Source: Candidatus Anaerostipes excrementavium
GTDB taxonomy: Bacteria > Bacillota > Clostridia > Lachnospirales > Lachnospiraceae
Reading direction: 5' to 3'
Assembly (NCBI GenBank): GCA_019114985.1
Contig: DXEM01000005.1
Coordinates: 1-64,000, forward strand
DNA length: 64,000 nucleotides
The translations under genes and the position numbers were made by a program. Each line of letters starts with the position of its first letter. The stretch's first letter is position 1. Shown piece after piece: positions 1 through 64,000 of the stretch. Below the pieces are notes generated by a model. The model was not told where the DNA came from and did not search any database. It saw only the letters and a program-made list of their open reading frames with translations.

Positions 1-199
1 ACATTAGCTTTTATGATTCTGAATTTTTTTGGATTCTTTCTTTTTTATAATCCTGAAATTTTATATTTTTTGAGTGTACTTTCAAATGAGATTTTCAAAA
101 TGATAAAATAGATATTTGACGGAAAAATCTCTAAATAGACGATTTTAGTTGAATTATAAATGAGAAAAACATATAATAGAAGTGGAGGTGTATAGAGAA

Positions 200-1555
200 A
201 TGTTAGTGAAGGTTAGCGTAGAAAATTTTAAGTCTTTTGATCAGGCAACAGAATTGACTATGATTTCTTCTAATAAGATACGATCAAAACTAAATCATAG
301 GTTAAAAATAAAAAGTACACAATTATTAAAATATGGCGCAGTGTATGGAGCTAATGCCTCTGGAAAAACAAACTTGATAGATTTTTTCCGTTTTTTCAAA
401 GTGTGTGTAAGCAGAGGGCTTCCGGTGGAAGCGGTAAATATGTTCTGTAAAAACAAAGAAGAAAATAAAGAAAAGGCAAGTAATTTTGAGGTGCAGATTA
501 CAGTTGGTGACAAGTTTTATGCTTATGGATTTTCTGCAGTTTTAAGCAAAAGAAAAATCACAGAAGAATGGATGTATGAACTTTACCAGAATGGATCAGC
601 TCGTTGTTTATTTGAAAGGAAAGGAAATAAACGGCCGGTATTAGAGGAATCTATTACATTAACAAATGCAGAAAAGAACAAGTTTGAAATATATGCAGAC
701 GATTTTGAAGGTAATGAGACGTCATTGTTTTTAACAGAAATGAATCGCGGCAAAAAATATTCAGAAGGTTCTAAGTTGTCATTTTTCAGAGATGTATACC
801 GTTGGATACAAGACAATATTACGGTGATTACACCGGATACACCGTTAATTGATTTAGAGTACTATTATGATACCAATTCTTTGAAGCTAATCAATCAATT
901 GATAAAGACGTTTGATACAGGAATTGATGAAGTGAAAATTCAAGAGATTTCATTAGATGAGTTATCAAGCGTTATGCCGAAACCTGTGTTTGATAAAGTT
1001 GTGCATCATATGAAGACTCAAATAGAAGAACAAAAAAAACCATCTTTTCGAATGACGATGAGATCAAATGAAAGTTTTTTTAATATTGAGGTAGAAGGTC
1101 ATTCAGAACCAAAGGTGACTACTATTCGATTAAAGCATGATAAATCTTTTTTCGATTTTGGATTTGAAGAAGAATCTGATGGCACAAGACGATTATTTGA
1201 TTTAATGGATATGCTGCTTAACAAAAGAGAGGATATGCTATATGTGGTAGATGAGCTGGAAAGAAGTCTGCACCCGAAACTAACGGAACGTTTTTTACAA
1301 CTGTTTATGCAGCTGCACAGCGCAGATCGTATGCAGTTATTATTTACTACTCACGAATCGTCTATCATGGATCAAAGTATTTTTAGGAGAGATGAGATTT
1401 GGTTTATTGAACGTAATGCAGAAAATGCCAGTGTCATTTATTCCTTGGATCGTTTCAAAGAAAGATACGATAAAGTGTTAAGTAAGGCATATTTGGAAGG
1501 CAGATACGGTGCGATTCCAGTGTTTCGTACATTTGAGTCCGGAGAGGAGGAATAG
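200..1555 (+). CDS. AAA-family ATPase, RloA/AbiLi-like
   Basis: ORF with Walker A GANASGKT and late VVDELERSLHP / LLFTTHESSIMD motifs of ABC/OLD-like ATPases. The ATG at 200 has an upstream GGAGG. The next gene is RloB-like. Confidence 0.85.
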   Translation: MLVKVSVENFKSFDQATELTMISSNKIRSKLNHRLKIKSTQLLKYGAVYGANASGKTNLIDFFRFFKVCVSRGLPVEAVNMFCKNKEENKEKASNFEVQITVGDKFYAYGFSAVLSKRKITEEWMYELYQNGSARCLFERKGNKRPVLEESITLTNAEKNKFEIYADDFEGNETSLFLTEMNRGKKYSEGSKLSFFRDVYRWIQDNITVITPDTPLIDLEYYYDTNSLKLINQLIKTFDTGIDEVKIQEISLDELSSVMPKPVFDKVVHHMKTQIEEQKKPSFRMTMRSNESFFNIEVEGHSEPKVTTIRLKHDKSFFDFGFEEESDGTRRLFDLMDMLLNKREDMLYVVDELERSLHPKLTERFLQLFMQLHSADRMQLLFTTHESSIMDQSIFRRDEIWFIERNAENASVIYSLDRFKERYDKVLSKAYLEGRYGAIPVFRTFESGEEE

Positions 1556-1557
1556 AG

Positions 1558-2259
1558 ATGGCTCCTGTTAGAAGTTATACAAATTGGAACAGTAGAAGTA
1601 CAGATCATGAGGAACAGAAAGAGCCATATCGTAAATATTTTTTCATATGCGAAGGAGCAAATACGGAGACATGGTATTTTCGTAAATTGATAGATATCCG
1701 CAAGTCTTTGAACATTCATCCGCTGATTGATATACGATTGCTGGAGAAAACGGAGGAGGATAAAGACATTAGTTTTCCAAGGAAATTGATTGCCTTTGCA
1801 GAAGAACAGAAAAATAATGATGAAATCTCATTTGACAAAGAACGAGATAAAATGGTGATTGTATTTGATGCGGATATTTTTGAAAAAAAGGTTCAAGATT
1901 ATAATGAAGTTATTGCATTGGGAGAGGAAGAGAACATAATTGCGGTGAGTAATCCGGCATTTGAATTATTTTTACTTCTTCACTTTGAAAATGCATATAA
2001 GGAAGATATTGAACCAAACGCAGAGCGCATTGTCAGAAATGAAAAAGATGGCAATCAGACTTTCATTTATAAACTGCTTTTGGAGAGGATAGGTATTAAT
2101 TCTAAGAAAAATCCGTCTATAGGAGAATTGGCAGAACATGTGGATACAGCAATTGCACAGGAGAAAAAAATCAATGAGAATATTTATCGCTGCAAAGGAA
2201 GAGTAACTTGTAATATAGGAAAAATCATTGAAAGTATCCGAAACGATACCGGAGAATAG
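1558..2259 (+). CDS. RloB-like (AbiLii) TOPRIM-type protein
   Basis: FFICEGANTETWYF start, VIVFDAD and SNPAFELFLLLHF motifs typical of RloB. Sits 2 nt downstream of the ATPase. Confidence 0.8.
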   Translation: MAPVRSYTNWNSRSTDHEEQKEPYRKYFFICEGANTETWYFRKLIDIRKSLNIHPLIDIRLLEKTEEDKDISFPRKLIAFAEEQKNNDEISFDKERDKMVIVFDADIFEKKVQDYNEVIALGEEENIIAVSNPAFELFLLLHFENAYKEDIEPNAERIVRNEKDGNQTFIYKLLLERIGINSKKNPSIGELAEHVDTAIAQEKKINENIYRCKGRVTCNIGKIIESIRNDTGE

Positions 2260-2282
2260 AAATTGTCGATTGGGTATGATTT

Positions 2283-2323
2283 ACAGCCGGAAGATTTTCA
2301 AAGAATGATAATCTTCCGGCTGT
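2283..2323. terminator. Bidirectional intrinsic terminator between convergent genes
   Basis: ACAGCCGGAAGATT...AATCTTCCGGCTGT, a perfect 14-bp inverted repeat. Confidence 0.75.
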
Positions 2324-2329
2324 CTTTAA

Positions 2330-4069
2330 TTACAGCTCTTTTATATCAGATATATCCGGTCTGCACATCATGGAATAATTGGTATGGTAAATAACGAATC
2401 CTGGCTTTGCTTTTGGCGGTTTTTTCAGTTCTTTTCGCTGCACGTAGTCGATTTCGACTTTTGGCGCCTGCCGTCCTTTGGAATAGTAAGCGGCGAGTCT
2501 GCCGGCTTCTTCGAAGGTAGCGTCAGGCAAAGTTTCTGCTTGTTCTTTGCGGACAATGACATGAGAGCCGGGCATTTGTTTTGCATGGAACCACCAGTCG
2601 CCGCCATTGGCAAATTTAAAAGTCAGTTCATCGTTTTGATAATTATTTTTTCCAACATACATATGGAATCCGTCAGAAGAAAGAAAATGAAGCGGTTTGG
2701 ATTTTTTCTGTCTTTTCGTTCTCTGATTTCCACGGCTCTTGATATAACCATAATCGATCAATTCTTCTTTGATCAGCGCCAGATCTTTTTCGTCTTCTGA
2801 CAAAGAAAGAGAAGTGGCAATGGATTCCAGGTGGTCAAGATCTGCTTTTGTTTCCACGACCAGCTGGGATAATGCCTCGTAAGTTCGTTTTAATTTACTG
2901 TATCGTGCAAAATATTTTTGAGAATTTTCCAATGGAGTTTTATTAGGATCCAGTGGAATGGTAATTTCTTCGTTCGTATAATAATTGACGCAGGTCAAAG
3001 ACTTGGCATTTGGTTCTAATTGGTATCCATAGGTTTGGATCAATTCTCCGTAAACCTTATATTTTTCTCTTTTTTTCGTGTCTTTGAGCTGTTTTTGCTG
3101 CAGATCATATTTTTTGCTGACCCTTTCCTGTGCCGTCTGGACAATCTTCCTTAAATCGGCCGTCTTTTGTTTCATTCGTGTGTATTTTTCCTTTTCTGCG
3201 TAATAGCAGATCAGTACGTCAAAAATCGAAGGAAAGGTTTTTGATGTGCCGTCGGAGTAGGAAGTCAACGGAATACAGGAGAATTCCTTTGGTTCCTCAC
3301 CGTAATAAATCACATTTGGATGATAGTCCTTCATTTCTATTGAGGTTTTCAATTTCATAAGCTGTCCATAAAGCCCGCTGGCATATTCTTCGGTCAAAGA
3401 GTCTGTAGAAGCGCTGCCGTCCAGTCCGGCACGATAGCAGATTTCATTGGCGATCAACGGACTCATGCCGGTGATGGAAGAATATAAAGCCTTGGAAAGA
3501 CTGGTTGGTTTTTGGATCACTTCATTAGAAAAAATTTCCGGGGTCAGCGCAAAAATCGTGTGTTTTCCTTTGGATGGCGGAAAACAGTAAGTGCGTCCCG
3601 GCAGAACTTCACGAATGGAGCTTATATTGGCGGAAATATGTTTGATACTGTCTAAGATCATGTCTTCGCTGTCTGCAAATATAATGTTGCTGTGTTTTCC
3701 CATTAGTTCAACAATCAAACGTTTTTGGCAGAGATCGCCCAGCTCATCCAAATGTTCAATCGTAATTTCAATGATCCGTTCAAAATTCGGCTGAGAGATG
3801 GAAACGATTCTTCCATTGCTCAAATGTTTTCTTAAAAGCATGCAGAAATTCGGGGCCTGCATAGGGTTTGTCTTCGATGTATCTGTTAGATAGATCAGAG
3901 GAAGGGAAGCGCTTGCGGATATATGGAGCCGCAAAGTATTTCGTTCCTTTTTTATGACCAGAGTGATCTCATCGGCTTCCGGCTGATAAATCTTGTAAAT
4001 TCTGCCGCCAAGAATCTTTTGGTTTAATTCGGTTACAATATTTGAAATGACAAATCCGTCAAATGCCAT
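2330..4069 (-). CDS. rqcH: NFACT-family ribosome quality control factor (Rqc2 homolog RqcH)
   Basis: MAFDGFVISNIVTELN start, FMLLRKHL, and C-terminal NFACT-R (DGFHMYVGKNNYQND, WWFHAKQMPGSHVIVR). Confidence 0.93.
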   Translation of the reverse strand: MAFDGFVISNIVTELNQKILGGRIYKIYQPEADEITLVIKKERNTLRLHISASASLPLIYLTDTSKTNPMQAPNFCMLLRKHLSNGRIVSISQPNFERIIEITIEHLDELGDLCQKRLIVELMGKHSNIIFADSEDMILDSIKHISANISSIREVLPGRTYCFPPSKGKHTIFALTPEIFSNEVIQKPTSLSKALYSSITGMSPLIANEICYRAGLDGSASTDSLTEEYASGLYGQLMKLKTSIEMKDYHPNVIYYGEEPKEFSCIPLTSYSDGTSKTFPSIFDVLICYYAEKEKYTRMKQKTADLRKIVQTAQERVSKKYDLQQKQLKDTKKREKYKVYGELIQTYGYQLEPNAKSLTCVNYYTNEEITIPLDPNKTPLENSQKYFARYSKLKRTYEALSQLVVETKADLDHLESIATSLSLSEDEKDLALIKEELIDYGYIKSRGNQRTKRQKKSKPLHFLSSDGFHMYVGKNNYQNDELTFKFANGGDWWFHAKQMPGSHVIVRKEQAETLPDATFEEAGRLAAYYSKGRQAPKVEIDYVQRKELKKPPKAKPGFVIYHTNYSMMCRPDISDIKEL

Positions 4070-4091
4070 CTTACTTTCCTCCTTGTTATGA

Positions 4092-5411
4092 TCAGGAGGT
4101 TTTTTCCTCCTGATGGGTATTCGTGTTTTTGGTTACCGTCGTATCACGGATGATATGGTTCGTTACTGTGTGGACGTGGATATCCAAATCTTCATAGCTG
4201 CACTGAAATTGCTCTCCGTCCTTTGGGATTCTTTCAACAATGCTGCAGACAAAACCATTAAAAGTATCATATAAATCGGTCGGCAAGTCAACTGAAACTG
4301 TGTTCTGCACGTCATCCAAATCGGCGTCGCCGGAAATATTCCAGCAATTTTCAGAGACCGATTGGATTTTTTCTTTTGTGCCGTCGTTGGCTTCGTACAT
4401 ATCACCCACCAGTTCTTCAATTAAATCTTGTACGGTAATGATACCGGACATTCCGCCGTGTTCATCCAAGAGAACGGCAAAATAAGTCCGTTTGCTTTTC
4501 ATGTTCTGGAACAGAATATCGGCCTTCATATCTTCCGGAACAAAGTAAACCGGATGAACTGCCTGCTGCTTTATTTTTTCTTTTGTTCTTTTCTTCATAC
4601 GGAAATAATCTCTGGTATCCAAGATGCCGATAATCTGATCTTTGCTGTCCTGATAGATCGGATAATAGGTGTGGCGGGTGGATAAGATTGTGTGATTCCA
4701 TTCTTCCAAATCATCGTCAACATCCAATGCATGAACATCCAGCCGATGGGTGCAGATCTGCTGGGCAGGAATATCATCAAATTCAAACACATTTTGGATG
4801 ATTTCATTTTCATAAGATTCCAGGATTCCTTGTTGATTTCCTTCGATCAGCATCATGCGGATTTCTTCTTCGGTCAAAGTTTCTTCATTGTCATTTGGGT
4901 TGATGCCGAAGATCCGCAGCAAACCATTGGTGGAAACTGTCAGTAATGCAACCAGTGGTGCAAAAAATTTGGAAACACCATAAAGGAGACCGGATAAGGC
5001 CAGAGCCAGGGAGTCTGCTTTCTTCATGGCGATACGCTTTGGCACCAATTCTCCAAAAACAATATTGAAATAAGACAGTACAATTGTAATGATGATCATA
5101 GAGATCGATTTTAGTACATTTTCCGGGATGGGAATGCCGGTGCCAATCAATAAAGCTGTCAAAGGTTCAGAGAAATTATCCGCTGCAAAAGCACTGTTTA
5201 AGAAACCGGATAAGGTAATCGCTACCTGTATGGTCGCTAAGAACCTAGACGGCTGGTTTGTAAGTTTCGAGAGCTTGACGGCACGTTTATCGCCGTCACC
5301 GGTCATTTTTTTCAATTTTGAGTTATTCATGGAAATGACTGCAATTTCAGCGCTGGCAAAGATTGCATTCAGCACGATTAAAATAATAAGTAAAATAACC
5401 GATTGTAACAT
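4092..5411 (-). CDS. Hemolysin/CNNM-CorC family transporter (DUF21, CBS, CorC_HlyC)
   Basis: N-terminal DUF21 membrane region, CBS pair, GGMSGIITVQDLIEELVGD motif. Confidence 0.9.
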   Translation of the reverse strand: MLQSVILLIILIVLNAIFASAEIAVISMNNSKLKKMTGDGDKRAVKLSKLTNQPSRFLATIQVAITLSGFLNSAFAADNFSEPLTALLIGTGIPIPENVLKSISMIIITIVLSYFNIVFGELVPKRIAMKKADSLALALSGLLYGVSKFFAPLVALLTVSTNGLLRIFGINPNDNEETLTEEEIRMMLIEGNQQGILESYENEIIQNVFEFDDIPAQQICTHRLDVHALDVDDDLEEWNHTILSTRHTYYPIYQDSKDQIIGILDTRDYFRMKKRTKEKIKQQAVHPVYFVPEDMKADILFQNMKSKRTYFAVLLDEHGGMSGIITVQDLIEELVGDMYEANDGTKEKIQSVSENCWNISGDADLDDVQNTVSVDLPTDLYDTFNGFVCSIVERIPKDGEQFQCSYEDLDIHVHTVTNHIIRDTTVTKNTNTHQEEKTS

Positions 5412-5481
5412 AGGCTATGTATCCTTTCTTTTTCTGTAAAAAAGCTTTTTGTTTTCAGCATCATTTTTAACACAAACTTAA

Positions 5482-5530
5482 CACAAAAAGGCATGACTTG
5501 TTCTAACTTCATTAAAACAAGCCATACCAT
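5482..5530 (-). terminator. Intrinsic terminator
   Basis: Minus strand GGTATGGCTTGTTTTAA-TGAAG-TTAGAACAAGTCATGCC followed by TTTTTGTGTT. Confidence 0.85.
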
Positions 5531-5658
5531 CTTTATCTATCTTCTGAATCTGGAAAGAAGCTTAAAACGTTCTGTTGTTCGGTAAGCTTTCGTCGAGGCG
5601 TCCTCCACGGTCTTTAGCACATCCTTTCAAGTCTATGATTTTATCGTTTCCTGATATG
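5482..5658 (-). ncRNA. Candidate structured leader RNA or sRNA of unrecognised class, ending in an intrinsic terminator
   Basis: Minus-strand TTGACT-N17-TATTTT promoter (5693-5665), internal hairpins (CGTGGAGG-ACG-CCTCGACG and GAAAGCTTA...TAAGCTTCTTTC), then a 17-bp terminator stem with a U tract (5530-5482). No ORF. Confidence 0.6.
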
Positions 5659-5768
5659 CCTATAAAAATACCATAATCGATGGGAAAAGTCAACGAGGAG
5701 GCCGGTTGCCATTTTCTTTTTTATGTAGTAGGATTGTAGCAGTAAGAAAAAAGGAAGTGTATGAAGAA

Positions 5769-6641
5769 ATGGAAACAATCGGAAGAAACAGTGCCTGCTG
5801 GTGCGGGAGCGGAAAAAAGTACAAAAAATGCCATGCCAGGTTTGATGAGAAATTAAAGGAACTGGCACAGAAGGGTCATTTGATTCCGTCTCATGACATG
5901 ATCAAGAACCAGGAACAGATTCAGGGAATCCGTGAGAGCGGAAAGATCAATATTGCAGTTCTTGACTATGTGGCAGAGCACATTGGACCGGGAGTGACGA
6001 CGCAGCAGATTGACGATTGGGTATATGAACAGACAACATCCAGGGGTGCGATTCCGGCGCCGCTTAACTATGAGGGATTTCCCAAAAGTGTCTGCACATC
6101 TGTCAATGAGCAGGTGTGTCACGGAATCCCTTCGGAAGATGTGGTATTGAAGGAGGGAGATATTGTCAATGTGGATGTTTCTACCATCTATCATGGATAT
6201 TTCTCAGATTCCTCCAGGATGTTTTGTATTGGGGAGGTATCCGATGAGAAGAAAAAACTGGTGGAAGTAACCAAAGAATGTGTTGAGATCGGTTTAAAAG
6301 AGGTAAAACCATGGGGTCTGCTGGGTGATATGGGACATGCGGTTCATGAACATGCCAAAGCCAATGGATATACGGTAGTACGGGAAATCGGCGGACATGG
6401 CGTAGGAATTGAATTTCATGAGGATCCTTATGTTAGTTATGTATCACAGCCGGGAACCGGCATTGTGATGGCGCCGGGCATGATGTTTACCATTGAGCCA
6501 ATGGTGAACATGGGAACGGATCAGATTTACGTAGATGAAGCGGATAACTGGACGGTATATACAGAAGACGGAAAGCCTTCTGCCCAGTGGGAAGTTCAGG
6601 TATTGGTAACAGAAGACGGCTATGAGATTATTGCTTATTAA
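5769..6641 (+). CDS. map: Type I methionyl aminopeptidase with N-terminal SEC-C zinc motif
   Basis: GRNSACWCGSGKKYKKCH SEC-C motif followed by a MetAP fold (GHGVGIEFHEDP, FTIEPMV). Internal ATG at 5769 preferred. Confidence 0.93.
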   Translation: METIGRNSACWCGSGKKYKKCHARFDEKLKELAQKGHLIPSHDMIKNQEQIQGIRESGKINIAVLDYVAEHIGPGVTTQQIDDWVYEQTTSRGAIPAPLNYEGFPKSVCTSVNEQVCHGIPSEDVVLKEGDIVNVDVSTIYHGYFSDSSRMFCIGEVSDEKKKLVEVTKECVEIGLKEVKPWGLLGDMGHAVHEHAKANGYTVVREIGGHGVGIEFHEDPYVSYVSQPGTGIVMAPGMMFTIEPMVNMGTDQIYVDEADNWTVYTEDGKPSAQWEVQVLVTEDGYEIIAY

Positions 6642-6655
6642 GAAAGAGGGAAGTC

Positions 6656-7330
6656 GTGAAGCAGATATTGATCGTAGAAGATGACGATGCCATCAGTCAG
6701 CTGCTGTTTGAGGCATTGACAAAAGATGGCTATGAATGTGAACAGGCATTTTCCGGAACAGAGGCCAAACGGCTGCTGGAGAAAGAAAGTTATTGTCTCG
6801 TGATGCTGGATCTCATGCTTCCGGGAATTTCCGGGGAAAATGTTTTAGCTTTTCTCCGAGGAGAGAAACAGACGCCGGTGATCGTCTTAACAGCAAAAGA
6901 TCAGCTGGATGATAAGATTGATCTTTTAAAAAGCGGAGCGGATGACTATATCACAAAACCGTTTAATATCGAAGAGGTGCTGGCAAGAATAGAGGTACAG
7001 ATGCGGCATCAGAATCAGAACATCCGATCCAGAGATTTGACTTATAAAGACATGGTGCTTTACAAAGACACGTTTCGGATTGAGATCGGCGGACAGGAAC
7101 TTCCAAAGATCACGAGACAAGAGTTCGCGATTCTTGAGCTTTTGATGGGGCATCCGAAAAAAGTGTTCAGCAAAGAAGAGATTTTTGAGTACGCGTGGAA
7201 AGAAATCTATATGGGAGAGACAAAGACACTGGATGTGCATATCAGCAATATTCGAAAGAAAATCAAACAGATCACCGACGAGGGATATATTGAGACTGTT
7301 TGGGGAATCGGTTATCGGCTGCAGCCATAA
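6656..7330 (+). CDS. OmpR-family response regulator
   Basis: Receiver (VEDDDAIS, LDLMLPGISG, TAK) plus winged-helix DNA-binding domain. GTG start. Confidence 0.92.
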   Translation: MKQILIVEDDDAISQLLFEALTKDGYECEQAFSGTEAKRLLEKESYCLVMLDLMLPGISGENVLAFLRGEKQTPVIVLTAKDQLDDKIDLLKSGADDYITKPFNIEEVLARIEVQMRHQNQNIRSRDLTYKDMVLYKDTFRIEIGGQELPKITRQEFAILELLMGHPKKVFSKEEIFEYAWKEIYMGETKTLDVHISNIRKKIKQITDEGYIETVWGIGYRLQP

Positions 7331-7407
7331 TTTTTACTCTTTTTTTACTTTTTGTTTGCAAATCATTAGGATTTGACCTGTAAGATAAAGGCAAATAGAA
7401 AAAAGGA

Positions 7408-8331
7408 GTGAGGAATATGGAGGAATTGCTGCGGACCTATGGTCTGACAAAACAATTTGGAAAGCACAGAGCGGTCGATCATGTGGATCTTCATGTGAAT
7501 CGGGGAGCTATTTACGGATTTATTGGGAGAAACGGAGCTGGAAAGACCACCTTTCTCCGGATGGTATGCGGGTTGGCGGCTCCGACGGAAGGTGAGATTG
7601 AGATTTTCGGAGCCAGAGGAAAGGAACTTCAAAAGATTCGTTCCAGAATCGGCTGTCTGATTGAGGGTCCAGGCCTTTATGGAAATATGACCGCAAAAGA
7701 GAATATGGAGATCAAATGCCGGTTCTGCGGCATCAAAAGACCGGGATATATCGAGGAACTTTTGGATATGGTTGGTCTTTCTGATGTAGGAAAGAAAAAG
7801 ACAAAGAAGTTTTCTTTGGGAATGAAGCAGCGATTGGGCATTGCAATGGCATTGATCGGAGAACCGGATCTTCTGGTGCTGGATGAGCCCATCAATGGGC
7901 TGGATCCCCAGGGAATTGCAGAAGTGAGAGATATTATTCTCAGACTGAACCGGGAACGGAATATGACGATTCTGATTTCCAGTCATATCTTGGAAGAATT
8001 ATCAAAGATTTCTACAGATTATGGAATTATCCATCATGGATGCCTTTTGCAGGAATTGACAAGAGAAGAATTGATGGAGAAGTGTTCGGATCGAATTGAG
8101 ATTACGTTGAATCAGGCAAAAGCCGCTGTTCCTGTGCTGGATGGATTGGGAATCAAAAATTATCGTGTTGTAGACCGGGATCATATTCATATATTTGAGA
8201 GACTGGACGAGAGCGGACAGATTAATATGGAATTGACGAAGGCCGGAATTACGGTAACAGAAATTGCCAAGACCAGTGAGGAACTGGAAAGTTATTTTCT
8301 CAATCTGACAGGAGGTGCCCGCCATGCTTAA
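7408..8331 (+). CDS. ABC transporter ATP-binding protein
   Basis: Walker A GRNGAGKTT, signature SLGMKQRLGIA, Walker B LLVLDEP. Confidence 0.93.
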   Translation: MRNMEELLRTYGLTKQFGKHRAVDHVDLHVNRGAIYGFIGRNGAGKTTFLRMVCGLAAPTEGEIEIFGARGKELQKIRSRIGCLIEGPGLYGNMTAKENMEIKCRFCGIKRPGYIEELLDMVGLSDVGKKKTKKFSLGMKQRLGIAMALIGEPDLLVLDEPINGLDPQGIAEVRDIILRLNRERNMTILISSHILEELSKISTDYGIIHHGCLLQELTREELMEKCSDRIEITLNQAKAAVPVLDGLGIKNYRVVDRDHIHIFERLDESGQINMELTKAGITVTEIAKTSEELESYFLNLTGGARHA

Positions 8332-9178
8332 CATGATCAGAATGGATTTTTACCGAATGATAAAGACAAAAAGTTTTTATATGGTATTGCTGGTATTCCT
8401 TGTGATGACGGCGATCTCAACGGTTCTGTGCAAGACGGAATTAGAGGATGCAAAGATTCAGCAGAGCAATTATGAAAGCACTTTGGAACAAGCAGATACC
8501 CAGACGCAGACGACAAATGTAGGAATCAGCGTGATTCTTCCGACAAAGCCGGGGGAGAAGGCAAGTGTATACGATATGTTCTATGCCAATGTGCAGGGAA
8601 AGGAAGTGGCGTTATTTCTTGTGATTTTTGCGGTGATGTTTTCTTTGGCTGATTTCAAAAGCGGTTTCATTAAAAATATAGGGGGACAGGCGAGGAAACG
8701 GTTTTATCTGATTGCCTCGAAAACCATTGTGCTGACGATGTTTACGGTAATATTGTTTGTATTGTTCCTGTTTTTCCAGGCTCTTTGCAACCAAGTCATC
8801 CTTGGATATTTGAAATGGGGAGATACCGGAGATCTGCTGACTTATTTGGGCACAGAACTTGTTCTTCATGCCGCATTTGCCATTTTTATCATGGCATTAT
8901 CCATCATCATTCAGAGCAATGCGGCAAGTATGATTCTTGCTATCGCGCTGAGCATTGATTTGGCTGTTATTCTGTATTCCATGTTTGATCGTTTCGTACA
9001 GAAATATGCGGATGTGGATTTTCATATCATGGACTATCTGGTTACAGGAAAAATCAGTGCGCTTCCAATGGCGGCACAGACCTCAGATATTCAGTCAGCT
9101 TTGCTTGTATCTGCTGCGTTTATTGTAGGATCTCTGGCAGTTTGCGGAATTGTATTTCAAAAGAGGGATATGAATTAA
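8315..9178 (+). CDS. ABC transporter permease (ABC-2 like)
   Basis: Six hydrophobic segments. Overlaps the ATPase gene and lies in the same operon. Confidence 0.8.
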   Translation: MPAMLNMIRMDFYRMIKTKSFYMVLLVFLVMTAISTVLCKTELEDAKIQQSNYESTLEQADTQTQTTNVGISVILPTKPGEKASVYDMFYANVQGKEVALFLVIFAVMFSLADFKSGFIKNIGGQARKRFYLIASKTIVLTMFTVILFVLFLFFQALCNQVILGYLKWGDTGDLLTYLGTELVLHAAFAIFIMALSIIIQSNAASMILAIALSIDLAVILYSMFDRFVQKYADVDFHIMDYLVTGKISALPMAAQTSDIQSALLVSAAFIVGSLAVCGIVFQKRDMN

Positions 9179-10083
9179 TGAAAGATAAATGGATCATTCT
9201 ATTCTTAATATTTGTGATTGCGGTCCTCCTGATCGCAATCTATATCTATCAGCGGCAGGTGAAGCTCATCTGCCGCCAGCTTCGGTTTTATCTAAAATAT
9301 GAAAGTAACTTAATGATTGCAAGAGAGATGGATGGGGGAGGCATTAAAGAATTAGTTCAGTGCCTCAATGACATGCTGGAAAAGCATAAGAAAGAGAAAA
9401 GGCGCTATCTGGAGAAAGAACAGATGATTTCAGATATTTATACCAACTTGTCCCATGATATCCGGACGCCGCTTACCTCTCTGGACGGATATTTCCAGCT
9501 TTTGGAACAGTGCGGGGATTCCAAAGAACAAAGCCGTTATGTGGAGATTATCCAGGAGCGGATCGCAAGTCTTAACGATATGCTGGAAGAATTGTTTACT
9601 TATACGAAACTAAAAAATGAGACGTATCAGATGAAAATGGAACGATGTGTTTTGAGCCGGATCCTAAAAGATACGGTATTTTCCTACTATGATGAATGGA
9701 TGAAACGAGGGATCGAACCGGAATTTGATATTACGGAAAGACCACTGGCGATTATGGGGAATGCAGAGGCGTTAAAACGCATGATTCAAAATATTATCAA
9801 GAACGGTTTGGATCACGGAGAAGGACATATGAAGATCAGCTTAAAAAGAGAAGGAGAAGAATGTTTTCTTTGTTTTGAAAATGATGTGCTGTACCCGGAA
9901 AAAATCGAAGAAGAGAGGATTTTCGAGCGGTTTTATAAAGTGGATGAAGCCAGGAGCAAAAACTCGGCCGGGCTGGGATTATCCATTGCCAAAGAGTTTG
10001 TAAAACGGATGGAAGGATCCATTTGTGCAAGAGTCAAAGGGCATGTCTTTCAGATTGAAATCAGATTTCCATTGATTGATTAA
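9178..10083 (+). CDS. Sensor histidine kinase
   Basis: N-terminal TM, NLSHDIRTPLTSL H-box, HATPase_c (NGLDHG, GLGLSIAKEF). ATG overlaps the upstream stop. Confidence 0.92.
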   Translation: MKDKWIILFLIFVIAVLLIAIYIYQRQVKLICRQLRFYLKYESNLMIAREMDGGGIKELVQCLNDMLEKHKKEKRRYLEKEQMISDIYTNLSHDIRTPLTSLDGYFQLLEQCGDSKEQSRYVEIIQERIASLNDMLEELFTYTKLKNETYQMKMERCVLSRILKDTVFSYYDEWMKRGIEPEFDITERPLAIMGNAEALKRMIQNIIKNGLDHGEGHMKISLKREGEECFLCFENDVLYPEKIEEERIFERFYKVDEARSKNSAGLGLSIAKEFVKRMEGSICARVKGHVFQIEIRFPLID

Positions 10084-10125
10084 ACGGTTCTATGGTATGC
10101 TGAAAGGGTAGAAGGAGGACGGAAA

Positions 10126-11148
10126 GTGAGAAAAAAAGCGACATTGGAATTGTGGAAAGAATTATTTGAAAAGGCAAAAGAGATCGAAGAGCTGAAACCA
10201 TGGAACTATTTTTCTGAAGCTAATCTGGTGGCGATTATTTTAGAAGACAGAGAAGAACCGATATTCGTGAGCATCGGCGGAACGGATGGCGGATTCCGTT
10301 CGATCAGCGTTTATCAGGGAATCGATGGATATGGCGATTTTGACATGGTAGCGACGGTCGGACAGTCTTATCTTTCAGAAGAATATGTTCTATTTGAACA
10401 AAATGTTCTGGCGCTCCATTGGGAAAATATGATGAAGGTAGCCCCGGAACAAAGAGAAGTGATCGATCAGTTGGATGTCAAATTTCAGAACCTTGACAGC
10501 TGGATGGAATTTATCTCTTATGAGAAACGGTTGTGGCCGCACCTCCCGGATCGGGAAGAAGTACAATTATTAATTGAAGTCTATAAGAATCTGATCATGG
10601 TAATTCGCGCAGTAAGAGACGGGGAGATAGAGATTCATGCAGAGCGGGGAGATTGTGTTTACCGTGTATATAACAAAGAAACATGGCGCTGGAATATGTT
10701 TCTGGACGCTGCGCCGGACCTTGAGAAGCAATTCCCGGCAGTGGAACTTAACGATGAAGGTCTGAAGAAAGAGCTGCAGGGAAAAACGCAAAATGATGCG
10801 GAGATTGTCCTTGATTTTTGTTACGCAGGTTTTCCTGCAAAAGATGAGATTTCTGATTTGCTGATCCATCCGCTTTTATTTCTTGCGGTGGATGAAGGCA
10901 GCAGCCAGATCCTAGATGCCTATTTCCTGTCCATGCAGGACAATGAGATCGATGCAGCGCTGAACTTTTTCATTTCTTACGTTCAGCGTCATGGCAGAAT
11001 GAAGAAGATTAAGGCACGAAACCCTTGGATCTTTGGCGCATTGACAGATATATGCAGTCTTTGCCGGATAGAACTTGTTCATGATCCGTTGGAAGAGGCA
11101 GAAGCAATCGAGCAGCAGATCAAGAAACAAGCAGAGGAAGCTTTGTAA
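10126..11148 (+). CDS. Conserved cytosolic protein of unknown function (probably DUF7309/DUF6930-type)
   Basis: Full-length 340-aa ORF with normal codon character. Family assigned from memory only. Confidence 0.6.
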   Translation: MRKKATLELWKELFEKAKEIEELKPWNYFSEANLVAIILEDREEPIFVSIGGTDGGFRSISVYQGIDGYGDFDMVATVGQSYLSEEYVLFEQNVLALHWENMMKVAPEQREVIDQLDVKFQNLDSWMEFISYEKRLWPHLPDREEVQLLIEVYKNLIMVIRAVRDGEIEIHAERGDCVYRVYNKETWRWNMFLDAAPDLEKQFPAVELNDEGLKKELQGKTQNDAEIVLDFCYAGFPAKDEISDLLIHPLLFLAVDEGSSQILDAYFLSMQDNEIDAALNFFISYVQRHGRMKKIKARNPWIFGALTDICSLCRIELVHDPLEEAEAIEQQIKKQAEEAL

Positions 11149-11169
11149 AGAATCAGATTTGGATATAGG

Positions 11170-11211
11170 TTGACAAAACACTCTGGTATTGATAGAATAC
11201 TAGAGTGTTTT
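11170..11211 (+). promoter_or_regulatory. his operon promoter with embedded palindromic operator
   Basis: TTGACA (11170-11175), 17-nt spacer, TAGAAT (11193-11198). Near-perfect 16-bp inverted repeat AAAACACTCTGGTATT-gatag-AATACTAGAGTGTTTT (11175-11211). Confidence 0.8.
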
Positions 11212-11264
11212 ACGTGCTAGCGAATTAGCGCTTTAATTCGATGAAGTGACAAGGAGTAGAGAAA

Positions 11265-12446
11265 ATGAATAAAAAAAGAGTCCACACACCGGAAGGTGTG
11301 AGAGATGTTTATGGGATAGAATACAGACGGCGGAGCAAATTAAAAGAGAAGCTGAAAGACGTTTTTGCAAGTTATGGATATGAAGGAATTCGTACTCCAG
11401 GATTTGAATTTTTTGATGTATTCAACAGTGAGAAGGGTACCGTTTCATCCAGAGATATGTTCAAATTTTTTGACAGGGAAGGGAACACGCTGGTTTTAAG
11501 ACCGGATGTGACGCCTTCCATCGCAAGATGTGTAGCAAAATATTTCAGCGAGGAAAAAGCAGGAATCCGTCTTTGCTATGCCGGAAATGTGTATCTGAAT
11601 AATTCCAGTTATCAGCTGAAACTGAAAGAAACTTGTCAGCTTGGCGCAGAGCTGATTAATGACGACTCCGTTCAGGCAGACAGTGAAGTCATTGCGATGG
11701 CAGTGGACTGTTTTCTGGCAGCAGGGCTTCGGGATTTTCGAATTTCCATCGGAGAAGTAGAATTTTTCCAGGGATTGACCGAATCTATCAAAGACCAGGA
11801 AGTTAAAATGGAACTGAGGGAGTTTATTTTAAATAAAAATTATTTTGGCCTGATGGAATATATAGAGAATCTGGAAATCCCTGATCGGGTCAAACAGGTA
11901 TTTTTGCGGTTTGGGGAACTCAATGGAGATGTATCGATCCTGGATCAGGCAGAAGAGATGGTAGAAAACGAGGTTTCCAAGAAAGCGCTCGCCAGACTTC
12001 GGAAAGTCTATGAGATCCTGAAGCTTTACGGCAAAGAAAAATACATAGGTTTTGATCTTGGAATGTTAAATAAGCATAATTATTACACCGGAATCATTTT
12101 TAAAGGATATACTTATGGAACTGGGGACGCCGTGTTAAAAGGCGGACGATATGATAACTTGATCGAACAGTTCGGAAAGAAAGCTCCTTCTGTCGGATTT
12201 ACGATCGTGTTGGATGAGATAATGACAGCTCTTCAGAGACAGGGAATCGCAATGGAAGCGGAATCCGTACATACAATGATCATCTACCGAGAAGAGTTTA
12301 TGGCGGATGCGATCATGAAAGCCAATGAACTGCGCCGCCAGGGCCGAAGTGTGATTTTAGAGCGGCAAAGTGCTTCTCGTGGAAAAGAAGACTACGAGAA
12401 GTTCGGAGAAGAACATCATCTGGGTGAAATTTTGTATTTTGTATAG
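11265..12446 (+). CDS. hisZ: ATP phosphoribosyltransferase regulatory subunit HisZ
   Basis: HisRS-like catalytic fold (TPEGVRDVYG, LVLRPDVTPSIAR) without an anticodon domain, adjacent to hisG. Confidence 0.93.
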   Translation: MNKKRVHTPEGVRDVYGIEYRRRSKLKEKLKDVFASYGYEGIRTPGFEFFDVFNSEKGTVSSRDMFKFFDREGNTLVLRPDVTPSIARCVAKYFSEEKAGIRLCYAGNVYLNNSSYQLKLKETCQLGAELINDDSVQADSEVIAMAVDCFLAAGLRDFRISIGEVEFFQGLTESIKDQEVKMELREFILNKNYFGLMEYIENLEIPDRVKQVFLRFGELNGDVSILDQAEEMVENEVSKKALARLRKVYEILKLYGKEKYIGFDLGMLNKHNYYTGIIFKGYTYGTGDAVLKGGRYDNLIEQFGKKAPSVGFTIVLDEIMTALQRQGIAMEAESVHTMIIYREEFMADAIMKANELRRQGRSVILERQSASRGKEDYEKFGEEHHLGEILYFV

Positions 12447-12464
12447 GAAAGGGAAGATAAGAAC

Positions 12465-13115
12465 ATGAGATATATAACATTTGCGCTGGCGAAAGGCCGG
12501 CTGGCTAAGAAAACCTTGTCTTTGCTGGAACAGATCGGCATTACATGTGAAGAAATGAAGGACGAAAAGACGAGAAAACTGATCTTTGTCAATGAAGATT
12601 TGAAATTAAAATTTTTCCTGTCAAAAGCCAGCGATGTTCCGACCTATGTAGAATACGGAGCAGCGGACATCGGAGTGGTAGGAAAAGATACGATCCTGGA
12701 AGAGGGAAGGAATCTTTACGAAGTATTAGATCTGAAGTTTGGAGCCTGCAGAATGTGTGTATGCGGTCCAAAAGAAGCAAAACAATATTTGTCAGGGAAT
12801 GAAATCATTCGAGTAGCTTCCAAATACCCGCATATCGCAAAAGAATATTTTAACAATCAGAAATTACAGACCGTGGAGATTGTGAAACTGAACGGATCTG
12901 TGGAGCTTGCTCCGATTGTTGGATTATCCGAAGTGATTGTCGATATTGTGGAGACTGGAACAACTTTAAAGGAGAACGGATTGGAAGTTCTGGAAGAGAT
13001 TTGTCCGTTGTCAGCCAGAATGGTCGTCAATCAGGTCAGCCAGAAGATGGAACAGGAACGAATCAGTAAGATTGTAGTTGCACTAAAGAAATTATTGGAC
13101 GAAAAAGAGAAATAG
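12465..13115 (+). CDS. hisG: ATP phosphoribosyltransferase catalytic subunit (short form)
   Basis: [33 protein letters not shown]. Confidence 0.95.
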
Positions 13116-13126
13116 AGGTATCAGCG

Positions 13127-14428
13127 ATGAGAGTTGTGAAAGTAAATGAAGACGCGATTGAAAATATTTTATCGGATCTGTTAAAGCGCAGCCCGAACCA
13201 CTATGATGAGTACCAGCAGTCTGTTGATGAGATTGTCGAGAATGTGAAAAAGAATGGAGATCAGGCTGTTTTTGATTATACAGAGCGTTTTGACGGAGCC
13301 AAGATTGACAAAGATAATATTTTGGTAACAGAAGAAGAGATTCAGGAAGCCTATGAACAGGTGGATGACGCATTGATTGAAGTCATTCGAAAAGCCATCA
13401 GGAATATCCGTGACTATCACGCAAAACAGCGTCAGAACAGCTGGTTTGAGTCAAGAGAAGACGGCGTTATGCTGGGACAGAAGATTATGCCGATGGAAAG
13501 CTGCGGCGTTTATGTTCCGGGCGGAAAGGCAGTTTACCCATCTTCTGTTCTCATGAATATTATCCCGGCACATGTGGCAGGAGTGAAAAACATTATCATG
13601 ACAACACCTCCCGGAAAAGATGGGAAGGTAACACCAAATACATTAGTCGCAGCAAAGGAAGCCGGAGCGGATAAGATTTATAAAGTAGGAGGAGCCCAGG
13701 CAATCGCTGCTTTGGCCTTTGGTACGGAATCCATTCCAAAAGTAGATAAAATTGTCGGACCCGGAAATATTTTTGTGGCTTTGGCAAAGAAGGCAGTTTA
13801 CGGCAATGTAAGCATTGATTCCATCGCCGGGCCAAGTGAGATTTTGGTTTTAGCAGATGAAACTGCTAATCCGCGCTATGTGGCTGCGGATTTATTGTCA
13901 CAGGCAGAGCATGATGAGATGGCAAGTGCGATTCTTGTAACCACAAGTGAAACACTGGCAGAGCAGGTAACAAAAGAGATCGATGGATTCTTAAAACAGC
14001 TTTCCAGAAAAGAGATTATGGAGAAATCTCTGGAAGCTTTTGGATACATTTTAATTGCCAAAGATATGAAAGAAGCTGTTGATGTAGCCAATGCGGTTGC
14101 ATCAGAGCATTTGGAGATCATGACAGCGAATCCGTTTGATGTGATGACCAGGATCAAAAACGCAGGTGCAATCTTTATCGGAGCTTACAGCTGTGAGCCT
14201 TTGGGAGATTATTTTGCCGGACCGAACCATGTCCTGCCGACCAATGGAACTGCCAAATTCTTCTCACCTTTGAGTGTCGATGATTTTATCAAAAAATCCA
14301 GCATTGTATACTATTCCAGAGAAGCCTTGGAACCGGTACACAAAGATATCGAGTTCTTTGCAAACCAGGAAGAATTGACAGCACATGCAAACTCCATGAA
14401 AGTACGATTTGAGGAAAAGGAAGGGTGA
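13127..14428 (+). CDS. hisD: Histidinol dehydrogenase
   Basis: ESCGVYVPGGKAVYPSSVLMN, IAGPSEILVLADE, GPNHVLPT. Confidence 0.96.
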   Translation: MRVVKVNEDAIENILSDLLKRSPNHYDEYQQSVDEIVENVKKNGDQAVFDYTERFDGAKIDKDNILVTEEEIQEAYEQVDDALIEVIRKAIRNIRDYHAKQRQNSWFESREDGVMLGQKIMPMESCGVYVPGGKAVYPSSVLMNIIPAHVAGVKNIIMTTPPGKDGKVTPNTLVAAKEAGADKIYKVGGAQAIAALAFGTESIPKVDKIVGPGNIFVALAKKAVYGNVSIDSIAGPSEILVLADETANPRYVAADLLSQAEHDEMASAILVTTSETLAEQVTKEIDGFLKQLSRKEIMEKSLEAFGYILIAKDMKEAVDVANAVASEHLEIMTANPFDVMTRIKNAGAIFIGAYSCEPLGDYFAGPNHVLPTNGTAKFFSPLSVDDFIKKSSIVYYSREALEPVHKDIEFFANQEELTAHANSMKVRFEEKEG

Positions 14429-14432
14429 TAGA

Positions 14433-15020
14433 ATGGCCAGATGCGCATTTGTAGAAAGAAATACAAGTGAGACGAAGATTAAGATGTCCCTAAACCTGGA
14501 TGGAAGCGGAAAAGCGAAGATTCATACAGGGATCGGATTTTTTGATCACATGCTCAACAGCTTTGCCAGACATGGATTTTTTGATCTGGAGGTAGAGGTA
14601 GAAGGAGATCTTTGGGTAGACTGCCATCATACGATTGAAGATGTAGGAATCGTATTAGGAGAGGCAATCCGGCAGGCAGTCGGCGATAAGAAAGGCATCA
14701 AACGATATGGATCCTTCCTGCTGCCAATGGACGAGACTTTGGTCCTTTGTGCCATTGATTTATCCGGAAGACCGTATTTTGTCATGGATTGTGATTTCAC
14801 AATGGAACGAGTAGGAGAGTTTGATACAGAGATGGTAAAAGAATTTTTTTATGCGGTCTCCTACAGCAGTGCGATGAATCTGCATTTGAAGAAAGTACAC
14901 GGAGAAAACAATCATCATATTATTGAGGCAGCATTCAAAGCTTTTGCGAAGGCTTTGGACGAGGCGACAGGAATGGATCCGAGAATTACGGATGTGCTGT
15001 CTACGAAAGGAGCATTATAG
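14433..15020 (+). CDS. hisB: Imidazoleglycerol-phosphate dehydratase
   Basis: HTGIGFFDHMLNSFARHG, DCHHTIEDVGI, GENNHHIIEA. Confidence 0.96.
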   Translation: MARCAFVERNTSETKIKMSLNLDGSGKAKIHTGIGFFDHMLNSFARHGFFDLEVEVEGDLWVDCHHTIEDVGIVLGEAIRQAVGDKKGIKRYGSFLLPMDETLVLCAIDLSGRPYFVMDCDFTMERVGEFDTEMVKEFFYAVSYSSAMNLHLKKVHGENNHHIIEAAFKAFAKALDEATGMDPRITDVLSTKGAL

Positions 15021-16256
15021 ATGAGCAAAATTACATTGATTCCATGTGTGGATCCAAAAGATCCTGTGGGGTCTGCCAGAAAATATAATCACACAGGTGC
15101 GGATGTGATTGCATACTATGAAGAGAAGGCATCTGTCGATACGGTGAAAGCAATCAAAGAAGTGATTGACGTACCTCTTTATGTCGGCGGTGGAATCCGA
15201 GATCTGGAAGATGTGAAAAAAGTGCTTTATGCCGGAGCGGATAAAGTATGTTTAGGAGCCAGCGTGCTGGAAGATAAGGACATTGTCAAGAAAGCATCAG
15301 ACCGCTTTGGAAAAGGGCAGGTCATGGTATCTATGGATTTAGAAAAGCTGGAAGATCCGGCGGCTTTCGCAAAAGAAATGCAGCGTTTAGGGGCGGGAGA
15401 ATTGTTACTTTTGGCTGCAGATGGGTATGATAAAAAAATGGAAGCGGTGAATGCCGTAAAGAGTCAGACCGATCTTCCGATTGTAATCAGTGTTCCATCT
15501 GTGGAGGATGTGACAGCGGCAGCAGGTGAAATCTGTGCAGAATCTGTGGCAATCCATGATGCAGGTGATTTTTCTGTTCTGGATCTTAAGAAAGAATGTA
15601 AGAACAAAGGCCTGGATGTCTGCCTGATGGAAAGTCCGATTCCGTTTGAGAAATTTAAATTAAACAGCGACGGACTTCTTCCGGTCGTAACTCAGGACTA
15701 TAAAACAAACGAGGTATTGATGGTCGCTTACATGACGAAAGAAGCCTTTGAACAGACGGTAGAGACCGGCATTATGACTTATTACAGCAGAAGCCGTCAG
15801 GAACTGTGGATCAAGGGAGAGACTTCCGGTCATTATCAATATGTAAAGTCGCTTGCCATTGATTGTGACAAAGATACGCTGCTTGCAAAGGTTCGGCAGG
15901 TCGGAAACGCATGCCATACCGGTCATTATTCCTGTTTCTTTACGGATCTTGTAAAGAAAGAGTATCGGGAGGACGATCCGATGCATGTATTCGAGGATGT
16001 CTATGGAGTCATCATGGATCGAAAAGAACATCCAAAAGAAGGATCTTACACTAATTATCTGTTTGAGAAAGGAATTGATAAGATCCTGAAAAAAGTGGGT
16101 GAAGAATGTACCGAGATTGTCATAGCGGCAAAAAATCCGGATCCGGAGGAGATGAAATACGAGATTTCCGACTTCCTGTATCACCTGATGGTGCTGATGG
16201 CTCAGCGGGGAATGACGTGGGATGAGATTACAAGAGAACTTATGGAAAGAAAATAA
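15021..16256 (+). CDS. hisIE: HisA/HisF-like TIM-barrel domain fused to HisIE (phosphoribosyl-AMP cyclohydrolase / phosphoribosyl-ATP pyrophosphohydrolase)
   Basis: About 200 aa HisF/A-like N-terminus ([19 protein letters not shown]), then HisI ([20 protein letters not shown]) and HisE ([15 protein letters not shown]). Confidence 0.9.
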
Positions 16257-16312
16257 TTGTCTTTCTCGCGTCGATTTGATATAATCGTTTCTATAGGACA
16301 AGGAGGCGTGAT

Positions 16313-16435
16313 ATGACTGCATTTTTATCAGAATTAGTCTCATATGCAATCAAGTTTATTTTTCTTCTGGCAGTGTCTGTGGGCGGAGTGTTCGCCGGCC
16401 GGCGTTTGTCTTTAAGGAAGAAGAATAAGAAATAG
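16313..16435 (+). CDS. Small membrane protein, 40 aa (not in supplied ORF track)
   Basis: ATG preceded by AAGGAGGCGTGAT. Encodes MTAFLSELVSYAIKFIFLLAVSVGGVFAGRRLSLRKKNKK. One TM helix plus basic tail. Confidence 0.7.
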   Translation: MTAFLSELVSYAIKFIFLLAVSVGGVFAGRRLSLRKKNKK

Positions 16436-16461
16436 CCGAAGCGATATGAAAGAAGACCTTT

Positions 16462-16497
16462 TTACAAGACAGGAGATATGATTTTCCTGTCTTGTAA
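16462..16497 (+). other. Stem-loop upstream of alaS
   Basis: TTACAAGACAGGA...TCCTGTCTTGTAA, perfect 13-bp stem, 57 nt before the alaS start. Confidence 0.6.
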
Positions 16498-16553
16498 CAT
16501 GCGGTTTTCTTTTGTCTTATAGAAGAATCGAATTACATTAGGAGGATGAAAAA

Positions 16554-19193
16554 TTGAAGGCATACGGAGTCAATGAACTCAGGAAGATGTTCCTTGAGTT
16601 TTTTGAAAGTAAAGGACACCTGGCAATGAAGAGTTTTTCTCTCGTGCCGAAAAACGACAACAGTTTATTGCTGATCAATGCGGGAATGGCACCGTTAAAG
16701 CCATATTTTACGGGACAGGAAGTTCCGCCGAGAAAGAGAGTAACGACCTGTCAGAAGTGTATTCGTACAGGAGATATCGATAACGTAGGAAAGACTGCCC
16801 GCCATGGTACTTTTTTTGAGATGTTAGGGAACTTTTCCTTCGGAGATTATTTTAAGAAGGAAGCAATCGCCTGGTCTTGGGAATTTCTGACTGAAACGAT
16901 CGGATTGGATCCGGAGCGTTTGTATCCTTCTGTATATTTGGATGATGATGAGGCATTTGAGATCTGGGAAAAAGAGATCGGAATTGCGCCGGAACGTATT
17001 TACCGTTTTGGAAAAGAAGACAATTTCTGGGAGCACGGCGCCGGACCATGCGGACCATGTTCTGAGATCTATTATGACCGCGGAGAAAAATACGGATGCG
17101 GGAAACCGGATTGTACCGTCGGATGTGACTGTGACCGTTACATGGAAGTATGGAACAATGTATTTACCCAGTTTGAGAATGACGGTCAGGGAAATTATAC
17201 AGAATTAGAGAACAAGAACATTGATACCGGTATGGGACTGGAACGTCTGGCAGTCGTTGTTCAGGATGTGAATTCTATCTTTGATGTGGATACCGTGAAA
17301 GCGATCCGGGATAAGATCTGTGAAGTAGCAGACGTAACTTATGGAGAAGATTATGATACAGATGTATCCGTACGTGTGATCACTGATCATATCCGTTCTG
17401 CGACATTCATGCTTTCTGACGGAATTACACCGTCCAATGAAGGAAGAGGCTACGTGCTGCGGCGTCTGATCCGCCGTGCGGCAAGACACGGAAGACTTTT
17501 GGACATCGACGGCATGTTCCTGACAAAGATCAGTGAAGTCGTTATCCATGAGTCAAAAGACGGTTATCCGGAATTAGAAGAAAAACAGGAATTTATTTTC
17601 AATCACCTGTCTCAGGAAGAAAAGCAGTTCAATAAGACCATCGACCAGGGATTATCGATCCTTGCGGATATGGAAAAAGATATGGAAAAAGAAGGCAAGA
17701 AGCAGCTTTCCGGAAAAGATGCGTTCCGCCTTTATGATACCTATGGATTCCCGTTGGATCTGACCATCGAGATTTTAGATGAGAAGGGATTTACCGTAGA
17801 TCAGGACGGCTTTGAAAAGGAAATGGAGAAACAGCGCGAGACTGCCAGAAAAGCCAGAAAGACAACGAACTACATGGGAGCCGATGCTACGGTCTATGAA
17901 CAGCTGGATCCTGCAATGACTTCAGAGTTCCTTGGATATGATGCACTGACCTGTGACGGAACGATTACCGCCATGACAACAGAGACAGAAGTCGTGGATG
18001 AGCTTTCCAAAGGAATGCAGGGAACGATCATCGCGGATCAGTCTGTCTTTTACGCGACCAGCGGAGGACAGGAAGCAGACCGTGGAGTGATCTTAAGCGG
18101 CGATGCCTCTTTTGAAGTAAAGGACGTTGTCAAACTGTCCGGCGGCAAGATCGGTCATGTGGGAAGTGTGGTAGATGGTACATTCCATTTAGGAGACCAG
18201 GCAGTTTTCCATGTAGATGAAAGAAACCGCAGACAGGCACAGAAGAACCACAGCGCAACACATTTGCTTCAGAAAGCCTTAAGAGAAGTGCTGGGAGCAC
18301 ATGTAGAGCAAGCAGGATCTTTGAATAATGCAGATCATCTTCGCTTTGACTTTACCCATTTTTCACCGATGAGTGAAGAAGAGATCCGAAGAGTAGAAGA
18401 GATCGTCAATGAGAAGATTGCACAGGATCTTCCGGTCAATACCCAGATCATGTCCATCGAAGATGCGAAAAAGACAGGGGCAATGGCGCTGTTTGGCGAG
18501 AAATATGGAGATGAAGTCCGTGTCGTATCCATGGGTGATTTCTCTGTCGAATTATGCGGCGGAACCCATGTCAAGAATACAGGTACGATTACGGCATTTA
18601 AGATCTTATCAGAAACCGGAATTGCATCCGGTGTTCGAAGAATCGAAGCCGTTACCGATCAAGGTGTATTCCGTTATTATCATCAGGTAGAAGAGGAATT
18701 AAAGGAAGCGGCCGCTCTGTTAAAAGCAGCTCCGTCAGGCATGATGAAACGAATCGAAACTCTTCTTGCAGAGGTCAAAGAATTAAAGAGCGAGAATGAA
18801 TCGTTAAAGAGCAAACTGGCCAAAGACGCCCTTGGGGACGTTATGGATCAGATTACTGAGATAAATGGTGTGAAGGTATTGGCAGCAGCAGTAGAAGATG
18901 TGGATATGAACGGATTGCGTGAGCTTGGAGACGATCTGAAGACAAAGATGGGCGAAGGTGTGATTGTTCTTGCTTCTTCCAAAGGCGGAAAAGTATTCCT
19001 GGTTGCTATGGCAACGGATGAAGCGAAGAAAGCAGGAGCCCATGCAGGAAATCTTCTGAAAGAGATTGCCGGATGTGTCGGAGGAGGCGGCGGAGGCCGT
19101 CCGAATATGGCGCAGGCCGGAGGAAAAGATCCTTCCGGCATCCCGAATGCAATCGAAAAATCAAAAGAAGTTTTGAAAAATCAAATTTCTTAG
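16554..19193 (+). CDS. alaS: Alanyl-tRNA synthetase
   Basis: MFLEFFESKGH, NAGMAPLKPYF, HSATHLLQKALR, C-terminal glycine-rich DHHA1. TTG start. Confidence 0.97.
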   Translation: MKAYGVNELRKMFLEFFESKGHLAMKSFSLVPKNDNSLLLINAGMAPLKPYFTGQEVPPRKRVTTCQKCIRTGDIDNVGKTARHGTFFEMLGNFSFGDYFKKEAIAWSWEFLTETIGLDPERLYPSVYLDDDEAFEIWEKEIGIAPERIYRFGKEDNFWEHGAGPCGPCSEIYYDRGEKYGCGKPDCTVGCDCDRYMEVWNNVFTQFENDGQGNYTELENKNIDTGMGLERLAVVVQDVNSIFDVDTVKAIRDKICEVADVTYGEDYDTDVSVRVITDHIRSATFMLSDGITPSNEGRGYVLRRLIRRAARHGRLLDIDGMFLTKISEVVIHESKDGYPELEEKQEFIFNHLSQEEKQFNKTIDQGLSILADMEKDMEKEGKKQLSGKDAFRLYDTYGFPLDLTIEILDEKGFTVDQDGFEKEMEKQRETARKARKTTNYMGADATVYEQLDPAMTSEFLGYDALTCDGTITAMTTETEVVDELSKGMQGTIIADQSVFYATSGGQEADRGVILSGDASFEVKDVVKLSGGKIGHVGSVVDGTFHLGDQAVFHVDERNRRQAQKNHSATHLLQKALREVLGAHVEQAGSLNNADHLRFDFTHFSPMSEEEIRRVEEIVNEKIAQDLPVNTQIMSIEDAKKTGAMALFGEKYGDEVRVVSMGDFSVELCGGTHVKNTGTITAFKILSETGIASGVRRIEAVTDQGVFRYYHQVEEELKEAAALLKAAPSGMMKRIETLLAEVKELKSENESLKSKLAKDALGDVMDQITEINGVKVLAAAVEDVDMNGLRELGDDLKTKMGEGVIVLASSKGGKVFLVAMATDEAKKAGAHAGNLLKEIAGCVGGGGGGRPNMAQAGGKDPSGIPNAIEKSKEVLKNQIS

Positions 19194-19221
19194 TTGACGA
19201 ACCTAAGAAATATGGTATAAT
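19194..19221 (+). promoter_or_regulatory. rpsU promoter
   Basis: TTGACG-N16-TATAAT directly after the alaS stop. Confidence 0.7.
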
Positions 19222-19297
19222 AGTCTAGTGCAGTAAAATAATACCCAAACAGTCCTCTGCACAAGTATGAGACTGGAGGGGAGGTCAGGAATTAAGA

Positions 19298-19474
19298 ATG
19301 TCTAACGTAATCGTTAAAGAAAATGAATCATTAGATAGCGCTCTTCGCAGATTTAAGAGGAACTGTGCAAAAGCAGGGATTCAGCAGGAGATCCGCAAGA
19401 GAGAACATTACGAAAAGCCAAGTGTAAGACGCAAGAAGAAGTCTGAAGCTGCTCGTAAAAGAAAATCAAAATAA
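19298..19474 (+). CDS. rpsU: 30S ribosomal protein S21 (not in supplied ORF track)
   Basis: Manual translation: [58 protein letters not shown]. Confidence 0.96.
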
Positions 19475-19485
19475 TCATTAACATG

Positions 19486-19524
19486 AAGCATCCTATATCT
19501 TTTCAGGTATAGGATGCTTTTTTT
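19486..19524 (+). terminator. Intrinsic terminator after rpsU
   Basis: AAGCATCCTATA...TATAGGATGCTT followed by TTTTT. Confidence 0.88.
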
Positions 19525-19563
19525 CCGCATATATTAAACCAAATGCCGCCGGGAGGTTTGTAT

Positions 19564-19830
19564 ATGAGGAAGAAGCCAAAAGAAGCGATCGCAAAAGGCC
19601 TTTCACTTCCGCGGGATGTTGTTTTCGGGGATTTCATCATCACCCTGACAGGGAATCAAGAGGTATTTGTGGAAAATTACAGAGGGATCTTGTCCTATGA
19701 TGAGTGCCAAATCTGCGTCCAGGGCAATCATGTCGTGTTAAAGATCTGCGGAAGAAAGCTTGCTATCGATTATTATTCCCAGGAAGTGATGAAGATCAAA
19801 GGGAGAATCGAGCGGCTGGAATATATTTGA
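19564..19830 (+). CDS. yqfC: Sporulation protein YqfC
   Basis: Short YabP/YqfC-like protein immediately upstream of yqfD. ATG at 19564 preferred. Confidence 0.85.
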   Translation: MRKKPKEAIAKGLSLPRDVVFGDFIITLTGNQEVFVENYRGILSYDECQICVQGNHVVLKICGRKLAIDYYSQEVMKIKGRIERLEYI

Positions 19831-19841
19831 AGGAGTAGGAA

Positions 19842-21077
19842 TTGGTAAGGATTTTGCATTTTATCTTTGGCCGCCTCTGCTTTGAGATTACAGGCCAATA
19901 CATAGAGCGTTTTTTGAACCTATGTGCAAAAAACAATGTCGTATTATGGAACTTGATGCCGACAAAACAAGGTTATACTTTTTTTGTTCGGAAGAAATCT
20001 TATGAGGATCTGAAAAATCTGGCGGCGAAAACCAATATAGATCTGAGACTGACCGGCAGATACGGTCTTCCTTATTTTTTAAAGGAACATCGGAAAAGAA
20101 AAGCCTTTTTCTTCTCTGCGGGAATGGCAGTTCTAACGGTATTTTTTTTGAGTCAGTTTGTTTGGGAAATCACGATTTCAGGAAGCGAAGTATATTCGGA
20201 AAGCGATTTGATGAAGTATGTGACCACCAATTTTTATCGGCCGGGGACATGGAAACAGAAGGTAGACTGTGATTTGCTGGAAGAACATTTAAGGGAAGAT
20301 TATGAAGAAATTGCGTGGGTATCCTGCTCTTTGCAAGGAACCAGGCTTCATGTAGAAATCAAAGAAACCTTGGATCGAAAAACGAAACAAAATCCTGCAA
20401 AACCATGTGATATTGTTGCAAATAAGAGCGGGACGATCACGGCTCTTTCTGTGAAAAGCGGAACGCCTCTGGTTTCTGTCGGAGACAAGGTGAAAAAGGG
20501 GAGTACCTTGATTTCCGGGCTGATCTATTATTACAGCGACGATTTTCAGGTCACAGAAACCGATAAAATCAAAGCAGATGGAGAAATTACGATGAAGACA
20601 GAGGAATCTTATAAGGAAACGATTCCGATGGAATACTATGAAAAGGAATTTGAAGAAGGAAAGACCAGGATCAAAAGCATCTATGCCGGCCCTTATGAAT
20701 GGAAGCTGCCATCCAAAGAGGAAGATGACCATGTTGATATTGTAGAAAAAAAGCATCCGCTTAAAATTGGGAAAGCCCTTTATTTTCCGGTAGGGGTTTA
20801 TATGAGAACCTTTCGCCCGTATACAGCAGTAAAAAAGACTTACACCGACAGTCAGGCAGAGAAAAAGCTGGAAAACAGATTGGAGCGTTATATAGAGAAA
20901 AAACAAAAGAAAGGGGTCAGAGTCTTAAAAAAAGACATAAAGTATAAAAGAAAGGGCGGCACTTATATGGCCTACGGAACCATTGTGCAGGAAGAGAAAG
21001 TAGGAAAGATTCGAAGCATTCAGGCCTTGACCAAAAAACAAGAAGAAAAGATCGCGCCAACCACTGCTGCGCCGTAA
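19842..21077 (+). CDS. yqfD: Sporulation protein YqfD
   Basis: Single TM after about 95 aa, VWEITISGSEVYSE, typical yqfC-yqfD-phoH order. Confidence 0.88.
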   Translation: MVRILHFIFGRLCFEITGQYIERFLNLCAKNNVVLWNLMPTKQGYTFFVRKKSYEDLKNLAAKTNIDLRLTGRYGLPYFLKEHRKRKAFFFSAGMAVLTVFFLSQFVWEITISGSEVYSESDLMKYVTTNFYRPGTWKQKVDCDLLEEHLREDYEEIAWVSCSLQGTRLHVEIKETLDRKTKQNPAKPCDIVANKSGTITALSVKSGTPLVSVGDKVKKGSTLISGLIYYYSDDFQVTETDKIKADGEITMKTEESYKETIPMEYYEKEFEEGKTRIKSIYAGPYEWKLPSKEEDDHVDIVEKKHPLKIGKALYFPVGVYMRTFRPYTAVKKTYTDSQAEKKLENRLERYIEKKQKKGVRVLKKDIKYKRKGGTYMAYGTIVQEEKVGKIRSIQALTKKQEEKIAPTTAAP

Positions 21078-21159
21078 AAGGGCAAAGGCGGGATCGCTTT
21101 ACAAAAAGAAAAGCGGATGTTAGAATGATAAAGAATATACAACAAAGGAGCAGCGAAAT

Positions 21160-22161
21160 ATGAATCCGATAGAAATAGAAATGGAATTTCCTGCAGAACA
21201 CGGAGGAAATGTTTTTGGGCAGTTTGATGCCTATATGAAGAAAATGGAACAGACACTGCATGTCAGTCTGATTTTAAGAGACGAACGGCTAAAGGTTATT
21301 GGAGGGCAGAAAGCCGTCCAGAAGGCGGTGTCTGTGATAGAAGAGCTTTTGGAGTTATCCAAGAGAGGAAATGTGATCACGGAGCAGAACGTAAATTATA
21401 GCTTGTCTTTGTCGATGGACGATCAGCCGGCGAATCTGATTGAGCTGGATCAGGATGTGATTTGCCATACGGTTCAGGGGAAACCGGTAAAGCCAAAGAC
21501 TTTGGGGCAGAAGAAGTATATCGAACAGATACAGAAGAAGATGATTACATTCGGAATCGGACCTGCGGGAACCGGAAAGACGTATTTGGCGATGGCGATG
21601 GCAATTACAGCCTTTAAGAGTGATGAAGTCCAGAGAATTATTTTGACAAGGCCGGCAATCGAGGCGGGTGAGAAGCTGGGATTCCTGCCGGGAGATCTTC
21701 AGAGCAAAGTCGATCCGTATCTGCGTCCCTTGTACGATGCTTTATATGAGATCCTCGGAGCAGATGCTTTTATGAAAAATATGGAGAAAGGGCTGATTGA
21801 AGTAGCGCCTCTTGCCTATATGAGAGGACGTACGCTGGATAATGCTTATATTATTTTGGATGAAGCGCAGAATACGACGCCGGCCCAGATGAAGATGTTT
21901 TTAACAAGGATCGGATTTGGATCCAAGGCAATCATAACCGGTGACCTGACACAGAAAGATTTGCCGTTTGACAATGTTTCTGGATTGGAAGAAGCATTAA
22001 AGGTCTTAGAAAAGGTGAAAGATATTGGGATCTGCAGGATGACCAATAAGGACGTGGTTCGTCATCCGCTGGTACAGCAGATTGTTGCCGCTTATGATAA
22101 ATACGAAACCGCCAAAGAATCCAGAAAAAATAAAAAACGGACGAAAGAAAACAAAAGATAG
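21160..22161 (+). CDS. PhoH family ATPase
   Basis: GPAGTGKTYLAMAMAI, TRPAIEAGEKLGFLPGD, ILDEAQNTTPAQMKMFLTR. Confidence 0.95.
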   Translation: MNPIEIEMEFPAEHGGNVFGQFDAYMKKMEQTLHVSLILRDERLKVIGGQKAVQKAVSVIEELLELSKRGNVITEQNVNYSLSLSMDDQPANLIELDQDVICHTVQGKPVKPKTLGQKKYIEQIQKKMITFGIGPAGTGKTYLAMAMAITAFKSDEVQRIILTRPAIEAGEKLGFLPGDLQSKVDPYLRPLYDALYEILGADAFMKNMEKGLIEVAPLAYMRGRTLDNAYIILDEAQNTTPAQMKMFLTRIGFGSKAIITGDLTQKDLPFDNVSGLEEALKVLEKVKDIGICRMTNKDVVRHPLVQQIVAAYDKYETAKESRKNKKRTKENKR

Positions 22162-22168
22162 GTAGATT

Positions 22169-22681
22169 ATGAGTATTATAATTGAAAACGAATACAAAGA
22201 TACAATTGATATCCCATATCAGAAGATTGCAGAGGAAGTGATAGAGGCGTCCATCGACTATGAAGGATGCCCTTATGAATGTGAAGTCAATCTTCTTCTG
22301 ACAGATAACGAAGGGATCCATGCGATCAACAGAGAACAGCGGCAGATCGACCGCCCGACCGACGTGCTGTCTTTTCCGATGGCAGAGTATGGAAAGCCGG
22401 GAGATTTTTCTCATTTGGAAGAAGATCCGATGGCTTTTGACCCGGATAACGGCGAGTTTTTGGCAGGGGATATTGTGATTTCCATGGACAAAGTCAAAGA
22501 ACAGGCCGAAGCCTATGGGCACAGCAGGGAAAGGGAATTTGCCTTTTTGATTGCTCACAGCATGCTTCATTTGTTCGGCTATGATCATATGGAAGAAGAG
22601 GAACGGAAAATAATGGAGAAAAGGCAGGAAGAGATTCTGACAAAGACAAAGTACACAAGAGATGAAAGAGGTACCATATGA
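22169..22681 (+). CDS. ybeY: Endoribonuclease YbeY (rRNA maturation)
   Basis: RPTDVLSFPM, GDIVISMDK, HSMLHLFGYDH zinc motif. Confidence 0.95.
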   Translation: MSIIIENEYKDTIDIPYQKIAEEVIEASIDYEGCPYECEVNLLLTDNEGIHAINREQRQIDRPTDVLSFPMAEYGKPGDFSHLEEDPMAFDPDNGEFLAGDIVISMDKVKEQAEAYGHSREREFAFLIAHSMLHLFGYDHMEEEERKIMEKRQEEILTKTKYTRDERGTI

Positions 22682-24318
22682 AGAAAAGGAATTCATTTTT
22701 AGTGCAGGGGATGATCTTGGCCAGCGCCTCGATCATCTGCAGAATCATAGGGCTTTTGTATCGAAGTCCTCTCTTTGACATTATAGGACAGGCCGGGGTT
22801 GGATATTACAGTGTTGCCTACAACATTTATAATATTATTCTTTTGATATCGTCATTTAGTATTCCTCTGGCGGTATCCAAATCCGTCTCCGCCAGGCTTG
22901 CGAAGCGGGAATATGTGAATGCCCAGAGGATATTTTACGGTGCCTTGATTTATGCAGCTGTGGTGGGAGGAATTGCTTCTCTCGTCGCATGGTTTGGCGC
23001 GCCGTATTTTGTCGGAACACAAAAAGGTGCGGAACTTGCGCTGCGCTGTATTTCACCGACGATCTTTTTCTCTGCGATTCTCGGTGTACTGCGAGGATAT
23101 TTTCAGGGGCATAATACCATGGTGCCGACCTCTGTTTCTCAGATTATAGAACAGATTTTGAATGCGATTTTCAGTATTTTGATGGCTTATGTATTGATTC
23201 TTCCGTTTTTGCCCTCTGACAGTATTACCTATCAGATTGCCAGTCGCGGAGCTGCGGGAAGCGCCCTTGGAACAGAGATTGGCGTAATTACCGGACTGAT
23301 TTTCTGTATGGCGATTTATAAGATGTATCAGCCTAGAGTCAAGATTCAGATGCGCCATGATCGGACAAAGTATATCGAGTCTTATCGGAATATTTTAAAG
23401 ATCCTTTTGATGACGATTACGCCGGTTATTTTAAGTACGGCGATTTATAATTGCTGTCCGACAATCGATATGACATTATTTAGCTCCATTTTGGTAGATA
23501 AAGGCATGCCTTCCTTTGATGTATCCAAGTTATACGGTGTGTTTTCCGGACAATATAATACTTTGATCAATGTCCCGCTTGCTATGGCGTCTGCTTTGAC
23601 CAGCGCAGTCATTCCAAATGTTTCGGCGGCATACGCACTGGGAGATAAAGAGCGGATGAATGATAATATACAAATGGTCATTAAGATTACGATGATGATC
23701 GCTATCCCTTGCGCAGTAGGACTTGGCGTATTAAACGTACCGATCAATGGATTAATCTTCGGTGTCAAAAATGGAGTGGGCCTGGGTGCAGGACTTCTTC
23801 GTGCAGGCGCTGTTTCTGTTGTGTTTACCTGCATGTCCACCGTATCCAACGGAATCCTGCAGGGAATGGATAAAATGCGGGTACCGATCTGGCATGCGGC
23901 GATTTCTGTTGTCGTAAATATTGTGGTGCTGTATTTTGCACTGACTTACACAGAGATCAATACCTACGGACTGGTTCTTGCTACGACAGCGTTCTCCATC
24001 GTTATGAGCCTTTTAAATGCTTTATCCATCCGCAAATACAGCGGATATAAACAGGAGCTGGTAAAGACATTCCTGAAACCTTTTGTGGCTGCAGCTCTTA
24101 TGGGTGTTGTCGTAGGACTTATCCAGTTTGGCATTATGAAAGTGCTCCCGCTTGGCAGAATCGCTTTTACGATTTGCTTGGTTATTGCGATTCCGGTAGG
24201 AGTTTTGGTATACTTTGCGGCGATTATCGGCATGAAGGTCTTTACGGAAGAAGAACTGCAAAATGTTCCGAAAGGCGGGCTTATCATCAAATTGGCAAAG
24301 AAACTGCATTTATTATAA
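22678..24318 (+). CDS. Polysaccharide biosynthesis/MATE-like flippase (SpoVB/MurJ type)
   Basis: Polytopic 546-aa protein, SIICRIIGLLYRSPLFDIIG and RGYFQGHNTMVPTSVSQI motifs. Confidence 0.88.
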   Translation: MKKRNSFLVQGMILASASIICRIIGLLYRSPLFDIIGQAGVGYYSVAYNIYNIILLISSFSIPLAVSKSVSARLAKREYVNAQRIFYGALIYAAVVGGIASLVAWFGAPYFVGTQKGAELALRCISPTIFFSAILGVLRGYFQGHNTMVPTSVSQIIEQILNAIFSILMAYVLILPFLPSDSITYQIASRGAAGSALGTEIGVITGLIFCMAIYKMYQPRVKIQMRHDRTKYIESYRNILKILLMTITPVILSTAIYNCCPTIDMTLFSSILVDKGMPSFDVSKLYGVFSGQYNTLINVPLAMASALTSAVIPNVSAAYALGDKERMNDNIQMVIKITMMIAIPCAVGLGVLNVPINGLIFGVKNGVGLGAGLLRAGAVSVVFTCMSTVSNGILQGMDKMRVPIWHAAISVVVNIVVLYFALTYTEINTYGLVLATTAFSIVMSLLNALSIRKYSGYKQELVKTFLKPFVAAALMGVVVGLIQFGIMKVLPLGRIAFTICLVIAIPVGVLVYFAAIIGMKVFTEEELQNVPKGGLIIKLAKKLHLL

Positions 24319-24417
24319 ATGCAGCGTGACAGCTGTTTTCATCTATGAAAAAATAAATGACAAAAAATCGAATATTTTTGAAATTATGGGAAACACTTTA
24401 GCCAAAGGAGTGTTGCT

Positions 24418-24783
24418 ATGATGAACAAAGTGAATCGATTTTTATTCGTCTATATGATAGTGATTACGGCTCTGTGCGGATATATGTGCTATGCGGCCTT
24501 TTATAAGCAAGATAAAGAGAAAGTGATTCATCAGGTACAGTCGACGGCTGCAAAAAAAGAGAAAGAAAAGGCCAGTACCGCAGCGCAGATCAAGATTACT
24601 TATGGACTTGCAATTAAGGAAGGAAATCTTGTTGTCATCAATAATCAAACCAAAGAGGTTTTCGAGTATACAGATATGAAAGAAGAAGATTTGCCGAAAG
24701 ATGTCTTGCAGATGCTTCAGAAAAAAGAAGTGTTCGAGAGCCGGGAGGAAGTGTATTATTTTCTTGAATCTTACAGCAGTTAG
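24418..24783 (+). CDS. Small single-pass membrane protein, C-terminus weakly BofC-like
   Basis: 121 aa, N-terminal TM. RBS GGAG at 24408. Family tentative. Confidence 0.55.
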   Translation: MMNKVNRFLFVYMIVITALCGYMCYAAFYKQDKEKVIHQVQSTAAKKEKEKASTAAQIKITYGLAIKEGNLVVINNQTKEVFEYTDMKEEDLPKDVLQMLQKKEVFESREEVYYFLESYSS

Positions 24784-24819
24784 CCGTATGATAAGTACGA
24801 ATGAAAATGGGAGATAAGT

Positions 24820-26028
24820 ATGAAATATGACGTGATTGTCGCAGGAGGCGGTCCATCCGGAATGATGGCTGCAATCACAGCGGCGGAGAATGGTAAGAAA
24901 GTCCTGCTTTTGGAGCGGATGGAAAAGCTGGGCAAAAAAATCCTGGCCACAGGAAACGGCAGATGCAATCTGACGAACCGTTATCTGGACGAGCATTGTT
25001 ACCGAGGAGAACAGCCGGGATTTCCTTATAGATTGTTAGAGCGATTTGGGGCGGCGGAGCTGATTCGGTTCTTTGAATCGCTGGGAATGTTAATGACGGA
25101 GATTCAGGGATATTATTATCCGGCATCTTTGCAGGCCTCAACGGTGGCTGAGGTATTGATCGGAAAGATCAGGACACTTCCGATTGATGTGGTGACAGGG
25201 ATTGAAGTAGAAAAAGCAGAGAAACGAAACGATCAATTTCGTGTCTATGGAAATCAAAGATGGTATGAAGGAAAGAATCTGATCCTTGCAGCCGGCGGCA
25301 AAGCACAGGAAAAGCTCGGAAGCAACGGAAGCGGATACCGTCTGGCAAAAGGATTCCATCATCGGATCACAGATACCTTTCCGGCGTTGGTTGCTCTGGA
25401 GGGGAAGGGAAATTATTTTCCTCAAATTGCTGGGGTACGGAATGTCTGCCGCGTAACAGTCTATGCAAACCGTGAAAAAATTGCCGCAGAAAAAGGAGAA
25501 GTGCAGTTTACGAAATATGGAATTTCAGGAATTCCGATTTTTCAGATCAGCCGATATGCCATCGATGCTCTTCGGAGAAAGAAAAAAGTTTCCATTGTCT
25601 TGGATCTAATGCCGGATATGTTGACTTTGAAAGAGACGGCAGAAGAATTTCGGTCATCTTGCGGATACAAAAATACCGAAGAATTCTTTCAAGGATTTTT
25701 GAACCAAAAGCTGGTTCGTGGGATTTTAAAACGATTGGGAATTCAGCCGGAAGTACCGATTCGAAAATTGCCGGAGAAAGACTTTCGCAGGATTCTTCGC
25801 ATGATCCGAAAATTTGAGGTCGAGATCTCCGGATACAAAGGGTATGATATGGCGCAGATCACGGCAGGAGGCGTATCGACCAAAGAGATCATTCCGGAAA
25901 CGCTGGAATCCAAATGGCTGCGTGGGCTTTATATCGTAGGTGAATTGCTGGACGTAGACGGTACCTGCGGAGGATACAACCTTCAGTGGGCATTCACTTC
26001 CGGGTACATTGCAGGAAAACAGATATAA
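24820..26028 (+). CDS. NAD(P)/FAD-dependent oxidoreductase (HI0933 family)
   Basis: VAGGGPSGMMAAITAAENG, NGRCNLTN, GGYNLQWAFTSGYIAG. Confidence 0.92.
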   Translation: MKYDVIVAGGGPSGMMAAITAAENGKKVLLLERMEKLGKKILATGNGRCNLTNRYLDEHCYRGEQPGFPYRLLERFGAAELIRFFESLGMLMTEIQGYYYPASLQASTVAEVLIGKIRTLPIDVVTGIEVEKAEKRNDQFRVYGNQRWYEGKNLILAAGGKAQEKLGSNGSGYRLAKGFHHRITDTFPALVALEGKGNYFPQIAGVRNVCRVTVYANREKIAAEKGEVQFTKYGISGIPIFQISRYAIDALRRKKKVSIVLDLMPDMLTLKETAEEFRSSCGYKNTEEFFQGFLNQKLVRGILKRLGIQPEVPIRKLPEKDFRRILRMIRKFEVEISGYKGYDMAQITAGGVSTKEIIPETLESKWLRGLYIVGELLDVDGTCGGYNLQWAFTSGYIAGKQI

Positions 26029-26054
26029 AAAATAACAGAATCATATAGATTAGG

Positions 26055-26082
26055 AAAAAGACGCTTGTAAGGCGTCTTTTTT
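26055..26082 (+). terminator. Intrinsic terminator
   Basis: AAAAAGACGC-TTGTAAG-GCGTCTTTTTT. Confidence 0.85.
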
Positions 26083-26149
26083 GTTATGGATCGGATAGAC
26101 CTTATTGAGAGAGAAAAGTGAGCAGTTAGTGACAACTTAGGAAATTATT

Positions 26150-26289
26150 AATACTTATGATGGAAATAAGAATATCTGTGATACAACACAAAAAGTCGAT
26201 AAAAACGTATGAATTATCAATATATAAGAAAATGTGGAAACGGAGATCAAAAACAGTAAATTTTTAAACAATTATAAACGTAATATAAT
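26150..26289 (+). promoter_or_regulatory. Shared promoter architecture, copy A (upstream of racemase-family gene)
   Basis: AATACTTAT-N7-ATAAG dyad at 26150, TATAAGAAAA at 26223, GGAAACGGAGATCAA at 26236, TATAAT at 26284. Same order and spacing as copy B. Confidence 0.65.
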
Positions 26290-26318
26290 AAGTTCAAAAG
26301 AAAAAAGGAGGAAGAACA

Positions 26319-27383
26319 ATGAGTTTCAAAAGAGTCATTAATTGCGTTGAGACCCATGACGGTGAACCAATGCGAGTTGTTACAGGTGGTATCGGACATA
26401 TTCCTGGTAACAGCGTGTATGAGATGGAAGAGTATTTAAGAAAAAACAACGATGGACTTCGTAAGTTCCTGCTCAGAGAACCAAGAGGATATCCGCCGCT
26501 TTGTTGTAATATCTTAGTTCCGCCAAAACATCCGGATGCAGCTGCAGGGTTTATTATTATGGAGCAGGTAGAGTATCCGATGATGTCTGGAGGAAATACG
26601 ATTTCCGTTGCAACAGTTTTACTGGAGACAGGAATTATTCCGATGCAGGAGCCGTATACAGAGTTCAATCTTGAGGCGCCGGCAGGATTGATCGGAATTA
26701 AAGCGAAATGTGAAAATGGAAAAGTTACAGAGGTAACATTTAAGAATCTGCCGGCATTTGCGGTTTACACAGACAAAGAAATTGAAGTACCGCATATCGG
26801 ACATGGTGTGGAAAAAGTAAAAGTTGATGTTGCATGGGGCGGTATGTTTTACGTAATGGCGGATGTCAGACAGTTCCCATGGATAGAACTGACACCAGAT
26901 ATGGGACGTGAAATTACACGTGTATCATCATTAATACTGAAAGCAGCACAAGATCAGTTAGAAGTAAGCCATCCGGATTATCCAGGGGTGGGGATTACAA
27001 TTTCTCAATTGTTCGGACCAACGGATGATCCTAACGCAGATATTAGAAATGCCGTTACGGTTGCAAGCGGGGAAGTAGATTTCGATAATCCGTCAACATG
27101 GATCGGTGCACTGGATCGTTGTCCATGCGGAACAGGAACATGTGCAAGAATGGCAGCTATGTATGCAAAAGGAGAACTGAAACTGAATGAAACATTCCGT
27201 CATCAGGGACTTCTTGGGGTTGTCTATAAAGGCCATCTGATCGAAGAAACCACAGTGGCAGGATACAAAGCAGTTGTGCCTACCATTGCGGGAGAATCCT
27301 GGATTTATGGATTTAATAATTTGGTATTAGATTCAACAGATCCATTCACAGAAGGATATACAATCGGGGATATCTGGGCATAA
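26319..27383 (+). CDS. Proline racemase superfamily enzyme (candidate trans-3-hydroxyproline dehydratase/epimerase-like)
   Basis: MMSGGNTISVATVLLETG (Ser at the first catalytic Cys position) and DRCPCGTGTCARMA (second Cys kept). Confidence 0.85.
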   Translation: MSFKRVINCVETHDGEPMRVVTGGIGHIPGNSVYEMEEYLRKNNDGLRKFLLREPRGYPPLCCNILVPPKHPDAAAGFIIMEQVEYPMMSGGNTISVATVLLETGIIPMQEPYTEFNLEAPAGLIGIKAKCENGKVTEVTFKNLPAFAVYTDKEIEVPHIGHGVEKVKVDVAWGGMFYVMADVRQFPWIELTPDMGREITRVSSLILKAAQDQLEVSHPDYPGVGITISQLFGPTDDPNADIRNAVTVASGEVDFDNPSTWIGALDRCPCGTGTCARMAAMYAKGELKLNETFRHQGLLGVVYKGHLIEETTVAGYKAVVPTIAGESWIYGFNNLVLDSTDPFTEGYTIGDIWA

Positions 27384-27405
27384 TCAGATATATGAAAAGT
27401 AATAC

Positions 27406-27446
27406 AAAGCCTATTTTATCAGTGAATCTAATAAAATAGGCTTTTT
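27406..27446 (+). terminator. Intrinsic terminator after racemase-family gene
   Basis: AAAGCCTATTTTAT...ATAAAATAGGCTTTTT. Confidence 0.88.
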
Positions 27447-27521
27447 GTTTGATCATCAAATTTCATTAATTCTGAAATCCATTTCTTTAATAAGAACATA
27501 TTTTATAGATCGAAAAAACAC

Positions 27522-28298
27522 TTATCTGGCATATCCGAGCAGCCCTGATAGTTTCTTGCAAGAATCCATAAGAATTTTGCTGATATTATTTTCTTCTTCT
27601 TTCGTAAGACTTGATCCGCTAATACTGATGGATCCAATAGGTTTGTTCGTATAATCCATGATAACTGAGCCAACACAAAATACGTGATACTCATTTTCTT
27701 CGATATCTAATGCATAACCTCGCTGTCGTGTTAAGCCCATATCCTGCAGGAAGGATTGAATATCTGTCAACGTATGTTCGGTAAGTGGCTGAATGTTCAT
27801 TTGTTCCCATTTTTCGATAATTGTACCATTTGGATAAGTCGATAAAAGTGCTTTTCCAGCACTGGTACTGTATAACGGAGAACGATATCCGACACTTGTG
27901 TAGACAGAGAAGGAAAGAGATTCTTTTCCAACACTTTGCAGACAGAGCAATTGGTTATTGTCTTCAACAGAGAATTGGGCAATCCGACCGGTTTGGCTGT
28001 TTAAATCAACAAGTGTTGAGTTTATCAATGATAGACGATCTATATTTTGAAGTGCATTAAGGCCGACTTCATATGTTTTCATAGTTAATGAAAATTCGTT
28101 TGTTTTTTCGTTTTTAACAATATACCCATTTCTTTCCAATGTATAGAGTAAACGAGAAAGAGAAGCTTTATTCACTTTTATTTCCCGATTCAAATCAGCA
28201 AGATTTATTGTGTTGACTCGTCCAAGTGTTTCCAAAATATGCAATGCACGATCAACAGCTTGTATTGTCTCGAATTTTGTTTCCTGCGCCATAGGCAC
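27522..28298 (-). CDS. IclR-family transcriptional regulator
   Basis: N-terminal wHTH (AVDRALHILETLGR...LSRLLYTLERNGYI) and IclR effector domain (GYRSPLYSTSAGKALLS). Confidence 0.92.
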   Translation of the reverse strand: MPMAQETKFETIQAVDRALHILETLGRVNTINLADLNREIKVNKASLSRLLYTLERNGYIVKNEKTNEFSLTMKTYEVGLNALQNIDRLSLINSTLVDLNSQTGRIAQFSVEDNNQLLCLQSVGKESLSFSVYTSVGYRSPLYSTSAGKALLSTYPNGTIIEKWEQMNIQPLTEHTLTDIQSFLQDMGLTRQRGYALDIEENEYHVFCVGSVIMDYTNKPIGSISISGSSLTKEEENNISKILMDSCKKLSGLLGYAR

Positions 28299-28313
28299 CT
28301 CCTAAAAATGATA

Positions 28314-28471
28314 TATTTGTTTCACTATTTGTATTATATAAAAAAATAGTGCTTTTTCAAATAAAAAATGAAACAAAAAATGAAAAAAGTTGTTGAAATA
28401 TAAAATAAAATCTGATAATATGAAACTATAAAGAAAAAAGTGAAACAAAAATAAAAAAAGAGAAACAAAAA
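28314..28471. promoter_or_regulatory. Intergenic regulatory region with repeated GTGAAACAAAAAT-like motifs (candidate IclR operators)
   Basis: Copies: GTGAAACAAATA (minus, 28325-28314), ATGAAACAAAAAA (28368-28380), GTGAAACAAAAAT (28440-28452), GAGAAACAAAAAG (about 28460-28472). Confidence 0.55.
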
Positions 28472-28481
28472 GAGGAAGAAA

Positions 28482-28694
28482 ATGGCAAAAGCAAAAGCAG
28501 TTGCGGACACAAGTCTTTGTAAAGGGTGCCGATTATGTGTAGGCGCATGTCCGGTAAAAGCAATCGAACCGCTTACAGAGATTAATAAAAAAGGGTATGA
28601 GATTATCAGAATTAACGAGGAGAAGTGTATAGGGTGTGGGTGCTGCTATAGAATTTGTCCAGATTATGTATTCACAATTAACACATTAGAGTAA
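28482..28694 (+). CDS. 2-oxoacid:ferredoxin oxidoreductase delta subunit (2x[4Fe-4S] ferredoxin)
   Basis: CKGCRLCVGACP and CIGCGCCYRICP. Confidence 0.9.
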   Translation: MAKAKAVADTSLCKGCRLCVGACPVKAIEPLTEINKKGYEIIRINEEKCIGCGCCYRICPDYVFTINTLE

Positions 28695-28712
28695 AAGCAG
28701 GAGGAAAAAAGC

Positions 28713-29798
28713 ATGAGTGAGAAATTTGAACTTATGAAAGGAAATGAAGCGATTGCTGAAGCAGCCCTTAGAGCTGGATGTCGTTTCTATGCAGGATATC
28801 CAATTACACCGCAGAGCGAAATTCTGGAATATATGTCTGCAAACATGGCGAATCGTGGCGGAGTTTTTGTGCAGGGTGAGAGCGAAATTGCAAGTATGAG
28901 CATGTTGTGGGGAGCTGCGGCATGCGGCGAAAGATGTATGACGAGTTCATCAGGTCCAGGGTATGATTTGAAACAGGAAGGAATATCTTATCTTGCTTCT
29001 TACAATTTGCCGGCAGTTTTAGTGGATGTTATGAGATATGGTGTTGGTGATGGAGAAATAACCGAAGGACAGGATTCCTATTGGGAGGCTGTTCGCGGCG
29101 GCGGTCATGGTGATTCCAGACAAATTGTTCTTACACCGGCATCGGTGCAGGAATGTGCAGATCTTACCTATGAAGCATTTGATCTGGCAGAAAAATACCG
29201 TACAGTAGTTATTATATTAAGTGATGGCGGAATTAGTCAGATGATTGAAAAAGTAGTATTGCCTGAGGCTAAAGAACATGACAAGGACAAATTTGACTGG
29301 GCAATCAAAAGTTATAAAAGATCTGATGAGACAAAAGTAAAGGTTACAAATCTTGACCGTTCCATGGACTATGACGAGTATGATCAGATGATTCGAGATA
29401 AGTTCAAGGAAATGCATGACAATGAGCAGCGGTGGGAAGAGTTTATGGTAGATGATGCAGAGATTGTCTTAGTAGCATATGGAATTTCTTCAAGAATTTG
29501 TAAGTCAGCAGTACGCCGTGCACGGGAATCAGGCTTTAAGCTGGGACTGATCCGTTTGATTAGTGCATGGCCATATCCGGAAAAAGCATTCAGAAATCTT
29601 CCGGATTCAGTGAAAGCATTGGTATCTGTAGAAATGAGTTTATCTGCACAGATGGCACAGGATATTTGTCTGGCTACAAAATTTTCTTTGCCGGTATATG
29701 CATATCTAACATCAAAGTATGTGCCGAAAACACAGGGAATCGTGGAGTATTGCAAACGTGTGCTTGAAGGAAAAGAAAAAGAACTGGAGGTATACTAA
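28713..29798 (+). CDS. 2-oxoacid:ferredoxin oxidoreductase alpha subunit
   Basis: GNEAIAEAALRAGCRFYAGYPITPQSEILEYM, TSSSGPGYDLKQEG. Confidence 0.93.
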   Translation: MSEKFELMKGNEAIAEAALRAGCRFYAGYPITPQSEILEYMSANMANRGGVFVQGESEIASMSMLWGAAACGERCMTSSSGPGYDLKQEGISYLASYNLPAVLVDVMRYGVGDGEITEGQDSYWEAVRGGGHGDSRQIVLTPASVQECADLTYEAFDLAEKYRTVVIILSDGGISQMIEKVVLPEAKEHDKDKFDWAIKSYKRSDETKVKVTNLDRSMDYDEYDQMIRDKFKEMHDNEQRWEEFMVDDAEIVLVAYGISSRICKSAVRRARESGFKLGLIRLISAWPYPEKAFRNLPDSVKALVSVEMSLSAQMAQDICLATKFSLPVYAYLTSKYVPKTQGIVEYCKRVLEGKEKELEVY

Positions 29799-29799
29799 A

Positions 29800-30546
29800 A
29801 TGGCTGTGAAATTAACAAAACCAAAAATGATTAATCAGCAGGTGGGCTGGTGCGGCGGCTGCGGACACGGCATCATTCAAAGATTAGTTGCAGAATGTTG
29901 TGAAGAACTGGGTCTGGCAGAGCGAACGGTGCAGGTTGTTGATATTGCTTGTGCCTACTGGTCTATTGATACGCTTAATTGTGATGGGATTGCAGGGCCG
30001 CACGGTCGTTGTGCAGCTGTTGCAACAGGAATCAAAAAAGTACGTCCGGAAGCAAATGTATATGTACATGCCGGTGACGGATGTTCTTATGTCATTGGGT
30101 TATCAGAGACTTGTTATGCAGCGCAGAGAAATGTTCCAATCACAATGATTGTTGTAAATAATGGAATCTTTGGTATGACCGGCGGGCAGATGTGTCTTGC
30201 AACTACTTTAGTGGGAGATAAAACGGTTAGCAGCAAAAAAGGCCGTGATGATAGAGTTGCAGGAGAACCGTTTGACATGTTAAACATCATTCAGAATTAT
30301 CCGATTGCATATGCAGCAAGAGGGGCTTTGTATGATGCAAAACATATAGAAGAAACAAAGAAAATGATTATGAAAGGTTTTAAAAATCAACAGGAAAACA
30401 AAGGATTTTCAATTATTGAAGTATTGTCACCATGTCCTACGAACTGGAAAATGTCAGCAGTAGATGCGATGGAAAAACTAAAAGAGGAAAATTCAAAAGT
30501 ATTTCCGGTAAAAGTATATGTGGATAATACGAAAGGAGGTAAATAA
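29800..30546 (+). CDS. 2-oxoacid:ferredoxin oxidoreductase beta subunit (TPP-binding)
   Basis: GWCGGCGHGIIQR, HAGDGCSYVIG, NNGIFGMTGGQ. ATG at 29800 preferred. Confidence 0.93.
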   Translation: MAVKLTKPKMINQQVGWCGGCGHGIIQRLVAECCEELGLAERTVQVVDIACAYWSIDTLNCDGIAGPHGRCAAVATGIKKVRPEANVYVHAGDGCSYVIGLSETCYAAQRNVPITMIVVNNGIFGMTGGQMCLATTLVGDKTVSSKKGRDDRVAGEPFDMLNIIQNYPIAYAARGALYDAKHIEETKKMIMKGFKNQQENKGFSIIEVLSPCPTNWKMSAVDAMEKLKEENSKVFPVKVYVDNTKGGK

Positions 30547-30548
30547 CA

Positions 30549-31085
30549 ATGGCTGATATAATGTTTGCTGGAATTGGAGGTCAAGGAGTTCTGACGGCTG
30601 GTAAAATATTGATCCAGATTGCGGCAGAGAATGGGAAAAATGTTAGTTGGACAAGTGAGTATTCAGCTGAAATGAGAGGCGGCATTGCCTTGTGCAGAGT
30701 TGTAGTGTCAGATGAGGAAATAGGAAGTCCTTATCCGGATCAATTGGATGTATTGGTTTGTATGAATGAGGATGCGTATAATACGTATATTGATCAAGTA
30801 GCGGATGGCGGAAAGGTTATTATTAATAAGTCAATATTCAGTGAAAGAGAGTATCCGGAGCACGTGGAGGTAATTGGTGTAGATGCCATAGGAATATCCA
30901 ATGAGCTGGAAAATTCCAGAGGAGCAAATCTGGTGATGATGGGTGCTATGATTGAGGCCACGAATATGATGGATAAGCAGCAATTTTCAGATACGCTGAA
31001 GGACTATTTTGATCATAAAGGAAAACCAAGTGAGAAAAATGTACAATGCTTTAATTTGGGATATGAAAAGGCGGAAAAAATCTAA
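30549..31085 (+). CDS. 2-oxoacid:ferredoxin oxidoreductase gamma subunit
   Basis: GIGGQGVLTAGKIL, TSEYSAEMRGG. Confidence 0.93.
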   Translation: MADIMFAGIGGQGVLTAGKILIQIAAENGKNVSWTSEYSAEMRGGIALCRVVVSDEEIGSPYPDQLDVLVCMNEDAYNTYIDQVADGGKVIINKSIFSEREYPEHVEVIGVDAIGISNELENSRGANLVMMGAMIEATNMMDKQQFSDTLKDYFDHKGKPSEKNVQCFNLGYEKAEKI

Positions 31086-31112
31086 TAGTTTAATAAAATG
31101 AAAGAGGTAGCT

Positions 31113-33197
31113 ATGATGGATTTAAAAAAATTATTAAAACCCAGAACGGTAGCCATTGTAGGGGCAAGTGAAAAAGCAGGTTTTGGAGGAGACACTACAA
31201 GAAACTATTTGAAATTCTCTAAGAATCTAGACCGTCTGTATCTTGTGAATCCAGGGAGAGATACAATTTTTGGACAAAAAGCTTATCATTCCTTATCGGA
31301 AATTGAAGGGGATGTAGATTTAGTAATTCTCTGTACGCCTCAAAAAACAATTTTACCGCTGTTAGAGGAGGCAGCAGCAAAAAATTGCGGCGGCGCAATT
31401 GTGTTTGCCAGTGGATATAGTGAAATTGGAGAAGAAGGTAAAGTATTGCAGGAAGCATTAGTTGAGAAAGCAAATAAGCTTGGAATTGCAGTTATGGGTC
31501 CGAACTGTGCAGGTTTTGCAAATTTCATAGATGGAATATTTGCATTTGCTTTTCTGGTGGAGGAGCGAGACAGAAGAGGAAATATTGGCATGATTTCTCA
31601 AAGCGGTCAGATTGTGTTGGGAGGACTGGACAGTCCGAATATGGGGTTCAGTCATGTCATTTCTTCAGGCAATTCCTGCAATGTAAAAGTAGAAGATTAT
31701 TTGGATTTTCTGGTAGAAGACGAAGATACAAAAGTTGTGGCTGTATATATGGAAGGTATCACAAAACCGAAAAAACTTGTCGCTGCATTTGAAAAGGCCG
31801 CTGTAAAGAAAAAACCGGTGATAGTATTAAAGACCGGACGATCTGCGAAGTCACAAGAATTGGCAGCTTCTCATACGGGATCTCTATCAGGTGCCGACAA
31901 GGTATTGCGCGCTGTATTTGAGCGTTATGGAGTTATTGAAGCGAATGATTTAGAAGATTTAATGAATCTTGCGGCATCGTTTTCATGGCTTGCAGAAGCA
32001 CCGAAGGGACAAAAATGTGTATTTATGAATGTTTCTGGCGGAGAAGCAGGCATTATGGCTGATCTGACGGATGATTATGGCATTGAGCTTGCTGAAATGA
32101 GTCAGGAGACAAAAGCATACTTGCAGACGCTGGTTCCGAGTTATGGATCTGTAAATAATCCATTTGATATGACTGCAGGTATTGGGTACAATACACCGAT
32201 CATGGTACAGGCTATGGAAGCAATATCCAAGGATGAAAATGTGGATGCAATTGTTATCGCATATACAATTACACCAGAAATCTGGGACGATACAATTTCT
32301 CACATGGTAGAAGCTGTCTCTATTGCCAGAAAAAATAAAGATTTAAAACCGATATTTTGGATTCCGTTTATAGAACACACCAGGCATAAAGAGAGCGCAG
32401 ACATATTAAAAGCATCAGGCACTCCTCTCTTGGCTACCGGAAAGTATGGCTGCAGTGCTCTGAAAAAAATATTAGATTTTTCTACATCCATGTTTGAGCC
32501 GATGAAACCTGCAATACCAGATAAAATATATAGAACATCTTATAGCTTGAGCGAATTTGAAAGTTTAAATTATCTGCAGAAATATGGAATTTCTATTCCT
32601 CCGCAAAAAATAGCAGCAACAGAGGAAGAAGCTATCGAAGCAGCAAAGGAATTAGGATATCCGTTGTCAGTAAAAATTCACTCAAGAGATATTCAGCATA
32701 AGTCAGATGTTGGTGGTGTAAAACTTAATATACAAAATGACGAGCAGCTGCGGACGGCATTTCGGACGATTATAGATAATTGTATGAAAAATGCACCAAA
32801 AGCGAGGTTAGATGGAGTACTTCTAAAGCCAATGTTAAAACCGGGAACGGAAATGATTATCGGAGTAAACAACGATAAAGATTTCGGACCAATGATTATG
32901 GTAGGAATGGGCGGAGTGTTTGTAGAACTTTTCAAAGATGTACAATTGGCACCGGTGCCGTTGAATCAAAACCAAGCAGAAAAGATGATACAAAAGCTGG
33001 CTTCGTATCCTTTGTTAAATGGATATAGAGGCGGAGAAGTGTGCAATAAAGCAGCACTTGCGGATCTTCTTGTTAAAATAAGTGAAATGGCTGCTGAATG
33101 TAAAGATACAGTGAAAGAATTGGACATCAATCCGGTATTTATTACTGCAGAGGGAGTGTCGATTGCCGATGCACTTTTGGTGCTGTATGAGGATTGA
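31113..33197 (+). CDS. ADP-forming acetyl/acyl-CoA synthetase (fused alpha-beta)
   Basis: CoA-binding N-terminus (RTVAIVGASEKAG), catalytic SHTGSLSG, C-terminal ATP-grasp (PLSVKIHSRDIQHKSDVGGV). GAGGT upstream of ATG 31113; the track starts at 31098. Confidence 0.9.
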   Translation: MMDLKKLLKPRTVAIVGASEKAGFGGDTTRNYLKFSKNLDRLYLVNPGRDTIFGQKAYHSLSEIEGDVDLVILCTPQKTILPLLEEAAAKNCGGAIVFASGYSEIGEEGKVLQEALVEKANKLGIAVMGPNCAGFANFIDGIFAFAFLVEERDRRGNIGMISQSGQIVLGGLDSPNMGFSHVISSGNSCNVKVEDYLDFLVEDEDTKVVAVYMEGITKPKKLVAAFEKAAVKKKPVIVLKTGRSAKSQELAASHTGSLSGADKVLRAVFERYGVIEANDLEDLMNLAASFSWLAEAPKGQKCVFMNVSGGEAGIMADLTDDYGIELAEMSQETKAYLQTLVPSYGSVNNPFDMTAGIGYNTPIMVQAMEAISKDENVDAIVIAYTITPEIWDDTISHMVEAVSIARKNKDLKPIFWIPFIEHTRHKESADILKASGTPLLATGKYGCSALKKILDFSTSMFEPMKPAIPDKIYRTSYSLSEFESLNYLQKYGISIPPQKIAATEEEAIEAAKELGYPLSVKIHSRDIQHKSDVGGVKLNIQNDEQLRTAFRTIIDNCMKNAPKARLDGVLLKPMLKPGTEMIIGVNNDKDFGPMIMVGMGGVFVELFKDVQLAPVPLNQNQAEKMIQKLASYPLLNGYRGGEVCNKAALADLLVKISEMAAECKDTVKELDINPVFITAEGVSIADALLVLYED

Positions 33198-33271
33198 TTA
33201 AAGTAGAAACAATATCAAAAATCGTAAGAGACATACATTGGTTGACTTCTTAAAGAATGCAATGAGGGAGA

Positions 33272-33308
33272 GACGTTATATTACTTGCCAGATATAGCGT
33301 CTTTTCTT
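33272..33308 (+). terminator. Intrinsic terminator between the acyl-CoA synthetase and RidA genes
   Basis: GACGTTATAT...ATATAGCGTCTTTTCTT. Confidence 0.75.
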
Positions 33309-33339
33309 AAAAAATGGAACGAAAGAAAGGAAATCAAAA

Positions 33340-33732
33340 ATGAAAAAGAAATTGAATGAAATTGTAAGTAATGAAGCTTCACCAGCATTAGGACCTTATT
33401 GCCATGGACGAAAATATGGGGATATGATTATTACCTCGGGTCAGATTCCATTAACAAAAGACGGCGAATATGTTTATGAAATTAAGAAGGCAACAGAGTT
33501 GGTACTGCATAATCTATTAAGTATTGTCGAAGCTGGAGGCGGATCGAAAGAAAGCATTGCCAGAGTAGATATTTTCATCAAAGATTTAAATGATTTTGAA
33601 CAAATGAATGAGGCATACAAAAGCTTTTTTGGGGAGCATAGACCAACAAGGGTTTGTGTTCAGGCAGCCGCACTTCCGGCAGATGTCCCGCTGGAAGCGT
33701 CAATGATTGCTTTTGCAGATACGGATGAATAA
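33340..33732 (+). CDS. RidA/YjgF family enamine/imine deaminase
   Basis: ALGPYCHGRKYGDMIITSGQIPL, RPTRVCVQAAALPADVPLEASMIA. Confidence 0.92.
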   Translation: MKKKLNEIVSNEASPALGPYCHGRKYGDMIITSGQIPLTKDGEYVYEIKKATELVLHNLLSIVEAGGGSKESIARVDIFIKDLNDFEQMNEAYKSFFGEHRPTRVCVQAAALPADVPLEASMIAFADTDE

Positions 33733-33750
33733 AGAGAGGTTACATAAGGT

Positions 33751-35340
33751 GTGTGTATGAGAAAAGATGATAAGAAAATAAATAAATGGGCCTTTTGGCC
33801 GGCGATTGTAATATTGATTGGATTTATTCTGGCAGGAATTATATGGACAGAGCAGGTAGGGGCAATCATGACAAAGCTTCTGTACGCAATGGCAGATTAT
33901 TTTGGAGCATATATTAATATATTATCGTTAGTATTCATTGTCTTATGTGTTGTGTTTATTATAAGCAGATATGGGGATGTTGTTATTGGCGGTGAAAATG
34001 CAAAACCGGAATATAATATGGCAAGCTGGTGTGCGATGTCGATTTGTTCAGGGATAGGTACGGGATTGCTATTTTGGGCAATGGGGGAACCGATTTTTCA
34101 TTATATGAGTACACCAATGGCAATTGGAGAAGCAGGAACAAGGAGAGCTGGTATTTTTGCGGTTGCTCAGGCGATGTGGGATTGGAGTTTCGTGCAATAT
34201 AGTATGTATGCAATTTGCGGAGCAGCGTTTGCAATTATTTGTTATAACAGAAAAAAGAGTCTTTCATTTAATTCAATTGTTGAATGCGTAACGGGAAAGA
34301 AAATTAAATGGCTAAATACACTTGTGACAGCGATTGTAATTTTTTGCCTTATGGGAGCAACATCGAACTCTATGGGAGTAGGATTGATGCAGATTGGAGC
34401 AGGTCTTGAAGCGGCATTGGGAATCCCGCAGTCAGCATTGTCCTGGCTGGGAGCAGCAATATTTGTAACGGTGATATTTGTATTATCTTGTGTATCGGGA
34501 ATCGGAAAAGGGTTAAAGTTAATATCATCCGCATGTATGTATTTTTTCTTTTTCTTGCTGGCATATGTGTTTATATTTGGAAATACTCAGTTTATTACCA
34601 AGATTACTTCTGAGTCTATTGGATTTCTTGTTGATAATTTTGGGACAATGACAACGATGACAAACGTGATGACAAACAATGAAAAATGGTTTGCAGACTG
34701 GATTGTTCAATATTGGGCGTCATTTATTGTATATGCGCCGGTAATAGGTATGTTTCTGGCGCGTATGGGAAGAGGACGGAAAGTTCGAACGTTTATGCTG
34801 GTACAGATACTGGTGCCGTCTATTTTTTGTATTGTATGGATCGGAATTTTTGGAGGACAGACAATTTTTCTGCAAACATCAGGTACTTTAGATGTATGGT
34901 CAGCGGTAAATGAGTTAGGAATGCAGGCAACTGTGTTCCAGATTTTAAATACTCTTCCGTTTGGAAAAGTGATTACACTTTTGTTTTTATGTACAGTTAC
35001 TTTGAGTTTTTGTACATTGGCAGACCCAATGTCTTCCGTAGCTGCAACGTTGTCAGTGAATAATATATCAGCGGATGATGAGCCGCCAAAAAAACAGAAG
35101 GTGCTTGTAGGATGTATTCTGGGAGGAACAGCATATACATTGGTTGCGACAGGTGGTATTAATTCTGTAAAGGGGTTGTTTACTTTGGTGGGATTACTGC
35201 AAAGCATCGTATTAATTATGTGTGCTGTTGTCTTGTTTAAATATGGGAAAAAATGCTATTACCTTCCAAACTCCGGATATATTCAAGATAAAAAAGAAAG
35301 TACAGATAAAAAATCGTTTGAAGATAAGAGAGAAGATTGA
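33751..35340 (+). CDS. BCCT family transporter (divergent)
   Basis: SGIGTGLLFWAMGEPIFHY, YAPVIGMFLARMGRGRKVR. About 12 TM. Confidence 0.9.
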   Translation: MCMRKDDKKINKWAFWPAIVILIGFILAGIIWTEQVGAIMTKLLYAMADYFGAYINILSLVFIVLCVVFIISRYGDVVIGGENAKPEYNMASWCAMSICSGIGTGLLFWAMGEPIFHYMSTPMAIGEAGTRRAGIFAVAQAMWDWSFVQYSMYAICGAAFAIICYNRKKSLSFNSIVECVTGKKIKWLNTLVTAIVIFCLMGATSNSMGVGLMQIGAGLEAALGIPQSALSWLGAAIFVTVIFVLSCVSGIGKGLKLISSACMYFFFFLLAYVFIFGNTQFITKITSESIGFLVDNFGTMTTMTNVMTNNEKWFADWIVQYWASFIVYAPVIGMFLARMGRGRKVRTFMLVQILVPSIFCIVWIGIFGGQTIFLQTSGTLDVWSAVNELGMQATVFQILNTLPFGKVITLLFLCTVTLSFCTLADPMSSVAATLSVNNISADDEPPKKQKVLVGCILGGTAYTLVATGGINSVKGLFTLVGLLQSIVLIMCAVVLFKYGKKCYYLPNSGYIQDKKESTDKKSFEDKRED

Positions 35341-35351
35341 GGCAATAGAGA

Positions 35352-36185
35352 ATGAAAAAAGAATTATGTATAAAAGAAGGAGTAACAATACTGAAAATAG
35401 TAATTGGCTGTTTTCTATATGCGTTGTCTGTCGTATTGTTTATTGATCCGGCACAAATTATTCCGGGATCTGTAACAGGAATCGGAGTAGTGGTGAAAGC
35501 CCTGACAGGATTTCCGATTGGTACATTAAGTATTATAATAAATGTTCCGTTAGTAATTATTGGAACAATCATATTGGGAAAACGTCTTTTAATCTATACT
35601 GGAATAACAGTATTGTTATCTTCGCTTATGATTGACTGGCTTACATTTTTAAAACCTTTTACAGAAGACCTTTTATTGGCATCTGTTTTTGGAGGTGTGA
35701 TAATGGGAATTGGGTTGGGGATGATTTTGGATGCAGGAGGGACAACCGGGGGAACAACAGTTGTAGGAAGACTTGTACTGAAGAAATTTCCGCACATTCC
35801 AATGGGAACAATCTTGCTGATTGGTGATTTTATCATTATAACCGTGGGATCGTTATTGCTAAAAGATTGGGATCTTTTATTGTATTCCATTATTGATCTG
35901 TATATTTGTGTAGTGGCTCTGGATAAAGTGATGTATGGATTTAAAATCAATAGTTTCGCAGAAATACGAACAGAAAATCAAATAGAGGTGGAAATTGCAC
36001 TATCAAAGGCCGGATTTAAAAATGTAAGAGTTGAAAAAAATTGCAGAATTGTAGTAATTTGCAGGAAAAAAGAGGTAAGTAAAATTCAGCATATCGTTTT
36101 GGCAATTGACTCTAGGGCAAGCTGTACAGCATATGACATAGACTATTCATTTGGAAATTTGTACAAAGGCTATGTAGAGGAATAA
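35352..36185 (+). CDS. YitT family membrane protein (DUF161 with DUF2179 C-terminus)
   Basis: GSVTGIGVVVKALTGFPIGTLSIIINVPL, GMILDAGGTTGGTTVVGRLV. Confidence 0.88.
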   Translation: MKKELCIKEGVTILKIVIGCFLYALSVVLFIDPAQIIPGSVTGIGVVVKALTGFPIGTLSIIINVPLVIIGTIILGKRLLIYTGITVLLSSLMIDWLTFLKPFTEDLLLASVFGGVIMGIGLGMILDAGGTTGGTTVVGRLVLKKFPHIPMGTILLIGDFIIITVGSLLLKDWDLLLYSIIDLYICVVALDKVMYGFKINSFAEIRTENQIEVEIALSKAGFKNVRVEKNCRIVVICRKKEVSKIQHIVLAIDSRASCTAYDIDYSFGNLYKGYVEE

Positions 36186-36210
36186 ATGTCATCTTGAAAC
36201 ATCAAGAGAT

Positions 36211-36287
36211 TGTAAATGATATACTCCCTTCTAAGCAGACAAGTGGAATAATAAAAAAGTTTGTTTGCTTAAGAGGGAGTATATTTA
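36211..36287. repeat. Long imperfect inverted repeat between convergent genes
   Basis: ATACTCCCTTCTAAGCAGACAA (36221-36242) / TTGTTTGCTTAAGAGGGAGTAT (36261-36282), with partial pairing outside. No T-tract. Confidence 0.7.
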
Positions 36288-36328
36288 TGTCAAAGGAATA
36301 TGAGACGGGCGGTTTGAAGAAGCAAAAA

Positions 36329-37231
36329 TTAATAAGTGAAATTCTTTGCCCAGTTTTTGATATGAGATAAAAAAACATTTGCCGAAGCAGAGGTATAGTA
36401 AGTATCATTTGTAGCAATTACAAGTGAGCGGTAATAATGTTCTTTAAAAGGTCGGATTAATACATTTGCGTGGTTTGGAATACTATCAAGGAAAAACTTT
36501 GAAAAAATACCGACACCAAATCCTGCTTCAATCATTTTTAATGCTACCATTTCATCGTAAATCTCCAGTTTATGGTCAGGATGAATTTGAAGAGCGTTAA
36601 TGATATTGCCGATTTCGAAATTAAATTTTTCGCCGGAAAGAATGTAAGTCATATTTTTGTAGTCGTGTATAGAAATTGAACTTGAAGATGAGAGTTCATG
36701 GTCAATGGGCAATACAGCCATAAATTCGTCCTTTATTACTTCTTCAAAATTAAATTCCAGTACAGAATCTTTCGAGGTGAAAGCGACATCAATATCACCA
36801 TTAGATAATTTGGTGTATATTTCATCTTGATTTCCGGTGAAGATATCAAATTTGATATGAGGATGCTGATCGGAAAAATCTTTGAGTATTCCCGGAAGAT
36901 ATGTAACGGCAAAACTAAAAAAGGATCCTATACGGACAGTTCCGTATTCTGACTTTGTCATTGCATCAGATAAGTGCGATAAATTTTCCTGTGCACGCTT
37001 CATCATCTCCAATGACTGAATCACGTTTTGAGCGACTGGAAGCAGCTTTACCCCGGAATTTGTACGTTTAAAAAGAGGAAAGCCCATCTCGGTCTCAAAT
37101 GCTTTGATTGCCTGACTGACTGCAGATTGACTGTAATTTAAATTTTGTGCAGTTTTTGTAAAATTCTGAGTCTTACACACATCTAAAATAATATCATATT
37201 TGTTCAAATTGTTATATCCTCGATTCTGCAT
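36329..37231 (-). CDS. LysR-family transcriptional regulator
   Basis: FTKTAQNLNYSQSAVSQAIKAFETEMGFPLFKR HTH and substrate-binding domain. Confidence 0.93.
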   Translation of the reverse strand: MQNRGYNNLNKYDIILDVCKTQNFTKTAQNLNYSQSAVSQAIKAFETEMGFPLFKRTNSGVKLLPVAQNVIQSLEMMKRAQENLSHLSDAMTKSEYGTVRIGSFFSFAVTYLPGILKDFSDQHPHIKFDIFTGNQDEIYTKLSNGDIDVAFTSKDSVLEFNFEEVIKDEFMAVLPIDHELSSSSSISIHDYKNMTYILSGEKFNFEIGNIINALQIHPDHKLEIYDEMVALKMIEAGFGVGIFSKFFLDSIPNHANVLIRPFKEHYYRSLVIATNDTYYTSASANVFLSHIKNWAKNFTY

Positions 37232-37338
37232 TTTTTAACAAATTAGTGTTATATTTATTATCTGAAAAAAGGCGAATGATGTCAAGAATAAAGTGGAAAT
37301 ACAGGAAAAGATGGCATATGAATAATGTCGGATATTAG

Positions 37339-37479
37339 AATACTTATGGCCAAAATAAGATTTAATGATTGCCAAACCTTTTAGTTTAAGAGAAGTCATA
37401 CATTGGTTCTGCTATAAGAAAAAACGGAAACGGCGATCAAGTATTGTTAGTTTATTAACAAAGAATTTGAGCTTATAAT
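37339..37479 (+). promoter_or_regulatory. Shared promoter architecture, copy B (upstream of cyclodeaminase-like gene, divergent from LysR)
   Basis: AATACTTAT-N7-ATAAG at 37339, TATAAGAAAA at 37413, GGAAACGGCGATCAA at 37426, TATAAT at 37474. Confidence 0.65.
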
Positions 37480-37549
37480 TCTTAATAAATCAAGCTTGAT
37501 TAAAGTGATTTGGGAAAGCTTAGAATGTAGAAGAAAGGACATAGGAACT

Positions 37550-38527
37550 ATGAAGTTGTTTTCAGAAGAACAAGTAAAACAAGTTTTGAATATGAAAATG
37601 GTCATTTCAGCAATTAAAGAAGCATATATCGAATGCCAGCAAGGTAAATTGTATGCTGGAAAACGTATTTTTATGCCAATTAGAGGGGAGGAAAATGTAG
37701 GACAATGGTTGGTTGCAAATTGTACAGATAAGCCGTTTTTTGGTTCAAAATTTTCATCAGTATTCCCGAAAAATATTAAAAAGGGACTGCCGAGTACACT
37801 TTCAAAAATCAGTCTGTATTCAGCGGAAACAGGAGATTTATTAGCTATTATAGATGCAAACTATTTGACTGCGATTAAAACAGGCGGCAGCGCGGCGGTA
37901 GCCACTGATTTGATGGCAAGGAAAGATGCTTCAAAACTGGCAGTTATAGGTACAGGATTACAAGCTTATTCACAGGTTTTAGCAATTCAGGAAGTGAGAA
38001 GTATATCAAAATTATACGTCTATGATTTGGATGCAGAACGTATCAATAATTTTTGCAAAATGATTGAGCCGGTAAGAAATCGTTCGTATGAAATAATCGC
38101 GGCACCTTCTGCTGATAGTTGTGTTGCGGATGCGGATATAGTTTGTACATGTACAACGTCTTCGAAACCGGTTTTTCAGGGAGAGATGCTGCAGGAAGGA
38201 ACTCATGTGAATGCAATCGGTTCTTTTACATCTTTTATGCAGGAGATTGATGAAGAAACAGTAATACGATCAGCTAAAATTATCACAGAGCATGTGGAAG
38301 GGGTATGGGAGGCTGCCGGAGATATTATTATCCCGTTTCAAAAAGGAATGATAACGAAGGATAAGGTGACAGGTACAGTTGGTGAAGTATTGACAGGGAA
38401 AATATCCCGGAGAGAAAGCAATCAAGAAATTACGCTGTATGAAAGTGTTGGTTCAGGTGTATTGGACATTGCACTCTCGATTGAAGTATATAATAAATTA
38501 AGCAAAGAAAAAAAGGAGGAGAGATAG
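37550..38527 (+). CDS. Ornithine cyclodeaminase/mu-crystallin family protein (candidate pyrroline-2-carboxylate reductase-like)
   Basis: KLFSEEQVKQVL, LSKISLYSAETGDLLAIIDANYLTAIKTGGSAAVATDLMAR, AVIGTGLQA NAD-binding. ATG 37550 preferred. Confidence 0.9.
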   Translation: MKLFSEEQVKQVLNMKMVISAIKEAYIECQQGKLYAGKRIFMPIRGEENVGQWLVANCTDKPFFGSKFSSVFPKNIKKGLPSTLSKISLYSAETGDLLAIIDANYLTAIKTGGSAAVATDLMARKDASKLAVIGTGLQAYSQVLAIQEVRSISKLYVYDLDAERINNFCKMIEPVRNRSYEIIAAPSADSCVADADIVCTCTTSSKPVFQGEMLQEGTHVNAIGSFTSFMQEIDEETVIRSAKIITEHVEGVWEAAGDIIIPFQKGMITKDKVTGTVGEVLTGKISRRESNQEITLYESVGSGVLDIALSIEVYNKLSKEKKEER

Positions 38528-38530
38528 AAT

Positions 38531-39829
38531 ATGGATTATAAAAATGCACCCCTTTCTAAAATACATAAATATGTTTTTCTATGTTTTATATTAGGACAGA
38601 TTGCCTGCGGCTATGCATTGGGAATCGCAGGTACTGCGGTAACAGCAGCTATTGAGCCCTTAAAATTAAATAGTTTTTGGGTTGGCCTTTTGGGAGCAGG
38701 AACATTAATTGGATTAATGGGGAGTATTGTAATTGGGAATATTGCAGATAAAGCAGGCAGAAAACTCCTCTTTTATGTCGATATGATTTTGTTTACAGGA
38801 ATTTCACTGCTGCAGTTTGTTGTGACAGAACCAGGATTATTGTTGGTGCTCCGAATTGGGTTGGGAATCACGATTGCAATTGATTACACAGTTGGCAGCG
38901 CATTATTGACAGAGTGGTTTCCAAGAAAGCAGAGCGCAAGATTCCAAAGTTTGCTGATTATATTTTGGACAATTGGATTTGTCGCATCATATTTTGTAGG
39001 AATATCAATTAATGGCTCTGGAGATAGTACTTGGAAATATATTTTTATTTCATCGGCTATACCGGGGCTTGTTACTGCCGTTGTAAGATTGATTGTTAGA
39101 GTTCCAGAGTCACCAAGCTGGCTTGCAGCAGTAGGAAGGAAAGAAGAAGCTGATTGTCTGGTAAAACAATATTTAAGCAAAGAATATATCGTAATGAACG
39201 TTGTGAAGGCAGAGGAAGTCGAAAAAGTGTCATGGACAGAACTGTTTGATAAGAAAAACAGAAGAAACACGATGGTAGGGGGACTTTTCTATGCGTGTCA
39301 GGTTTTTCCATACTTTGGCGTAAGCATATTCATTCCTATACTTGTCGAAAATATGAATATGACAAACCCGAATGCATCAGGAGCGATATATAATATTTTT
39401 GTAGGAATTGGTGCAGTGGCAGGTGTTATCCTGTTTGATAGAATATCCAGAAGAGCTTTTTTAATATCTACATTTTATATTTCTGCGATTGCGGCATTGG
39501 GTATTGTTTTGGGACAGCATGCACCTATGGCATTTACAATGGTATGTTTTTCGGTGTTTGCAATCGGAATGTCAATTTCAGTTGTTGCAGAAAACCCATA
39601 TCCCCCAGAATTATTTGATACACGACTGCGTGCGTCCGGTGTTGGTGCAGTAATTGCAATGAGCAGGATAGGTGCAGCGCTTGGTACATTTTTGCTGCCA
39701 ATTATCGTAGACAAAGCAGGAGTATATGTGACGCTGATTGTTTGTATGGCGATTTTGTTAGTGGGTGGTATTGTTTGCCAGTTCTATGCTCCGGAAACTT
39801 CTTTGAAATATCGGGCAGATGGAAAATAA
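38531..39829 (+). CDS. MFS transporter
   Basis: 12-TM pattern, GNIADKAGRKLLFY motif, RASGVGAVIAMSRIGAALG. Confidence 0.9.
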   Translation: MDYKNAPLSKIHKYVFLCFILGQIACGYALGIAGTAVTAAIEPLKLNSFWVGLLGAGTLIGLMGSIVIGNIADKAGRKLLFYVDMILFTGISLLQFVVTEPGLLLVLRIGLGITIAIDYTVGSALLTEWFPRKQSARFQSLLIIFWTIGFVASYFVGISINGSGDSTWKYIFISSAIPGLVTAVVRLIVRVPESPSWLAAVGRKEEADCLVKQYLSKEYIVMNVVKAEEVEKVSWTELFDKKNRRNTMVGGLFYACQVFPYFGVSIFIPILVENMNMTNPNASGAIYNIFVGIGAVAGVILFDRISRRAFLISTFYISAIAALGIVLGQHAPMAFTMVCFSVFAIGMSISVVAENPYPPELFDTRLRASGVGAVIAMSRIGAALGTFLLPIIVDKAGVYVTLIVCMAILLVGGIVCQFYAPETSLKYRADGK

Positions 39830-39874
39830 ACAAAGGATTTTGCTGTGGAAGAACAGAAATATATAACTGAGAGA

Positions 39875-39904
39875 AGATGGTTGTTAGCCATCTTTTTCTT
39901 TTTA
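39875..39904 (+). terminator. Intrinsic terminator
   Basis: AGATGGTT-gtt-AGCCATCT followed by TTTTCTTTTT. Confidence 0.8.
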
Positions 39905-40015
39905 GGGGAATCATATTAGAGAAAAATCACAATGCTGTGATAAAGTTTCCTGCCTTTTTTGTTTTTGTTATAATGATAACAGAGAAAACTGCAATAGAGG
40001 CATTGGAGGTATGGT

Positions 40016-40684
40016 ATGAAAAAGATTTTGATCGTTGAAGACGATCGAGAGTTAAATGAAGGAATTGCTTTTCATATAAAGAAGACAGGATATCAGCCGA
40101 TCCAGACATATGATTTAAGAACTGCCGGACTTATGTTTCGAGAAGAAAAACCGGACCTGATTTTATTGGATGTTTGTCTTCCGGATGGAGAAGGCTTTCA
40201 GTTTTGCCGGCAAATCAAGGCAAAGAAAGATATCCCTATTTTATTTATTACGGCACGCGATTTAGAGGAAGATGCGCTGAAAGGATACGAATATGGTGCA
40301 GATGATTATGTTATAAAACCGTTCTCTGTGCGAGTCTTGATGAAGAAAATAGATGTCGTTCTTCAAAAAAGTCCAAGAAAGGAATCAGAAGTTTTTGATG
40401 ACGGTTTTTTATCCATTGATTTTCCTGCAATGAAAGTGAAAGTAAAGGGGGAGGAATGTTCCATTACTCCGACTGAATTTAAACTGCTGCGTACGATGAT
40501 AGAAAATAGAGGACAGCTCATGACATATAACGTGCTGCTGGATCGTTTGTGGGATTCCAATGGACAGTTTGTGGATAAACATGCCCTCGCTGTCAATATC
40601 AACCGTCTGCGAAAGAAGATCGAAGATGAAGAACATAAATATATTACTAACGTGTATGGGATGGGATATCAATGGGTGAAATGA
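40016..40684 (+). CDS. OmpR-family response regulator
   Basis: ILIVEDDRELNEG receiver, wHTH C-terminus. Confidence 0.93.
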   Translation: MKKILIVEDDRELNEGIAFHIKKTGYQPIQTYDLRTAGLMFREEKPDLILLDVCLPDGEGFQFCRQIKAKKDIPILFITARDLEEDALKGYEYGADDYVIKPFSVRVLMKKIDVVLQKSPRKESEVFDDGFLSIDFPAMKVKVKGEECSITPTEFKLLRTMIENRGQLMTYNVLLDRLWDSNGQFVDKHALAVNINRLRKKIEDEEHKYITNVYGMGYQWVK

Positions 40685-41598
40685 TCGTAATCATAGTTCT
40701 TTTAGCCGCTCTATGCATAATAAGCAGCAAGTTCTATTTTTTAAAAAAAGATGTGTATGATTTTGGGAGATATTTGGATGAATGTCTGGATCAAATGATT
40801 TCCGGGAAAGAAATGCGGCAGATGGAGGAAGCGGAAGAATCCATGTGGGGGAAGACATATGATAAATTAAAAAAACTGGATTATATCTGGAAAAAACAAC
40901 GCAAAAAAAGTATCGATGACAAAAGAAAAATGAAAGAATTGATTTCTGATATTTCTCATCAGACGAGAACCCCGGCGGCTAATATGAAATTATATTTGGA
41001 AATTCTTAAACAGGAAGATCTAACCCAGGAAGAGCGAACTTATTATTTGGAAAAACTGGAAATGCAGGAAGAAAAACTGGAATTTTTTATGGAAAGTCTT
41101 GTGAAAATGTCGCGTTTGGAATCAGAGGTTTTAACGCTTCATATGGATGATCGTGCGGTCAGTGTGACACTTGGAAAGGCCGTTGCGGCGATTGTTCCAA
41201 AAGCGCAAAAAAAGCAGATCTCAATCTATGTCGACTGTGAGGAATTCATTCGACTGTATCATGATGCAAAATGGACAGAAGAAGCTATTTTTAATTTGTT
41301 AGACAATGCGGTAAAGTATACAGAACCGAAAGGAAAGATTCGAATTTCTGTGAAAGAACAGGAAATTTATACAAAGATCAGTGTTTGTGACACAGGAAAA
41401 GGAATCGAGCAAAGCCGTCAGGCAGAAATCTTCCAAAGATTTTACCGAGAGCCGGAGGTCTATCAGGAGGAAGGGATCGGAATCGGGCTGTATCTGGCAA
41501 GAAAGATCATTACGATGCAGAATGGATACATGGAGGTACACTCGGAGCCTGGGAAAGGATCAGAATTTCAGATTTATCTGCCAAGGGAGGAATTGTAA
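40672..41598 (+). CDS. Sensor histidine kinase
   Basis: DISHQTRTPAANMKLYLE H-box, DNAVKYT, GIGIGLYLARKI. Confidence 0.93.
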   Translation: MGEMIVIIVLLAALCIISSKFYFLKKDVYDFGRYLDECLDQMISGKEMRQMEEAEESMWGKTYDKLKKLDYIWKKQRKKSIDDKRKMKELISDISHQTRTPAANMKLYLEILKQEDLTQEERTYYLEKLEMQEEKLEFFMESLVKMSRLESEVLTLHMDDRAVSVTLGKAVAAIVPKAQKKQISIYVDCEEFIRLYHDAKWTEEAIFNLLDNAVKYTEPKGKIRISVKEQEIYTKISVCDTGKGIEQSRQAEIFQRFYREPEVYQEEGIGIGLYLARKIITMQNGYMEVHSEPGKGSEFQIYLPREEL

Positions 41599-41681
41599 CA
41601 GAATCGTGATCATTGGAAAATGAGACTATTTTGAGAGAATTGGCTGTTATGCTTGTAATATGAAAGAAAGGAGAAAAGAAG

Positions 41682-42356
41682 ATGAAACAGTGGATGGTAA
41701 AAACAGAAAATCTAAAAAAATATTACAAGCTGGGCAATCATACGGTAAAGGCTTTGGATGGAGTCAATTTTTTAGCAGAAGACGGAGAATTTGTTTCCAT
41801 CATCGGAAAATCCGGCAGCGGCAAAAGTACACTCCTTCATTTGATTGGGGGATTGGATACGCCTACGGAAGGGAAGGTATGGATCGGCGGAAGAGAGCTT
41901 TCCGGAATTCATCGGGAAAAACTTGCAGTATTTCGCAGAAGAAATATTGGATTTATTTTTCAAAATTATAATTTAGTCCCGGATTTAAATGTTTATGAAA
42001 ATATTATCCTGCCTTCGGAACTTGACGGAGCGCCTGTAGACGAAGATTTGGTGGAGGAAGTTCTGTGTTGCTTAAAACTGCAGGATAAAAGAGAAGCGAT
42101 GCCCAATACGCTGTCCGGCGGACAGCAGCAAAGAGCGGCAATCGCCAGAGCGCTTGTGATGAAGCCATTGCTTGTCTTGGCAGACGAGCCAACCGGAAAT
42201 TTGGATACGGAGACGAGTCATGATGTCATTGGTTTGTTAAAAACAATGGCGAAACGGTTTCAGCAGACATTGGTTGTTATTACTCATGATCAGGATATTG
42301 CCCAGATGGCGGATCGGATCATTCATATGCGGGATGGGAAAATCGGAAAGGGGTGA
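41682..42356 (+). CDS. ABC transporter ATP-binding protein (MacB/LolD-like)
   Basis: GKSGSGKSTLLHLIGGLD, LSGGQQQRAAIARAL, LADEPTGNLD. Confidence 0.95.
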   Translation: MKQWMVKTENLKKYYKLGNHTVKALDGVNFLAEDGEFVSIIGKSGSGKSTLLHLIGGLDTPTEGKVWIGGRELSGIHREKLAVFRRRNIGFIFQNYNLVPDLNVYENIILPSELDGAPVDEDLVEEVLCCLKLQDKREAMPNTLSGGQQQRAAIARALVMKPLLVLADEPTGNLDTETSHDVIGLLKTMAKRFQQTLVVITHDQDIAQMADRIIHMRDGKIGKG

Positions 42357-44851
42357 TGGCCATGAAGAAATATAATGATAAAATCTTATGGAAAATGGCA
42401 GTTCGCTCCCTGCAGCATGATAAATCCCGTACACGAACGATTCTGTTGGCGATTATATTATCTGTCTTCTTAGTATTTACGATTTTAACGGTAGGCAGTA
42501 CCTATTGGAAAATGGAAAAATTACAGACGATACGACAGCACGGGGCGAAATTCGATGCGGTTTTGATGGGTGGAGTCACACAAAAACAGCGGGAAATCTG
42601 TAAAAAGGATGCAGGTATTGCAACGATCGGATTTCAGGCTTACAGTGGGTATTCGGAAGCGACGGAAAAAGATGATACACTTCACAGTGGTCTGATCTGG
42701 TGTGACGAAGTCTTTTGGGAACAGCAAATGGCGCCTGCAAGGGAGTGGGTGAAAGGAAGCTACCCTCAAAAAGAAAAGGAACTGATGGTTACCCAAACAG
42801 CGTTGGAGGACTGCGGAATGGGGGATTTGACAGTCGGGGATTCCTTTGAATTGACATACGGAGATAAGAAAGGGCTCCATACGAAGACCTTTACCATATC
42901 CGGTATCTGGGATGGTTATGGAGATCGGCAAGTATTCTTTGTATCAGAAAAGTTTTTTGAAAATTCCGGATATTCCATGGATCAGACACGGTCCGGAAGC
43001 ATGTATCTGGATTTTCGGCAAAGCTATTTAAGCGATGAGGAACAGCAGAAATTTCTCAATCGATTAGAACTGGGAGAACAGCAGTATCTTCAATTTAACC
43101 AGGAAATGAGCAATTCCATTGAAATCATGATTGGAGCAGCCGGATTGATTATTGCAATTTGTCTGAGCGCCTATCTTTTCATATACAATATTCTTAGTCT
43201 TTCCTTGTCTTCCAATATCAGATATTATGGTCTTTTAGAGACGATTGGCATGACTGGTTCGCAGATCAGAAAATGTCTCAAACGGCAAATGGTGTTATTG
43301 GCTAGCGCAGGGATTGCAATTGGAATGATATTAGGAGTCATCGTTTCTTTCCGTCTGGTTCCTTTTATTGTAACGGCTCTCGGAATTCATCAAGATGATG
43401 TCCATGTCGTATTTCATTTGGCTGTGTTTCTGCTGGCGGCAGGGATCGCCTGCGCAACGATTTTTATCGGAAACCGGCATGCAATGAAAACGGCGGGATC
43501 TGTGTCACCGGTAGAAGCGCTTTCTTATCGAGGCATTTCCGGGAAACAGCGGTCACATAAGACAAGAAAAGGCCATGTCCTTTGGAGAATGGCAGCAGAG
43601 CAGCTAAGAAAAGACACCAAAAAATCGATTATCGTCGTTTTGTCTCTTGCAGCTAGCTTTAGCATATTTGTTTGCCTGATTACGCTGATTCAAAGTCATG
43701 GTGCAAGAACGGTTTACACAAACTACATGAATCAGGATCTCATCATACAAAATGATACGCTGTTAAAGGAGAAAGAATCTGACTGGAAACAAATCATGGA
43801 TGAAGATTTCCTGGATTCCATCCGGGAAATACCCGGCGTAGAAAACGCTGTTTCCTTATCCACTGCGAATATAATCGTTCCGTGGGACGGGGATCTTACA
43901 AAAACATGGATGACAAAATTTTACGAAAAATGGATGGAGAATCCTTTTGGGGAAGAAGAACAAAAAGAATACCAGCAGCATCCGGAACATTTTCCGTCGG
44001 TTCTCTATGGAATCAGTCACAAAGAATTTGACTACTTGAATAAGACGCTGGAAGAAAAAATCTCATGGAAAGATTTTAAAAATGGGAAAGTATGTCTTTT
44101 GTATACCAGCGGAATGACATTGGAGGAGAAGGATTTTATAGGGAAAACCGTCGCATACAGCGAAGATCGAGAAGAAAAATCCATGGAGAAAATGAAAATA
44201 GGAGGATTGATCCAGGAAGAATATTATGCTTCCGGCAGAGGAGAAGGTCTGGTTCTTCTGACCAGTCAGAAGCATATGGAAAAGGTCTTAAATTCCTTTT
44301 TGTTTCGAATCGGCGTAACTTATCAGGAACCATATGATCAGGAAACAGAAGAAAAGATTCTGCGGCAGATGGAAGAGACTCCCGGATATCAAGATTTTTC
44401 TTATGAATCAAAGATCGAGGATATGGAGGAAGCAAAAAGAGCACAAGGCAATATGATGGGAGTAGGAATTGGCTTGACCATCATTCTCGCCTGGATCGGT
44501 ATCATGAATTATATTAATACGGTATCAGGAAATATTTCCAGCCGTCAAACGGATTTGGCGATTTTGGAAGGAATCGGCATGACCAGGAGGCAGATAAAAG
44601 GAATGCTGATAAGAGAAGGACTTTTGTACAGTCTGGGATCCTGGGGAATAACGGCAACGATCGGTATGGGAGCAACCTACTTGATTTATCAGAAGATGAA
44701 CAGCAATCAAATCCAATTTGAGATTCCATGGCCTTGGATTCTCGGAATGGCAGGAACGATCTTGATTATGTGTGTACTGGTTCCGCTTTTTTTCTATCAT
44801 ATAATCGGCAAAAGAAAGAGTTTGATCGACAGAATCCGCGAAATACAATAA
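42353..44851 (+). CDS. ABC transporter permease (FtsX family)
   Basis: 832 aa, two FtsX domains, overlaps the ATPase stop. Confidence 0.9.
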   Translation: MMAMKKYNDKILWKMAVRSLQHDKSRTRTILLAIILSVFLVFTILTVGSTYWKMEKLQTIRQHGAKFDAVLMGGVTQKQREICKKDAGIATIGFQAYSGYSEATEKDDTLHSGLIWCDEVFWEQQMAPAREWVKGSYPQKEKELMVTQTALEDCGMGDLTVGDSFELTYGDKKGLHTKTFTISGIWDGYGDRQVFFVSEKFFENSGYSMDQTRSGSMYLDFRQSYLSDEEQQKFLNRLELGEQQYLQFNQEMSNSIEIMIGAAGLIIAICLSAYLFIYNILSLSLSSNIRYYGLLETIGMTGSQIRKCLKRQMVLLASAGIAIGMILGVIVSFRLVPFIVTALGIHQDDVHVVFHLAVFLLAAGIACATIFIGNRHAMKTAGSVSPVEALSYRGISGKQRSHKTRKGHVLWRMAAEQLRKDTKKSIIVVLSLAASFSIFVCLITLIQSHGARTVYTNYMNQDLIIQNDTLLKEKESDWKQIMDEDFLDSIREIPGVENAVSLSTANIIVPWDGDLTKTWMTKFYEKWMENPFGEEEQKEYQQHPEHFPSVLYGISHKEFDYLNKTLEEKISWKDFKNGKVCLLYTSGMTLEEKDFIGKTVAYSEDREEKSMEKMKIGGLIQEEYYASGRGEGLVLLTSQKHMEKVLNSFLFRIGVTYQEPYDQETEEKILRQMEETPGYQDFSYESKIEDMEEAKRAQGNMMGVGIGLTIILAWIGIMNYINTVSGNISSRQTDLAILEGIGMTRRQIKGMLIREGLLYSLGSWGITATIGMGATYLIYQKMNSNQIQFEIPWPWILGMAGTILIMCVLVPLFFYHIIGKRKSLIDRIREIQ

Positions 44852-44871
44852 ATTCATTTTAATGAGAATGG

Positions 44872-44910
44872 GGAACAAGTCTTTTTCGTATATGACTTGT
44901 TCCTTTTTTT
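44872..44910 (+). terminator. Intrinsic terminator
   Basis: GGAACAAGTC...GACTTGTTCCTTTTTTT. Confidence 0.88.
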
Positions 44911-44979
44911 CAGATACGCTATACTGTTAAGTGAAACTTTTGGAAAGGATAAGAATATTTTCTTTTAAGATAGAAGAAC

Positions 44980-46554
44980 ATGATCAGAATCAATCAGTTA
45001 AAACTGCCCGTGGATCACAGCCCGGAGCAGCTTGAGAACAAAATAAAGAAGAACTTGCGGGGAGCATCCATAAAGACCTGGAAGATTACGAAAAAATCCA
45101 TCGACGCCAGGAAGAAGGATCAGCTTTGTTATGTGTATGCCATTGATGTGGAGTTGGAACAGGAGAATCGATTTTTAAAGAAAAATAAAAATCGAAATAT
45201 CCAAAAGATCGAGCTTCCACAGTACCGGTTTCCGGAAGTCAAAGGAACATGGGAACATCCGCCGGTAGTGATCGGCATGGGACCTGCGGGACTGTTCGCA
45301 GCGCTGATGCTTGCCAGGAGAGGTCTAAAGCCTCTTTTGCTGGAGAGGGGAAAAGATGTCACAGAGCGTATGAAGGATGTAGAACGTTTCTGGGAGACCG
45401 GCGTACTGAATCCGGAATCCAATGTTCAGTTTGGAGAGGGAGGAGCCGGAACTTTTTCCGATGGAAAGTTAAATACATTAGTGAAAGATAAGTTTGGGAG
45501 AAATCGTTTTGTCCTGGAAACGTTTGTAGAATTTGGAGCGCCGGAGGAGGTTTTATATGAAAGCAAGCCTCATATTGGGACCGATTTATTAAGAGATGTA
45601 GTTGCCAATATGCGGAAAGAGATTCTGCGTCTTGGAGGTACGGTTCGTTTTGAGGCGAAAGTGACAGATCTGATCGTAGAAGAAGGACGCCTGCAGGGAC
45701 TGATCATCAATGGAGTGGAAAAGGTGGCTTGTGAAAAAGCGATCCTCGCTCCCGGTCACAGCGCCAGAGATACTTTTTCCATGCTTTGCAATAAGCATCA
45801 TGTCTCCATGGAGGCGAAAGCATTTGCGATGGGGGTACGGGTTGAGCACCCAAGAGAGATGATCGATCGGTCTCAATATGGGGAAAAAGCCGATCAATAT
45901 CATCTGCCGACAGCTTCCTATAAGCTGACCTATCATGCCCAAAATGGACGGAGCGTGTACTCTTTCTGCATGTGTCCGGGAGGATATGTGGTGAATGCTT
46001 CATCTGAGGAAGGAAAGCTTACCGTAAATGGCATGAGCAATCATGATCGAATGGGGAAAAACTCTAATAGTGCGATTATTGTCAGCGTAGGACCGGAAGA
46101 TTTTGGAAGGAAAGAGCCTCTTGCCGGGGTTGCTTTTCAGCAAAAATGGGAAGAAAAAGCGTTCCGGGAGGGAAATGGAAAGATACCGGTACAGCTTCTT
46201 CGGGATTTTCGCAGCAAAACAGTATCGAAAGAATATGGAGAGATAAGGTCCAACACAAAAGGGGAGACAACATTCGGCAATCTAAGAAATTGTTTGCCTG
46301 AGGAAGTCAGTGATTCCATTTGTGAGGGAATGGAAGCGTTTGAGCGAAAGATCAAAGGCTTTAACCGGCCGGATACGATTTTATGTGGGATTGAGGCAAG
46401 GACTTCATCTCCGGTGCGGATTTTGAGAGACCGGCAATTGGAAAGCAGCATTCGCGGATTATATCCCTGCGGGGAAGGAGCAGGATATGCCGGCGGGATC
46501 ACATCGGCGGCAATGGATGGAATAAAGGTTGCAGAAGCGCTGGTTACCATGTAA
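44980..46554 (+). CDS. FAD-dependent oxidoreductase
   Basis: VIGMGPAGLFAALMLARRGLKPLLLERG, YPCGEGAGYAGGITSAAMDGIKVAEAL. Confidence 0.92.
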   Translation: MIRINQLKLPVDHSPEQLENKIKKNLRGASIKTWKITKKSIDARKKDQLCYVYAIDVELEQENRFLKKNKNRNIQKIELPQYRFPEVKGTWEHPPVVIGMGPAGLFAALMLARRGLKPLLLERGKDVTERMKDVERFWETGVLNPESNVQFGEGGAGTFSDGKLNTLVKDKFGRNRFVLETFVEFGAPEEVLYESKPHIGTDLLRDVVANMRKEILRLGGTVRFEAKVTDLIVEEGRLQGLIINGVEKVACEKAILAPGHSARDTFSMLCNKHHVSMEAKAFAMGVRVEHPREMIDRSQYGEKADQYHLPTASYKLTYHAQNGRSVYSFCMCPGGYVVNASSEEGKLTVNGMSNHDRMGKNSNSAIIVSVGPEDFGRKEPLAGVAFQQKWEEKAFREGNGKIPVQLLRDFRSKTVSKEYGEIRSNTKGETTFGNLRNCLPEEVSDSICEGMEAFERKIKGFNRPDTILCGIEARTSSPVRILRDRQLESSIRGLYPCGEGAGYAGGITSAAMDGIKVAEALVTM

Positions 46555-46610
46555 AATATTAGAATCAGAAAGAATCAGGACTTGGGAAAAGTCATGAAAA
46601 GGAGATAAGG

Positions 46611-47468
46611 ATGAAGAATCGCGAGAAACTAAAAGAGAAAAAGAGGGTCGTCGTGAAAGTGGGGACGTCCTCTCTGATCCATAAAAAGACCGGAAATATT
46701 AATTTGTTTCGTTTAGAGAAGCTGGTTCGGGTTTTGACAGATCTGCACAACAGCGGAAAGGATGTCATACTGGTATCTTCCGGAGCAATCGGAGTTGGGT
46801 TTAAAGCTTTGGGGCTTCCGGGACGGCCGGATTCTCTGCCGCTGAAACAGGCTTGTTCTGCAGTGGGACAGGGGCAGCTCATGATGATCTATCAGAAATT
46901 GTTTTCGGAGTATAACCAGGGATCGGCGCAGATTTTGATCACAAAAGAGACAATGTTGAACGATGAACGCAGATTTAATGCGAAGAATACCTTTGAGCAG
47001 CTGCTGGAACTTGGAGTGATTCCAATTGTAAATGAGAACGATACGGTATCAACAGAGGAAATTGAGTTTGGGGATAACGATACCCTCTCTGCAGTTGTGA
47101 CCTCTGTAGTCGGAGCAGATCTTTTGATCCTGCTGACCGACATCGATGGATTGTATACAGATGATCCCCATAAGAATCCAAAGGCGAAACTAATCTTGGA
47201 AGTACCGGAGATTGATGAAAAGATAGAAAATATGGCAAAAGGAGCAGTAACCAAGGTCGGGACCGGAGGTATGGCGACAAAGATCGCTGCGGCTAATATC
47301 GTTACCGATGCGGGAGCCGACATGGTGATTGTCAACAGCGACAATTTGAATAATGTCAACCGAGTCATCGAAGGAAAAGAGATCGGGACCCTGTTTTTAG
47401 CACATAAACGCAAAGATTTTGATTTTAAGAAATATTTATTAGAAAGACCGTATTTTCAGAAAGGATAG
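46611..47468 (+). CDS. proB: Glutamate 5-kinase (no PUA domain)
   Basis: VVVKVGTSSLIHK, VSSGAIGVG, NENDTVSTEEIEFGDNDTLSA, GTGGMATKI. 285 aa only. Confidence 0.95.
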   Translation: MKNREKLKEKKRVVVKVGTSSLIHKKTGNINLFRLEKLVRVLTDLHNSGKDVILVSSGAIGVGFKALGLPGRPDSLPLKQACSAVGQGQLMMIYQKLFSEYNQGSAQILITKETMLNDERRFNAKNTFEQLLELGVIPIVNENDTVSTEEIEFGDNDTLSAVVTSVVGADLLILLTDIDGLYTDDPHKNPKAKLILEVPEIDEKIENMAKGAVTKVGTGGMATKIAAANIVTDAGADMVIVNSDNLNNVNRVIEGKEIGTLFLAHKRKDFDFKKYLLERPYFQKG

Positions 47469-47475
47469 AAAAGAA

Positions 47476-47685
47476 ATGGATGCAAAAAAGATTCAGAGAA
47501 TCAATGAACTTTATCATTTGGATAAGTCGGTAGGGCTTACGCCTCAGCAGAAAAAAGAACAAAAAAAGCTTCGTGCAGAATATATTCAGGCTGTCCGGGC
47601 CAATTTGAGAGGGCAGCTTAACAACATCAGCATTCAAAATGAGGATGGATCTGTCACTCCGCTGAAACCAAAAGGAAAAAATTAG
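47476..47685 (+). CDS. DUF896 family protein
   Basis: [41 protein letters not shown]. Confidence 0.9.
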
Positions 47686-47711
47686 CAACTATGATGCAAG
47701 GAGGTATATTT

Positions 47712-48953
47712 ATGTTAGAACAGCTGGGAAAACAGGCAAAAGAAGCTTCGGTAATTCTTGGAACTGCCGGAATTCTTGACAAGAATGCGGCGCTTAAGGA
47801 AACGGCGCAGGAGCTTGTAAAGGAACAAGCCTATATTTTGTCTGAAAATGAAAAAGACGTAGAAAACGCAAGAAAGAATGGAATGACAGAAGCGCTGATT
47901 GATCGCTTGTCTCTGACGCCGGAGCGAATTGAGGGAATGGCAGAAGGAATCCGTCAGGTGGCAGAACTGGACGATCCGATTGGATCTGTGAAATACATGA
48001 AACCAGCTCCAAATGGAATGTTGATTGGGGAAAAAATTGTACCTCTTGGAGTGGTAGGAATCATATATGAGTCCAGACCGAATGTAACAGCAGATGCTTT
48101 CGCACTTTGTTTCAAGACCGGGAATGCCTGCCTCCTGCGCGGCGGAAGTGATGCGATTCACTCTAACTTGGCGATTACAAAAACGATTCAGAAAGCATTG
48201 GAAGCGTGCGGAATGCCGAAGTACAGCATTCAGCTGTTAGAGGATACAAGCCGTGAGACAGCGACAAAGATGATGCAGCTAAACGAGTATCTGGATGTGC
48301 TGATTCCAAGAGGCGGCGCAGGACTGATTCAAAGCGTGGTAAAAAACAGTACGGTGCCGGTGATTGAAACAGGTACGGGAAATTGCCATATTTATGTGGA
48401 TAAAGATGCAGATAAAGACATGGCAGTGAAACTGATTGTCAACGCTAAGACACAGCGTCTTGGGACATGCAACACCTGCGAATCCCTTGTCTTCCACAAA
48501 GATATCGCAGAAAGCCATGGATCGGCGATTATTGAAGCTTTGCTGGAAAAAGGAGTGGAAGTCCGTGGAGATGAGACTGTCTGTGCACTGAATCCAAAAG
48601 TTATTCCGGCGACAGAAGAAGACTGGGGAACGGAGTATCTGGATGCAATCATCTCGATCAAAACAGTGGATGATTTCGATGCTGCGGTGAAACATATTAA
48701 TCATTACAATACCGGACATTCCGAAGCAATCGTTACCGATAACTATCAGGCCGCCCAGGCATTTTTGGAAAAAATCGATGCGGCAGCAGTTTATGTCAAT
48801 GCTTCTACCAGATTCACGGACGGGTTTGAGTTTGGGTTTGGAGCAGAGATTGGAATCAGTACCCAGAAGATTCATGCAAGGGGACCGATGGGATTGTCTG
48901 CGCTGACGACAACGAAGTTCATCATTTACGGCAATGGACAGATTCGTCAGTAG
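47712..48953 (+). CDS. proA: Glutamate-5-semialdehyde dehydrogenase
   Basis: [60 protein letters not shown]. Confidence 0.96.
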
Positions 48954-48991
48954 GCTGCGGTAAAGATTTGTAAAGAGAAGCGAAAAAAATG

Positions 48992-49066
48992 TTGAAATAT
49001 CTGTGAATTTATGATATTGTAATAAATGGTTTCGAAGGAGTTTTCATTTTATGAAAGCTCCTTTTA
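48992..49066 (+). promoter_or_regulatory. Putative rnf promoter with immediately downstream stem-loop
   Basis: TTGAAA-N17-TATTGT (48992-49020). Hairpin AAGGAGTTTTCAT-ttt-ATGAAAGCTCCTT then TTTATTG (49035-49066). Confidence 0.55.
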
Positions 49067-49241
49067 TTGTTGGAATGGGAAATATTTCCAATAATCGGAA
49101 TAAAAACTTCTTTAAGTGAGACGGTCGTATAGATTTTAAAAGGAGAAGATTGTTTGAAATCCGGTACATTGATTGATTTTCTTCGGCAAAAATCTTATGA
49201 TAATCATGAATGAGAAAAAAGAAAAGAAAGGAAGGCTTAAA

Positions 49242-50558
49242 ATGGCATTGTTTACATTTAGCGGCGGAGTACATCCGGATGATGGAAAAGAATATGCGAA
49301 AAATTCGCCAATCACCGAATATCTGCCAAAAGGAGATGTTGTTTTACCTGTAGGACAACATATCGGCGCCCCTGCGAAACCAATCGTAAGCAAGGGTGAT
49401 TATGTGCTTGCGGGTCAGAAAGTTGCAGAAGCTGGAGGATTTGTATCAGCGAATATCTTTAGTTCTGTTTCCGGAACCGTAAAATCGATTGAGCCAAGAG
49501 TAACTCCTGCGGGTACAAAGGTAAATGCAATCGTAATTGAGAATGACGGAGAATTTAAGGAGGCTGCATTTCAGGCAAAACCTTATGATTCCATGTCAAA
49601 AGAAGAGGTATTGGATGCAATCAAGGAAGCCGGTATCGTAGGTTTGGGAGGTGCCGGATTCCCGACGCATGTAAAATTGGCTCCAAAGAACCCGGATGAG
49701 ATCGAATACATCATTGTCAATGGCGCAGAGTGTGAACCTTATATCACAGGCGATTACCGGATTCTGATGGAAACACCGGAACTGGTCATTGAAGGACTGA
49801 ATATTGTACTGGATCTGTTCCCGAAGGCAAAAGGAATCATCGGAATTGAGGATAATAAAAAAGATGCGATTGCGAAGATGGAATCCCTTGTAAAAGGTGA
49901 CAGCAGAATCAGTGTTGCTCCTTTAAAAACAAAGTATCCACAGGGAGCGGAGCGTTCTTTAATCTACGCAACAACAGGCAGAAGCATCAATTCCAGCATG
50001 CTTCCGGCAGATGCGGGATGTATTGTAGATAACGTTGCAACGATTACAGCGATTAAAGAAGCAGTAAAAGACGGAAAACCTCTTTTCTCACGTGTTGTAA
50101 CAGTGACTGGGGATGCCATTGCGAATCCTGGCAACTTCCTGGTTCGTACAGGAACCAATGTGAACGAACTGATCGAAGCTGCAGGAGGATTTAAGAATCA
50201 GCCGGAAAAAGTAATTTCCGGAGGTCCGATGATGGGTATGGCAATGTTTACGACAGATGTACCGGCGGTCAAGACATTTTCATGTTTCCTGGCAATGACA
50301 AAAGATGAAGTCTCTGCCAATCAGCCAAGCAACTGTATCCGATGCGGAAGATGTGTCAGTGTCTGTCCGCAGAAGCTGATGCCGATGAAGTTATCTGTGC
50401 TTGCCGATCATCAGGAATTTGATGAATTTGAAAAGCTGCACGGAGCAGAATGCGTGGAGTGCGGATCTTGTTCTTATATCTGTCCGGCAAAACGTAATCT
50501 TGCCCAGTCTATGAAGACAGGTCGAAAACAGGTATTAGCAAACCGTAGAAAGAAATAA
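49242..50558 (+). CDS. rnfC: Rnf electron transport complex subunit C
   Basis: GGVHPDDGKE, GAGFPTHVKL, CIRCGRCVSVCP and CVECGSCSYICP. Confidence 0.95.
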   Translation: MALFTFSGGVHPDDGKEYAKNSPITEYLPKGDVVLPVGQHIGAPAKPIVSKGDYVLAGQKVAEAGGFVSANIFSSVSGTVKSIEPRVTPAGTKVNAIVIENDGEFKEAAFQAKPYDSMSKEEVLDAIKEAGIVGLGGAGFPTHVKLAPKNPDEIEYIIVNGAECEPYITGDYRILMETPELVIEGLNIVLDLFPKAKGIIGIEDNKKDAIAKMESLVKGDSRISVAPLKTKYPQGAERSLIYATTGRSINSSMLPADAGCIVDNVATITAIKEAVKDGKPLFSRVVTVTGDAIANPGNFLVRTGTNVNELIEAAGGFKNQPEKVISGGPMMGMAMFTTDVPAVKTFSCFLAMTKDEVSANQPSNCIRCGRCVSVCPQKLMPMKLSVLADHQEFDEFEKLHGAECVECGSCSYICPAKRNLAQSMKTGRKQVLANRRKK

Positions 50559-50573
50559 AGGAGAGAGATACAT

Positions 50574-51521
50574 ATGAGCGAATCATTATATCATGTGTCA
50601 GCCAACCCTCATGTCAGGGATCATGGCTCCACACAGAAGATTATGCTGGATGTCATAATCGCATTATTGCCCGCTACGATCTTTGGTATCTATATCTTTG
50701 GCGTGCCTGCGGCGAAAACGATTGTTATTTCCGTCGTTACCTGCGTTGCGGCAGAATATATTTACCAAAAACTGATGAAACAGCCGATTACCATACAGGA
50801 TCTGAGTGCTGCCCTGACCGGTCTTTTGCTGGCTCTGAATCTGCCGTCTGAAGTACCGTTTTGGATGCCGATCTTAGGTGGATTTTTTGCAATTATTGTT
50901 GTAAAACAGTTATTCGGAGGCTTGGGACAGAACTTTATGAACCCTGCGCTTGGTGCCAGATGTTTCCTGATGATTTCCTTCGCTGCAAGAATGACGACCT
51001 TTACTTATGATGGTGTGACGACAGCGACACCGATGGCTTCCTTAAAAGCAGGAGAAGCAGTCGATGTATTAAAATTATTCGAAGGATTTATTCCGGGTAC
51101 GATCGGAGAGACTTCTGCGCTCCTTCTGATCATCGGAGGAATTTATCTGGTTGCACGTAAGGTGATTTCACCGATTATTCCTTGTGTTTACGTTGCAACA
51201 GTTGCCGTTTTCGTAGCGATTTTCGGCGGACATGGCCTGGATCTTTCATTTATTGCGTCCCATTTGTTCGGAGGCGGATTGATGCTTGGTGCGATCTTCA
51301 TGGCAACTGACTATGTAACATCACCAATCACAGATAAAGGAAAAGTAATTTATGGAATAATTCTTGGTATTCTGACAGGCGTTTTCCGTTTGTTCGGACC
51401 AATGTCAGAGGGAGTTTCTTACTCTATCATTATTGCCAATATTTTGGTTCCTTTGATTGAGAAAGTAACCGTTCCTGTTCCGTTTGGAATTACAAAGAAG
51501 GGAGGAAAGAGCAATGAATAA
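50574..51521 (+). CDS. rnfD: Rnf complex subunit D
   Basis: SANPHVRDHGSTQKIMLDVIIALLPA, FMATDYVTSPITDKGK. Confidence 0.95.
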   Translation: MSESLYHVSANPHVRDHGSTQKIMLDVIIALLPATIFGIYIFGVPAAKTIVISVVTCVAAEYIYQKLMKQPITIQDLSAALTGLLLALNLPSEVPFWMPILGGFFAIIVVKQLFGGLGQNFMNPALGARCFLMISFAARMTTFTYDGVTTATPMASLKAGEAVDVLKLFEGFIPGTIGETSALLLIIGGIYLVARKVISPIIPCVYVATVAVFVAIFGGHGLDLSFIASHLFGGGLMLGAIFMATDYVTSPITDKGKVIYGIILGILTGVFRLFGPMSEGVSYSIIIANILVPLIEKVTVPVPFGITKKGGKSNE

Positions 51522-52125
51522 GAGCATTATTTCTGATTGTATCAAATTATGCGTTATCACTGTAATTGCCGGTTTCCTTCTTGGTCTGGTATATAACGTA
51601 ACCAAAGCGCCGATTGCGGCACAGCAGGAAAAAACAAAGCAAGAGGCTTACAAAGCTGTATTTGAAGACGCAGCAGAGTTTCAGGCAATGGACATCGATG
51701 AAAAAGATATTTCCAAAGTTCTTGATGAAAATGGATTGGGACAGAATACTATTACTGAGATTGCCGAGGCAGTAGACAAAGACGGAAATGTTATCGGACA
51801 TGTATTTTCCGTAACAAATCCGGAAGGCTATGGCGGTGATATCTCTCTTTCTGTAGGTGTAAGATCTGATGGAACCGTTAACGGATATGAGACACTGTCC
51901 ATCAGCGAAACGGCCGGTCTTGGTATGAAAGCAACAGAAGACGAGTTTAAGAGCAATTTCAAAAATAAAAAGGCAGATACATTTGAGGTCGTGAAAGATG
52001 GATCCGGAGCGAATGATGACGCTAAAGTGGATGCCATCAGCGGAGCGACAATTACAAGCCGTGCTGTGACCAGCGGTGTTAACAGCTGCGTCGCATACGC
52101 AAACAGCCTGAAGGGAGGGGAATAA
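51514..52125 (+). CDS. rnfG: Rnf complex subunit G (FMN-binding)
   Basis: FMN-binding domain with DAISGATITSRAVTSGVN. Confidence 0.94.
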   Translation: MNKSIISDCIKLCVITVIAGFLLGLVYNVTKAPIAAQQEKTKQEAYKAVFEDAAEFQAMDIDEKDISKVLDENGLGQNTITEIAEAVDKDGNVIGHVFSVTNPEGYGGDISLSVGVRSDGTVNGYETLSISETAGLGMKATEDEFKSNFKNKKADTFEVVKDGSGANDDAKVDAISGATITSRAVTSGVNSCVAYANSLKGGE

Positions 52126-52128
52126 AAC

Positions 52129-52842
52129 ATGAAAACAAATCCGATCGAGCGTTTGATCAACGGTATCATTAAAGAAAATCCAACCTTCGTTTTAACACTG
52201 GGTATGTGTCCGACGCTGGCGGTTACCACATCTGCGATCAATGGTGTAGGAATGGGACTTTCCACAACCGTCGTTTTGATGTTTTCCAACATGGTGATTT
52301 CCGCACTTCGGAACATTATTCCTGATCGTGCCAGAATCCCGGGATATATTGTAGTCATCGCGTCTCTGGTAACGATCGTGCAGTTTTTGCTGGAAGGATA
52401 TGTTCCATCTGTTTATTCTGCATTGGGACTTTATATTCCGCTGATCGTTGTAAACTGTATTATCCTTGGACGTGCAGAAGCATTTGCTGCAAAAAATAAT
52501 CCAATCAATTCTTTCTTTGACGGACTCGGAATGGGATTTGGATTTACCATTGCCCTGACTTTGATTGGAGCATTCCGAGAGATCCTGGGTGCAGGACAGA
52601 TCTTTGGCATGCAGGTGATGCCGGCGTCCTATGAGCCAATCACGATTTTCATTCTGGCGCCGGGAGCATTCTTTGTTCTGGCATGCCTGATTGCGGCTCA
52701 GAACAAGATCAGAAATAAGAAAATTGAGAAAGGTCTTCCGGTACATCCTTCTGCAGGATGCGGAGACTGTGCATCTTGCGGAAACCATGCCTGCGGTACA
52801 AGATTCTTTAATCTTGATGCGGATCAGAAGAAAGAAAATTAA
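52129..52842 (+). CDS. rnfE: Rnf complex subunit E
   Basis: NPTFVLTLGMCPTLAVTTSAINGVGMG. Confidence 0.95.
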   Translation: MKTNPIERLINGIIKENPTFVLTLGMCPTLAVTTSAINGVGMGLSTTVVLMFSNMVISALRNIIPDRARIPGYIVVIASLVTIVQFLLEGYVPSVYSALGLYIPLIVVNCIILGRAEAFAAKNNPINSFFDGLGMGFGFTIALTLIGAFREILGAGQIFGMQVMPASYEPITIFILAPGAFFVLACLIAAQNKIRNKKIEKGLPVHPSAGCGDCASCGNHACGTRFFNLDADQKKEN

Positions 52843-52853
52843 GGAGGATACAT

Positions 52854-53429
52854 ATGAAGGAATTATTGTTAATTGCCATAGGTTCAGCATTGGTAAATAA
52901 CGTTGTATTGAGCCAGTTCCTTGGATTATGTCCTTTCCTTGGTGTTTCTAAAAAAATAGAAACCGCAGGAGGAATGGGAGTTGCTGTAATCTTCGTTATT
53001 ACCATTGCATCAGCGGTAACGAATTTGATCTATACATTTATATTGGTGCCGACTGGTTTGGAATATCTGGATACCATCGTATTTATTTTAGTTATCGCGG
53101 CGCTTGTACAGTTCGTAGAATTGGTATTAAAGAAATCTATGCCTTCCTTATATGAGGCATTGGGAGTTTATCTTCCTTTGATTACAACGAACTGCGCGGT
53201 ACTTGGTGTCGCTTTGACAAATGTTCAGAATGGCTATGGGTTTGCAGCCAGTGTCATAAATGGAATCGGTATCTCTGTAGGATTTACGATTGCGATCGTA
53301 ATTCTGGCAGGTATCCGTGAGAGAAATGAACACAACAATATACCGGAATCTTTTAAAGGAATGCCGATTACTCTCGTAACCGCCGGGCTGATGGCAATCG
53401 CTTTCTTTGGATTCTCAGGAATCATATAG
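52854..53429 (+). CDS. rnfA: Rnf complex subunit A
   Basis: LVNNVVLSQFLGLCPFLGVSKK, YLPLITTNCAVLGVAL. Confidence 0.95.
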   Translation: MKELLLIAIGSALVNNVVLSQFLGLCPFLGVSKKIETAGGMGVAVIFVITIASAVTNLIYTFILVPTGLEYLDTIVFILVIAALVQFVELVLKKSMPSLYEALGVYLPLITTNCAVLGVALTNVQNGYGFAASVINGIGISVGFTIAIVILAGIRERNEHNNIPESFKGMPITLVTAGLMAIAFFGFSGII

Positions 53430-53441
53430 GAGGTAGATGGA

Positions 53442-54266
53442 ATGGATGTAACAGCGATTATTCTGGCGGCTGTTGTCGTTGGAGGAACCGGACTGATCAT
53501 TGCGATACTGCTTGGAATTGCTTCCGAGAAATTTAAAGTTCCTGTTGACGAAAAAGAGGTTGCGATTCGAGCAGAGCTTCCAGGAAATAACTGCGGAGGA
53601 TGTGGTTATGCAGGATGTGACGGACTTGCAGCAGCAATCGCAGCAGGAGAGGCACCGGTCAATGCATGTCCGGTCGGCGGAGCGCCAGTGGCAGAGAAAA
53701 TCAGCGAAATCATGGGTGTAGAAGCCGGAGATTTTGTAAAAATGACAGCATTTGTAAAATGTGCCGGAACTTGTGAAAAAGCCGGAGATAAATTCAAATA
53801 TACCGGAATCGAGACTTGTATCGATGCGGCAAACGTACCGGGCGGCGGACCAAAAGGATGCGAATACGGATGCATCGGTTATGGAAGCTGTGCAGATGTT
53901 TGTCCGGAAGATGCGATTTCTATTATCAACGGAGTGGCATATGTGGATCAGGAAGCATGTGTTGCATGCGGCAAATGTGCGGATATCTGTCCAAAAGGAC
54001 TGATCGAACTGGTGCCGTATGATAAGAAATGCCGTGTACAGTGCAGTTCCAAAGACTTTGGAAAAGCCGTAATGTCTGTATGTTCTGCCGGATGTATCGG
54101 ATGCCGTGCCTGCGAAAGAGCCTGCAAGTTAGGTGCGATTACCGTAGAAAACAATATTGCGAAGATCGATTATGACAAATGTGTAGGCTGCGGATTATGT
54201 GCCGCAAAATGTCCGAAAGGCATTATCACAGGCAAGAGAGAACAGCCAAAGAAAAAAGAAGCATAA
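53442..54266 (+). CDS. rnfB: Rnf complex subunit B (multi-[4Fe-4S])
   Basis: LPGNNCGGCGYAGCDGLA plus several CxxCxxC motifs. Confidence 0.95.
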   Translation: MDVTAIILAAVVVGGTGLIIAILLGIASEKFKVPVDEKEVAIRAELPGNNCGGCGYAGCDGLAAAIAAGEAPVNACPVGGAPVAEKISEIMGVEAGDFVKMTAFVKCAGTCEKAGDKFKYTGIETCIDAANVPGGGPKGCEYGCIGYGSCADVCPEDAISIINGVAYVDQEACVACGKCADICPKGLIELVPYDKKCRVQCSSKDFGKAVMSVCSAGCIGCRACERACKLGAITVENNIAKIDYDKCVGCGLCAAKCPKGIITGKREQPKKKEA

Positions 54267-54278
54267 CAAAAAATATGG

Positions 54279-54317
54279 GAAAAGAGAAGTCTGTCAGAGA
54301 TTTCTCTTTTCTTTCAT
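54279..54317 (+). terminator. Intrinsic terminator after rnf operon
   Basis: GAAAAGAGAA...TTCTCTTTTC followed by TTTCATTTT. Confidence 0.8.
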
Positions 54318-54365
54318 TTTGAGGAGAAAAGAGGAATAGATTATAAAAAAAGCAGGATGGTTCCT

Positions 54366-54617
54366 ATGAAGTTTCTTGAGCTGCGGCAAAAAGATGTGAT
54401 TAACTGTAATACAGGAGAAAAACTGGGGTTTGTCATTGACTTGGAGTTTGAACCGAAAAGCGGCTGTATTACCTGCCTGATTGTCCCGCGCATCGGGAAG
54501 GGAATCCGGTGTTTTGGCAGAAACCAAGTATTTCGCATTCCCTATAAATGTGTGGTAAGAATCGGAAGAGATACGGTGCTGGTAGATATTGATGAAAAAC
54601 AGTGTTTGAAGTCATAA
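54366..54617 (+). CDS. YlmC/YmxH family (PRC-barrel) sporulation-associated protein
   Basis: LRQKDVINCNTGEKLGFVIDLEFEPKSGCITCLIVP. Confidence 0.85.
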   Translation: MKFLELRQKDVINCNTGEKLGFVIDLEFEPKSGCITCLIVPRIGKGIRCFGRNQVFRIPYKCVVRIGRDTVLVDIDEKQCLKS

Positions 54618-54664
54618 TTGAAAAATGATATACTGCAAGCAGAGAAAATTGGAGGTATAAGAAG

Positions 54665-55114
54665 ATGAAGTGTCCATACTGCGGAAGTGAAAGCTCCAGA
54701 GTCGTCGATTCCAGACCGTCAGAGGATTTGAATGCGATTCGAAGAAGAAGACAGTGCGATGACTGTGGAAAGCGATTTACAACCTATGAAAAGATTGAGA
54801 CAGAACCATTGACGGTAATCAAGAAAGATAAGAGAAGACAGCCATTTGACCGGAATAAGATTCGTCATGGAATTGCCCAGTCTTGTTATAAACTTCCTGT
54901 TTCCATCGATCAGATCGATCAGGCCGTGGATGAGATCGAGGCAAAGGTTTATAATCTGGGATTAAGAGAAGTGGAGACATCCCAGATCGGAGAAATTGTC
55001 ATGGATAAGATCAAAGATCTGGATGAGGTCGCTTATGTGCGATTTGCGGCGATTTATCGTGAATTTAAAGATGTGAATACATTTATGAGCGAGCTGAAGA
55101 AATTATTAAAATAA
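54665..55114 (+). CDS. nrdR: Transcriptional repressor NrdR
   Basis: MKCPYCGSESSRVVDSRPSEDLNAIRRRRQCDDCGKRFTTYE. Confidence 0.97.
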   Translation: MKCPYCGSESSRVVDSRPSEDLNAIRRRRQCDDCGKRFTTYEKIETEPLTVIKKDKRRQPFDRNKIRHGIAQSCYKLPVSIDQIDQAVDEIEAKVYNLGLREVETSQIGEIVMDKIKDLDEVAYVRFAAIYREFKDVNTFMSELKKLLK

Positions 55115-55186
55115 TTGTAAATATTTTCCTGATATGATAATATAATACTATCATTTTGGAGCCTTCCGGGAAGGAAGGAGTCGATT

Positions 55187-56692
55187 ATGTTGTATCAGGA
55201 AGTCCTTAGCGGCATCGTAAGCGGTGTTGAAGGTCAGTTGATTCATGTTGAAATTGAGATTCGAAACGGTCTGCCGTATTTTATTATGGTAGGCTATCTG
55301 TCCAAAGAAGCGGCAGAAGCAAAGGAGCGTGTTGCGTCTGCCATGCGTTCCATCGGACACCCGCTCCCGTCCATGCGTATTACGGTGAATTTATCACCTG
55401 CCAATATAAGAAAGAAAGGTACAGCATTTGATTTCCCGATTGCTGTGGCCTTTTTGGCATGCCTAGGATTGATTCCGGCCTCTGAATTAAAAGATATCTG
55501 TGTTCTTGGAGAACTCGGTTTAAATGGCAGGATCCACGGAACAAGAAATTGTCTTCCGATTGTCCTGGAAGCCAAAAAGCAGGGGATCCGGCGTTTTTTT
55601 ATTGCGGCGGAAGACCAGGATTCTGTCGATGCAATCGAAGGTATCGAGATCATTTTAATGAACAGGCTGTCCGATGTACTGGAATATTTTCAAGGGAGAA
55701 AGCCCAGGATGCTTCGGAGGAAAAGGTTGGGGGAATCGGTACCGGAAGCGGAAGACTTTTATGATATGAAAGGGCAGGAACATCTAAAAAGAGCCATAGA
55801 GATTGCGGTGACCGGGAGACACCACCTGCTGTTGATCGGATCTCCTGGCTCGGGGAAAACGATGGCGATTAAGCGGATTCCTTCGATTTTATATCCTCTG
55901 ACAGATAGAGAACGGTTTGAAGTTCAGAGCATTTATGACGCTTCCGGGATTCCGAGAAAGATTGCAGATCCCAGGCGGCCTTTTCGAGAACCGCATTCGT
56001 CCATTCCTTTTACCGCTTTGCTGGGAGGGGGCAGGGACCCGCGAGCCGGGGAAATCACGCTGGCACATCGAGGAATTCTCGTATTAGATGAATTAATGGA
56101 ATTCCGCAGGGAATGTCTGGACGCACTCAGACAGCCGTTGGAAGAAAAGCAGATACAGATGAGCCGCTTGGATAGGAATTATGTCTTTCCGGCGGATTTT
56201 CAATTGATAGCGGCAATGAATCCATGTCCTTGTGGATTTGCCCTGGAAGATGGCAAGTGCAGATGCAGTCTCGCACAAAAACAGCGTTATCTGCACAAAT
56301 TATCCGGTCCGCTTCTGGATCGTTTTGACATGGTGCTCACTGTGAGAGAAGAGAGTGAAGATCTTAGAGGAACACGGGAAACTTCCAAGGCCATAAGAGA
56401 GAGAATCCGGAATAATGTAGCGTTAGAGCATCAGGCGCTTGCAGGAACAGGATATTCTTTCTTCAGTGAGATCAAACAAAGAGACATTGAAAAGATTGGT
56501 AAGATTGCAGATGAAGGAATGGAATTTCTGCAAAAGGCATATGATTTAAAAAAAATAACAAAGCGGGGAGCTGATAAGATTCTTCGGCTTGCCATGACCA
56601 TTGCTCTGATCGATGGAACAGACGAGATTCTCCTGCCTCATATAGCAGAAGCGATGACATTCCGCAATACAGAGTTCGTGCGGGAGGGATAG
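55187..56692 (+). CDS. YifB/ComM family Mg-chelatase-like AAA ATPase
   Basis: VEIEIRNGLPYFIMVGYLSKEAAEAKERVASA, GSPGSGKTMAIKRIPSILYPL, AMNPCPCG. Confidence 0.94.
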   Translation: MLYQEVLSGIVSGVEGQLIHVEIEIRNGLPYFIMVGYLSKEAAEAKERVASAMRSIGHPLPSMRITVNLSPANIRKKGTAFDFPIAVAFLACLGLIPASELKDICVLGELGLNGRIHGTRNCLPIVLEAKKQGIRRFFIAAEDQDSVDAIEGIEIILMNRLSDVLEYFQGRKPRMLRRKRLGESVPEAEDFYDMKGQEHLKRAIEIAVTGRHHLLLIGSPGSGKTMAIKRIPSILYPLTDRERFEVQSIYDASGIPRKIADPRRPFREPHSSIPFTALLGGGRDPRAGEITLAHRGILVLDELMEFRRECLDALRQPLEEKQIQMSRLDRNYVFPADFQLIAAMNPCPCGFALEDGKCRCSLAQKQRYLHKLSGPLLDRFDMVLTVREESEDLRGTRETSKAIRERIRNNVALEHQALAGTGYSFFSEIKQRDIEKIGKIADEGMEFLQKAYDLKKITKRGADKILRLAMTIALIDGTDEILLPHIAEAMTFRNTEFVREG

Positions 56693-56695
56693 GCG

Positions 56696-57787
56696 ATGGA
56701 AGATAAATTATACTGGTATTGGTTATCGGCTATATCCGGGATTTCCTGCAGAAAGCAGCATCAGCTGATGAAAGTATTCCTGCATCCAAAAGAACTATTT
56801 CTCACACCTTCTCATATAATAGAAGAAAAAATAACAAGAAAGATCCTGCCTCGATTTTTGGAAAGCCGAAGGGAAGATCTGATTCAAAAGAGTTATGATG
56901 CTTTGGAAAAACAGCAGATACAATTCCTTTTATACAACGAAACGGAATACCCGAGACGCCTGAAAAAGATTTATGATTATCCCTATGGAATGTTTCGGAA
57001 GGGACAAGCATGGGAAGAGAAAGCCTTGACGATTGCAGTGGTTGGTTCCAGAAATCCAACCGCTTACGGAATGGAAGTGACAAAGTATCTGTCCCGGGAA
57101 TTAACGAAGCTGGGTGTGGGGATTGTAAGCGGTCTTGCGAAAGGAATCGATGGGGCCGCCCATCGGGGCGCTTGCATCATCCAAGGCTCGACCGTGGGAA
57201 TCTTAGGCTGCGGCATTGATCGGATCTATCCATGGGACAATTATCAGCTGTTTTATGAGATGTACGAGACGCAGACTGTCTTTTCGGAATATCCGCCGGG
57301 AACAGCGCCCAATCCATGGCGTTTCCCGGAGCGGAATCGAATCATCAGCGGTATGAGCGATGGAATTCTAGTTACGGAGGCGGAAGAAAAAAGCGGATCT
57401 TTAATCACAGCGGATTTGGGATTGGAACAAAATAAAGAGATTTTTGCGGTGCCGGGACCGATTACTTCGAAGAAACATGAGGGCTGCCATGGGCTGATTA
57501 AACAAGGGGCAAAACTTACGGAGACAGTAGAAGATATCCTCTCTGAATTCCCGAATTTCACAAAATCTTCGAAAAACATCCGGCATTTTCAGAAAAAATC
57601 TCTTGCGAACCCAGAAAAAAAGGTGTATGATGTGGTAGATTTGTATCCGAGACACTTAGATGAAATCGCCGGCGCCGCAAAACTTTCTTTTGGCGAAACG
57701 GCTGCTGCTTTATTCTATTTGGAGTCGGAAGGATATGTAAAACAAATCCACCAAAATATCTATATAAAAAATATTTACAAGGGGTAA
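56696..57787 (+). CDS. dprA: DNA-processing protein DprA
   Basis: VGSRNPTAYG, VSGLAKGIDGAAHRGA, C-terminal winged helix. Confidence 0.95.
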   Translation: MEDKLYWYWLSAISGISCRKQHQLMKVFLHPKELFLTPSHIIEEKITRKILPRFLESRREDLIQKSYDALEKQQIQFLLYNETEYPRRLKKIYDYPYGMFRKGQAWEEKALTIAVVGSRNPTAYGMEVTKYLSRELTKLGVGIVSGLAKGIDGAAHRGACIIQGSTVGILGCGIDRIYPWDNYQLFYEMYETQTVFSEYPPGTAPNPWRFPERNRIISGMSDGILVTEAEEKSGSLITADLGLEQNKEIFAVPGPITSKKHEGCHGLIKQGAKLTETVEDILSEFPNFTKSSKNIRHFQKKSLANPEKKVYDVVDLYPRHLDEIAGAAKLSFGETAAALFYLESEGYVKQIHQNIYIKNIYKG

Positions 57788-57793
57788 TTGTAT

Positions 57794-59890
57794 ATGCCAA
57801 AATATTTAGTTATTGTCGAATCACCGGCAAAAGCAAAGACAATTAAAAAATTCCTTGGTAAAAATTATGAAGTAATGGCATCCAACGGACATGTGCGTGA
57901 CCTTCCGAAAAGTACGCTGGGTGTAGATATTGAAAATGACTTTGAACCAAAATATATTACGATCCGAGGAAAAGGGGAAGTACTGGCTGCTTTGAGAAAA
58001 GCAGTGAAGAAAGCAGATAAAGTATATCTCGCAACTGACCCGGACCGGGAAGGAGAAGCCATTTCCTGGCATCTTTATCACGCTTTGAAACTGGAAAACA
58101 AAAAGTGCAGCCGAATTACCTTTAACGAGATTACAAAATCTGCAGTGAAGGATTCGATCAAGCATGCACGGGAGATTGATATGAATCTGGTCGATGCCCA
58201 GCAAGCCAGGAGAGTGTTGGACCGTATCGTTGGATATCAGATCAGTCCGATTCTTTGGGCAAAGATCAAGCGAGGATTAAGCGCCGGGCGCGTACAGTCC
58301 GTAGCCCTTCGGTTAATCTGTGACCGGGAAGAAGAGATCAATCTTTTTATTCCGCAGGAATACTGGTCCTTAACAGCGCTTCTTGATATGAAAGGAGCCA
58401 AAAAGCCTTTGGAGGCAAAATTTGTTGGGAACCGGGACGGCAAGATGGAGATTCATAGTAAGGAAGAGATGGAACAGCTGCTTTCTGATCTGGAAGGAAA
58501 AGAATTTAAAGTAGATAGCATCAAAGTAAGCGAACGCCTGAAGAAGAATCCGCTTCCGTTTACAACCAGCACCATGCAGCAAGATGCTGCCAGCAAATTA
58601 AACTTTGCAACACAGAAAACGATGCGGATCGCCCAGCAGCTTTATGAAGGCGTCGATATCAAAGGAAAAGGCACCGTAGGTTTGATTACCTATCTTCGTA
58701 CCGATTCCACCCGTATTTCCGTTGAGGCAGATGCCAATGCAAAGAATTACATTACAGAGCATTACGGAGAACAGTACATCGGAAAAGCTGCGATTGCGAA
58801 GAAAGATGATAAGAAGGTTCAGGATGCCCATGAAGCGATCCGTCCGACGGATATGAGTTTGTCGCCGGCAAGCATCAAAGAACAGCTTTCAAGAGATCAG
58901 TTCCGTCTGTATCAGCTGATTTGGAACCGCTTTCTCGCAAGCCGTATGGCGCCTGCCAGATATGAGAATACTTCTGTGAAAATCAGTGCGGGAGAATATC
59001 GATTCAGCGCATCTGCATCCAAGATTGCATTTGATGGATTCCTATCCGTTTATAATATCAATAATGAGAAATCCGAAGGAAATGGAATGATCAAATCCAT
59101 TGATAAGGATACGGAATTAAAACTCCATGATTATGAAAGCAAACAGCACTTTACACAGCCGCCGGCTCATTATACGGAAGCATCTCTCGTTCGAACGCTG
59201 GAAGAGCTTGGAATCGGAAGGCCGAGTACGTATGCGCCGACGATTTCAACGATTGTTGCAAGACGGTATGTGGTAAAAGAGAAAAAGAATCTGTATGTAA
59301 CGGAGCTTGGAGAAGCCGTCAACAGCATGATGAAAAAAGCATTTTCATCCATTGTGGATGTGAACTTTACAGCCATGATGGAAGGGCTTCTCGATATGGT
59401 GGAAGAAGGCAAAGTCAGGTGGAAATCGGTTATCGAGAACTTCTATCCGGATTTTGAAATTGCAGTCAAGAGTGCGGAAAAAGAACTGGAAAAAGTCAAG
59501 ATCGAAGATGAAGTAACAGATGTTATCTGCGATCAATGCGGAAGGAACATGGTTGTAAAATACGGACCATACGGAAAATTTCTGGCATGCCCGGGATTCC
59601 CGGAATGCCGCAGCACCAAACCTCATTTTGAGAAGGTCGGAGTTCCATGTCCTCTCTGCGGCGGGGAAGTCGTTCTTAAGAAGACGAAAAAGGGCCGGAA
59701 GTATTACGGATGCGAAAATAATCCGGAATGTGATTTTATTTCATGGCAAAAGCCTTCTACTATAAAATGCGAAAAGTGTGGAAGCTATATGATTGAGAAA
59801 GGCAAGAAACTTGTATGTTCTAATAAAGAATGCGGCTATGTATGCAGTCGTCCCGAAGAAAGCAAACAGGAACAAGCCTCTGCAAATTAA
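57794..59890 (+). CDS. topA: DNA topoisomerase I
   Basis: LVIVESPAKAKTIKKFLGKNYEV, RVQSVALRLICDRE, C-terminal zinc ribbons. Confidence 0.97.
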   Translation: MPKYLVIVESPAKAKTIKKFLGKNYEVMASNGHVRDLPKSTLGVDIENDFEPKYITIRGKGEVLAALRKAVKKADKVYLATDPDREGEAISWHLYHALKLENKKCSRITFNEITKSAVKDSIKHAREIDMNLVDAQQARRVLDRIVGYQISPILWAKIKRGLSAGRVQSVALRLICDREEEINLFIPQEYWSLTALLDMKGAKKPLEAKFVGNRDGKMEIHSKEEMEQLLSDLEGKEFKVDSIKVSERLKKNPLPFTTSTMQQDAASKLNFATQKTMRIAQQLYEGVDIKGKGTVGLITYLRTDSTRISVEADANAKNYITEHYGEQYIGKAAIAKKDDKKVQDAHEAIRPTDMSLSPASIKEQLSRDQFRLYQLIWNRFLASRMAPARYENTSVKISAGEYRFSASASKIAFDGFLSVYNINNEKSEGNGMIKSIDKDTELKLHDYESKQHFTQPPAHYTEASLVRTLEELGIGRPSTYAPTISTIVARRYVVKEKKNLYVTELGEAVNSMMKKAFSSIVDVNFTAMMEGLLDMVEEGKVRWKSVIENFYPDFEIAVKSAEKELEKVKIEDEVTDVICDQCGRNMVVKYGPYGKFLACPGFPECRSTKPHFEKVGVPCPLCGGEVVLKKTKKGRKYYGCENNPECDFISWQKPSTIKCEKCGSYMIEKGKKLVCSNKECGYVCSRPEESKQEQASAN

Positions 59891-59905
59891 GGAGATAAGA
59901 CATAT

Positions 59906-60673
59906 ATGAGTAGTATACAGTTATTAGATAAAACCAGAAAGATCAACAAACTGCTTCATAACAACAGCTCGCAGAAAGTCGTATTCAATGACATCTGCAA
60001 AGTTTTAACAGAAGTAATGAATTCCAACGTTTTGGTAGTCAGCAAAAAAGGAAAAATTCTCGGAAAGAATGAAGCAGAACATATTTCAGTCCTGCATCAG
60101 CTGATTTCCGGCAATGTAAAAGATTATGTGGATCATTCATTAAACGAAAGACTTTTGACAATTTTATCGACCAATGAAAATGTCAGTCTTTCCACATTAG
60201 GATTTGACACAGATATTGATGATTATTATGCAATCATAGCGCCGATTGATATCGCCGGGGAACGATTTGGAACACTTTTTATGTATCGTCAGAAAGAAGA
60301 ATATTCCATCGACGATATTATTCTGGCAGAATACGGAACGACAGTCGTAGGACTAGAAATGCTTCGTTCCGTCAGTGAAGAGATGGAGATGGAACGGCGC
60401 AAGAAACATATTGTAAGTTCTGCCATCAGTACATTATCATTTACAGAACATAAGGCAGTTTATCATATTTTGGATGAGCTGGAAGGAAATGAAGGAGTTT
60501 TGGTTGCCAGCAAGATTGCCGATCGTTTCGGTATTACAAGGTCTGTTGTCGTCAATGCGCTGCGCAAGTTAGAAAGCGCGGGGGTCATTGAGACAAGATC
60601 CTCCGGAATGAAAGGAACATATATTAAAGTAACCAACGATTTCATTTTTGACGAGATCACAAAGCAGCCATAA
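59906..60673 (+). CDS. codY: GTP-sensing pleiotropic transcriptional repressor CodY
   Basis: SSIQLLDKTRKINKLL, C-terminal wHTH ASKIADRFGITRSVVVNALRKLESAGVIETRSSGMKGTYIKV. Confidence 0.97.
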   Translation: MSSIQLLDKTRKINKLLHNNSSQKVVFNDICKVLTEVMNSNVLVVSKKGKILGKNEAEHISVLHQLISGNVKDYVDHSLNERLLTILSTNENVSLSTLGFDTDIDDYYAIIAPIDIAGERFGTLFMYRQKEEYSIDDIILAEYGTTVVGLEMLRSVSEEMEMERRKKHIVSSAISTLSFTEHKAVYHILDELEGNEGVLVASKIADRFGITRSVVVNALRKLESAGVIETRSSGMKGTYIKVTNDFIFDEITKQP

Positions 60674-60679
60674 AAGAAA

Positions 60680-60712
60680 GACCTTGCATTTCAAAGCAGG
60701 GTCTGATATACT
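60680..60712 (+). promoter_or_regulatory. rpsB-tsf promoter with embedded palindrome
   Basis: TTGCAT (60684-60689)-N17-TATACT (60707-60712). GACCTTGC...GCAGGGTC inverted repeat at 60680-60703. Confidence 0.65.
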
Positions 60713-60732
60713 GTCATAGGTAAAAATAAACA

Positions 60733-60787
60733 CGCCATTGGAATTCTGGTAAGTGCCGCAAGGTTTGCCAGGACGTTGAAAGTGGCG
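60733..60787 (+). promoter_or_regulatory. Structured 5' leader of rpsB
   Basis: Nested pairings CGCCA/TGGCG (60733-60737/60783-60787) and TTCTGGTAA/TTTGCCAGGA (60744-60752/60764-60773). Confidence 0.5.
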
Positions 60788-60815
60788 GAAGCACAAACTA
60801 AAAGGAGATTTTATC

Positions 60816-61538
60816 ATGAGCGTAATTTCAATGAAACAGTTACTTGAAGCAGGTGTTCATTTCGGACATCAGACAAGAAGATGGAACCCTAAAATGGCTC
60901 CGTACATCTACACAGAGCGTAACGGAATCCACATCATCGACCTTCAGAAATCTGTAGGAATGGTTGACGATGCTTACAACGCAGTCAAAGAGTGCGTAGC
61001 AGAAGGCGGAAAGATCCTCTTTGTAGGTACAAAGAAACAGGCACAGGATTCTATCCAGACAGAAGCAGAGCGCTGCGGAATGTTCTATGTAAACCAGAGA
61101 TGGTTAGGCGGAATGCTGACAAACTTCAAGACCATTGAATCAAGAATCGCAAGATTAAAGAAAATCAAAGAAATGGAAGAAGACGGAACATTTGACGTAC
61201 TTCCGAAGAAAGAAGTCTTAGAACTTAACAAAGAAAAGAACAAATTACAGAAGAACTTAGGCGGAATCGAAGAGATGGGCGGACTTCCGGACATGATCTT
61301 CGTTGTAGACCCTAAGAAAGAAAGCATCTGTGTTCAGGAAGCACATAGTTTAGGAATTCCTCTGGTTGGTATCGCAGATACAAACAGCGATCCTGAAGAA
61401 TTAGATTACATTATTCCTGGTAATGATGATGCGATCCGTGCAGTAAAACTGATTACCTCTGCAATGGCTGACGCCGTTATCGAAGCAAATCAGGGAATCG
61501 ATGCTGATGCAGAAGAAGCTGCAGAAGATGAAGAATAA
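60816..61538 (+). CDS. rpsB: 30S ribosomal protein S2
   Basis: [45 protein letters not shown]. Confidence 0.98.
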
Positions 61539-61568
61539 TTAAAATCTATTTTTAGGAGGAAGAAAATC

Positions 61569-62504
61569 ATGGCTATTACAGCAGCAATGGTAAAAGAGTT
61601 ACGTGAAATGACCGGAGCAGGTATGATGGATTGTAAGAAAGCTCTTACAAATACCGACGGTGATATGGATGCAGCCGTAGAATATTTAAGAGAAAACGGT
61701 CTTGCAAAGGCAGCAAAGAAAGCTGGACGTATTGCAGCAGAGGGACTGGTAGCAGTAGCCCTTTCTGATGATGCAAAAGCAGCTGCAATCGTAGAAGTAA
61801 ACTCTGAAACAGACTTCGTAGCAAAGAACGATACATTCCAGGCATATGTTGCAGAAGTTGCAGACCAGGCTCTGACAACAGAAGCAGCAGACATCGAAGC
61901 ATTCTTAGCAGAAGAATCTAAAGCAGAAGCTGGAAAAACTGTAAAAGAAGCATTAGATGGCAAAATCGCAGTGATCGGTGAGAACTTAAACATCCGCAGA
62001 TTCAGCAAAGCAAGCGCAGAAGACGGATTCGTTGCTTCTTACATCCATGCCGGAGGAAAGATCGGTGTATTAGTTGAAGTAGCTACAGATGTAGTAAACG
62101 ACGAAATCAAAGAGATGGGCAAGAACGTTGCAATGCAGGTTGCAGCGATCGCTCCGAAATACACAAGCAGAGATGAAGTTTCTAAAGATTACATCGAGCA
62201 TGAAACTGAGATCTTAAAAGTACAGGCTAAGAATGAAAATCCGGACAAACCGGACAACATCATCGAAAAGATGATCATCGGACGTCTGAACAAAGAGTTA
62301 AAAGAAGTATGTCTGCTTGACCAGGCTTATGTAAAAGCAGAAGACGGAAAACAGGCCGTTGGAAAATATGTAGAGCAGGTTGCAAAAGCAAACAATGCGA
62401 ATGTAACAATCAAAGGATTCATCCGTTTCGAAACCGGAGAAGGAATCGAAAAGAAAGAAGAAGACTTTGCAGCAGAAGTAGCAAAACAGATGGCTGGAAA
62501 CTAA
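61569..62504 (+). CDS. tsf: Translation elongation factor Ts
   Basis: VKELREMTGAGMMDCKKALTNTDGDMDAAVEYLRENG. Confidence 0.98.
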   Translation: MAITAAMVKELREMTGAGMMDCKKALTNTDGDMDAAVEYLRENGLAKAAKKAGRIAAEGLVAVALSDDAKAAAIVEVNSETDFVAKNDTFQAYVAEVADQALTTEAADIEAFLAEESKAEAGKTVKEALDGKIAVIGENLNIRRFSKASAEDGFVASYIHAGGKIGVLVEVATDVVNDEIKEMGKNVAMQVAAIAPKYTSRDEVSKDYIEHETEILKVQAKNENPDKPDNIIEKMIIGRLNKELKEVCLLDQAYVKAEDGKQAVGKYVEQVAKANNANVTIKGFIRFETGEGIEKKEEDFAAEVAKQMAGN

Positions 62505-62569
62505 GTGAATCAAGCCCGTAGTGGTATATAAGCAAAGTTTTCCGTTTAATTGAATTGAAATAGTTTGAG

Positions 62570-62630
62570 GCTCTGAAGACCTTATAAACACTGTATTTTT
62601 CAGTGATGCTAAGGTTTTCGGAGCTTTTTC
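62570..62630 (+). terminator. Intrinsic terminator after tsf
   Basis: GCTCTGAAGACCTTA...TAAGGTTTTCGGAGCTTTTT with internal AACACTG/CAGTG pairing. Confidence 0.85.
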
Positions 62631-62808
62631 TATTTACAAAACAATTTTTTGGTATGCAAGTAGTTTGTCATTCATCATAGGATGATCTTTTGAATCAGAA
62701 TATGCCGGAATTTTTTTACGGCACATTGTTGCGAATAAGAGAAAGATTGGATATACTTATCTTAAGGACGTATTGTTATGATATTTTAACAGAAAGGACG
62801 ACAATGGT

Positions 62809-63954
62809 ATGTTAAAGAAATTTACTGTTATAAATTATAAAAATTTTAAAGAAGAGATAAGTGTAGATTTTAGTCATATAGCAGGGTATCAATTTAGTTC
62901 AGATTGTATTTATGATGGTTTAATTAGTAAAATGTTAATCTATGGCAGAAATGCAACGGGGAAAACGAACCTAGGGAAAGCTTTGATGGATATACGTTCT
63001 ATCGTGTTCAAAACACCGCAAAATGATGGAGTTTTACTTAATGCTGATTCTAAGAAAACAGCTGCAGTATTCATCTATGAATTTATTTTTGATGGACAGA
63101 AACTTCTTTATCAGTATGAGCGACTTTCTAATTTAGAATTACAACGAGAAAAATTGGTAATTGATAATCAGATAATTTTCGATTGTGATTTTGTTCAAAA
63201 AAATTTTAATTTTGATAATTTGAAATTTATTGGTGCAGAAACAGCAAATATAGAGAGGTATAAGCAATCGTTGGAGGAAGGAGAGATGGAGGATATTATT
63301 GAGTTGAGGCTTCCGTTTTTAAGGTGGCTGATTAGTAATGTTGCATTAAGAAAAGATTCCATATTGCTAAACTTGTCTAGTTACGTTAAAAGGATGTCTG
63401 TCATTTCTACAAGTGATATCATACGATCTCAATCAAACAAAGTGTACGACATTTTTTTTGAAAGTTTAGAAAGGAGTAGTAGATTAAAAGATCTTGAAGA
63501 CTTCTTAAATTCAATGGGAATTAAGTGTAGATTAGCTTTAAAAAAATTACCGGATGGTCAAAGAGAATTGTATTTTTCTCATGAAAAACTTATCCCATTT
63601 TTTGAAACTGCCTCTAGTGGGACGCTTGCATTGTTTGATTTATATCGCAGATTAATTCCTTTGGTACAAACCCCATCTTTTATTTATTTAGATGAATTTG
63701 ATGCATTTTATCATTATGAAATGGCAGAGAATGTAATAAAGTTTTTTAAGAGAAAATACCCAAAATGTCAAATTATTATGACGTCACATAATACTAATTT
63801 AATGACAAATCGCCTGATGAGACCGGATTGCCTTTTTATTTTATCAGGATTAGGGACTTTAACAGCGCTTTGCGATGCAACAGGAAGAGAATTACGTGAA
63901 GGACATAATCTTGAGAAAATGTATATAAGTGGGGAGTTTGAATTGTATGAATGA
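62809..63954 (+). CDS. AAA-family ATPase (second RloA/OLD-like)
   Basis: FTVINYKNFKEEISVDF, Walker A GRNATGKTN, YLDEFDAFYHYEMAENV, IIMTSHNTNLMTN. Confidence 0.85.
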   Translation: MLKKFTVINYKNFKEEISVDFSHIAGYQFSSDCIYDGLISKMLIYGRNATGKTNLGKALMDIRSIVFKTPQNDGVLLNADSKKTAAVFIYEFIFDGQKLLYQYERLSNLELQREKLVIDNQIIFDCDFVQKNFNFDNLKFIGAETANIERYKQSLEEGEMEDIIELRLPFLRWLISNVALRKDSILLNLSSYVKRMSVISTSDIIRSQSNKVYDIFFESLERSSRLKDLEDFLNSMGIKCRLALKKLPDGQRELYFSHEKLIPFFETASSGTLALFDLYRRLIPLVQTPSFIYLDEFDAFYHYEMAENVIKFFKRKYPKCQIIMTSHNTNLMTNRLMRPDCLFILSGLGTLTALCDATGRELREGHNLEKMYISGEFELYE

Positions 63955-64000
63955 TTATATTGGAGAAGCGAGAAAACGCAGGCAGAATTTATTAATTGTA
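63947..64000 (+). CDS. Start of a truncated ORF, possibly RloB-like partner
   Basis: ATG overlaps the ATPase stop. MNDYIGEARKRRQNLLIV... resembles the basic plus LIV start preceding the EGxxTE motif of RloB proteins. Window ends here. Confidence 0.45.
   Translation, partial: MNDYIGEARKRRQNLLIV

Follow-up and report, generated by a model that had tools for sequence, protein, structure and literature searches.

A gene island shared by gut and oral anaerobes encodes a possible pathway for 3-hydroxyproline-type imino acids

Results

We analyzed a window of 64,000 nt from Candidatus Anaerostipes excrementavium (GCA_019114985.1, contig DXEM01000005.1, positions 1-64,000). Positions 26319-39829 hold an island that falls by strand and spacing into three units: a lone gene for a proline racemase superfamily enzyme (Rac); an IclR-type regulator gene divergent from a run extending from a 2-oxoacid:ferredoxin oxidoreductase (KOR) to a YitT-family protein; and a LysR-type regulator gene divergent from OCD and MFS genes (Table 1). 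Each gene is an intact open reading frame at the position given and HMM searches verified the families, bearing out the gene list and positions of an earlier note on this DNA; the Rnf complex that it placed at 49-54 kb is also there. The island cluster contains no aminotransferase gene. Promoter and terminator scans gave chance-level results, and a candidate IclR operator motif, TGAAACAAA, was not enriched.

Table 1. Features of the island and the Rnf complex
Feature	Position	Strand	Evidence and remarks
Rac, proposed 3-hydroxyproline-type dehydratase	26319..27383	+	PF05544, 341.7 bits; Ser90/Cys270, motifs MSGGN and DRCPCGTG
IclR-type regulator, divergent from KOR operon	27522..28298	-	PF01614/PF09339
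KOR delta, 2x[4Fe-4S] ferredoxin-like subunit	28482..28694	+	CxxCxxCxxxCP motifs; 68-83% identical homologs adjoin KOR alpha
KOR alpha	28713..29798	+	PF01855, PF17147; NF005507 VorB subfamily, 420.5 (cut-off 399)
KOR beta, thiamine diphosphate subunit	about 29800..30546	+	PF02775; PorB/KorB models
KOR gamma	30549..31085	+	PorC_KorC and KOR gamma models
Fused ADP-forming acyl-CoA synthetase	31098..33197	+	PF13380, PF13607, PF13549
RidA enamine/imine deaminase	33340..33732	+	TIGR00004, 112.5 (above cut-off 106.25)
BCCT transporter, proposed substrate importer	33751..35340	+	TIGR00842, E 4.5e-92; altered aromatic cage relative to BetP
YitT-family membrane protein	35352..36185	+	PF02588; also in five KOR clusters of relatives
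LysR-type regulator of OCD-MFS module	36329..37231	-	PF03466
OCD/mu-crystallin family ketimine (Pyr2C-type) reductase	about 37550..38527	+	PF02423
MFS transporter of OCD module	38531..39829	+	PF07690; 66% homologs between OCD and Rac in L040, L041
Rnf complex, outside island	49173..54266	+	Pfam RnfC, RnfD/E, FMN_bind, Rnf-Nqr, Fer4 domains

Membership of the proline racemase superfamily was judged by a PF05544 score above its gathering score (27) and by Cys or Ser/Thr at both catalytic positions. Rac belongs to this superfamily, with Ser90 and Cys270 at the catalytic positions, a pair that we compared with the reference pairs of PMC4113996 and PMC4364671, and lies under every NCBIfam equivalog cut-off (307.9 against 550; 215.5 against 540). 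Its residue adjoining the substrate nitrogen is Gly (Gly92), with loss of the nitrogen-contacting side chain. The Ser/Cys type is labeled as being of unknown function in PMC4364671. Rac could be an epimerase, since its second catalytic residue is Cys, as in the Ser/Cys member Avi_0518, a characterized 4-hydroxyproline epimerase (4HypE), while Thr occupies this position in the characterized dehydratase of the Ser type (PMC4113996). From its family and gene context, we infer that it is a dehydratase of a 3-hydroxyproline-type substrate.

The KOR is complete, with delta, alpha, beta and gamma subunits that include the ThDP domain and the 2x[4Fe-4S] subunit. The acyl-CoA synthetase carries CoA-binding, ligase and ATP-grasp domains in a single chain, and its closest solved relative is a 4-hydroxybutyrate-CoA ligase. 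As KOR alpha exceeds the cut-off of a model named VorB (branched-chain oxoacids) and paralogous KORs are frequent in the same family of genomes, these enzymes might ferment ordinary branched or aryl 2-oxoacids, leaving Rac, OCD and the transporters as neighbors without a shared function. We consider this highly doubtful, since KOR alpha subunits of >80% identity occur in just 2 of 250 same-family genomes, exactly those with a Ser-type Rac, in one cluster, and the KOR clade accompanies Ser-type Rac in both Bacillota and Synergistota, albeit in shuffled gene order.

Relatives of Rac that are >80% identical form a single clade (n = 14) spanning Bacillota, Synergistota and Spirochaetota. The KOR-RidA-BCCT set is found with 11 of the 14 (two of these, on cut contigs, have RidA and BCCT only), and 3 have LysR-OCD(-MFS) neighbors. 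The window holds both the KOR-RidA-BCCT and the LysR-OCD-MFS sets. The grouping in the island goes beyond chance, as this set turns up again in further genomes, including those of other phyla. Island-type gene sets are common to gut and oral anaerobes, and the sequence identities carry signs of horizontal transfer. The earlier note had named a lack of this synteny elsewhere as one outcome that would refute its interpretation, and the synteny is conserved. Conserved linkage supports its view of a single catabolic island with two fates for an imine, reduction by OCD or conversion by KOR and synthetase. It had overlooked the horizontal transfer, the betaine-related genes around Rac in relatives and the lost nitrogen-contacting side chain, as well as the fact that KOR and OCD are mostly alternatives residing in separate genomes; [Clostridium] citroniae is of the KOR type and Enterococcus malodoratus of the OCD type.

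IclR homologs adjoin KOR in six loci of relatives and occur in the clusters of two more, and RidA is present in KOR clusters of relatives. Five loci encode a class III CoA-transferase, and the ADP-forming synthetase was not seen there. LysR homologs (58-62% identical) adjoin OCD and/or Rac in L040, L041, L049 and L063, and OCD homologs (66-72%) lie near Rac in the first three of these; in L040, a tautomerase gene separates MFS and Rac. The best solved relative of OCD is the Pyr2C reductase 6t3e, and OCD scores below the NCBIfam equivalog cut-off for Delta1-pyrroline-2-carboxylate reductase (233.6 against 322; NF004793). The BCCT protein lacks the TM4/TM8 Trp cage by which we recognized BetP-type betaine transporters (YWASFIVYAP, compared to YWAWWISWSP in BetP).

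We examined what else lies near Rac in relatives. AcnX, of the cis-3-hydroxyproline dehydratase family, is beside or near Rac in five loci; characterized bacterial members dehydrate cis-3-hydroxy-L-proline (PMC5144071, PMC8184944). Judged by the AtAcnX substrate-binding residues (PMC8184944), the AcnX proteins of relatives retain most catalytic residues (W35, S70, D203, E292, S293, K530 and Y534, AtAcnX numbering), while the N-contacting Thr72 is not kept (Gly in a locally ambiguous alignment) and Ile206 is replaced by Val. AcnX is absent from the window, and matches in its genome were weak and under the cut-off. The imine reductases OCD or MLD2, both of which reduce proline ketimine in superfamily neighborhoods (PMC4113996), are encoded at 24 of the 80 Rac loci, and four of these 80 loci have PutA. 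An Xaa-Pro-type amidohydrolase and a KGSADH-like ALDH are also encoded in Rac-bearing relatives. A search of the window's genome for proline reductase gave no match, with the control equally silent. As Rac is linked to AcnX, OCD/MLD2 reductases, PutA, and RidA plus KOR in many genomes, the idea of a hydroxyproline-type dehydration to an imine, proposed earlier, is supported by context; it is weakened by the presence of the same Ser/Cys pair in an epimerase (PMC4113996).

These neighbors also bear on whether the substrate is instead an acyclic beta-hydroxy-alpha-amino acid (e.g., beta-hydroxy-trimethyllysine or beta-hydroxyaspartate), from which Rac would form a linear enamine for hydrolysis by RidA, with the oxoacid passing to KOR. 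Known RidA substrates are linear enamines/imines, and our literature search found no report of RidA acting on a cyclic imine. Moreover, quaternary ammonium compounds are the usual BCCT cargo, and iminosuccinate reductase is among the relatives of OCD. However, all characterized superfamily enzymes in PMC4113996 and PMC4364671 use proline derivatives, and the PutA, MLD2, amidohydrolase and ALDH genes of relatives point to a proline skeleton, making an acyclic substrate quite improbable.

Two further routes were rejected. Conversion of trimethyllysine to delta-valerobetaine, suggested by BCCT, KOR and MttB, lacks a deaminating enzyme, and the PutA/MLD2/AcnX context better suits a proline ring. 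Conversion of carnitine to crotonobetaine yields no 2-oxoacid.

Many Rac neighborhoods are betaine-related, encoding MttB, a stachydrine-demethylase-like Rieske enzyme (closest structures GbcA/Stc2-like) or BCCT, and L108 contains MttB, corrinoid protein and methyltetrahydrofolate methyltransferase genes. Betaine-type genes lie at 24 of 58 Gly92 loci and 0 of 22 Ser/Thr92 loci, counted without kinship correction; for loci of at least 15 kb, this likewise uncorrected association falls to p = 0.04. Together with the catalytic pair that Rac shares with Avi_0518, these findings are consistent with Rac acting as a 2-epimerase or racemase on hydroxyproline or on proline betaines, in genes serving betaine catabolism with demethylation as the key step. 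We regard this as rather unlikely. Epimerization alone would supply no oxoacid for KOR and leave RidA, OCD and MLD2 without a role; MttB was not found in the window's genome, and no D-isomer oxidase was seen in the anaerobic clusters.

Discussion

The identity of the genes, their conserved linkage and co-occurrence, and the signs of transfer are established. A model that we hold with about equal confidence and doubt is that the island encodes an anaerobic, horizontally mobile pathway that consumes imino acids of the 3-hydroxyproline type, in which a proline ring bears a beta-hydroxyl; these may be free or N-methylated. The substrate would be imported by BCCT and/or MFS, and Rac would strip the alpha proton and beta-hydroxyl to give an enamine and then a Pyr2C-type cyclic imine. 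OCD could use NAD(P)H to reduce this imine, forming proline or N-methylproline. Alternatively, the imine would open, possibly assisted by RidA, to a 5-amino-2-oxopentanoate-type acid, which KOR would decarboxylate to acyl-CoA, CO2 and reduced ferredoxin, with the ADP-forming synthetase converting the acyl-CoA to a 4-aminobutyrate-type acid and ATP. Rnf is a possible outlet for the ferredoxin. With both modules and Rnf in one genome, oxidizing one substrate molecule could fund the reduction of another.

GABA itself would be one candidate product. 4-Aminobutyryl-CoA tends toward lactam cyclization, which would waste the ATP step and counts against the model; N,N-dialkylation would block the cyclization. 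In view of the betaine-related neighborhoods and of Gly92 in Rac, the substrate may be N-methylated, perhaps dietary. 3-Hydroxystachydrine is a plasma marker of citrus intake. A more specific proposal, on which we place little weight, is that gut and oral anaerobes use this mobile module to ferment diet-derived N-methylated 3-hydroxyproline (e.g., from 3-hydroxystachydrine). After dehydration and opening of the ring, KOR would lead to an N-methylated 4-aminobutyrate and ATP, and OCD would provide the electron sink by forming N-methylproline.

If correct, the pathway would connect the breakdown of hydroxyproline with energy conservation that depends on ferredoxin and needs no aminotransferase, and a widespread Ser/Cys clade within the proline racemase superfamily would gain a function. 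It would also hint at what bacteria do with hydroxyproline compounds originating from collagen or citrus, and at a possible gut source of GABA-like products.

Three known systems resemble parts of the island. Some relatives co-locate Rac homologs with genes of MttB-superfamily betaine demethylation or Stc2/GbcA-type stachydrine demethylation, whereas the window has no such genes. The oxidative branch of Stickland-type fermentation likewise uses KOR and ADP-forming acyl-CoA synthetase to convert a 2-oxoacid via acyl-CoA to an acid, with reduced ferredoxin and ATP; in the island, the oxoacid is proposed to arise from an imine. Bacterial Lhp pathways for trans-/cis-3-hydroxy-L-proline, which employ T3LHypD or AcnX and a Pyr2C reductase, share adjoining superfamily enzyme and OCD reductase genes, as well as the AcnX of related loci. 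In contrast to these pathways, the island has a Rac from a separate Ser/Cys Gly92 clade, BCCT and MFS in place of ABC or TRAP importers, and a product that would also flow to RidA, KOR and the synthetase. This ferredoxin- and ATP-yielding branch from a dehydrated hydroxyproline-like compound seems new relative to the known hydroxyproline pathway.

Results

Every gene that the earlier note had placed in the island proved to be an intact open reading frame at the position given, and HMM searches upheld the families, including the proline racemase superfamily for the first enzyme (Rac). The island's 2-oxoacid:ferredoxin oxidoreductase (KOR) and fused ADP-forming acyl-CoA synthetase fall into one unit and its OCD/mu-crystallin family reductase (OCD) into another, and the Rnf complex that the note had mentioned was also found.

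Features of the window and of Rac-homolog loci (L numbers) from a collection-wide scan
Feature	Position	Description
Island	26319-39829	Three units, judged from strand and spacing
Unit 1: Rac	26319-27383 (+)	By itself
Hairpin	27406-27444	17 pairs, between converging Rac and IclR genes; possible terminator
Unit 2		IclR divergent from KOR delta-alpha-beta-gamma, synthetase, RidA, BCCT, YitT
Unit 3		LysR divergent from OCD and MFS
proBA-like genes (proline synthesis)	46611-48953	7 kb downstream of island; amino acid kinase, then aldehyde-dehydrogenase-type gene
Rnf	49173-54266
Lactonifactor longoviformis Rac paralogs	L036:428-4632 and L035:8133-9185	Four in ~16 kb, adjoining an AP_endonuc_2-family protein; in one, first catalytic Ser motif degraded (CAGAV instead of MSGGN)
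LarAH6-family nickel-dependent malate racemase (above cut-off)	L035:3184-4431	Upstream of Lactonifactor island; malic-enzyme-like neighbour
KOR alpha-like genes, L. longoviformis (G133)		Eight in this single genome, 47-82% identity
4-hydroxyproline-pathway-like parts	L052:7395-12855	DHDPS-family enzyme, aconitase X, Rac and iron alcohol dehydrogenase, consecutively

Among 250 same-family genomes, only two (G202 and G133) carry a close Ser-type Rac, and the same two alone have a KOR alpha above 80% identity, within their Rac clusters; were the two draws independent, such a match would be expected roughly once in 31,000 cases. The collection-wide scan yielded 80 further Rac loci, with L046 on the contig of G202 and L089 on that of G133. 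The window's Rac and its 13 relatives more than 80% identical form a single clade (SH-aLRT 100) that covers Bacillota, Synergistota and Spirochaetota. KOR lies close to Rac in L037, L038, L039, L042, L044, L046, L047 and L048; RidA and BCCT are seen on the cut contigs L043 and L045; and LysR-OCD replaces KOR in L040, L041 and L049, with MFS too in the first two. Thus both halves of the island belong with Rac. The two modules are usually alternatives: of eight genomes searched, only one, an Enterococcus of the OCD-module type, had an OCD above 60% identity. They occur together in the window and in L042 (OCD 52%).

L063, L064, L088 and L096 (from Enterococcus, Eubacterium callanderi, Levilactobacillus and Tetragenococcus) represent a third kind of neighbourhood, presumably with different chemistry: LysR and an enoyl-reductase-like MDR enzyme accompany a Rac of 57-69% identity, joined by MFS in most and BCCT in two.

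Comparison of the window with C. citroniae revealed 70% identity for housekeeping PhoH but 90-91% for Rac and KOR alpha; against Enterococcus malodoratus, PhoH was 48% and Rac 89% identical. The one same-genus genome sampled has neither Rac nor this KOR. Horizontal transfer explains these data most simply.

Rac scored under the cut-off of every curated equivalog model. Its first catalytic position is Ser, followed three residues further by Asn, a trait described for Ser-type enzymes (PMC4113996), and its second is Cys. Characterised members with Ser/Cys and Ser/Thr pairs include a 4-hydroxyproline epimerase and a t3Hyp dehydratase, respectively (PMC4113996), so the residues by themselves do not settle which activity Rac has. 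Both types were labelled function unknown in PMC4364671, which notes that the Ser-Thr type was later annotated as T3LHypD.

Gene context favours dehydration. Aconitase X, of the cis-3-hydroxyproline dehydratase family, is found next to Rac or close by in one Chloroflexota locus and five anaerobic ones; OCD- or MLD2-family imine reductases occur in 24 of the 80 loci and PutA in four; L040 has a tautomerase between MFS and Rac; and anaerobic clusters hold RidA and KOR. Five loci encode a class III CoA-transferase: in four it lies near KOR, with no ADP-forming synthetase seen, and the fifth (L045) is on a cut contig. All these neighbours fit if Rac yields an enamine or imine that is then reduced, or hydrolysed and oxidised.

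The earlier note overlooked betaine genes in the loci of Rac relatives. MttB is encoded in L034, L035, L073 and L108, in the last accompanied by a corrinoid protein and a methyltetrahydrofolate methyltransferase, and Rac loci of Burkholderiales and others encode a Rieske oxygenase whose nearest structures are GbcA-like and stachydrine-demethylase. The residue near the prolyl nitrogen, His or Ser in characterised enzymes (PMC4113996), corresponds to Gly92 in Rac. BCCT, MttB or Rieske genes were found in 24 of 58 Gly loci and 0 of 22 Ser/Thr loci (Fisher p=9e-5, uncorrected for kinship), and in 19/45 and 0/8 when only loci of at least 15 kb were counted (p=0.04, likewise uncorrected). The relatives' aconitase X likewise does not conserve Thr72 of AtAcnX, which contacts the nitrogen; the alignment is ambiguous at this stretch. 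BCCTs of KOR clusters lack the BetP Trp cage, while those of MttB clusters retain the WW pair. These data are consistent with import and demethylation of a quaternary betaine by MttB clusters and uptake of a secondary or tertiary amine by the window type. Plasma markers of citrus intake include 3-hydroxystachydrine, N-methylproline and stachydrine (PMC7600452), which makes N-methylated 3-hydroxyproline plausible as a substrate from the diet; we offer this as a lead.

Discussion

A model that fits this gene content is that an imported substrate would be dehydrated by Rac to an imine, which OCD could reduce or which could open to an oxoacid for KOR and then the synthetase. GABA, the product proposed earlier, is one possibility among others; 4-aminobutyryl-CoA tends to form a lactam. 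The KOR alpha passes a VorB-named subfamily model, and sequence cannot give KOR specificity. Searches of the open-licence full-text literature with combinations of the route's gene and pathway names returned no paper describing it. The parts of the island are of known kinds; their combination is new.
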